The notes beneath the pieces are model-generated. The model saw nothing but the letters and a program-made list of their open reading frames with translations. It did not search any database and was not told where the DNA came from. This document shows positions 1 to 32,598 of a DNA stretch of 32,598 nucleotides, piece by piece. Source of the DNA: Saprospiraceae bacterium. GTDB taxonomy: Bacteria; Bacteroidota; Bacteroidia; Chitinophagales; Saprospiraceae. The position numbers and the translations under genes were made by a program. The stretch is from the NCBI GenBank assembly GCA_020630475.1, contig JAHDBI010000035.1:1-32598 (forward strand). The letters are read 5' to 3'. Each line of letters starts with the position of its first letter. Positions within the stretch are counted from its first letter, which is position 1.

Positions 1-50
1 AGCTCCTAAGCGCCGATGGTACTGCTACGCGGGAGAGTAGGTCGCCGCCT
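1..50 (+). rRNA. rrf: 5S ribosomal RNA, 3' end (partial)
   Basis: The first 50 bases match the conserved 3' arm of bacterial 5S rRNA: the CCGATGGTACTGC segment followed by GGGAGAGTAGGTCGCCGCC. The window starts inside the gene, so the 5' part, and presumably the 16S and 23S genes of the same operon, lie upstream. The exact 3' end is uncertain by a few bases because the sequence runs straight into eight T residues. Confidence 0.9.
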
Positions 51-57
51 TTTTTTT

Positions 58-94
58 AAAACCCATTGTCATTCTTATGATAATGGGTTTTTTT
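58..94 (+). terminator. Intrinsic terminator of the rRNA operon
   Basis: A stem pairs AAAACCCATT (58-67) with AATGGGTTTT (82-91). A small inner stem, TCAT/ATGA, closes the loop. The right arm merges into a run of seven T. It lies directly after the 5S rRNA, as expected for the end of an rRNA operon. The A/T flanks make it partly symmetric, so it may also stop minus-strand transcription arriving from gpmI. Confidence 0.85.
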
Positions 95-157
95 ATGCAT
101 TGTACATTCAATAATATAAGCGACCTACTCGCACACCCTTCTTCGACACAGCGGTCG

Positions 158-231
158 AGGCTCCTGCATCAAAGGTCCATTTAGGACCTTTGGTTATGCT
201 ACGCATAACTCCATTTAGTCGAGCCTTTTTT
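158..231 (+). terminator. Branched stem-loop cluster ending in a T-run
   Basis: An outer stem AGGCTC (158-163) / GAGCCT (221-226) encloses two perfect hairpins. These are AAAGGTCC (171-178) / GGACCTTT (184-191) and GTTATGC (193-199) / GCATAAC (203-209). The outer right arm runs into six T (226-231), so on the plus strand it reads as a three-way junction followed by a terminator-like tail. No gene is visible that needs a second plus-strand terminator here. The pairings are direct reading; the terminator role is inference. Confidence 0.5.
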
Positions 232-246
232 ATGAAACCTTTATGC

Positions 247-298
247 GAATAACTTTAGGGCTTTCTCCTTTTTAGGAGAAATCGAAACCTCGTTATTC
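247..298. repeat. Nested inverted repeat downstream of gpmI
   Basis: GAATAAC (247-253) pairs with GTTATTC (292-298). Inside it a perfect 8-bp hairpin TTTCTCCT (262-269) / AGGAGAAA (274-281) has a TTTT loop. It lies in the 3' flank of minus-strand gpmI and could stabilise or end that transcript, but no T-run follows on the minus strand. The remainder of 95-344 shows no coding capacity. Confidence 0.55.
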
Positions 299-344
299 TC
301 TTTCCTTAGTGATTTATTCTTACAGCCTAAATGGATCTTAAAAT

Positions 345-1874
345 TTAATGAACAAGAGAATCACCTGTCATTTCATCAGGAATTTCTTCATTCAAAAGCG
401 ACAGAATAGTTGTTGCAATATCCGCCAACTTACCATCATTTACTCTTGCTTGTTCCCTACCCTCTCTAATATATATAATAGGTACTAGGTTCGTGGTATG
501 CGCAGTGTGTGGACTACCATCTTCATTGACCATAATATCACTATTACCATGATCAGCAATGACAATAATATGATATCCCGTGGATTTTGCATATTCAATT
601 AAGCTTGAGATACATTGATCCACTGTCTCGGCTGCCTTAACGGCGGCACTAAAATCTCCAGTGTGCCCTACCATATCCGTATTCGCATAATTAATTACGG
701 CAAAATCCGGATGTTTTTCCTCAAGGTGATTTAATAAAGCTTCGGTTATTTCATGAGCGCTCATTTCAGGCTGTAAATCATATGTCGCCACTTTCGGTGA
801 AGGGACCATGATTCTTTCTTCTCCATTAAATGGTTCTTCCTTTCCACCATTAAAGAAAAAAGTAACATGAGGATACTTTTCAGTTTCGGCAATTCGCACC
901 TGCGTTCTTTTCTTTTGTTCTAACACCTCCCCTAGCGTATTCACTAAATTTTCTTTTGTATACACGACATGAAGATTCTTAAAACTTTCATCATACATTG
1001 TCATTGTGACATAATGAAGATCTAACTTTTTCATATGATGATCTTCAATATCCTCTTGTGTTAATACATGCGTCAATTGACGAGGTCGGTCAGTTCTGAA
1101 ATTGATAAACAAAACAACATCACCAGATTCAATAGAGGCTACTTTAGGTTCTTTGCCAGTGTCCACAAGAATCGGCGGCATAAACTCATCTGTAATATCT
1201 TTTTCGTATTGCTGTTGAACTGCACCTAAGGGTTTATCTGTAAATGTCTCGGCCATCCTATTCACCAAAAGATCATACGCCACTTTAGTCCTCTCCCATC
1301 TCGTATCACGATCCATAGCATAATAGCGACCCACAATACTTGCCAAGGAAGCTTCCTTATCTCGAATATAATTTAATAAGTCTTCCAAGTACTTAACGCC
1401 TCCATTCGGTGATGTATCTCGGCCATCTAAAAAAGCATGTATAAAGACTTCCTTCAAGCCCTCTTTCTCCGTAAAATCACAAACGGCTTTTAAATGATTA
1501 ATATGTGCGTGTACGCCGCCGTCAGATAAAAGACCCATGATGTGGACCTTCTTTCCTTCTTGTTTCGCTTTCGCGAAAGTGTTTAAAAGAATAGGATTTT
1601 TGAAAAAATCACCTGATTGGATTTCATTATTAATGCGGGCTAATTCTTGAAAAACGACCCTACCAGCACCTATGTTTAAGTGACCTACTTCGGAATTTCC
1701 CATCTGCCCTTCTGGTAAACCAACATCTTCTCCAAAGGTAGTTAATCTTGCATTTGGATAGTTTTCGATCAATGAATCATAATACGGGGTTTTGGCTTTC
1801 GCCAATGCGCTAACCTTGGGATTATCATTTAATCCCCATCCATCCAAAATCACCAAAATTGCTTTTTCTTTCAC
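345..1874 (-). CDS. gpmI: 2,3-bisphosphoglycerate-independent phosphoglycerate mutase
   Basis: Interconverts 3-phosphoglycerate and 2-phosphoglycerate in glycolysis and gluconeogenesis; cytosolic and Mn-dependent. At 509 residues it has the usual family length. An alkaline-phosphatase-like half holds the metal ligands: Asp11 in ILDGWG, the phospho-accepting Ser61 in GNSEVGH, and the C-terminal NTDMVGH, ADHGNSD and PHTAHT motifs. The inserted phosphotransferase half carries GVHAH (about 121-125) and DGRDTSP. The start is GTG (1872-1874); no in-frame ATG lies upstream near it. It appears monocistronic, with a 159-bp spacer to the divergent DUF4783 gene, where I found no TAnnTTTG promoter on either strand. 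Nothing is truncated. Confidence 0.96.
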   Translation of the reverse strand: MKEKAILVILDGWGLNDNPKVSALAKAKTPYYDSLIENYPNARLTTFGEDVGLPEGQMGNSEVGHLNIGAGRVVFQELARINNEIQSGDFFKNPILLNTFAKAKQEGKKVHIMGLLSDGGVHAHINHLKAVCDFTEKEGLKEVFIHAFLDGRDTSPNGGVKYLEDLLNYIRDKEASLASIVGRYYAMDRDTRWERTKVAYDLLVNRMAETFTDKPLGAVQQQYEKDITDEFMPPILVDTGKEPKVASIESGDVVLFINFRTDRPRQLTHVLTQEDIEDHHMKKLDLHYVTMTMYDESFKNLHVVYTKENLVNTLGEVLEQKKRTQVRIAETEKYPHVTFFFNGGKEEPFNGEERIMVPSPKVATYDLQPEMSAHEITEALLNHLEEKHPDFAVINYANTDMVGHTGDFSAAVKAAETVDQCISSLIEYAKSTGYHIIVIADHGNSDIMVNEDGSPHTAHTTNLVPIIYIREGREQARVNDGKLADIATTILSLLNEEIPDEMTGDSLVH

Positions 1875-2033
1875 TTGAAATCCTTGTTTAATTTGTTTAA
1901 CATTACTTTAATAAAAGATGTGAACTTACAATAATTCGTTATTTGTTAAGGTTTTAGCACTAGAGTTTTATTAGCGGAAGACACTTTTTATCGTTTTATC
2001 CGTTTATTAGTATAATGACAAAGGAATAACCAC

Positions 2034-2405
2034 ATGAAATATATATTATTGATTTGTAGCTTGATGCTTTTAAATAATGCCACAGCCCAAGATCTAAGAA
2101 CCGTATTTAAAGCCATCGGTAGTAATAGTGTTAAGTCATTAAGTGATTATATCGCGGATGACCTAGAGGTATGTATTGGTGACGAACAAGATCTCTATAG
2201 TAAATCAGAGGGTATAGAAGTGGTGACTCAATTTTTGACAAAGATTAATGTCAAATCATGTTCTCAAATTCATAAAGGGGCTTCTAAATCCAAGAATTCA
2301 GCGTATCGAGTAGGTAAATTGAAGGGTGCTAATGGAGAAGAGTATCGTGTTTTCGTCTATTATGAAAGAAAACAAATTGTAGAATTAAGATTCGATAAAT
2401 CTTAA
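2034..2405 (+). CDS. DUF4783 family secreted protein
   Basis: A 123-residue protein with a Sec signal peptide (MKYILLICSLMLLNNATAQ, cleavage probably after the Ala-Gln pair near residue 19). The mature part, with FKAIGSNSVKSLSDYIADDLEVCIGDEQ and a C-terminal YRVFVYYERKQIVELRF strand, resembles DUF4783. These are small NTF2-like Bacteroidota proteins of unknown function; I recall this fold assignment but did not search for it. It is predicted periplasmic. Its TAA stop overlaps the TAA stop of the convergent TIGR02757 gene in the shared palindrome TTAA (2402-2405), so no terminator separates them. No function should be assigned. Confidence 0.8.
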   Translation: MKYILLICSLMLLNNATAQDLRTVFKAIGSNSVKSLSDYIADDLEVCIGDEQDLYSKSEGIEVVTQFLTKINVKSCSQIHKGASKSKNSAYRVGKLKGANGEEYRVFVYYERKQIVELRFDKS

Positions 2406-3163
2406 CTTTCTAAGACGCCCATTCCAAATAAAGCATAATCATATTTCGCTGGATCTTCTGGATCAAATTGTCGTAAGACCTCCATCAATGCTTCGACCGT
2501 TTTCCAATCGCGTTGTTTTCTGTTGATTAGATTTAAGCGATGTGACACTCTTTCGACATGAACATCATATGGCACCATCAATTGACTCATTTTGATGTTA
2601 TTCCAGATACCAAAGTCTACTCCTTTATTATCCTTTCTGACCATCCATCTTAAAAACATATTGAGCCGCTTACACGTGGATTTCCTTTCAGGCGTAGACA
2701 CATGTTTACGTGTACGATGAGGAGCGTATGGTAGATTAAAGAAGTTGTTATGAAAATTAATCAAGACTTCTCGCACTTCAGTCTCTTCACCATTGGCGAA
2801 AGCCGACTCCAAAGAATCATGTTGTTGATAATGCATCTGAAGTCTCTCTAAAAAATATAGGGTATCTGTAAATTGAAAAGTTCTATGCTTAAAATCACTA
2901 AATCTTTTACGATCGTGTTCTTGATGATTCTTTATAAAATCATAAGGAGCATTATCCATTAAACCAAAGAGTTCATTTGCCTTATTGATGATTGTTTTTC
3001 TTTGGCCCCAAGCCAACATAGCAGTCCAAAATGCAGTAATCTCGATATCCTGTTTAAGAGAATATTGGTGCGGAATTAAAATAGGATCAGAACCTATAAA
3101 ACTCGGATTGTTATAGCGAAGAACTAACTCGTTAAGTTGATCAACTAAAGCCTCTTTAGCCAA
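2402..3163 (-). CDS. TIGR02757 family protein (DUF2400)
   Basis: A 253-residue cytosolic protein of the TIGR02757 family, seen in Bacteroidota and some other bacteria; its function is unknown. Recognisable pieces are the N-terminal [25 protein letters not shown], then [26 protein letters not shown] and a helical C-terminus with [10 protein letters not shown] and MVPYDVHV. The pattern is reminiscent of HhH-type DNA glycosylase folds, but that is only inference. The start is TTG at 3161-3163, inside the last codons of infB (8-bp overlap). A stop codon lies a few codons upstream in frame, so TTG is the only reasonable start, which implies translational coupling to infB. It is the last gene of the rimP operon. 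Confidence 0.85.
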
Positions 3164-5849
3164 GGGTTTGCTTTACTGAAATGATATCATATCCTTCGAT
3201 AATGTCACCTGCTTTGATATCATTAAAGTTCTTTATGGTCAAACCACATTCAAAACCGGATTTAACTTCTTTAGCATCGTCTTTGAATCTCTTTAAACTC
3301 GTTAAAGCTCCTTTCACTCCTTCTTTCTGAGGATATATCACAATACCGTCACGTATCAATCTGATATGAGTATTTCTAGTGATGACACCTTCCTGAACAA
3401 AGCAACCTGCGATCGTTCCGATCCGACTAATTTTGAACGTTTCTCGCACTTCAACTTGACAAACAATTTTTTCTTCTTCCTTCGCATCAAGCATTCCTTC
3501 CATCGCCATTTTAATTTCATCGATGGCCTCATAAATGATCGAATACGTTTTAATCTGAACTCCTTCTTTCTCTGATAATTGTCTTGCACCTTGAGATGGT
3601 CTTACTTGGAAACCTATTACAATGGCGTCAGAGGCAGATGCTAAAAGAACATCTGATTCGACGATTTGTCCTACCGCCTTGTGAATCACATTTACCTGAA
3701 TGGTTTCTACAGATAACTTTATCAATGAATCAGCTAAGGCTTCAATAGAACCATCCACGTCACCCTTAATGATCAAATTCAACTCTTTAAATGTACCTAA
3801 AGCCAATCTTCTACCAATTTCATCAAGACTAATTCTCTTGATTGCTCTAGTTGTTTGTTCACGATCAATTTGAGATCTCTTGGTAGCCAATTGTCTTGCC
3901 TCTTGTTCACTTTCCATCACCCTAAACTTCTCACCCGCTTGAGGTGCACCACTAAGACCAAGAACAAGTACTGGTGTTGATGGACCAGCCAACTTAACTT
4001 TTTTACCTCTTTCATTGAACATGGCCTTCACCTTACCGGAATGTGATCCTGCAACCATACTATCTCCAATTTTTAGAGATCCGTTTTGTACAAGAACTTT
4101 AGTCACATAACCACGACCTTTGTCTAAAGAAGCTTCTACTACTGTACCGTGTGCCTCTCTATTTGGATTGGCCTTAAGGTCTAGAACTTCTGCTTCCAAT
4201 AAAATTTTCTCTAACAGCTGATCTATATTCTCTCCAGTCTTTGCTGATATGTCCTGACTTTGGAATTTACCACCCCATTCCTCAACTAGAAGGTTCATTT
4301 CGGCTAATTCCTGCTTTATACGTTCAGGTTGTGCACCGTCTTTATCAATTTTATTAATGGCAAAAACTATAGGAACACCTGCCGCTTGAGCATGACTAAT
4401 GGCTTCTTTAGATTGAGGCATGATTCTATCGTCTGCCGCTAAAATTACGACAACCACATCAGTCACTTTCGCTCCTCTTGCTCTCATCGCTGTAAATGCC
4501 TCGTGACCTGGTGTATCCAAGAATGTAATTTTCTTTTTGTCTTTACCAACTGAAACTTCATATGCCCCAATGTGTTGAGTGATACCACCAGCTTCTCCGT
4601 CAGCTACGTTAGCACTTCTAATAAAGTCAAGTAATGATGTTTTACCATGATCTACGTGACCCATCACAGTGACAATAGGAGCTCTTGATTCTAAATCTTC
4701 CTCCTTATCAACGATTATCTCTTCTACATTCTCTTCTTCTTCAGCATTGATAAACTCTACTTCTCTATCAAATTCAGTAGACACTAATTCGATAATCTCA
4801 GCATCCAATCTTTGGTTGATCGATACGATCACACCCAAGTTCATACAAGTCGTAATCACCTCTGACACACCGACTCCAAGTAGATTTGCTAATTCAGATA
4901 CGGATACAAATTCAGTAAGCTTCAGCTTACTTGTATCTACCTGAGCATCGAGCATTTCTTGTTTCTCTCTCTTATCCTCTCTGTTGTCCCGTCTTATTTT
5001 CTGACGTTTATTTTTACCACGGCCAGATAATCTAGCCATAGTTGCTTTGATCTTATCTTCTATTTCTTTTTTAGAAACTTCTTTAACCTCTTCCCTTTTG
5101 CGACCTTGATTCTGTCCACCTTGTTTTTTGAAATTGGTAATTCCTGAAACCTTTTTTCGGGTTCTCTTTCTTCTTTCGTTAGGTTGTTTCTTTTGTACTG
5201 GTTCAGACTTCTTAGGAGTCTTGTTGATTTCTTTGAGCTTATTCGCATCAATTTTACCAAGGATCTTTAGTCCTTGTAATTGTGGTGCTTCCGCTCGTTT
5301 CATTAAGTTCTCTTCTACCTCTTTCTTCGGTTCAGCCTCTTGCGGCTTTTCTTCTACATCCTCCACCTTTTTCTCTACAGGTGCTTCCTCCTTCTTCTTC
5401 GCCGGTTTTTTCTTTTCTAGATCAATCTTGCCTATAACTTTTAGCTTCGGAGATTCTACCTTGATTGTTTCTGTTTCTTCTTGAGACTTTTCTTTCGGTT
5501 CTTCCTTTACTGGTTCTTCTGGCTTTTCTTCCTCTTTTACTTTTTCTTCCGCTTCCGTTGAAGGTTCAGTTACCTCGGTTGGAGTTTCGTCAGATGCCGG
5601 TGCTGCAGCTCGAGCTCCTTCGTCGGCTTCATCATCTTTAGTTACACGATTACCAATGACCAATTGATCTGCCTGTTCTTTTACAGCTATTGAGTTACTA
5701 AATTCCTTAAGAAGGAGGTCTTCCATCTCTTCCGAAATTTTCGTTGTTGGTCTATTTTGAACTTCAAACCCTTGTTCGGTTAGAAACTCGACTATAGTAG
5801 ACGTTCCAACATTTAACTCTTTAGCAATTTTTACTAATCTCTTTGCCAT
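3156..5849 (-). CDS. infB: Translation initiation factor IF-2
   Basis: A GTPase that places initiator fMet-tRNA on the 30S subunit and promotes 50S joining. At 897 residues it is in the long bacterial class. An N-terminal IF2_N helix domain (1-50, [17 protein letters not shown]) is followed by a highly charged Lys/Glu linker (about 60-310) and a second IF2_N-like segment (about 315-360, [18 protein letters not shown]). The G domain has GHVDHGKT (397-404), DTPGHEAF and NKID, followed by domains II-IV. The start is ATG (5847-5849), 29 bp after nusA. The repetitive linker produces long spurious open frames on the opposite strand. It belongs to the rimP-nusA-infB operon. Confidence 0.98.
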
Positions 5850-5878
5850 TTAATAAATCTTAATACTTAAAAACTTTC

Positions 5879-7129
5879 CTATCCTGCTTTTTCGTCTTCA
5901 TCGAATTCGGCTGCAAGAATAGCCAAAACATCATCAATTGTTTCTTCCTCCAAATCTGTACGCCTCATTAATTCGTCTTTACTTAGATCTAAAACACTTT
6001 TCGCTGAATCACATCCAATATTTTTCAACGCGTCAATTACCCACGCTTCGATTTCATCGGAGAATTCATCTAGCTCAACATCTTCAATTTCAATTTGATC
6101 ATTTTCTCTGTAGACATCAATCTCATAACCTGACAGTCTACTTGCTAGTTTAATATTCGTTCCACCTTTACCAATGGCCAATGAAACTTGATCAGGCTTC
6201 AGGAAAACTGCTGCCCTTTTCTTGTCATCATCTAAATTGATACTTGAAACTTTTGCTGGAGTCAATGATCTTTGAATGAATAGAACGTTGTTGCTCGTAT
6301 AATTGACGATATCAATATTCTCATTTTTTAATTCTCTTACGATTCCGTGGATTCTAGATCCTTTCATACCTACACAAGCCCCTACTGGATCAATTCTATC
6401 GTCGTAAGATTCTACGGCTACTTTTGCTCTTTCACCAGGAATTCTTTCGATTTTCTTAATGGTGATTAAACCATCTTCGATTTCTGGAACTTCCTGTTCT
6501 AATAATTTTTCTAGGAACGTACTGTCTGTACGAGAAACCATAACGATAGGGTTATTATTTCTCATTTCTACTCTTTTGATTACCCCACGGACCATATCTC
6601 CTTTACGGAAAAAATCGCCTCTGATCATTTCATTTCTGGGTAGTACTAATTCGTTACCAGTCACATCATCGAGTACAAGTATTTCTCTTTTCAAGATTTG
6701 GTGAACCTCTCCCAGGATAATTTCTCCAATTCTATCCATGTATCTCTTATAGACTTCGTCTTTCTCTAATTCCATAATTCTAGAAATCAAAGTTTGTCGA
6801 GCAGCCATAATCGCACGTCTACCAAAATCTTCTAAAACTAATTGCTCATAACACTCTTCTCCAATTTCATAATCTTCTTCAATGGACTGAGCCTCTGAAA
6901 AGGAAATCTGGCTTCTTTCATCCATGACCTCACCATCTGGAACAATTTCTCTAACTCTCCACATTTCTAAGTCACCGTTTTGTGTGTTGACAATGACATC
7001 GAAATTATCATCAGATCCATATTTTTTTCTGATCAGTGTTCGAAATACATCTTCCAAAACACGAACCATTGTAGGTCTGTCTATATTTTTTCCTGCTTTA
7101 AACTCCGAAAAGGATTCTACTAAATTCAT
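5879..7129 (-). CDS. nusA: Transcription termination/antitermination factor NusA
   Basis: Binds RNA polymerase and nascent RNA and modulates pausing, intrinsic termination and rRNA antitermination. The 416 residues hold an N-terminal RNAP-binding domain (1-130), an S1 domain (about 135-200, GDMVRGVIKRVEMRNNNPIVMVSR) and two KH domains. KH1 carries DPVGACVGMKGSRIHGIV and KH2 carries KPDQVSLAIGKGGTNIKLAS. A short acidic C-terminal segment (about 350-416) has one helix-hairpin-like stretch. It is shorter than E. coli NusA, as is usual outside Proteobacteria. The start is ATG (7127-7129), 12 bp after rimP. A hairpin plus T8 lies in the operon leader, a plausible target for NusA feedback (inference). 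Confidence 0.97.
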   Translation of the reverse strand: MNLVESFSEFKAGKNIDRPTMVRVLEDVFRTLIRKKYGSDDNFDVIVNTQNGDLEMWRVREIVPDGEVMDERSQISFSEAQSIEEDYEIGEECYEQLVLEDFGRRAIMAARQTLISRIMELEKDEVYKRYMDRIGEIILGEVHQILKREILVLDDVTGNELVLPRNEMIRGDFFRKGDMVRGVIKRVEMRNNNPIVMVSRTDSTFLEKLLEQEVPEIEDGLITIKKIERIPGERAKVAVESYDDRIDPVGACVGMKGSRIHGIVRELKNENIDIVNYTSNNVLFIQRSLTPAKVSSINLDDDKKRAAVFLKPDQVSLAIGKGGTNIKLASRLSGYEIDVYRENDQIEIEDVELDEFSDEIEAWVIDALKNIGCDSAKSVLDLSKDELMRRTDLEEETIDDVLAILAAEFDEDEKAG

Positions 7130-7141
7130 AACTGAAATATA

Positions 7142-7615
7142 TTAGAAGCTAATTTTAATTTTCGATTCTACAATCGAGTCAAAATTTATATCTATTCTTT
7201 TTTCTATTTTTTTCTTTTTACTCTTTGAGTTTGGGTCTTGTACCATTGTCATCAATACGATTTTATCTTCTGTCACCTCAAGCAATTCTCCCACAAATCG
7301 TCCTTCGTTCACCACCTTCACCTTAATCATTCTTCCTACATTCTTTTTGTACTGTCTTTTCAGTCGCAAAGGTCTTCCAACTCCTGCCGAAGATACTTCG
7401 AGGGTATACTTCTCTCCCAGCCACAATTCTTCATCTAATACTTCTTCTATCTTACGGCTAATTTTTCTGCATTTTTCAAAAGTGACGCCTTCGTCACTAT
7501 CGAGATATGCTTCAATTCGATTTGGAGATTCTTTCAATTCAACCAGAAAACAATCGTTGAATCCTAATTCCACAATTGTTTCTTCAATTAACTTCTGAAC
7601 TTTACTTTCTTCCAA
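7142..7615 (-). CDS. rimP: Ribosome maturation factor RimP
   Basis: Assists assembly of the 30S subunit. The 157 residues contain the N-terminal alpha/beta domain (IEAYLDSDEGVTFEKCRKISRKIEEVLDEE) and the signature YTLEVSSAGVGRPLR, then an SH3-like C-terminal domain (VGELLEVTEDKIVL). The start is TTG at 7613-7615; no ATG or GTG lies in frame before an upstream stop, and the protein otherwise begins exactly where RimP proteins do. It is the first gene of the operon with nusA and infB, an arrangement conserved across bacteria. A promoter-like TAACTTTG and an intrinsic-terminator-like hairpin occupy the short leader. Confidence 0.94.
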   Translation of the reverse strand: MEESKVQKLIEETIVELGFNDCFLVELKESPNRIEAYLDSDEGVTFEKCRKISRKIEEVLDEELWLGEKYTLEVSSAGVGRPLRLKRQYKKNVGRMIKVKVVNEGRFVGELLEVTEDKIVLMTMVQDPNSKSKKKKIEKRIDINFDSIVESKIKISF

Positions 7616-7629
7616 TTTCGAATCATTTG

Positions 7630-7660
7630 AAAAAAAAGAGGGAACAAAACTTGCTCCCTC
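7630..7660 (-). terminator. Intrinsic terminator in the rimP operon leader (putative attenuator)
   Basis: Read on the minus strand, GAGGGAGC (7660-7653) pairs with GTTCCCTC (7645-7638) with one G-T wobble. Two further A-T pairs extend it, and eight T follow (7637-7630). The T-run ends 14 bases before the TTG start of rimP and the hairpin lies between the promoter-like element at 7675-7682 and the gene. No gene ends on the minus strand upstream of it, so it is not a normal 3'-end terminator. A role in attenuation of rimP-nusA-infB is inference. Confidence 0.75.
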
Positions 7661-7674
7661 CCCTAAAACTTGCG

Positions 7675-7705
7675 CAAAGTTAAGCTTTTATAAGGGATTA
7701 TTCAA
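7675..7705 (-). promoter_or_regulatory. Promoter of the rimP operon
   Basis: On the minus strand TAACTTTG (7682-7675) matches the Bacteroidota -7 consensus TAnnTTTG. A TTG (7705-7703) lies 20 bp upstream, where the -33 element is expected. Transcription would start near 7668, only about eight bases before the leader hairpin. Confidence 0.6.
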
Positions 7706-7752
7706 TTAAAACCGCCTATAAAAAAGGTCTAAATCGAAATCAATTCTATGAC

Positions 7753-7760
7753 TATCTTTG
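7753..7760 (+). promoter_or_regulatory. Promoter -7 element of the mqnC operon
   Basis: TATCTTTG matches TAnnTTTG exactly and lies 28 bp before the mqnC ATG. No clear -33 TTTG is visible. It is divergent from the rimP promoter; the two -7 elements are about 70 bp apart. Confidence 0.55.
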
Positions 7761-7788
7761 TTAGGTTTCCAATAATTGAAATGTCAGC

Positions 7789-8931
7789 ATGGATAAAAAT
7801 GAACTACTCCATAGAGCTTTAAACTTAGAACACCTCAACATTGAAGAAGGCGTATTCTTATTTGAGAATGCCACGACCACAGAATTAATGTTTGTAGGTA
7901 ACAAACTGAGATTTAAACATCGTCCTGAACCCATAGTTAGTTGGATCATAGATCGAAATTCAAATACTACTAATGTCTGTATTGCAAACTGTAAGTTCTG
8001 TAATTTCTATCGTAGACCCGGGCACGAAGAGTCGTATATCACGGATATTGAAACATATAAAAAGAAAATTGAAGAAACTTTTGATTTTGGAGGCGAACAA
8101 CTTCTATTACAAGGTGGTCATCACCCTGACTTAGGGCTTCAATATTATTGTGATTTGTTCAGCGAATTAAAATCACTGTATCCAAATTTGAAGCTTCATG
8201 CCTTGGGTCCACCCGAAATTGCTCACATCACGAAACTAGAAGGTAGCACTCATTTCGAAGTGTTAAAAGCCTTGAAAGAATCAGGTTTAGATTCTCTTCC
8301 TGGTGCAGGAGCAGAAATTTTAAATGATCGAGTAAGAAGACTGATCTCCAAAGGTAAATGTGGTGGAGACGAATGGTTAGAAATTATGCGCGTGGCACAT
8401 ACTTTAAATATTACGACATCCGCAACCATGATGTTTGGCCACATTGAGACCAATTACGAACGAATGGAACATTTGGTGCGAATAAGAGAAATACAGGTGC
8501 AAAAACCTGAAAGTGCAAAAGGGTTTCTTGCATTTATTCCTTGGCCATTTATGGATGAGGATACTATTCTAAAAAAATTAAAGCGCGCACGAAATTCGTG
8601 TACTGGAGATGAGTATATCAAAATGATAGCCATGAGTAGAATCATGCTCCCCAATATTAAAAACATTCAAGCATCTTGGTTAACGGTTGGTAAGAAGATA
8701 GCACAGGCCTGTTTACATGCTGGCGCCAATGATTTTGGTAGTATCATGATAGAGGAAAATGTTGTCTCTGCAGCGGGTGCCGCATTTAGATTTACCGCAG
8801 ATGGAATACAGCAATCCATTACAGATGCCGGATTTGAACCAAGATTGAGAAATCAAGAATATGAATATCGAGAGGTTCCAAAAAACATAAAACAACAATC
8901 TTTGGATAACTCTACTATGATCGTTGACTAA
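7789..8931 (+). CDS. mqnC: Cyclic dehypoxanthinyl futalosine synthase (menaquinone, futalosine pathway)
   Basis: A radical SAM enzyme that cyclises dehypoxanthine futalosine on the futalosine route to menaquinone, the usual respiratory quinone of Bacteroidota. The 380 residues carry the 4Fe-4S motif C64-x3-C68-x2-C71 within NVCIANCKFCNFYRRPG. They also carry the MqnC-type stretches DRNSNTTNVC, LLLQGGHHPDLGL, GPPEIAHITKLE, LPGAGAEIL and SATMMFGHIE. The related MqnE (aminofutalosine synthase) was considered, but the N-terminal SWIIDRN context and GGHHPDLGL fit MqnC better. The ATG start is 28 bp after a TAnnTTTG element. It is the first gene of an operon with PNP and uvrA; a single base separates it from PNP. 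Other mqn genes are not in the window. Confidence 0.9.
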   Translation: MDKNELLHRALNLEHLNIEEGVFLFENATTTELMFVGNKLRFKHRPEPIVSWIIDRNSNTTNVCIANCKFCNFYRRPGHEESYITDIETYKKKIEETFDFGGEQLLLQGGHHPDLGLQYYCDLFSELKSLYPNLKLHALGPPEIAHITKLEGSTHFEVLKALKESGLDSLPGAGAEILNDRVRRLISKGKCGGDEWLEIMRVAHTLNITTSATMMFGHIETNYERMEHLVRIREIQVQKPESAKGFLAFIPWPFMDEDTILKKLKRARNSCTGDEYIKMIAMSRIMLPNIKNIQASWLTVGKKIAQACLHAGANDFGSIMIEENVVSAAGAAFRFTADGIQQSITDAGFEPRLRNQEYEYREVPKNIKQQSLDNSTMIVD

Positions 8932-8932
8932 T

Positions 8933-9754
8933 ATGGCCGTTTCTATATACGATAAGGTACAAGAGGCTGTTCGTTTTATCCGGCAAGAGATCAAAGAACA
9001 ATGTTCATTTGGGATTGTATTGGGTACCGGTCATAATGACCAATCTTTTGAAATTAATCGACGAATCGCGTATGACCGAATTCCTCACTTCACAAATAGC
9101 ACCGTAGAAAGTCATCAAGGTGAATTGTGTTTGACTTACGTCAATGGAAAAGCTTGTCTTATTCTTTCTGGTCGATTTCACTACTATGAGGGTCTCTCGT
9201 CAGCTCAAACGGCATTTCCCATTAGAGTTTTAAACGCATTGGGCGTAAGCCATTTATTCATCACAAATGCTGTAGGAGGACTAAACCCTTCTTATATTTC
9301 TGGAGATATTGTTTTGATTAAAGATCAAATTAATCTCCAACCGGATAATCCATTAAGAGGAAAACATGACGAACGATTAGGGCTGATGTTTCCTGATATG
9401 TTGAATGCCTTTGATAAAGACCTGTTAACATTGGCGAAAGCCAAAATGAATATCATAGAACAAGTGTACTACGAAGGAGTTTATGTCGGATTGCAAGGAC
9501 CAAGTTTAGAAACGCCTGCAGAATATCAGTTTTTAAATCAAATCAAGGCAGATGTTGTAGGAATGTCGACGGTACCTGAAGTGATTACGGCTCGTCAATG
9601 CGGAATGAAAACGATTGTATTTTCGGTGGTGTCCAATCAATGTTTTCCAATCCATCAAATAACTGAAACGACTGTGGCAGAAGTGATAGAGGTCGTGAAT
9701 AAAACAACGCCAAAAGTGATTACGTGTATTAAAAAAATGATTGAAGATTTATAA
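8933..9754 (+). CDS. Purine nucleoside phosphorylase (class I, trimeric type)
   Basis: Cleaves purine (deoxy)ribonucleosides with phosphate to free base and ribose 1-phosphate. The 273 residues show SGRFHYYEG (phosphate-binding Arg and His), TNAVGGLNP, the GDIVLIKDQIN strand, GPSLETPAEY (base-pocket Glu) and VGMSTVPEVITARQ (phosphate Ser). The N-terminal loop normally GSGLG reads GTGHN, and the C-terminal base-specificity segment SNQCFPIHQI diverges from typical PunA. The ATG at 8933 is preferred over an in-frame TTG at 8924 that would overlap mqnC. It sits one base after mqnC and one base before uvrA. The mqnC linkage raises the possibility that it handles hypoxanthine or a futalosine intermediate, but that is inference. 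Confidence 0.85.
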   Translation: MAVSIYDKVQEAVRFIRQEIKEQCSFGIVLGTGHNDQSFEINRRIAYDRIPHFTNSTVESHQGELCLTYVNGKACLILSGRFHYYEGLSSAQTAFPIRVLNALGVSHLFITNAVGGLNPSYISGDIVLIKDQINLQPDNPLRGKHDERLGLMFPDMLNAFDKDLLTLAKAKMNIIEQVYYEGVYVGLQGPSLETPAEYQFLNQIKADVVGMSTVPEVITARQCGMKTIVFSVVSNQCFPIHQITETTVAEVIEVVNKTTPKVITCIKKMIEDL

Positions 9755-9755
9755 G

Positions 9756-12578
9756 ATGGCTGAACAGGAGTATATCGATATCGTAGGAGCGAAAGAGAAT
9801 AATCTTCAGGATATTACTCTAAAAATTCCCAGGGACAAATTAGTGGTTATCACAGGAATAAGCGGTAGTGGTAAATCTTCCTTGGCATTTGATACCATAT
9901 ACGCAGAAGGGCAAAGACGCTATATGGAAACCTTTGGTTCGTATGCTCGCCAGTTTATGGGAAACATGGAACGACCTGAGGTAGAAAAAATAGATGGTTT
10001 AAGTCCAGTAATCTCGATCGAACAAAAAACTACAGCTTGGAATCCTCGATCAACGGTAGGCACGACAACGGAGATATATGATTTTCTAAGATTATTTTTT
10101 GCAAGAGTAGGTGAAGCATATTCATTGTCGACAGGAAAAAAGATGATCAAGTTTACGGAGATTCAGATTATTGAGTTGTTGATGAAGGATTATGACAAAA
10201 AGAAAATCATTCTTTTAGCTCCTTTGGTCAGGGCTCGAAAGGGGCATTATAGAGAGCTTTTTGATCAAATTCGAAAGAAAGGATATACGAAGGTCAGGGT
10301 GAATGGCGAGATCCAAGAGTTGAAGCAGGGAATGAAGTTGGATCGATACAAAACGCACGATATTGAAGTTGTTGTAGATAGAATTATTGTCGATAAAGAG
10401 AAAAGGGATCGCATCGGAGCATCTATACAAACAGCCATGAAACTCGGGAATGGGTTTATCATGATTTTGGATTTAGGAACAGAGGAAGTCAAGCCATTCA
10501 GTAAGCATTTGATGGATCCTGAAACCGGTCTTTCTTATGAAGAGCCTTCCCCAAATACCTTTTCGTTTAATTCACCGTATGGCACTTGTCCTGATTGTAA
10601 AGGATTGGGGTTAGTGAATAAAGTAGAAATGGACAAGGTCATTCCGGATGATTCTTTAAGTATTAATGAAGAAGGGATTAAACCATTTGGCGAAGTCCGA
10701 GACAACTTGACATTTAAACAGTTAAGGGCTGTTGCCAAAAAGTTCAAATTTGGTTTTGCTACCCCAGTTAAAGACATACCAGAAAAAGCACTCAATATTA
10801 TTTTGTTCGGAGGAGAAGAAGGAATTGGTGTGGATATGAAGTATTCAAAAAATGATTATGTCTACAATTTGGCATATGAAGGTATTGTGAACATGCTAGG
10901 TCGTTGGTTTAGAGAATCGAATTCTGAAAAAATCAGAAAATGGTCTGAAGAGTTTATGACCATCGTCGAATGTGAAACTTGTGAGGGTTATCGATTAAAA
11001 CAAGAATCGCTTCATTTTAAAATTGACGATCATCACATTGGGCACTTAGCCCAAATGGACCTTAGTGATTTAGCTGTTTGGTTTGAGGGATTAGAAAAAA
11101 GATTGTCGGCAAAACAAAATGCCATTGCGAAAGACGTCATTAAAGAAATTAGATTACGACTAGGTTTCTTATTAGAGGTAGGACTCGATTATTTATCCTT
11201 AAATCGACCAACGAGGACATTATCCGGAGGCGAGTCTCAGAGAACTCGTTTAGCTACTCAAATAGGATCTCAACTCACGGGAATCACCTATGTGATGGAC
11301 GAACCGTCGATTGGTTTGCACCAAAGGGATAATCATCGTTTGATACATGCATTAAAAAATCTAACGACTATCGGTAATACGGTATTGGTTGTTGAACACG
11401 ATAAAGACATCATGCTCGCCTCAGATTATATTATTGATTTAGGTCCTGGAGCAGGTAAACATGGAGGTCATATAGTTGCAGAAGGAACACCCAAAAACTT
11501 CTTAAAGAACAAAAGTCTTACTGCGTCTTTTCTAAGCAATCAACAGAAAATAGAAATCCCTAAAAACAGAAGACCAGGGATTGAAAAATTTATCCAACTT
11601 CAAGGAGCAAAAGGTCATAATTTAAAAAACCTAACTGTTGATTTTCCACTGGGTAAATTAATCTGCGTTACAGGTGTGTCTGGAAGCGGAAAATCCAGTT
11701 TAATCAATAATACGCTCTACCCTATCCTACGCGCACATTTATATAAAAGTATGCAGCGTCCATTGCCTTATGATGGGATTCAAGGATTAGATTTAGTCGA
11801 TAAAGTGATAGAGATCGATCAATCACCAATAGGTAGAACCCCAAGATCAAACCCAGCTACTTACACAGGCATGTTTGGTTTTATTAGAAACTTATTTACT
11901 GGTCTTCCGGAGGCTAAAATAAGAGGTTATAAAGCAGGTCGATTCTCTTTTAATGTCAAGGGAGGAAGGTGCGAGACATGTGAAGGAGCAGGTAAGAAAG
12001 TGATAGAAATGAATTTCCTACCTGACGTTCATGTCGATTGCGAGCAATGTCAAGGAAAGCGGTATAACCGAGAAACTTTAGAAATTCTATACAAGGGCAA
12101 AAGTATTTCGGATGTTCTTGAAATGACCGTTGAAGAGGGCGTAACTTTTTTTGAGCACATTCCGAGTATTTACAGAAAATTAAAAACACTGAATAGCGTT
12201 GGCTTGGGTTATATCAGTCTTGGCCAACAAGCAACAACACTATCTGGTGGTGAAGCCCAAAGGGTCAAACTATCCTTAGAATTATCCAAGAAAGATACCG
12301 GACAAACCTTATACATTTTAGATGAACCCACTACTGGATTGCATTTTAAAGACATTCAACACTTGTTAGTCGTGATCAACAAATTAGTAGATAAAGGAAA
12401 TACAGTTATCATCATCGAACACAATATGGATGTGATCAAAGTAGCGGATCACATTATTGACATAGGACCAGAAGGTGGAAGAGGAGGTGGAACAATTGTT
12501 TTCGAAGGAACCCCTGAAAAATTATTAAAGAGTAAAAAGTCTCATACAGCAAAGTATCTTAAAGAAGAGATGATTTAA
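9756..12578 (+). CDS. uvrA: Excinuclease ABC subunit A (UvrA)
   Basis: The ATPase that locates bulky DNA damage and loads UvrB in nucleotide excision repair. The 940 residues are full length. They contain two ABC ATPase units with Walker A GISGSGKSS and GVSGSGKSS, signatures LSGGESQR and LSGGEAQR, and Walker B YVMDEPSIGLH and YILDEPTTGLH. The C-terminal zinc finger is intact (CETCEGAG ... CEQCQGKRY). The first zinc finger is degenerate: CPDC (278-281) is present, but the partner CxxC near residues 253-256 reads MDPE. The ATG at 9756, one base after the PNP stop, is preferred over an in-frame TTG at 9741. It is the last gene of the mqnC operon; uvrB lies 18 kb away. Confidence 0.97.
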   Translation: MAEQEYIDIVGAKENNLQDITLKIPRDKLVVITGISGSGKSSLAFDTIYAEGQRRYMETFGSYARQFMGNMERPEVEKIDGLSPVISIEQKTTAWNPRSTVGTTTEIYDFLRLFFARVGEAYSLSTGKKMIKFTEIQIIELLMKDYDKKKIILLAPLVRARKGHYRELFDQIRKKGYTKVRVNGEIQELKQGMKLDRYKTHDIEVVVDRIIVDKEKRDRIGASIQTAMKLGNGFIMILDLGTEEVKPFSKHLMDPETGLSYEEPSPNTFSFNSPYGTCPDCKGLGLVNKVEMDKVIPDDSLSINEEGIKPFGEVRDNLTFKQLRAVAKKFKFGFATPVKDIPEKALNIILFGGEEGIGVDMKYSKNDYVYNLAYEGIVNMLGRWFRESNSEKIRKWSEEFMTIVECETCEGYRLKQESLHFKIDDHHIGHLAQMDLSDLAVWFEGLEKRLSAKQNAIAKDVIKEIRLRLGFLLEVGLDYLSLNRPTRTLSGGESQRTRLATQIGSQLTGITYVMDEPSIGLHQRDNHRLIHALKNLTTIGNTVLVVEHDKDIMLASDYIIDLGPGAGKHGGHIVAEGTPKNFLKNKSLTASFLSNQQKIEIPKNRRPGIEKFIQLQGAKGHNLKNLTVDFPLGKLICVTGVSGSGKSSLINNTLYPILRAHLYKSMQRPLPYDGIQGLDLVDKVIEIDQSPIGRTPRSNPATYTGMFGFIRNLFTGLPEAKIRGYKAGRFSFNVKGGRCETCEGAGKKVIEMNFLPDVHVDCEQCQGKRYNRETLEILYKGKSISDVLEMTVEEGVTFFEHIPSIYRKLKTLNSVGLGYISLGQQATTLSGGEAQRVKLSLELSKKDTGQTLYILDEPTTGLHFKDIQHLLVVINKLVDKGNTVIIIEHNMDVIKVADHIIDIGPEGGRGGGTIVFEGTPEKLLKSKKSHTAKYLKEEMI

Positions 12579-12613
12579 AGTGAATTTTTACCTAATTCCA
12601 AAATCACTTCCAT

Positions 12614-12645
12614 AAAAAAACCTTCGCTCGGGGAGAACAAAGGTT
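12614..12645 (-). terminator. Minus-strand intrinsic terminator without a matching gene
   Basis: On the minus strand AACCTT (12645-12640) pairs with AAGGTT (12624-12619), followed by seven T in all (12620-12614). The loop is GC-rich (GTTCTCCCCGAGCG). It is oriented to end transcripts reading from the gene-free region toward uvrA, yet no minus-strand gene is visible there. It could end a small RNA or protect uvrA from antisense transcription (inference). Confidence 0.5.
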
Positions 12646-12745
12646 GTTGAAGTTAGTCATAACCGTTTCTGAAATTCTTTGAGCAAATTCGTCTTTCGGT
12701 CTATTAAACTAAGTTCGGGGACACGTTTTATTTCTTGATGTGAAA

Positions 12746-12773
12746 ACTCCTCGACACGAAAGCACCGAGGAGT
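12746..12773. repeat. 8-bp perfect hairpin after uvrA
   Basis: ACTCCTCG (12746-12753) pairs perfectly with CGAGGAGT (12766-12773) around a 12-base loop containing CGAAAG. It extends outward with bulges: GTGAAAA on the left against TTTT and CAC on the right. It is the most GC-rich helix in an otherwise AT-rich spacer. No T-run follows directly on either strand, so a plain terminator role is not supported. Confidence 0.6.
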
Positions 12774-12881
12774 CACGTTTTAACACCCTTAAATATTGAG
12801 AATAATAGAATTTTTTTGTGAGGGCTTCCATTGCATTCAACAGAAGCCTTTATATAACATCCTTAATGTTCTTGTTTTTTG

Positions 12882-12952
12882 TGGTTATGGGTTGGATTGA
12901 CCTTTTTACTCTAAAATCCTTCTTGATCTTCACCAATCAACCATAACAACCA
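12882..12952. repeat. Long imperfect inverted repeat
   Basis: TGGTTATGGGTTGGATTG (12882-12899) is nearly the reverse complement of the stretch 12932-12952, which contains ACCAATCAACCATAAC. The arms differ by small insertions and are separated by about 33 bases. Purpose unknown. Confidence 0.5.
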
Positions 12953-12975
12953 TTCGAGAAGCGTTTCCATAATGT

Positions 12976-13009
12976 GTACTTTTTTGTTATTGTAATAACA
13001 TAAAAGTAC
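12976..13009. repeat. 34-bp hairpin, nearly perfect
   Basis: GTACTTTT (12976-12983) pairs with AAAAGTAC (13002-13009), and the inner TGTTATT (12985-12991) pairs perfectly with AATAACA (12994-13000) around a two-base loop. One or two unpaired bases separate the two helices. It may be a cruciform, a transcript hairpin or a regulator site. Confidence 0.6.
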
Positions 13010-13286
13010 TTCGTTAGCGCTTCGTAAAAAATAACATTTTTACATCATCATGGACAATCATTTTTCTTTAAAAATGACCATACATATCCCATAATACACA
13101 CTAAACTAGTGAGTTACGTAAAATATAACGTCTCATTTTTCTTATATTGAGACTTCCTATGTAAAGATAGGGATACAGGTCACCTAAAACAATAACATAA
13201 AACCAAAATTCAGGACATGCATTCAATAGATATTCAAACTATCACTACCACATAAAACATTGGTTTATAAATAATTAACCCTAACA

Positions 13287-14804
13287 ATGGAAAACCTTAA
13301 AGCCCTAGTAAAAGTGATTTCTGTTCAAAAAATTGGTCAAATTGAGATAATCGGTCAATCAAAAAAGAAATCAACAAATTATGACAAACTATATAATGCT
13401 ATACGAGATGGAATAGTTGATAATGACCAAGAAGCCATAGAGTATCTATATCCAGAACATAAAAACAAATCGAATTATCAGCGATTAAAAAATCGATTAA
13501 TCAATCGACTTATTAATTCTTTGTTTTTTATCGACACTAATAAACCAAGTTTTACCGACTACCGTAGGGCAAGGCATCAAGTTGGTAAATTTTATGTTGC
13601 AATCAACCTTCTTTTAGAACGAAGTGCTAGACCAACAGCAATCAATATTGCAGAAAAGGTCATATTGGTTTCAAAAAGATTCGATTTTTCTGAATACACC
13701 CTTCTAATAGCCAGATACCTTAGAAGTCATTATGCGTACCTTAATCCAAATAGAAAAAAATACCTACACTACAACAAAATAGTTGAACACGCGCTAAATT
13801 GTGTCAATTCTGAAGTTTTAGTAGAAGATATCTATTCTAACTACTCTTACCTAGCCAACACTTCTAATTCTTCACTTACAAAAGAAAACCTTAAACAGTT
13901 AAGAAATGACTGTTTAGTACTCAAAAAAAGACAATTAGAAATTGACTCCTTCCTGTTTAATAGATTGACTTATGAGCTTTTAGTTTATGAAAAGGCAATA
14001 TCAAAGGATCATTCTGGAGCTTTAAAAACTTGTGAAGAAGCCCTTGATTTCTTCTCTCAGAAACCATTTAAATATCAGCTCGTTGGAATAATTTTTAACT
14101 ATAACATTTTCTATGCTTTAGTTAATTTGATGAAATACAAAGAAGCAGAAAATCGAATGCAATCGAATTTAGATGTGATTACTGTTGGAAATTTTCATTG
14201 GTTTAGAGCAAATTTTATGTTGTTTCATTCTCTTTCATTACAAGAAAAATACAATGAGCTTTTTCCTTTGCTTGTAACTGTTTTAAAGCATAAAAATCTG
14301 ACTAAATACAAAACGCATTTCGAGGCTTGGAAGTTGAATGAAGCCTATGTACACTTGCTAATAGCTACAGGGAAAATCGAAAATGTCGGTCCAAAAAAGA
14401 AATTTAGTATCAATCGATTCGTCAATGAAGTTCCTATATTCTCAAAGGACAAAAGAGGGAGAAACATCTCCATTTTAATCCTTCAGTTGTTGTTTTTAAT
14501 CATTCAAAACAAGACGAGTAAAATTACTGAAAGACTAGATGCCCTAAACCAATATTGCTATCGTTACCTTAGAAATGATGAAACCCTGCGTTCCAACTGT
14601 TTTATCAAAATGCTATTAAAGCTTCCAGATGCCGACTATCATCCATTGAGGGTCCAACGCTACGTTGATAAATATCACAAACGCTTATTGGCTACTCCTA
14701 TGGAAATTTCCGAGCAGTCATCGGAGATAGAAATTATTCCATATGAGCAGTTATGGGAAGTGGTACTAGAAGTTTTAGAAAAAAATAAAACGAAAAGAAA
14801 ATAG
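13287..14804 (+). CDS. Uncharacterised helical protein, probably lineage-specific
   Basis: A 505-residue protein with no signal peptide or membrane segment. The sequence is dominated by alternating hydrophobic and charged residues typical of stacked helices, with TPR-like pairs such as YLANTSNSSLTKENLKQLR and HSGALKTCEEALDFF. The N-terminal part (MENLKALVKVISVQKIGQIEIIG followed by a YDKLYNAIRDGIVDNDQEAIEYL motif and LINRLINSLFFID) resembles, from memory, a large family of unknown proteins in Saprospiria. I could not search to confirm this. The ATG follows a 708-bp structured spacer, and the gene sits 32 bp before GH3. There are few cysteines and no recognisable catalytic motif. A scaffold or regulatory role is conceivable, but no function should be assigned. 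Confidence 0.75.
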   Translation: MENLKALVKVISVQKIGQIEIIGQSKKKSTNYDKLYNAIRDGIVDNDQEAIEYLYPEHKNKSNYQRLKNRLINRLINSLFFIDTNKPSFTDYRRARHQVGKFYVAINLLLERSARPTAINIAEKVILVSKRFDFSEYTLLIARYLRSHYAYLNPNRKKYLHYNKIVEHALNCVNSEVLVEDIYSNYSYLANTSNSSLTKENLKQLRNDCLVLKKRQLEIDSFLFNRLTYELLVYEKAISKDHSGALKTCEEALDFFSQKPFKYQLVGIIFNYNIFYALVNLMKYKEAENRMQSNLDVITVGNFHWFRANFMLFHSLSLQEKYNELFPLLVTVLKHKNLTKYKTHFEAWKLNEAYVHLLIATGKIENVGPKKKFSINRFVNEVPIFSKDKRGRNISILILQLLFLIIQNKTSKITERLDALNQYCYRYLRNDETLRSNCFIKMLLKLPDADYHPLRVQRYVDKYHKRLLATPMEISEQSSEIEIIPYEQLWEVVLEVLEKNKTKRK

Positions 14805-14836
14805 GTCAAAGGGTTTTCTTTAACTTCATATAGATC

Positions 14837-16354
14837 ATGATTAGAAAATCCATTAACCAATCCGTCAAGTATTATTCTAAATGGCGTTTCTCTAGGGTAA
14901 AAGACATTCATGTAAATGCCCAAAGCCTTCAGAAGCAAAACCTTAAAAAACTTATTGTTTCTTTAAGTCAGACGAGCTTTGGAAAAGAGCATCAGATTCA
15001 TTCTAAATCGGAGTACAAATCATTTACTTCTCAGATTCCTATTCGAACTTATGACCAGATAAAACCATATATCAAGCAGATGATGTTGGGTGAAAAAAAT
15101 GTTTTATGGCCTGGTCGAACGAAATATTTCAGTAAATCCTCCGGTACAACTAGCGACAAGAGTAAATTCTTACCGGTAAGTCAACAATTGATTAGAAACA
15201 ATATGGTTTCTGCTTGTTGGGACACCGTCAGTACCATTTATCATCAATGGGAAGGGGCTAATATCTTTTCTGAAAAAACACTTTTTCTTGGCGGCTCACT
15301 AGAAGATTATTCGGAATTCCCTGCTTCTAAAATTGGAGACGTGTCGGCTATTATGATTCATACGATGCCTCCGATTGGAAGGCCATTTTATACCCCGGAT
15401 TTTAAAACAGCGATACTTCCAGAATGGGAAGAAAAAATCGAAAAACTTTGTCAAATCTGTTCGAAAGAAAACGTAGTCATGTTCGGTGGTGTCCCTACCT
15501 GGACCATAGTTTTATTTAAACGCATGTTAGAAAAATATGGGGCAAAAAATATTTTAGACATATGGCCAAACGCCAAAATATACATGCACGGTGGCGTTGG
15601 ATTTGACCCCTATAAAAAACAATTTCAAGAGTATTTACCCTCTCGGGAATTTAAGTACTTAGAAGTATATAACGCGTCGGAAGGATATTTTGCTTATCAA
15701 GACAACTGGGATGAAGATGGAATGTTATTGAACGTAAATCACGGGATGTATTTTGAGTTCTTGCCTTTCGGCGAATGGGATAATGAGTTTGGACAAGCCA
15801 CTCCACTTGAAGAAATAGAATTGGGTAAAGACTATGCACTTGTGATTAGTACATGTGCGGGATTATGGAGATATAACACGGGTGATACCATTCAGTTTAC
15901 GTCTAAGTCACCTTACCGAATAAAAGTTAGTGGTAGGACTAAGCATTACATCAATGCCTTTGGAGAAGAAGTCATGGTTAATAATACTGACCAAGCGATT
16001 GCAAACACCTGTAACCAACTCGATGTAAAGGTCTCAGATTATACTGTAGCCCCTATTTACCTTAATCAAAATGAAAAAGGAGCTCATGAATGGTTGATAG
16101 AATTTGAGCATCCACCTATTAATCTTGATCAGTTTACAAAAGTACTGGATAAGGAACTTCAACTAATCAATTCGGATTATGAAGCTAAGAGGCATAAAGA
16201 AATGGCTTTAAGTTCGCCTAAAATTAAAAAACTACCAGAAGGCACATTTGTAAAATGGCTCAAGGCCAAGGGTAAATTTGGTGCTCAAATTAAGGTGCCA
16301 CGTTTATCTAACAATAGAGATTATGTAGATGACATTCTTGATTTTGTAGATTAG
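14837..16354 (+). CDS. GH3 auxin-responsive promoter family protein (acyl-acid-amido synthetase-like)
   Basis: An ANL-superfamily adenylating enzyme of the GH3 family. Plant members join amino acids to jasmonate or auxin; bacterial substrates are mostly unknown. The 505 residues contain the phosphate-binding SKSSGTTSDKSKFLPVS (about 95-111), GGVPTWTIVLFKRML, the YNASEGYFAYQD nucleotide motif (about 279-290) and LVISTCAGLWRYNTGDTIQF with the ribose-binding Asp. The C-terminal lid includes INAFGEEVMVNN. It lies between the unknown 505-residue gene and a 98-residue conserved protein, four bases from the latter, so co-transcription is likely. The family call is firm; the reaction is not known. 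Confidence 0.92.
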   Translation: MIRKSINQSVKYYSKWRFSRVKDIHVNAQSLQKQNLKKLIVSLSQTSFGKEHQIHSKSEYKSFTSQIPIRTYDQIKPYIKQMMLGEKNVLWPGRTKYFSKSSGTTSDKSKFLPVSQQLIRNNMVSACWDTVSTIYHQWEGANIFSEKTLFLGGSLEDYSEFPASKIGDVSAIMIHTMPPIGRPFYTPDFKTAILPEWEEKIEKLCQICSKENVVMFGGVPTWTIVLFKRMLEKYGAKNILDIWPNAKIYMHGGVGFDPYKKQFQEYLPSREFKYLEVYNASEGYFAYQDNWDEDGMLLNVNHGMYFEFLPFGEWDNEFGQATPLEEIELGKDYALVISTCAGLWRYNTGDTIQFTSKSPYRIKVSGRTKHYINAFGEEVMVNNTDQAIANTCNQLDVKVSDYTVAPIYLNQNEKGAHEWLIEFEHPPINLDQFTKVLDKELQLINSDYEAKRHKEMALSSPKIKKLPEGTFVKWLKAKGKFGAQIKVPRLSNNRDYVDDILDFVD

Positions 16355-16358
16355 CCTT

Positions 16359-16655
16359 ATGGATCTCATTAAGCGAACATTAGAAATTGATATACCAGAA
16401 ACATTCGACGAAAGTCAAGTGTATAAGATTATTCTTGAACGTGTAAGGGCTTTGCTCCATCAAGACCCTAATCTTTTATTCAGCTATCTTTATCGTCTCG
16501 ACATTCTCGAACACAAAATCAATCATGTGATTCAGCAACAAAAAAGTATTCCAATTGATGAAGGCCTTTCGAAGCTTATACTCGAACGACAAAAGGAAAG
16601 AGTCGAGACTAAGGAAAAATACAAACAAGACCCCATCGAAGGATGGGAATTCTAA
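16359..16655 (+). CDS. Small conserved hypothetical protein (98 aa)
   Basis: A cytosolic, mostly helical protein of 98 residues with the stretches LFSYLYRLDILEHKINHVIQ and LILERQKERVETKEKYK and a short C-terminal tail ending in EGWEF. I recall similar small proteins in many Bacteroidota genomes, without known function; this was not checked. It starts 4 bp after the GH3 stop and ends 9 bp before recO, so it is surely translated as part of that operon. It contains no cysteine, and no nucleic-acid-binding motif is evident. Confidence 0.8.
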   Translation: MDLIKRTLEIDIPETFDESQVYKIILERVRALLHQDPNLLFSYLYRLDILEHKINHVIQQQKSIPIDEGLSKLILERQKERVETKEKYKQDPIEGWEF

Positions 16656-16664
16656 GTTAGGGTA

Positions 16665-17393
16665 ATGGGTACATACAAAAGCAAAGGAATTGTTTTTAGG
16701 TCAATGAAATATCGAGAGACGAGTCTCATTATTGATATTTATACTCGTGAGAAGGGTTTAAATTCGTTTATTGTCAATGGTGTACGATCTTCAAAGTCCA
16801 AATCAAAATCCAACATTTTTCAATTGATGAACATCCTGGAAATCGTTGCTTACGACAAGGAAAACAAAAGTCTAAATAGATTAAAGGAATCGAAATACTC
16901 TATCATTTATGACAAGCTTCCTTATGATGTTAAACGAAGTAGTATCGGCATGTTGCTTATGGAGATTTCTAGAAACAGCATTCAAGAAACAGAAACCAAT
17001 GAGGTCTTATATGATTTCATTGAAGATTGGTTGTTATACCTAGATTCCAATAATCATTCGATGAACAACCTGGTTCTATTATATCTCGTACAATTAAGCG
17101 CTATGCTCGGCTTTGCACCATCCTTAAACAATTATGAAGAAGGTGCTCTTTTTGATATGCTTGAAGGGCGTTTAATTAAGGAAGATACAGGTCAGAATAC
17201 CATTTTAAATCAAGACGCCACCCATTCACTTTTTGAGCTCTTGAATACTAAAAAGGAAGAAGCTCATTTGTTGAAAATCTCCCCCAATATCCGAAGAAAG
17301 CTTTTTGACGATTTATTAAAATACTATGAGATTCATATCTCTAATTTCAAGGCACCAAAGTCAGTAGATATCCTTCGACAAATATTAGCTTAA
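16665..17393 (+). CDS. recO: DNA repair protein RecO
   Basis: Mediates RecA loading on SSB-coated DNA in the RecFOR recombination pathway. The 242 residues start with the OB-fold domain typical of the family (KGIVFRSMKYRETSLIIDIYTREKGLNSFIVNGVRSS, residues 6-42). An all-helical domain follows (about 85-190). The four-cysteine zinc site seen in some RecO proteins is absent, which is common in Bacteroidota. The ATG at 16665 is 9 bp after the small upstream gene. A weak AGCT/AGCT hairpin followed by four T sits just after the stop (17387-17404) and may be a partial terminator before the E1 gene. Confidence 0.93.
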   Translation: MGTYKSKGIVFRSMKYRETSLIIDIYTREKGLNSFIVNGVRSSKSKSKSNIFQLMNILEIVAYDKENKSLNRLKESKYSIIYDKLPYDVKRSSIGMLLMEISRNSIQETETNEVLYDFIEDWLLYLDSNNHSMNNLVLLYLVQLSAMLGFAPSLNNYEEGALFDMLEGRLIKEDTGQNTILNQDATHSLFELLNTKKEEAHLLKISPNIRRKLFDDLLKYYEIHISNFKAPKSVDILRQILA

Positions 17394-17447
17394 TAGAGCT
17401 TTTTAGTTTGATAATTTCTATTTTGCCGTGGTTTTAAATGACAAATA

Positions 17448-19436
17448 ATGGCTAATACTGTTATACAATATTCCAAAGGAAAATTAAGCAAATCAACGCT
17501 TAAGGAATTATACATTCGAATGTTAACTCCTAGGATGATTGAAGAGAAGATGTTGATTTTATTGCGTCAAGGTAAAGTGAGTAAGTGGTTTTCAGGAATT
17601 GGACAAGAAGCGATCTCTGTAGGCTGTACTATGGCCTTAGAAGAAGACGAAATGATCTTCCCAATGCACAGAAATCTCGGTGTTTTTACTTCAAGAGATA
17701 TTCCATTAGAAAGGCTGTTTTGTCAGTGGCAGGGTAAAGCCCTAGGGTTTACTAAAGGACGGGATCGTTCTTTCCATTTTGGTGCACCTGATTATAATAT
17801 AGTTGGAATGATATCTCATTTAGGACCACAACTTTCACTTGCTACGGGAATTAGCTTAGCTCATAAATTAAAAAAGGAAAAAAAGATTTCTTTGGCTTTT
17901 ACTGGAGAGGGAGGAACAAGTGAGGGAGAATTTCATGAGGCTCTAAATGTCGCAGCAGTGTGGAAGCTACCAACCATTTTTGTTGTAGAAAACAATGGCT
18001 ACGGATTATCTACTCCTGTCTCAGAGCAATTTGCCTGCGAAAGCATTGCTGACAAAGGGATTGGTTATGGGATGAACGCTATAAGTATTGATGGTAATAA
18101 TATATTAGAAGTTTACAACACCATAAATGATATTGCTCAAAAAATTCGAAAGAAACCTGAGCCATGGCTTGTAGAATGTCGAACATTCAGAATGAGAGGG
18201 CATGAGGAGGCATCAGGAACCAAGTACGTTCCTAAAAAGCTTATGGCGAGTTGGGCTAAAAAAGATCCTATTCAAAATTTTGAACAATTCTTGTTGGCTG
18301 AAAAGATTATAGACTCGAAATTTATTGAAGAGCATCGAGCTGAAATAAAAAAACGAATAGAGAATGGTTTAGCCTTGGCTGCTGATCAACCTAATATCGA
18401 ATCTGATTATTATAGCGAAGCAAACGATCTCTTTAAGTCTTACACACCAAAAGAGAAATCGCCTGGTAAGACTAAAAAAGAAATGCGCTTTATAGATGCC
18501 ATTTCGGATGCTCATAAATTGGCTATGAAAAAACATGATGATCTTATCATCATGGGTCAAGATGTTGCTGAGTATGGTGGGGTGTTTAAAATAACAGATG
18601 GTTTTGTTGATGCCTTTGGAAAAGAACGAGTGAGAAATACGCCAATTTGTGAGAGTGCCATTATTGGGGCTGGTATCGGATTGAGTTTGAGGAATATGAA
18701 GTCCATTGTCGAAATGCAGTTTTCTGACTTTTCAACTTGTGCGTTCAATCAGATAGTAAACAATGTTTCCAAGTTGCATTATCGTTGGGGTCACGCCCCA
18801 AATATGGTCATTAGAATGCCTTGTGGTGGTACAGTAGGTGCAGGACCTTTTCATTCTCAAACCAATGAAGCATGGTATGCTCACTCCCCGGGCTTAAAAA
18901 TAGTTTATCCATCTAATCCTGTGGATGCCAAGGGCCTATTATTAGCGGCGATTGATGATCCAAATCCGGTGATGTATTTCGAGCACAAAGCATTATATCG
19001 TCAGATAAGTGAGGAAGTGCCTAGTAATTATTATACAACACCGATTGGAAAAGCGGTTGTTGTAAGTGAGGGCTCTGACTTGACCATAGTCACATATGGT
19101 CTCGGAGTTCATTGGGCGCAAGCCGCAAAAGAAAACTTGGACGTCGATGTTGAAATCATTGATTTAAGAACAATCGCTCCCATTGACTACCAAACAATTG
19201 AGACTAGTATTAAAAAAACAAACAAGGTGATTGTCTTACATGAAGACAGCATGTTTGGTGGATTTGGTGGAGAGATTAGTGCTCATATTGCCGAGCACTT
19301 GTTTGAACATTTAGATGCTCCTATTAAAAGAGTGGCAAGTATGGACACCCCAGTTCCTTTCGCGAAAGCACTGGAGAATATATATATGCCGATAGATCGA
19401 TTAAATGAGGCAATAGAAACTTTGATTCAATATTAA
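17448..19436 (+). CDS. 2-oxoacid dehydrogenase E1, alpha and beta fused
   Basis: A thiamine diphosphate-dependent E1 component that decarboxylates a 2-oxoacid and passes the acyl group to an E2 lipoyl protein. The 662 residues join the alpha subunit (about 1-330) to the beta subunit (about 345-662). The alpha half has the ThDP motif starting G153-E-G and ending N182-N183, with Glu where Asp is usual. The beta half contains GQDVAEYGGVFKITDGF, a P-[IL]-C/S-E-type CESAIIGAGIGLSL segment, the RMPCGGTVGAGPFHSQTNEAW region and a transketolase C-terminal domain. The substrate (branched-chain 2-oxoacid or pyruvate) cannot be decided from sequence alone. E2 and E3 are not nearby. The ATG is 54 bp after recO. 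Confidence 0.92.
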   Translation: MANTVIQYSKGKLSKSTLKELYIRMLTPRMIEEKMLILLRQGKVSKWFSGIGQEAISVGCTMALEEDEMIFPMHRNLGVFTSRDIPLERLFCQWQGKALGFTKGRDRSFHFGAPDYNIVGMISHLGPQLSLATGISLAHKLKKEKKISLAFTGEGGTSEGEFHEALNVAAVWKLPTIFVVENNGYGLSTPVSEQFACESIADKGIGYGMNAISIDGNNILEVYNTINDIAQKIRKKPEPWLVECRTFRMRGHEEASGTKYVPKKLMASWAKKDPIQNFEQFLLAEKIIDSKFIEEHRAEIKKRIENGLALAADQPNIESDYYSEANDLFKSYTPKEKSPGKTKKEMRFIDAISDAHKLAMKKHDDLIIMGQDVAEYGGVFKITDGFVDAFGKERVRNTPICESAIIGAGIGLSLRNMKSIVEMQFSDFSTCAFNQIVNNVSKLHYRWGHAPNMVIRMPCGGTVGAGPFHSQTNEAWYAHSPGLKIVYPSNPVDAKGLLLAAIDDPNPVMYFEHKALYRQISEEVPSNYYTTPIGKAVVVSEGSDLTIVTYGLGVHWAQAAKENLDVDVEIIDLRTIAPIDYQTIETSIKKTNKVIVLHEDSMFGGFGGEISAHIAEHLFEHLDAPIKRVASMDTPVPFAKALENIYMPIDRLNEAIETLIQY

Positions 19437-19514
19437 TATTTGTCTTGACCCTCTTTCTATTCTGGTTTAGATTTATTTGTCGAACCAATTCCCTAAAAGG
19501 ATAATACATACTTC

Positions 19515-19563
19515 ACATCACTAGGCGATTACGTTTGAAAATAATTTGACCTTGTAGTGATGT
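19515..19563. repeat. 9-bp inverted repeat between convergent genes
   Basis: ACATCACTA (19515-19523) is the exact reverse complement of TAGTGATGT (19555-19563), with 31 bases between. It lies in the 214-bp spacer between the E1 gene and the convergent sulP and may help end either transcript. Confidence 0.5.
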
Positions 19564-19585
19564 TTGTGGATTGAAATGGTATCAA

Positions 19586-19615
19586 GGATAAAAATGGTTT
19601 AAACCATTTATATCC
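19586..19615. terminator. 30-bp near-perfect palindrome, probable bidirectional 3'-end hairpin
   Basis: The centre AAATGGTTTAAACCATTT is a perfect 18-bp palindrome, extended to 30 bp by GGATA on the left and TATCC on the right with one mismatch. It sits 36 bp beyond the sulP stop (minus strand) and about 150 bp after the E1 stop. It lacks a clean T-run, so a strong intrinsic terminator is not proven; position between convergent genes is the main argument. Confidence 0.45.
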
Positions 19616-19650
19616 CTCCTCGTTCATAACACAATATATCTTAGATTAAA

Positions 19651-21180
19651 TTAAACCTCATCCGTAACCACTTTGTACGTAGGATCTTCGATTACATTCA
19701 CATCAATAATCTGATCGGCATTCTGTAATAACCTTCGACAATCTTTGCTCAAATGTTTTAAGTGAACCTTCTTTCCTACCTTATGATATCTCTCAGTAAT
19801 CTTGTTTAAAGTTTCAATTGCTGACATATCCACGACTCTGCTTTCTTTGAAATCAATGACTACGTTTTCTGGATCATTTAACACATCAAATTTAGAATTG
19901 AAAACTGCGGTTGAACCAAAAAACAAAGGTCCATACATCTCGTAATACTTAGCACCGTTATCCCCTATTCTCTTTCTTGCTCTAATCCTTGTCGCGTTAT
20001 CCCAAGCAAAAACCAAGGCAGAAATAATCACACCAAGAATTACAGCTAAGGCCAAGTTGTGCAGGAATACTGTGACCAGTGTAACCATGACCATTACAAA
20101 AATATCAGACTTTGGCATTCGATTAAACGTTCTAAAACTCGCCCATTCGAATGTACCAATAGCTACCATAATCATCAATCCTGTTAATGCCGCCATTGGG
20201 ACCATTTCAATTAATCCGGATCCGAACATGACAAAAATCAATAGCATTATTGAAGCTACAATACCTGACAATCTTGCTCTAGCACCATTTGAAACATTAA
20301 TCAAACTTTGACCAATCATTGCACATCCACCCATACCTGAAAAGACACCCGATAACATGTTGGCAATACCTTGCGCTACGGCTTCTTTGTTTCCTCGTCC
20401 TCTCGTTTCTGTAATCTCGTCAACTATATTCAACGTCAATAAACTTTCAATCAAACCAACACCTGCAACGATTGCGGCATAAGGAAAAATGATTTGTAAT
20501 GTTTCAAAACTTAATGGAACACTCGGAATATGAAAAGGTGGAAATCCACCCTGTATAGAGGCCATGTCTCCGACAGTTTTAGTATCAATATCAAAGCCTG
20601 TTACAATGGCAAAGACGACCAAGATTGCTGCAAGGGATGCTGGGATGATTTTCGTGATTTTAGGTAAACCCCAAATAATTAACATCGTCAGTAAAACTAA
20701 CGCCAGTAATATGTACAACGATTGTCCTACTAACCAACTCCCAGTAGGGTCCTTAAATTGGTCTAATTGAGACAAGAAAATGATAATAGCTAAACCATTC
20801 ACAAAACCAAATATTACGGGGTGAGGAACCAATCGAATGAGTTTTCCCAGCTTTAAAAATCCTGCTGCTACTTGGATCATTCCAGCTAATACTACAGCTG
20901 CAAAAACGTATTCTATTCCATGGGTTTTAGCTAATACTACGATCACAACCGCAACCGCACCAGTTGCTCCTGATATCATGCCAGGTCTTCCTCCTAAAAC
21001 AGACGTAACTAAGCCCATTACAAATGCCGCATATAAACCCGTCAATGGACTCAAACCAGCAATCATTGCAAAAGCGACAGCTTCTGGCACAAGGGCAAGC
21101 GCTACAGTAAGTCCTGATAAAATCTCTGTTTTATAATCAACTTCTTGTGATAGATCGAATAGATTAAAATACTTCTTCAT
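19651..21180 (-). CDS. SulP family inorganic anion transporter with STAS domain
   Basis: An inner-membrane transporter of the SLC26/SulP family; bacterial members carry sulfate, bicarbonate or dicarboxylates. The 509 residues hold a hydrophobic core of about 12-14 membrane segments (about 20-400). This core includes the family signature region LTVALALVPEAVAFAMIAGLSPLTGLYAAF (about 24-53) and SGATGAVAVVI. A cytosolic STAS domain follows (about 425-509, NVVIDFKESRVVDMSAIETLNKI). The substrate cannot be told. The ATG start is clear. A 430-bp gene-free leader region precedes it, with a cluster of hairpins 150-310 bp upstream, so it probably has its own regulated promoter, although no TAnnTTTG was found. 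Confidence 0.93.
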   Translation of the reverse strand: MKKYFNLFDLSQEVDYKTEILSGLTVALALVPEAVAFAMIAGLSPLTGLYAAFVMGLVTSVLGGRPGMISGATGAVAVVIVVLAKTHGIEYVFAAVVLAGMIQVAAGFLKLGKLIRLVPHPVIFGFVNGLAIIIFLSQLDQFKDPTGSWLVGQSLYILLALVLLTMLIIWGLPKITKIIPASLAAILVVFAIVTGFDIDTKTVGDMASIQGGFPPFHIPSVPLSFETLQIIFPYAAIVAGVGLIESLLTLNIVDEITETRGRGNKEAVAQGIANMLSGVFSGMGGCAMIGQSLINVSNGARARLSGIVASIMLLIFVMFGSGLIEMVPMAALTGLMIMVAIGTFEWASFRTFNRMPKSDIFVMVMVTLVTVFLHNLALAVILGVIISALVFAWDNATRIRARKRIGDNGAKYYEMYGPLFFGSTAVFNSKFDVLNDPENVVIDFKESRVVDMSAIETLNKITERYHKVGKKVHLKHLSKDCRRLLQNADQIIDVNVIEDPTYKVVTDEV

Positions 21181-21611
21181 TCTTGTTTATAATAAATCTT
21201 ACAATACGCAGCGTCAACTACGTTCATCTTTAATCAATAAAAGTTTTTGGAAAGCTCTACCTCAAGTTGGTGACTGTTGTCGGATAATTTTCGTAGAGAA
21301 ATTGAATTTTATAAAAGGATGCAAGAGTACTCCTTTTTGGAGTGATAAGCAATGTAAAAAGCAGAAACTTATGCTTTGTTCAACAATAAAGTTTAGTACC
21401 TAAACTTATGCTATTTGCCCTTTAAGGCAAAGCACCAAATTTAGTTTGGCATTAGCATGAAGCCCCACCAAACATCTTGATGGAAGCTTCAAGAAAGGGA
21501 TTAAATTTTTTACAACTATCTTTTAAAAAAATTTGGTTTTAGCAGACATTTTCAGCTTTCGTTTCAATATAAAGACTGCTGCTATAACATTTATATTAGA
21601 CTTCTAACTCC
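21181..21611. other. Gene-free region with abutting hairpins (core 21329-21490)
   Basis: No coding frame. The core contains ACTCC/GGAGT (21329-21343), AAAGCA/TGCTTT (21358-21377) and AAGTTTAG/CTAAACTT with a TAC loop (21389-21407). Directly abutting is an outer stem ATGCTA/TAGCAT (21408-21458) enclosing TTTGCC/GGCAAA (21414-21431) and CCAAA/TTTGG (21435-21449). Directly abutting that is GAAGC/GCTTC (21459-21490). The element AAACTTATGCT occurs twice (21365-21375, 21403-21413). It lies between the lipoprotein stop and the sulP start. A structured RNA or a palindromic repeat cluster are both possible; the strand is undetermined. Confidence 0.6.
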
Positions 21612-22148
21612 TTACTTAGTTGTTTCGAAGCATTGGTCAATAATCTTTCCATTAGTAATTGATATTGACTCACCATTTCCCGTAGTTGCTATGAAATTAA
21701 AGTTTGCACTGAAGGTTTTATTTGCACTATCACAACTAGTGAATTCAAAAACGCCCGATCCACTCGGAAATACATTTCCACCAATAGCAGAATACACCTT
21801 AGAATCCTTGAAAAAAGAGCATACTACAACTTGATCATCGGGTAATGTTTCTAAATTAAATGATTCTAAATCTGGACAAATCTGTGGGTCATTCAAAGGC
21901 TGAATTACTTGAAAATCCATTCGATCGCCCGACGCTGTAAAAAACACTAAAATAAGTTCAAGTATATTAGAGTCTGTTAGTTGAACTATTGAAGAACCTA
22001 ACACTTCCCCGCTTACATAATTTACGCCTTCAGCACTAAAGCTTACATTGGAACATTCTGATGTTGTAGGTGGTGTACTCGATTCAGATCCACAAGACAA
22101 AAACAAAAGAGAATTTATGAAAATTAGTAACAATGTATTTTTAAACAT
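21612..22148 (-). CDS. Small lipoprotein of unknown function
   Basis: A 178-residue protein with a lipoprotein signal peptide: a hydrophobic stretch ending in LLFLSC followed by GSESS. Cys23 would be lipidated after LspA cleavage. The mature part is beta-rich, with a C-terminal FSANFNFIATTGNGESISITNGKI segment reminiscent of DUF6252-type Bacteroidota lipoproteins (recalled, not searched). Four further cysteines in the mature part could form disulfides. The ATG at 22146-22148 is chosen because it places the signal peptide at the very N-terminus; a longer reading frame would overlap trhO and bury it. It is 37 bp downstream of trhO and probably co-transcribed. It is predicted to sit in the outer membrane or periplasm. 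Confidence 0.8.
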   Translation of the reverse strand: MFKNTLLLIFINSLLFLSCGSESSTPPTTSECSNVSFSAEGVNYVSGEVLGSSIVQLTDSNILELILVFFTASGDRMDFQVIQPLNDPQICPDLESFNLETLPDDQVVVCSFFKDSKVYSAIGGNVFPSGSGVFEFTSCDSANKTFSANFNFIATTGNGESISITNGKIIDQCFETTK

Positions 22149-22185
22149 GTTTGTTTTTTTATTAAAAGTAATGTTTTGAAACAGA

Positions 22186-23223
22186 TTAAAGGTCATTTCC
22201 TTTTCGATTAGCCTTATATCGACCTTTTCCAAACTTCGTCCCGTTAAACTCAGTAGTTCCCTTTAGCATCTTGCGTTCATCTTCGGGAAGGCGATTAAAT
22301 TCTTTACACTTTGTAGAGCAACAATCTTCTTTTTTTGGGGCGCATTCTGTGCATTGAATGAACAAAATATGACATGCATCGTTGGCACAATTGACATGTC
22401 GATCACTTGGATTTCCGCACTGATGGCATTTAGAAATGACTTCTTCAGAAATACGTTCACCCATTCTATCATCGAAAACAAAGTTCTTACCGACAAATTT
22501 ATTTTCAATTCCTTGCTCTTTGGCTTGACGTGCATACTCTATGATTCCGCCATCCAACTGATATACTTTTTCAAAACCTCTGTGCTTAAAATATGCACTC
22601 GCTTTTTCACAACGAATCCCTCCTGTGCAGTACATCACTATATTTTTTTGGCGGTGCTCATCTAAAATATCCTCAACTATTGGAAGTGATTCCCTAAAGG
22701 TTTCTACATCTGGAGTAATCGCGTTTTTAAAATGTCCTACTTCGCTTTCGTAATGATTTCTCATATCAACAACGACCGTATCATTTCGACTAGTTAGTTC
22801 ATTAAATTCTTTGGCATTTACATGAATGCCTTTATTCGTTACATCAAAACTTTTATCGTCTAAACCATCCGCAACGATTTTAGGCCTGATCTTAATGTTC
22901 AATTTAATGAATGATTTACCATCATCTTCAATAGCAATATTCAATCTTATGTCTCTTAAAAATAGCACTTCTGACATCGCTTTTTTAAAATCTTCAAAGC
23001 GAGAATCCGGAACAGAGATCTGACCATTTACTCCTTCTTCAGCGACATAAATTCTCCCTAAGACACCGCATTCATCTAATAATAGATAAAAATGATCTCT
23101 AAAAATCTGAGGATTTGGTAAATGGTAATATTGATAAAAAGAAAGGGTTGTTCTTTTTTCGTCAGTATTTAACAGACGTTCTTTTAAGACTCGACGGTCT
23201 ACTCGATTGTGTAATCTTTTCAT
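22186..23223 (-). CDS. trhO: tRNA uridine-34 hydroxylase TrhO (rhodanese-type)
   Basis: Catalyses oxygen-dependent 5-hydroxylation of uridine 34 in tRNA (the YceA family). The 345 residues contain an N-terminal acylphosphatase-like domain (about 22-115, with YVAEEGVNGQIS). A rhodanese domain (about 140-235) has the active-site loop VMYCTGGIRCEKAS, Cys199 and Cys205. A C-terminal cysteine-rich tail (CHQCGNPSDRHVNCANDACHILFIQCTECAPKKEDCCSTKC) probably binds zinc. ATG start at 23221-23223. A TAnnTTTG element lies 36-43 bp upstream, overlapping the end of the subtilase gene, so it may be transcribed from its own promoter. It lies 43 bp downstream of the subtilase gene. Confidence 0.95.
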   Translation of the reverse strand: MKRLHNRVDRRVLKERLLNTDEKRTTLSFYQYYHLPNPQIFRDHFYLLLDECGVLGRIYVAEEGVNGQISVPDSRFEDFKKAMSEVLFLRDIRLNIAIEDDGKSFIKLNIKIRPKIVADGLDDKSFDVTNKGIHVNAKEFNELTSRNDTVVVDMRNHYESEVGHFKNAITPDVETFRESLPIVEDILDEHRQKNIVMYCTGGIRCEKASAYFKHRGFEKVYQLDGGIIEYARQAKEQGIENKFVGKNFVFDDRMGERISEEVISKCHQCGNPSDRHVNCANDACHILFIQCTECAPKKEDCCSTKCKEFNRLPEDERKMLKGTTEFNGTKFGKGRYKANRKGNDL

Positions 23224-23258
23224 GTCGCAATTGCAGTTTACGATGAATAAATTTTACA

Positions 23259-23266
23259 CAAAAGTA
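23259..23266 (-). promoter_or_regulatory. Candidate -7 element for trhO
   Basis: On the minus strand TACTTTTG fits TAnnTTTG and would start transcription near 23252, about 30 bases before the trhO ATG. No TTTG at -33 is visible, so this is a weak call. Confidence 0.35.
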
Positions 23267-25033
23267 CTAATGTTTAATGATTTTTTGTGTCCATATTTTT
23301 CCCTCGACTTCCGTCGAAAGTATATATACTCCACTAGAGAGTGGCGAGACATTCACATCTAATCTCGTTTTATTCGTTGGGATAGTCATTAATAGTTTTC
23401 CTTGTAAATCGTACAAATTCAAGGATTCATGCAAATTCACATTAGGAGAAATGATACTGAATCGATCCGTGATTGGATTAGGAAAAACTTGAATTCCAAA
23501 TTCATCATCTACAGAATTGGTACCACTGACATAATCCATGGCCATTTCAACTGCAGCCAAAGCATTAATCCGGCCATATCCATAAACAGGATTTGGAACT
23601 TCACTACCTGGAACTCCATGACATTCTTCATCTGTTGTTTTAGGATCTGCTGTTAATTCAAGAATTGTTTCTATCGCTTCTACATCACCTGCTATGCTAG
23701 GGTTAGCAGAAATCATCAAGGCTACCGTTCCAGCCACATGAGGACCAGCCATACTCGTTCCACTCCAGGTACCAAACTCATTGTTCAATTTAATAGACCT
23801 CACTGCAACACCGGGTGCGGAAACATTCGGCTTGAGCCTAAAACTACTATCAACAGAAACCATACCTCGACTACTAAATCCGGCTATCGTATCATTTTCT
23901 GCAGTGGCTCCAATAGTAAAACTGTTTTCAAACATAGCTGCAGGTCTTGATATGGAGCCGCAACCATTCGATCCATTATTTCCTGCAGAAACCACCACCA
24001 CAATACCAGAACTTTTTAAGTTATTCACTGCCAAGTCCATCATGAACCAATTGGTTGAATCGCATCCTTCTGATTGAGGGCAAGACCAACTATTATTAAT
24101 GACGTGTGGTGCTTTAGATGGATCAGGATTCTCCCCATTTAGATCTGTAGGCGCCAAAAACCATTCAAAACATTCTAAATATGTACTAGGTTTACCCCAA
24201 CCTCTTTCCATATTGCGACAAGCAATCCAACTTGAGGCGGGTGCAACACCGATACTATTATCATCATCTTCTCCAACCATAGTACCCATAGTATGTGAAC
24301 CATGTCCGTGATCATCACATGGTATTATAATATCTAATCCGCAAGGGTTGTTTGAAGGATCTACAATACTGTCATTGTGGAGCGGGCTTATTTCTCTTAT
24401 GGCATCATGCCAATTATAATTATGGTCTGAGGACGATTCGTTGTATCCACGATATTTAGATTGTATTAATGAATTTTCCCAATCAAATCCAGTGTCTTGT
24501 CCTCCTATGACTACACCTTGTCCACGTATTCCTAAAGACCAAACAGAGTCAGCTTGTATCTTTTTTATTCCCCACTCTGGTTCTGCTGTTCGAAGTTCTA
24601 TTGGTGAATTCAACTCTTGGACTTCTTCTAAAGCAATGTTGGTATTGGCAGAGATTCTTAAAACATTCTTTTTCTGAGCAATTTTTCTTAATGTTTGATG
24701 ATCACTTTTTACTCTTATGCAATTAACCAAAAAGTACGATTGGTGGAAAATGTTATTTTGACTCAGTTCCTTAAGAATACTTTCTTGGCTTAAAGAAGCA
24801 TTTCTTTTAAGTTGGTTATAAACAAAACGAGCTTTGTCCGTTTTTGACTTTTGATTGAGGTGATGAAATTCAAGTTGATTTTCAAGAAAAACCAAATAAT
24901 CCATCTCATTTATATTCAGCTCATAATCCCCTAGAATTTGTTGGTCTAACTTTAGCTTCCAAGACTCCTGTGCAGAAACCACTGTAGATAGTAGTAATAG
25001 ACTTATTAAATTAAATAGGATGATATGTCTCAT
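23267..25033 (-). CDS. Secreted S8 family serine peptidase with T9SS sorting domain
   Basis: A subtilisin-like protease of 588 residues. It has a signal peptide (MRHIILFNLISLLLLSTVVSA), an N-terminal region to about 150 that resembles a propeptide, and a catalytic domain. The triad is Asp180 (GGQDTGFDW), His244 (GHGSHTMGTM) and Ser427 (GTSMAGPHVAG), with oxyanion Asn near 352 (SAGNNG). A type A sorting domain (about 505-588, QVFPNPITDRFSI ... SSGVYILSTEVEGKIWTQKIIK) directs export by the type IX system and cell-surface anchoring or release. The ATG at 25031-25033 is preferred because the signal peptide then sits at the N-terminus; an in-frame ATG 60 bases upstream adds an unlikely extension. 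It is probably an extracellular degradative enzyme. Confidence 0.93.
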   Translation of the reverse strand: MRHIILFNLISLLLLSTVVSAQESWKLKLDQQILGDYELNINEMDYLVFLENQLEFHHLNQKSKTDKARFVYNQLKRNASLSQESILKELSQNNIFHQSYFLVNCIRVKSDHQTLRKIAQKKNVLRISANTNIALEEVQELNSPIELRTAEPEWGIKKIQADSVWSLGIRGQGVVIGGQDTGFDWENSLIQSKYRGYNESSSDHNYNWHDAIREISPLHNDSIVDPSNNPCGLDIIIPCDDHGHGSHTMGTMVGEDDDNSIGVAPASSWIACRNMERGWGKPSTYLECFEWFLAPTDLNGENPDPSKAPHVINNSWSCPQSEGCDSTNWFMMDLAVNNLKSSGIVVVVSAGNNGSNGCGSISRPAAMFENSFTIGATAENDTIAGFSSRGMVSVDSSFRLKPNVSAPGVAVRSIKLNNEFGTWSGTSMAGPHVAGTVALMISANPSIAGDVEAIETILELTADPKTTDEECHGVPGSEVPNPVYGYGRINALAAVEMAMDYVSGTNSVDDEFGIQVFPNPITDRFSIISPNVNLHESLNLYDLQGKLLMTIPTNKTRLDVNVSPLSSGVYILSTEVEGKIWTQKIIKH

Positions 25034-25181
25034 AAAAAGCCTGTTTATTTTCCTACAAGTTAGTCCGAAAAAGTGTGATTGAAAAGAAAACAATGTCTGC
25101 TGGAACTAAAACACCTCATTAAATTTTAATTAAAGACAAATAAGGAGAATTAGTTGCAGGTATATATTATTATATATAATA

Positions 25182-25189
25182 TATATTTG
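25182..25189 (+). promoter_or_regulatory. Promoter -7 element of the DksA-like gene, next to an AT palindrome
   Basis: TATATTTG matches TAnnTTTG and lies 21 bp before the ATG at 25211. It overlaps the right arm of an inverted repeat ATATATTAT (25162-25170) / ATAATATAT (25176-25184). The repeat may be an operator, but alternating AT sequence forms such repeats easily. Confidence 0.55.
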
Positions 25190-25210
25190 CAGTTCATAAA
25201 TGATTGTTTT

Positions 25211-25585
25211 ATGGCAAAAACAGAGAAAACAAGGTATTCAGACAGCGAACTTCAGGAGTTTAAAGAGTTGATAGATGATAAAATTATGAAGGCTGAAGAG
25301 CAGTTGCAGTTTTATTTAGATCAGCTGAAAGAAAGAGCTGATAATCCTGATGCAAAAATGAAGGGAATTGATGACAGCCTCGGTTCTGTTGAAACCGAAA
25401 GACTTCTGAACTTATCATCCAGACAAAAAAAGCATATACAACATTTAAAAAATGCTTTATCGCGAATTGAAAACAAGGTATACGGAGTTTGTCGGGAAAC
25501 AGGTAAGCTCATTTCTAAGGAAAGACTTAAAGCGGTTCCACACGCAACATTGAGTATTAGTGCCAAACAGTCTACAAGAAAGTAG
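25211..25585 (+). CDS. TraR/DksA family protein with degenerate zinc finger
   Basis: A 124-residue DksA-like protein, a class that binds the secondary channel of RNA polymerase. A helical N-terminal coiled coil (about 10-80, ELQEFKELIDDKIMKAEEQLQFYLDQL) precedes a C-terminal domain ending YGVCRETGKLISKERLKAVPHATLSISAK. Of the four zinc cysteines only the first (VCRET) remains, as is usual for the Bacteroidota version. The ATG at 25211 is chosen because it lies just after the TATATTTG promoter and matches the family N-terminus (MAKTEKTRYSDSEL); a longer frame from 25154 would begin upstream of that promoter. lspA follows after 79 bp, a pairing I recall as conserved in Bacteroidota. Confidence 0.9.
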   Translation: MAKTEKTRYSDSELQEFKELIDDKIMKAEEQLQFYLDQLKERADNPDAKMKGIDDSLGSVETERLLNLSSRQKKHIQHLKNALSRIENKVYGVCRETGKLISKERLKAVPHATLSISAKQSTRK

Positions 25586-25634
25586 TGTTTATCTAAATTA
25601 AGGCCAATAACAATTTTGCTCTACTGAAATTTTA

Positions 25635-25658
25635 TATTTTTGCCATCCATAGAGGTGA
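25635..25658 (+). promoter_or_regulatory. lspA promoter -7 element and ribosome binding site
   Basis: TATTTTTG (25635-25642) fits TAnnTTTG. A Shine-Dalgarno-like GAGGTGA (25652-25658) lies 6 bp before the lspA ATG. Strong SD sequences are otherwise scarce in this window, so the site is notable. A TTTG at 25615-25618 is a possible but closely spaced -33 element. Confidence 0.5.
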
Positions 25659-25664
25659 CAAAAA

Positions 25665-26327
25665 ATGAAAAAAAGCCATATTTTAATTCTTATAGTTATT
25701 GTTGTTTTGATCTTAGATCAATGGCTAAAAATTCATGTCAAAACTACTTACAATCTAAATGAAGGTTTCAATCTTTTAGGATGGGATAAGGCCCAAATCC
25801 AATTTATCGAGAATAAAGGAATGGCTTTTGGTATCGAACTGGGTGGTTCGTACGGTAAATTAGCACTTAGTGTTTTCAGGTTATTTATGATTGGTTTTCT
25901 CATATATTTAATCAATTCTTTACTGAAGACTAAAGAAGCGTTCGGTTTATTGGTTTGTTTCTCGTTAATCTTGGCAGGTGCGATTGGGAATATGATTGAT
26001 AGTAGTATTTATGGTTTAATATTTTCTAAATCTACATTTCACGGACCCGTTGCAACCTTTATGCCTGAAGGTGGTGGATATGCGGGCTTTTTACACGGAA
26101 ATGTGGTGGATATGCTTCATTTTCCCTTAATAGAATCTCGTTATCCTGAATGGTTCCCGTTTTGGGGTGGAGAGCGTTTTGAATTTTTTAGACCAATATT
26201 CAACTTAGCTGATGCCGCTATTTCTACAGGAGTGATTAGTATTTTGGTTTTTTATCGTCGTTTCTTTAAATCTGAGGAAAAAAAATCCCCTCCTTCGGAT
26301 ACCAAAGAAGAGGTTATTTTTTCTTAA
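25665..26327 (+). CDS. lspA: Lipoprotein signal peptidase (signal peptidase II)
   Basis: An inner-membrane aspartyl protease that removes the signal peptide of diacylated prolipoproteins. The 220 residues contain four membrane segments (about 5-20, 70-86, 93-111 and 182-200). The catalytic aspartates are Asp149 (GNVVDMLHF) and Asp183 (FNLADAAIS), and the ENKGMAFGI loop is present. A periplasmic insertion (about 115-170), typical of Bacteroidota LspA, makes it longer than the E. coli enzyme. It would process the lipoprotein encoded at 21612-22148. The last codons form part of a terminator hairpin. Confidence 0.96.
   Translation: MKKSHILILIVIVVLILDQWLKIHVKTTYNLNEGFNLLGWDKAQIQFIENKGMAFGIELGGSYGKLALSVFRLFMIGFLIYLINSLLKTKEAFGLLVCFSLILAGAIGNMIDSSIYGLIFSKSTFHGPVATFMPEGGGYAGFLHGNVVDMLHFPLIESRYPEWFPFWGGERFEFFRPIFNLADAAISTGVISILVFYRRFFKSEEKKSPPSDTKEEVIFS
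26278..26323. terminator. Bidirectional terminator overlapping the end of lspA
   Basis: A run of A (26278-26285) pairs with TTTTTT (26317-26322). Inside it CCTC (26288-26291) pairs with GAGG (26310-26313), flanked by imperfect CTT/AAG pairs. The T-run on both strands lets it serve lspA (+) and the convergent arsR gene (-), which ends 21 bp beyond lspA. Confidence 0.65.
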
Positions 26328-26348
26328 TTCAAGTTTTAAGGACCTACC

Positions 26349-26654
26349 CTACTTACCCAAAAAATTATTAACAGCTTTTACCGCTCTATTCACAATATCG
26401 TAGTTGATATTATATCTCATGAACTTACCGTCTTTTTGCGCGTTAACAACTCCAGCGATTTTTAAAATCTTGAGGTGTTGAGACGTAATGGACTGCTCGA
26501 TCTTGAGACTATTATAGATTTTATTGACATTAATTGTACCGTGAGTGTCAATAAACTCTAGAATTTTCAACCGAAGAGGGTGGGCTAATGCCCGCATTAA
26601 TTCTGAGGATACGTGTAGCTTCTCATTATTGAAAGTTACCTTAGTCTTTCTCAT
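26349..26654 (-). CDS. ArsR-type winged helix-turn-helix regulator, cysteine-free
   Basis: A 101-residue DNA-binding protein with an ArsR fold: helix MRALAHPLRLKILEFI (about 19-34), HTH with VNKIYNSLKIEQSITSQHLKILKIAGVV (about 43-70), and wing AQKDGKFMRYNI. It has no cysteine and no obvious metal site, so it is unlikely to sense arsenite, zinc or copper the classic way. It is paralogous to the gene at 26869, with the recognition region EQSITSQHLKILKIAGVV against EQSVASQHLAILRRAGVV. ATG at 26652-26654; a good promoter with a large inverted repeat lies upstream, suggesting autoregulation (inference). The regulated genes and signal are unknown. Confidence 0.9.
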   Translation of the reverse strand: MRKTKVTFNNEKLHVSSELMRALAHPLRLKILEFIDTHGTINVNKIYNSLKIEQSITSQHLKILKIAGVVNAQKDGKFMRYNINYDIVNRAVKAVNNFLGK

Positions 26655-26693
26655 AAGTTTTCTTATTTCCTATTTTGATTGCGACCTTGACAA

Positions 26694-26723
26694 CAAAAAT
26701 ACCAATAATTTTATCATATCAAA
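26694..26723 (-). promoter_or_regulatory. Promoter of the first arsR gene
   Basis: On the minus strand the -7 element TATTTTTG (26701-26694) and a -33 TTTG (26723-26720) are spaced 18 bp, close to the Bacteroidota pattern. The predicted start is near 26687, 33 bases before the ATG. The -33 element lies inside an inverted repeat. Confidence 0.6.
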
Positions 26724-26771
26724 GAAAACATTATGAAAAAATGTAATCTATAACTCTTTGATAAGATAAAA
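26709..26771. repeat. 16-bp inverted repeat at the arsR promoter, candidate operator
   Basis: TTTTATCATATCAAAG (26709-26724) and CTTTGATAAGATAAAA (26756-26771) are inverted copies with one mismatch in 16 and 31 bp between them. A smaller repeat ACATT/AATGT (26728-26744) sits inside. The left arm covers the -33 element. Dimeric ArsR-type proteins bind such sites, so an operator is the leading reading; a leader hairpin in an arsR2 read-through RNA is the alternative. Confidence 0.6.
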
Positions 26772-26868
26772 CTATTGGTAAAAGTAAACTTAAGTAATAC
26801 TAAAGGTTGTTTCTTTTTATAACGTACTATCAGTCAGTTGGTTTAGGTTTTGTCTCTTGAAGTATTAA

Positions 26869-27207
26869 TTAACCAGCTAGTTCTTCAACTAGTCGAGAGA
26901 TTTGACCTAATCTTTCTTTATCTAATGAATAGTAAATGAATTTACCTTGACGTTCAGTGAAAACAACTCCTGCTCTCCTTAAAATGGCTAAGTGTTGTGA
27001 AGCTACAGACTGTTCTAATCTTAGTTTGATATAGATGTCCGTAACTGTCATGGTGTCGCTATCTTCCAATAGGTCGATAATACGTTGTCGTAACTTATGG
27101 TTCACCGCTCTGAGTACTAAAACTGCTTTCCTCAAATCAGCGTAGTCCAATTGTACTTCCTTACCACCCTTTTTAAGAATAACAGTTTCGTTTTTCTTGT
27201 TTCTCAT
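26869..27207 (-). CDS. ArsR-type winged helix-turn-helix regulator, second paralog
   Basis: A 112-residue ArsR-fold protein with helix LVLRAVNHKLRQRIIDLLE (about 30-48), HTH MTVTDIYIKLRLEQSVASQHLAILRRAGVV (about 53-82), wing TERQGKFIYYSL and a terminal dimer helix. It contains no cysteine. It is in tandem with, and clearly related to, the gene at 26349, with a 214-bp spacer. No TAnnTTTG promoter was found, but TAATTTTAT/ATAAAATTA (27290-27316) and TTATATA/TATATAA (27314-27329) lie about 80-120 bp upstream and could be regulatory. It does not overlap tsaB (144 bp away). The signal is unknown. Confidence 0.9.
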   Translation of the reverse strand: MRNKKNETVILKKGGKEVQLDYADLRKAVLVLRAVNHKLRQRIIDLLEDSDTMTVTDIYIKLRLEQSVASQHLAILRRAGVVFTERQGKFIYYSLDKERLGQISRLVEELAG

Positions 27208-27351
27208 AGGAAATATTTTGAATGTTCATGGATACGGGTAATGAATAATCCAAAACTGTACCAACTTTCATTCACGTAGAAAAAACATTTAATTTTATCA
27301 ACAAATAATAAAATTATATATGTATATAAAACTGATTAACTGGTAAATAGT

Positions 27352-28044
27352 TCAATTTCCTAGAGAAAATTTTTTTGAGGTGGTGATATTGGGACTTTTC
27401 AAATAATTTGGTCGGCTATAGGCAAGGTCTGCAAAGTCCTTTGCAATATACTTTTCATATGAAAGTTTGACCATTCCAGACGAACTTGTATTCGTTTTCC
27501 CAAGCTTAATGTCCTCATTGGCTAGTGTTTCTATAGACTTAGAAGCGCCATCACCGCATAAAAGCCATGGTTTATGCCTCAAATCGTTAAAACTTTTATC
27601 CGTGATGATGTGAGCGTGTGTGGAAACTACTGTTTTATGGTTATTTTCAATCACTTTAGCATAGACTTCCATTCTTCGGGCATCTATCATTGGGATGATT
27701 AGATAATCGGAAGACAGCTCATCCTTATTCAATTCTGCAATAATATCTAAACTATCCATAGTGATTAAAGGAATATTCTGTGCGTAACAAATACCCTTTG
27801 CAATACTTAAACCTACTCTTAACCCTGTATATGAGCCTGGTCCGATAGCAACAGAGACTCCAGAAAGCATTTCAAGCCCCATACCAGCCTCTTTCATTAA
27901 TTCTCGAACAAATACCGTAGCTAAACGGCTATGGCTCCTAGGTTCATCTGTTTCTTTTAAACCAATTAATTTCCCATTATTGCCTAAAGAAACTGAACAC
28001 ACCTCAGTAGAGGATTCAATGTTTAGTATCAACGATTCTGTCAC
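27352..28044 (-). CDS. tsaB: tRNA threonylcarbamoyladenosine biosynthesis protein TsaB
   Basis: The partner of TsaD and TsaE in transferring the threonylcarbamoyl group to A37 of ANN-decoding tRNAs. The 230 residues of the ASKHA fold contain NIESSTEVCSVSLG (2-18 region), HSRLA, and the interface motif VAIGPGSYTGLRVGLSIAKG (about 66-85). The second half is divergent, as is usual for TsaB. The start is GTG at 28042-28044; it shares one base with the TAG stop of the upstream protease gene (TAGTG), indicating translational coupling. TsaD and TsaE are not in the window. Confidence 0.93.
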   Translation of the reverse strand: MTESLILNIESSTEVCSVSLGNNGKLIGLKETDEPRSHSRLATVFVRELMKEAGMGLEMLSGVSVAIGPGSYTGLRVGLSIAKGICYAQNIPLITMDSLDIIAELNKDELSSDYLIIPMIDARRMEVYAKVIENNHKTVVSTHAHIITDKSFNDLRHKPWLLCGDGASKSIETLANEDIKLGKTNTSSSGMVKLSYEKYIAKDFADLAYSRPNYLKSPNITTSKKFSLGN

Positions 28045-29672
28045 TACCCTTTCAGTATTTTATTGTATTCCTCCGCATTAGATAAGATTCTTACTGCCTC
28101 ATCAATTACATCATCTCCTAAAAGCTGTTGTTCTTTTTTACCTCTCTGGTTATAATATCGTGTAACTATCTCGGATTCTAGCAAATTTGAAATCTCAGAT
28201 TCATACTTCATAAAACCATCTTCTCGGTATTTCAACAATTTTGATCGAATTGCACTGATTTCTGTTTCTATACTTGACAGTCCTGCTTCTTTGGAGTGTT
28301 CTTCCAATTCATCTAATTTTTTCATCCCTTCTGATTTAGAAGATTTTAATTCCGCTTTCGCGAAAGCGACAAAATTATTGTAATCCTCAAATTTGTACTC
28401 CCCGATGGCTTCGATACTATCTCTTTGACTACAGTACAGATTAATATATTTGAAAATGATGTCATCGTTCATCAACTGAGCTATGAGTTCATTTTTCAAA
28501 GGATCGACCATTTTAATATCTGGGGTAACTCCTCCCCCGTCTAAAACGGGTCTTTTATTTCTCGTATAAAAGGTATTTCTTTCAGAGTCTGGAATCTCTT
28601 TTGGCTCACCTCCTTCATAGTCAACACTTTGAATGCATCGACCACTCGGTATATAATACTTAGAGATGGTGACTTTAACGCGGGATTGATAACCTACTTC
28701 CATAGTGTTTTGTACTAGGCCTTTACCATAGGAGCGTTGTCCTATGATCACCCCTCTATCAAGATCTTGAATCGTACCAGAAACAATTTCAGAAGCTGAA
28801 GCCGATTTTTTGTCAATCAGTACTGCTAAAGGAATATCTAAATCCGTAGGTGGTGCTGTCGTTTTATAAAACTGATCTCTTTCTCTAATTTTTCCCTTTG
28901 TGCTTACGATTTCTTCACCCTGATTGATGAATACATTAGAGACCCCAATGGCCTCTCTCAACAATCCTCCTCCATTTTGTCTTAAATCCAAAATCACCCC
29001 TTTGAGTTCTTTATTCTCTCTTTTCAGCTTTTTCAGGGCTTTCGCAACGTTCCTTCCTGCATTAGCAGTGAAAGTAGTCAGTGCGATATAACCAATTCCA
29101 TCCTTTACAATGCCTTCATAAGGAACATTAGGAATTTCAATACCCGTTCGTTTCACGTTCACATATTCGGGCTGGTCCGAGCCATACTTCTTAACTTTTA
29201 ACTGAACCTCTGTTCCTTTTACACCTCTTGCAATTCTTTCTAAATCGTCACTAGACCTTCCTTCTGTACTCAAACCATTCACTTCAAGGACTTGATCTCC
29301 AGCTTTAAGTCCTGCAGTAAATGCCGCTCCACCCTCTAAAGGTTCTGTTATCGTCATTATACCATCAATAGGCTTTGTTTTGGCTCCCAATCCATCATAG
29401 GTTCCCTGATCACTTATCCGATAACTTTCTACTTGTGATTCTGAAATATAATTCGTGTAAGGGTCTAGCGATTTGAGCATAGCATCAATTCCCGTCCGCA
29501 TAAGGGTAGATGGATCGACGTCATCAACATAATTCGTATTAATCTCCTTATATACATTGACAAAGATTTCAATGTTTTTAGATATCTCGTAAAGTCGGTC
29601 ATTGTTGTAGGCAAAACCTACCATTATAAAAACGGCCACAAGGGCAACACTTAATTTTCTAATATTCATCAT
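28044..29672 (-). CDS. C-terminal processing serine protease (S41, CtpA/Prc type)
   Basis: A periplasmic protease cleaving non-polar C-termini. The 542 residues have an N-terminal membrane or signal segment (about 6-22), a helical region, a PDZ domain (about 95-165, GLGAKTKPIDGIMTITEPLEGGAAFTAGLKAGDQV), and the S41 core VILDLRQNGGGLLREA. The catalytic Ser lies in SASASEI near residue 292 and Lys in SYGKGLVQ near 317. A C-terminal helical extension (about 400-542) is typical for Bacteroidota. The ATG at 29670-29672 (or 29667-29669) is preferred over a more upstream TTG or ATG-like start because it places the signal anchor first. It is followed at once by tsaB. Confidence 0.93.
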   Translation of the reverse strand: MMNIRKLSVALVAVFIMVGFAYNNDRLYEISKNIEIFVNVYKEINTNYVDDVDPSTLMRTGIDAMLKSLDPYTNYISESQVESYRISDQGTYDGLGAKTKPIDGIMTITEPLEGGAAFTAGLKAGDQVLEVNGLSTEGRSSDDLERIARGVKGTEVQLKVKKYGSDQPEYVNVKRTGIEIPNVPYEGIVKDGIGYIALTTFTANAGRNVAKALKKLKRENKELKGVILDLRQNGGGLLREAIGVSNVFINQGEEIVSTKGKIRERDQFYKTTAPPTDLDIPLAVLIDKKSASASEIVSGTIQDLDRGVIIGQRSYGKGLVQNTMEVGYQSRVKVTISKYYIPSGRCIQSVDYEGGEPKEIPDSERNTFYTRNKRPVLDGGGVTPDIKMVDPLKNELIAQLMNDDIIFKYINLYCSQRDSIEAIGEYKFEDYNNFVAFAKAELKSSKSEGMKKLDELEEHSKEAGLSSIETEISAIRSKLLKYREDGFMKYESEISNLLESEIVTRYYNQRGKKEQQLLGDDVIDEAVRILSNAEEYNKILKG

Positions 29673-29732
29673 ATGATCATTATATAAAAGCAACAAACAA
29701 TAAACGTATTGCTCGCTTCATTTCGTTTAACT

Positions 29733-30494
29733 CTATTTAAAAAATAATTTACAAACATCGAGTAACTCTATGGGTCTTTCAGCATGAATCCAATGTCCTG
29801 CATCAATAGATACAACTTTTGAATGGGTAAAAATAGATTGAATCTGTTTTATATCAGAATCTTCAATATAAGTTGACTTTAAGCCTTGCACAAACATTGT
29901 ATCTACATCAACACTTCCTTCAAATTCGATGGCTGATAAAATATTTTGATATGATTCACTAAGTAGGTCTAAATTCATTTTCCATTGAAACCCTCCATTT
30001 TCTACATCTCGTTTTAAATTCTTCATTAAAAATAATCTAACTGAATCTTGCTTTATCGTTTTTGCAAGGTGCATATCAATTTCTTTTCTCGACATAGCAG
30101 AAACTATTGGAGCTGTTTGCATCGCCTCAATGATTTGTTCATGACCTCCAGGATAAGATTTAATGCCCATATCAACTACAATCATTTTTTTAATCAGGTC
30201 AGGAAAGTTCTTTGAAAACTGCAATAGTGTTTTACCTCCCATTGAATGTCCCAGAAAATGAGCTTTGGAGATGTTTTGCCATTCTAAAAAAGAATTTAAA
30301 TCGATGGCTAATATCTCGTAGTTAAATTCTTTTGTATGAGGTGACTTTCCGTGGTCGCGTTGATCAACAGCTATAACTTGAAAATCTTCAGCTAGTTTTT
30401 TGGAAAAGCTTTGCCAATTATCGAGCATTCCAAAAAGTCCATGTAGTATTATTACGGGTTCTCCTTCTCCGTAGGATTTAAAATTGAGTTCCAT
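29733..30494 (-). CDS. Alpha/beta hydrolase (YbfF-like esterase)
   Basis: A cytosolic serine hydrolase of 253 residues. The oxyanion loop HGLFGMLDNWQSF (18-30) and DQRDHGKSPH are typical of the YbfF group. The nucleophile is Ser84 in GHSMGGKT, and the catalytic His is His234 in DAGHWIHAERP. The acid is probably the Asp in the segment before FVQGLKSTYIEDSD. A cap of helices covers 115-180. The natural substrate is unknown; relatives hydrolyse short acyl esters or acyl-CoA. ATG start. It lies 60 bp upstream of the protease gene in the same direction and 80 bp from divergent uvrB, so hydrolase-protease-tsaB may be one transcript. Confidence 0.9.
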   Translation of the reverse strand: MELNFKSYGEGEPVIILHGLFGMLDNWQSFSKKLAEDFQVIAVDQRDHGKSPHTKEFNYEILAIDLNSFLEWQNISKAHFLGHSMGGKTLLQFSKNFPDLIKKMIVVDMGIKSYPGGHEQIIEAMQTAPIVSAMSRKEIDMHLAKTIKQDSVRLFLMKNLKRDVENGGFQWKMNLDLLSESYQNILSAIEFEGSVDVDTMFVQGLKSTYIEDSDIKQIQSIFTHSKVVSIDAGHWIHAERPIELLDVCKLFFK

Positions 30495-30574
30495 AGACCG
30501 AAAATTAATGAATCAGTTTTAACCAAGCACACAATTATTCAAATAGTTCGATATTTGTTGACATATTGTATCAC

Positions 30575-32593
30575 ATGGGATTTAAATTAACTTCTTCATA
30601 CAAACCAACTGGTGATCAGCCAAGAGCAATCCAGCAGCTCGTTAATGGTGTTCGATCTGGTGAAAAGGACCAAGTATTACTAGGTGTAACTGGATCGGGA
30701 AAGACTTTTACTGTTGCAAACGTGATTCAAGAATTACAGAGGCCAACACTGATTTTGACACATAACAAAACCTTAACTGCTCAGTTGTATGGCGAATTTT
30801 GTGAGTTTTTTCCAGACAACGCCGTTGAATATTTTGTATCCTACTATGACTATTATCAACCTGAAGCCTATATCACAGTCACCGATACTTTTATTGAAAA
30901 AGATCTTCAAATCAATGAGGAGGTGGACAAATTAAGACTACACACCTCATCGTCATTATTATCTGGCCGTAGAGATATTATTGTGGTTGCTTCTGTGTCT
31001 TGCATCTATGGTATGGGAAATCCAGAAGATTATCAAAGCGGAATCATAAGAATTCATGAAGGGCAGAACTTTAGTAGAAATGCTTTTTTATATCAACTCG
31101 TTGAAATCCTGTATTCAAGAACAGAGACAGAGTTAAAGAGAGCAACATTTAGGGTAAAGGGGGATACTGTTGATATCTTTTTACCGTATGTAGAATATGG
31201 TTATCGAATCATATTCTTTGGTGATGAAATTGAAAAAATTGATCGAATAGAAATTGAGTCTGGTAAGCGAATTGAGTCCTTAGAGCATGCAGCTATTTTT
31301 CCCGCAAATCTTTATATCGCTCCCAAAGATAGAATGGCTGGTATCATAAAGGATATAGAAGACGAATTGCATAATCATGAAAAATTCTTCCAACAAGAAG
31401 GACGACTTTTAGAAGCACATCGAATCAAGGAAAGAGTGACTTTCGATTTAGAAATGATGCGAGAACTTGGTTATTGTAGTGGTGTTGAAAACTATTCTCG
31501 TTTTTTTGATGGAAGAAAACCAGGCACTAGACCATTCTGCCTACTAGACTATTTTCCTGATGACTTTCTATTTATCGTTGATGAGAGTCATGTAACTCTT
31601 CCTCAAGTTAGAGGAATGTGGGGCGGAGATCGTGCAAGAAAATTAAATCTTGTTAATCATGGTTTCAGGTTACCATCCGCGATCGACAATAGACCTTTAA
31701 ATTTCAATGAATTTGAAAACTTGATAAAACAAACTATTTACGTAAGCGCAACTCCCGGTGACTATGAATTGGAAAAAACAGAAGGGCTTGTAGTTGAGCA
31801 GATTGTAAGACCAACTGGTTTATTAGATCCAGAAATAGAAGTTCGTCCAAGTCAAAATCAAATAGATGATTTATTGGACGAGATTAAAAAAAGAATGGAC
31901 TTGGAAGAACGAGTCCTAGTGACCACTTTGACCAAAAGAATGGCCGAGGAATTAACCAAATATTTGGTGCGACTTGATATTAAAGTGAGGTACATTCATT
32001 CGGAGGTAGACACCATGGATAGAGTTGAAATTATACGAGATTTAAGATTAGGTGAATTTGACGTTTTGGTTGGTGTAAACCTTCTGAGGGAAGGACTAGA
32101 TATTCCGGAAGTATCTTTGGTTGCCATCATTGATGCTGACAAAGAAGGGTTTTTAAGAAATGTAAAATCATTAACTCAAACAGCAGGGAGGGCTGCAAGG
32201 AATGCCAACGGTAAAGTGATTTTCTATGCAGACAAGGTGACAGCAAGTATGCAAAAGACCATTGACGAAACTACTCGACGTAGAAGTATTCAAATGAAAT
32301 ATAACGACGATCATGGCATTAATCCTAAAACCATATTCAAATCAAAAGAAGATATCTTAAATCAGCGTTCCATTTTAGACTTTAGAAAAACGAATAAAGC
32401 CTACGTCGAAACTGATGAGAAGAACGTTGCAGCCGACCCTATAGTAGCCTACATGTCTCGAGATCAACTCGAACAATTAATCGCAGAAACGGAAAGGAAA
32501 ATGAAAGCTGCATCCAAAGAATTAGATTTTATAAGTGCTGCTCAGTATCGAGATGAAATGCTCGCTCTAAAAAAGAAGTTAAAGTCCATGTAA
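30575..32593 (+). CDS. uvrB: Excinuclease ABC subunit B (UvrB)
   Basis: The damage-verifying helicase-like subunit of nucleotide excision repair. The 672 residues are complete. They contain Walker A GVTGSGKT, the damage-probing beta-hairpin region YYDYYQPEAYI, the DEAD-like DESH box (IVDESHVTLPQ), motif V-VI NLLREGLDIPEVSLVA and TQTAGRAARN, the YxDP-type linker and a C-terminal UVR helix (about 632-672, LEQLIAETERKMKAASKELDFISAAQYRDEM) for UvrA/UvrC contact. The ATG at 30575 is chosen over an in-frame TTG at 30566. No clean TAnnTTTG lies upstream (GATATTTG at 30550-30557 is close). The TAA stop is 5 bases from the window end. Confidence 0.97.
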   Translation: MGFKLTSSYKPTGDQPRAIQQLVNGVRSGEKDQVLLGVTGSGKTFTVANVIQELQRPTLILTHNKTLTAQLYGEFCEFFPDNAVEYFVSYYDYYQPEAYITVTDTFIEKDLQINEEVDKLRLHTSSSLLSGRRDIIVVASVSCIYGMGNPEDYQSGIIRIHEGQNFSRNAFLYQLVEILYSRTETELKRATFRVKGDTVDIFLPYVEYGYRIIFFGDEIEKIDRIEIESGKRIESLEHAAIFPANLYIAPKDRMAGIIKDIEDELHNHEKFFQQEGRLLEAHRIKERVTFDLEMMRELGYCSGVENYSRFFDGRKPGTRPFCLLDYFPDDFLFIVDESHVTLPQVRGMWGGDRARKLNLVNHGFRLPSAIDNRPLNFNEFENLIKQTIYVSATPGDYELEKTEGLVVEQIVRPTGLLDPEIEVRPSQNQIDDLLDEIKKRMDLEERVLVTTLTKRMAEELTKYLVRLDIKVRYIHSEVDTMDRVEIIRDLRLGEFDVLVGVNLLREGLDIPEVSLVAIIDADKEGFLRNVKSLTQTAGRAARNANGKVIFYADKVTASMQKTIDETTRRRSIQMKYNDDHGINPKTIFKSKEDILNQRSILDFRKTNKAYVETDEKNVAADPIVAYMSRDQLEQLIAETERKMKAASKELDFISAAQYRDEMLALKKKLKSM

Positions 32594-32598
32594 TAAAA

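Follow-up and report, generated by a model that had tools for sequence, protein, structure and literature searches.

A conserved terminator hairpin between promoter and start codon in the rimP-nusA-infB leader of Bacteroidota, and its probable role in attenuation

An attenuator of the nusA operon of Bacillus subtilis was reportedly described by Mondal in 2016. In that organism NusA sets its own expression by stimulating termination within the leader of its operon (review, PMC12288461), and a terminator occurring in rimP leaders was presented as a general attenuator, rimP-leader, by Naville and Gautheret in 2010, with a stem GGGc(...)gCCC confined to the terminators of rimP leaders (PMC2965389). 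In Streptococcus agalactiae, transcription of rimP-nusA terminates 31 nt after its start at a predicted intrinsic terminator, for which feedback by NusA has been proposed (PMC4448216), and in the metY-rimP-nusA operon of E. coli, itself regulated by NusA, the terminators t1 and t2 precede rimP (PMC6511841). In 2021 rimP was listed among the genes preceded by new structured 5' elements that are conserved among Flavobacteriaceae and unmatched in Rfam (PMC9723704).

Here we describe the rimP leader of a Saprospiraceae bacterium within a window (the whole stretch of DNA analysed, 32,598 nt) and compare it with the leaders of related genomes. The kind of control considered is already described in other bacteria, and the leader in the window is a new example of it. 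As in the rimP-leader family, the site lies 5' of rimP-nusA-infB, has a G-rich 5' arm, a C-rich 3' arm and a T-stretch, and reveals no antiterminator; its distance from the gene (14 nt after the T-run) falls within the 4-130 nt given for that family (PMC2965389). Compared with GGGc(...)gCCC, the window reads GGGAGC...GTTCCC and related leaders mostly GGGRAC...GTYCCC, the GGG/CCC core being present with two extra pairs before the closing C-G. The resemblance to S. agalactiae lies in a short leader RNA and a long transcript from one start, predicted in the present case; that organism is a Firmicute in which RNA ends were measured (PMC4448216), whereas the length of about 41 nt given here is predicted from sequence. 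Intrinsic termination in the 5' leader is also the arrangement of the B. subtilis nusA operon, with a dependence on NusA that is demonstrated there (PMC12288461) and proposed here; the B. subtilis leader measures 180 nt (PMC2965389), and one of 55 nt is predicted in the window. The E. coli operon shares terminators upstream of rimP and regulation by NusA, and differs in having two terminators, located behind a tRNA gene, and several promoters (PMC6511841). In the E. coli leader sequence our scan returned CCCCG..CGGGG, and a short GGGC..GCCC stem was recognised by eye only, the scan being insensitive to stems of 4-5 pairs and missing this short site.

An earlier note on this DNA had considered a leader terminator undescribed in this group, which is too strong given the reports of 2010 (PMC2965389) and 2021 (PMC9723704): the claim fails because a structured 5' element of rimP has been reported in Flavobacteriaceae. 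That element concerns the same gene in the same phylum and likewise has no Rfam match; unlike the window site, it is not termed a terminator in the accessible portion of its report (PMC9723704). The string "Bacteroid" is absent from the main text of PMC2965389, "rimp" and "nusa" occur zero times in the main text of PMC7366714 (a B. thetaiotaomicron map) and in PMC8040213, and PMC8060035 was of no use for this leader. Among the matches listed, from a search with subscription papers mostly outside its reach, we recognised no further work on this leader in Bacteroidota and found no literature test of NusA feedback in the phylum. What is newly added concerns the breadth of the element in Bacteroidota, the geometry of promoter and hairpin, and the exchange of stems among lineages; an attenuator of Firmicutes and Gammaproteobacteria would thereby extend to Bacteroidota in a minimal form, comprising a promoter box, a hairpin from a median of 20 nt on, a T-tract and a start codon.

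Organisation of the rimP leader

The genes of the operon, the elements of its leader and the divergent neighbour are located as follows.

3156-5849, minus strand: infB, 897 aa (NCBIfam TIGR00487, E 6.6e-232, above cut-off)
5879-7129, minus strand: nusA, 416 aa, encoding the candidate trans-acting factor (NCBIfam TIGR01953, E 2.1e-113, above cut-off)
7142-7615, minus strand: rimP, 157 aa (NCBIfam NF002531, E 3.6e-33, 114.6 bits, below the 123-bit cut-off of the best model)
7613-7615, minus strand: rimP start codon TTG, 14 nt past the T8 tract, predicted +56
7630-7637, minus strand: T8 tract, predicted +34 to +41
7638-7660, minus strand: terminator hairpin GAGGGAGCAA-GTT-TTGTTCCCTC, 10 pairs of which one is G-U, predicted +11 to +33
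7670, minus strand: predicted transcription start, A, by analogy with the box position in F. psychrophilum
7675-7682, minus strand: TAACTTTG, -7 box of the Bacteroidota sigma-A promoter (consensus TAnnTTTG)
7675-7705, minus strand: the whole rimP promoter, TTG-N20-TAACTTTG
7703-7705, minus strand: TTG, 20 nt ahead of TAACTTTG, candidate -33 element of this promoter
starting at 7789, plus strand: mqnC, divergent from rimP (NCBIfam, slightly under the cut-off of the best model)

The earlier note had described a ten-pair hairpin with T8, 14 bases from a TTG start and behind a TAnnTTTG promoter, and these counts are exact. The consensus TAnnTTTG, with the box at -12 to -5, derives from a start-site map of Flavobacterium psychrophilum (PMC9723704); placed by that analogy, the predicted start lies 10 nt from the hairpin, and termination at T8 would yield a transcript of some 41 nt. 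The hairpin, with its GTT loop, has a predicted energy of -13.7 kcal/mol. Folding of the rimP leader with RNAfold gave a z of -2.73, with equally good folds in 2 of 200 shuffles, and the minimum-energy fold of the leader plus 60 nt retains the terminator, with no antiterminator structure visible. The hairpin occupies a position 5' of rimP-nusA-infB within the mqnC/rimP intergenic region and, because mqnC is divergent, we reject its reading at the window as the 3' terminator of an upstream gene. On the plus strand of the same region, TATCTTTG at 7753-7760, 28 nt before the mqnC start (7789), is likely a divergent promoter alongside that of rimP.

A stock terminator scan of window positions 1-20000 did not return the rimP-leader site, probably because the stem can be extended into the T-run through G-U pairs. 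A search of the window against Rfam gave no match at gathering, and so no riboswitch, T-box or other leader family; with E-values up to 5 and nine sources, all matches overlapping rimP leaders lay far below gathering. Among the latter, the Streptococcus sRNA SSRC38 resembles window positions 7570-7662 on the minus strand with 29 bits where gathering requires 80 (match on L001, 1926-2018). We read this and similar weak matches, all below gathering, as likeness among terminators and rejected them as candidates.

The rarity of such a site was assessed with a strict definition of a terminator (at least nine pairs including at least four G-C, a loop of 3-8, then at least seven T in eight). Three occur in the window, whereas 60 dinucleotide shuffles averaged 0.017 sites and never contained more than one; elsewhere in the same genome we found eight per 309,435 sampled bases. 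ORFs were called mechanically in a genome sample of 342,033 bases that includes the window; of 271, 36 carry TAnnTTTG in their own upstream region (up to 200 nt), and a terminator follows the box in one of these 36 genes, namely rimP. The terminator of the rimP leader is confirmed as real and as exceeding chance. A separate strong terminator-like hairpin with T7 lies at 12621-12643 on the minus strand, just beyond a plus-strand ORF at 9741-12578; no minus-strand ORF of at least 100 aa is listed between it and position 19651.

Conservation and covariation in related loci

Family, order and class searches found rimP in 190 of 199, 138 of 149 and 136 of 149 genomes, respectively, with the best-scoring loci, at most 30 per search, being fetched. 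Together with 3 and 29 loci from earlier searches these form a set of 115 (L001-L115), which contains one record outside Bacteroidota (L032) and is skewed to near relatives because only the best-scoring matches were fetched. The earlier note had suggested comparing rimP leaders across Bacteroidota, and in this set the hairpin is not lacking: TAnnTTTG, a hairpin of -8 kcal/mol or lower starting within 45 nt, and then at least four T in eight were found together at 111 of the 115 loci. In the remaining four the hairpin is visible by eye in L032, which has no TAnnTTTG box, in L069, which has TATCTTCG, and in L092, whose T-tract is poor; by eye it is absent from L113.

The geometry of these elements is similarly maintained. 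The promoter box stands upstream of the hairpin in all 111 passing leaders, 77 of which also have a TTG 17-26 nt before the box, and the median distance in L001-L115 is 20 nt between box and stem and 21 nt between stem and aligned gene start. When at least five T were demanded, a terminator followed 112 of 120 TAnnTTTG sites located up to 170 nt upstream of rimP. Elsewhere in these loci it followed 5 of 408 TAnnTTTG sites, two of the five being more distant rimP leaders; since promoters are probably absent from many of those 408 sites, the gene-based control described above (1/36) is the fairer comparison. nusA begins within 250 nt after rimP at 113 of 115 loci. A rough ORF rule applied to the upstream gene made it divergent at 66 loci and co-directional at 43, with 6 left unassigned. 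One genome, G002, has two rimP loci (L002 and L003, with 62% and 44% identity to the query) with the leader hairpin in both; as G002 is listed with 7% contamination, one of the two may be foreign.

Base pairing in the stem was examined in an alignment of 36 leaders with 4-nt loops over eight pairs. A first MAFFT alignment had misplaced the 5' arms wherever loops differed, so pairs were counted by hairpin and on this subset; its selection on loop length in the best hairpin favours pairing, a few rows that are still misaligned (e.g., L042 and L100) lower the paired percentage, and 25 leaders with 5-nt loops were left out. Pairing was found in 90.9% of cells. Changes on both sides of a pair occupied 38 cells, compared with a shuffle mean of 14.8 (0 of 500 shuffles as high) and with 2-8 cells in controls slid by 1-3 columns, and extended over six pairs, compared with 3.8 on average after shuffling (23 of 500 shuffles reached six). 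RNAalifold recovered the same stem, with changes on both sides in five of seven pairs. A second count took in 60 leaders; of 59 of them, 33 have G-C and 26 A-U at one stem position, where G-U does not occur.

Proposed control of early termination

From sequence comparisons of this kind, we consider it probable that the promoter-proximal terminator attenuates rimP-nusA-infB without an antiterminator, its efficiency being set probably by a termination factor, with NusA the first candidate. The conservation, covariation and geometry documented above support the suggestion in the earlier note that this leader terminator is likely an attenuator. Polymerase would start near position 7670 and make about 33 nt, whereupon the hairpin would form in the exit channel; at T8 a fraction of polymerases would release a leader RNA of about 41 nt, and the remainder would transcribe the operon. 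The hairpin follows the predicted start too closely for an antiterminator, aptamer or leader peptide to precede it, and the ribosome site comes after the terminator, so the set-point most likely resides in the elongation complex. NusA, which is encoded by the operon and aids the formation of terminator hairpins, would be the likeliest controller, such that a rise in NusA would increase early termination and thereby lower NusA. By analogy with B. subtilis, E. coli and S. agalactiae, this feedback is plausible here. Other sources may also set the point, among them NusG, RimP and constitutive partial read-through. The effect of NusA is greatest at weak terminators (review, PMC12288461), and the present site looks strong (ten pairs, T8 and the energy given above), which counts against a NusA-sensitive terminator. 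A practical consequence of the arrangement is a warning that the strength of the rimP promoter in these bacteria is not simply equal to the output of the operon.

The same layout could be produced by a constitutive partial terminator, which would cut operon output by a fixed factor and sense nothing. Such an element would need nothing more than the one hairpin and T-tract observed, and neither an antiterminator nor a leader ORF would fit before the hairpin. We nonetheless judge it unlikely: 111 of 115 loci retain promoter and terminator together, although the same effect would be obtained with a weaker promoter; rimP alone among the 36 sampled promoter-bearing genes has a terminator so placed; and the operon itself encodes a termination factor.

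Stem variation and alternative roles of the hairpin

A variant of the attenuation proposal, with odds that overlap it, holds that the stem is a sequence-specific protein site, for the S1/KH domains of NusA or for RimP, and that termination needs binding. Naville and Gautheret made a like argument for other phyla (PMC2965389). When G and C were simply counted, G outnumbered C in the 5' arm of all 111 scored leaders from L001-L115, and a GRGGGRAC-like stem occurs in most aligned leaders, with 3' arms of GTYCCCTC. When GRGGGRRC-N(3-12)-GYYCCCTYTTTT was scanned for in 40 related genomes, 30 had at least one match; the 39 rows, four of which are second readings of palindromes, denote 35 distinct places, and the reversed pattern used as a control gave one match. 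rimP leaders account for 28 of the 35 places and the other seven lie elsewhere, so the motif is enriched at rimP and not exclusive to it, in contrast to the exclusivity stated for the rimP-leader stem (PMC2965389).

Against such a site, the stem varies by lineage outside the class. A phylum search found rimP in 117 of 118 genomes, from which 42 loci covering 20 families (L171-L212) were picked by hand and examined with a relaxed rule (at least five pairs, loop up to 20). A terminator was found within 260 nt upstream of rimP in 40 of the 42, whereas a 270-nt segment lying farther upstream contained one in 3 of 42; of the two that failed, L206 and L208, the latter has by eye an imperfect hairpin and T7. 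Terminators at these 42 loci may also be 3' terminators of preceding genes. Stems differ among lineages (AGTGGG..CCCACT, GTGAGCG..GCACTCAC, GATGGGC..GCCCAT, TCGCCCC..GGGGCGA and TAGCCCG..CGGGCTA), and by G-minus-C count the 5' arm of the 40 is G-rich in 28, C-rich in 10 and even in 2. The C-rich 5' arm, the inverse of the usual one, is seen in L171, L177, L185, L188, L190, L191, L193, L199, L210 and L211. Within the class, the core of L114 is by eye likewise inverted (TCCCG..CGGGG), and loops range from 3 to 9 nt. With these differences weighed against the recurrent G-rich motif, a specific binding site appears to us improbable.

Since lineages have different stems, the terminator appears to be kept while its sequence and arm orientation change. 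We advance tentatively, and with some doubt, the broader proposal that early termination and not sequence has been conserved, with stems replaced, and that this would represent an ancient feedback loop if NusA dosage tracks all of them. Were this true, sensing would fall to the terminator hairpin itself and would involve neither a binding motif nor an antiterminator or ligand.

The two sides of the hairpin bear on its function as RNA. Eight nucleotides after the outermost G-C pair include at least five T in 100 of 104 distinct hairpins, although an unbroken run of at least four T directly after that pair occurs in only 73 of 104 leaders; the eight preceding it include at least five A in 35 of 104. 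The T frequency upstream of promoters is 0.34. Loop lengths among the distinct leader hairpins are from 3 to 9. A 5' hairpin that stabilises mRNA or sets translation, and is not a terminator, would suit a location near the predicted 5' end and the start codon; we regard it as very unlikely, for the conserved adjoining T-tract is needed by an intrinsic terminator and not by a stabiliser. A DNA operator, with a repressor bound to the conserved inverted repeat just 3' of the promoter, is scarcely credible and was rejected, because half-site spacing is not fixed and the T side is far better kept than the A side, features that an RNA terminator fits better.

The exchange of stems among lineages amounts to a natural experiment on whether a terminator suffices for NusA feedback or a binding sequence is required. 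As a minor observation, the nearest in-frame start of rimP, by an approximate rule, is GTG or TTG in 22 of 46 family loci (within L001-L085), and such starts are perhaps a second brake on the operon.
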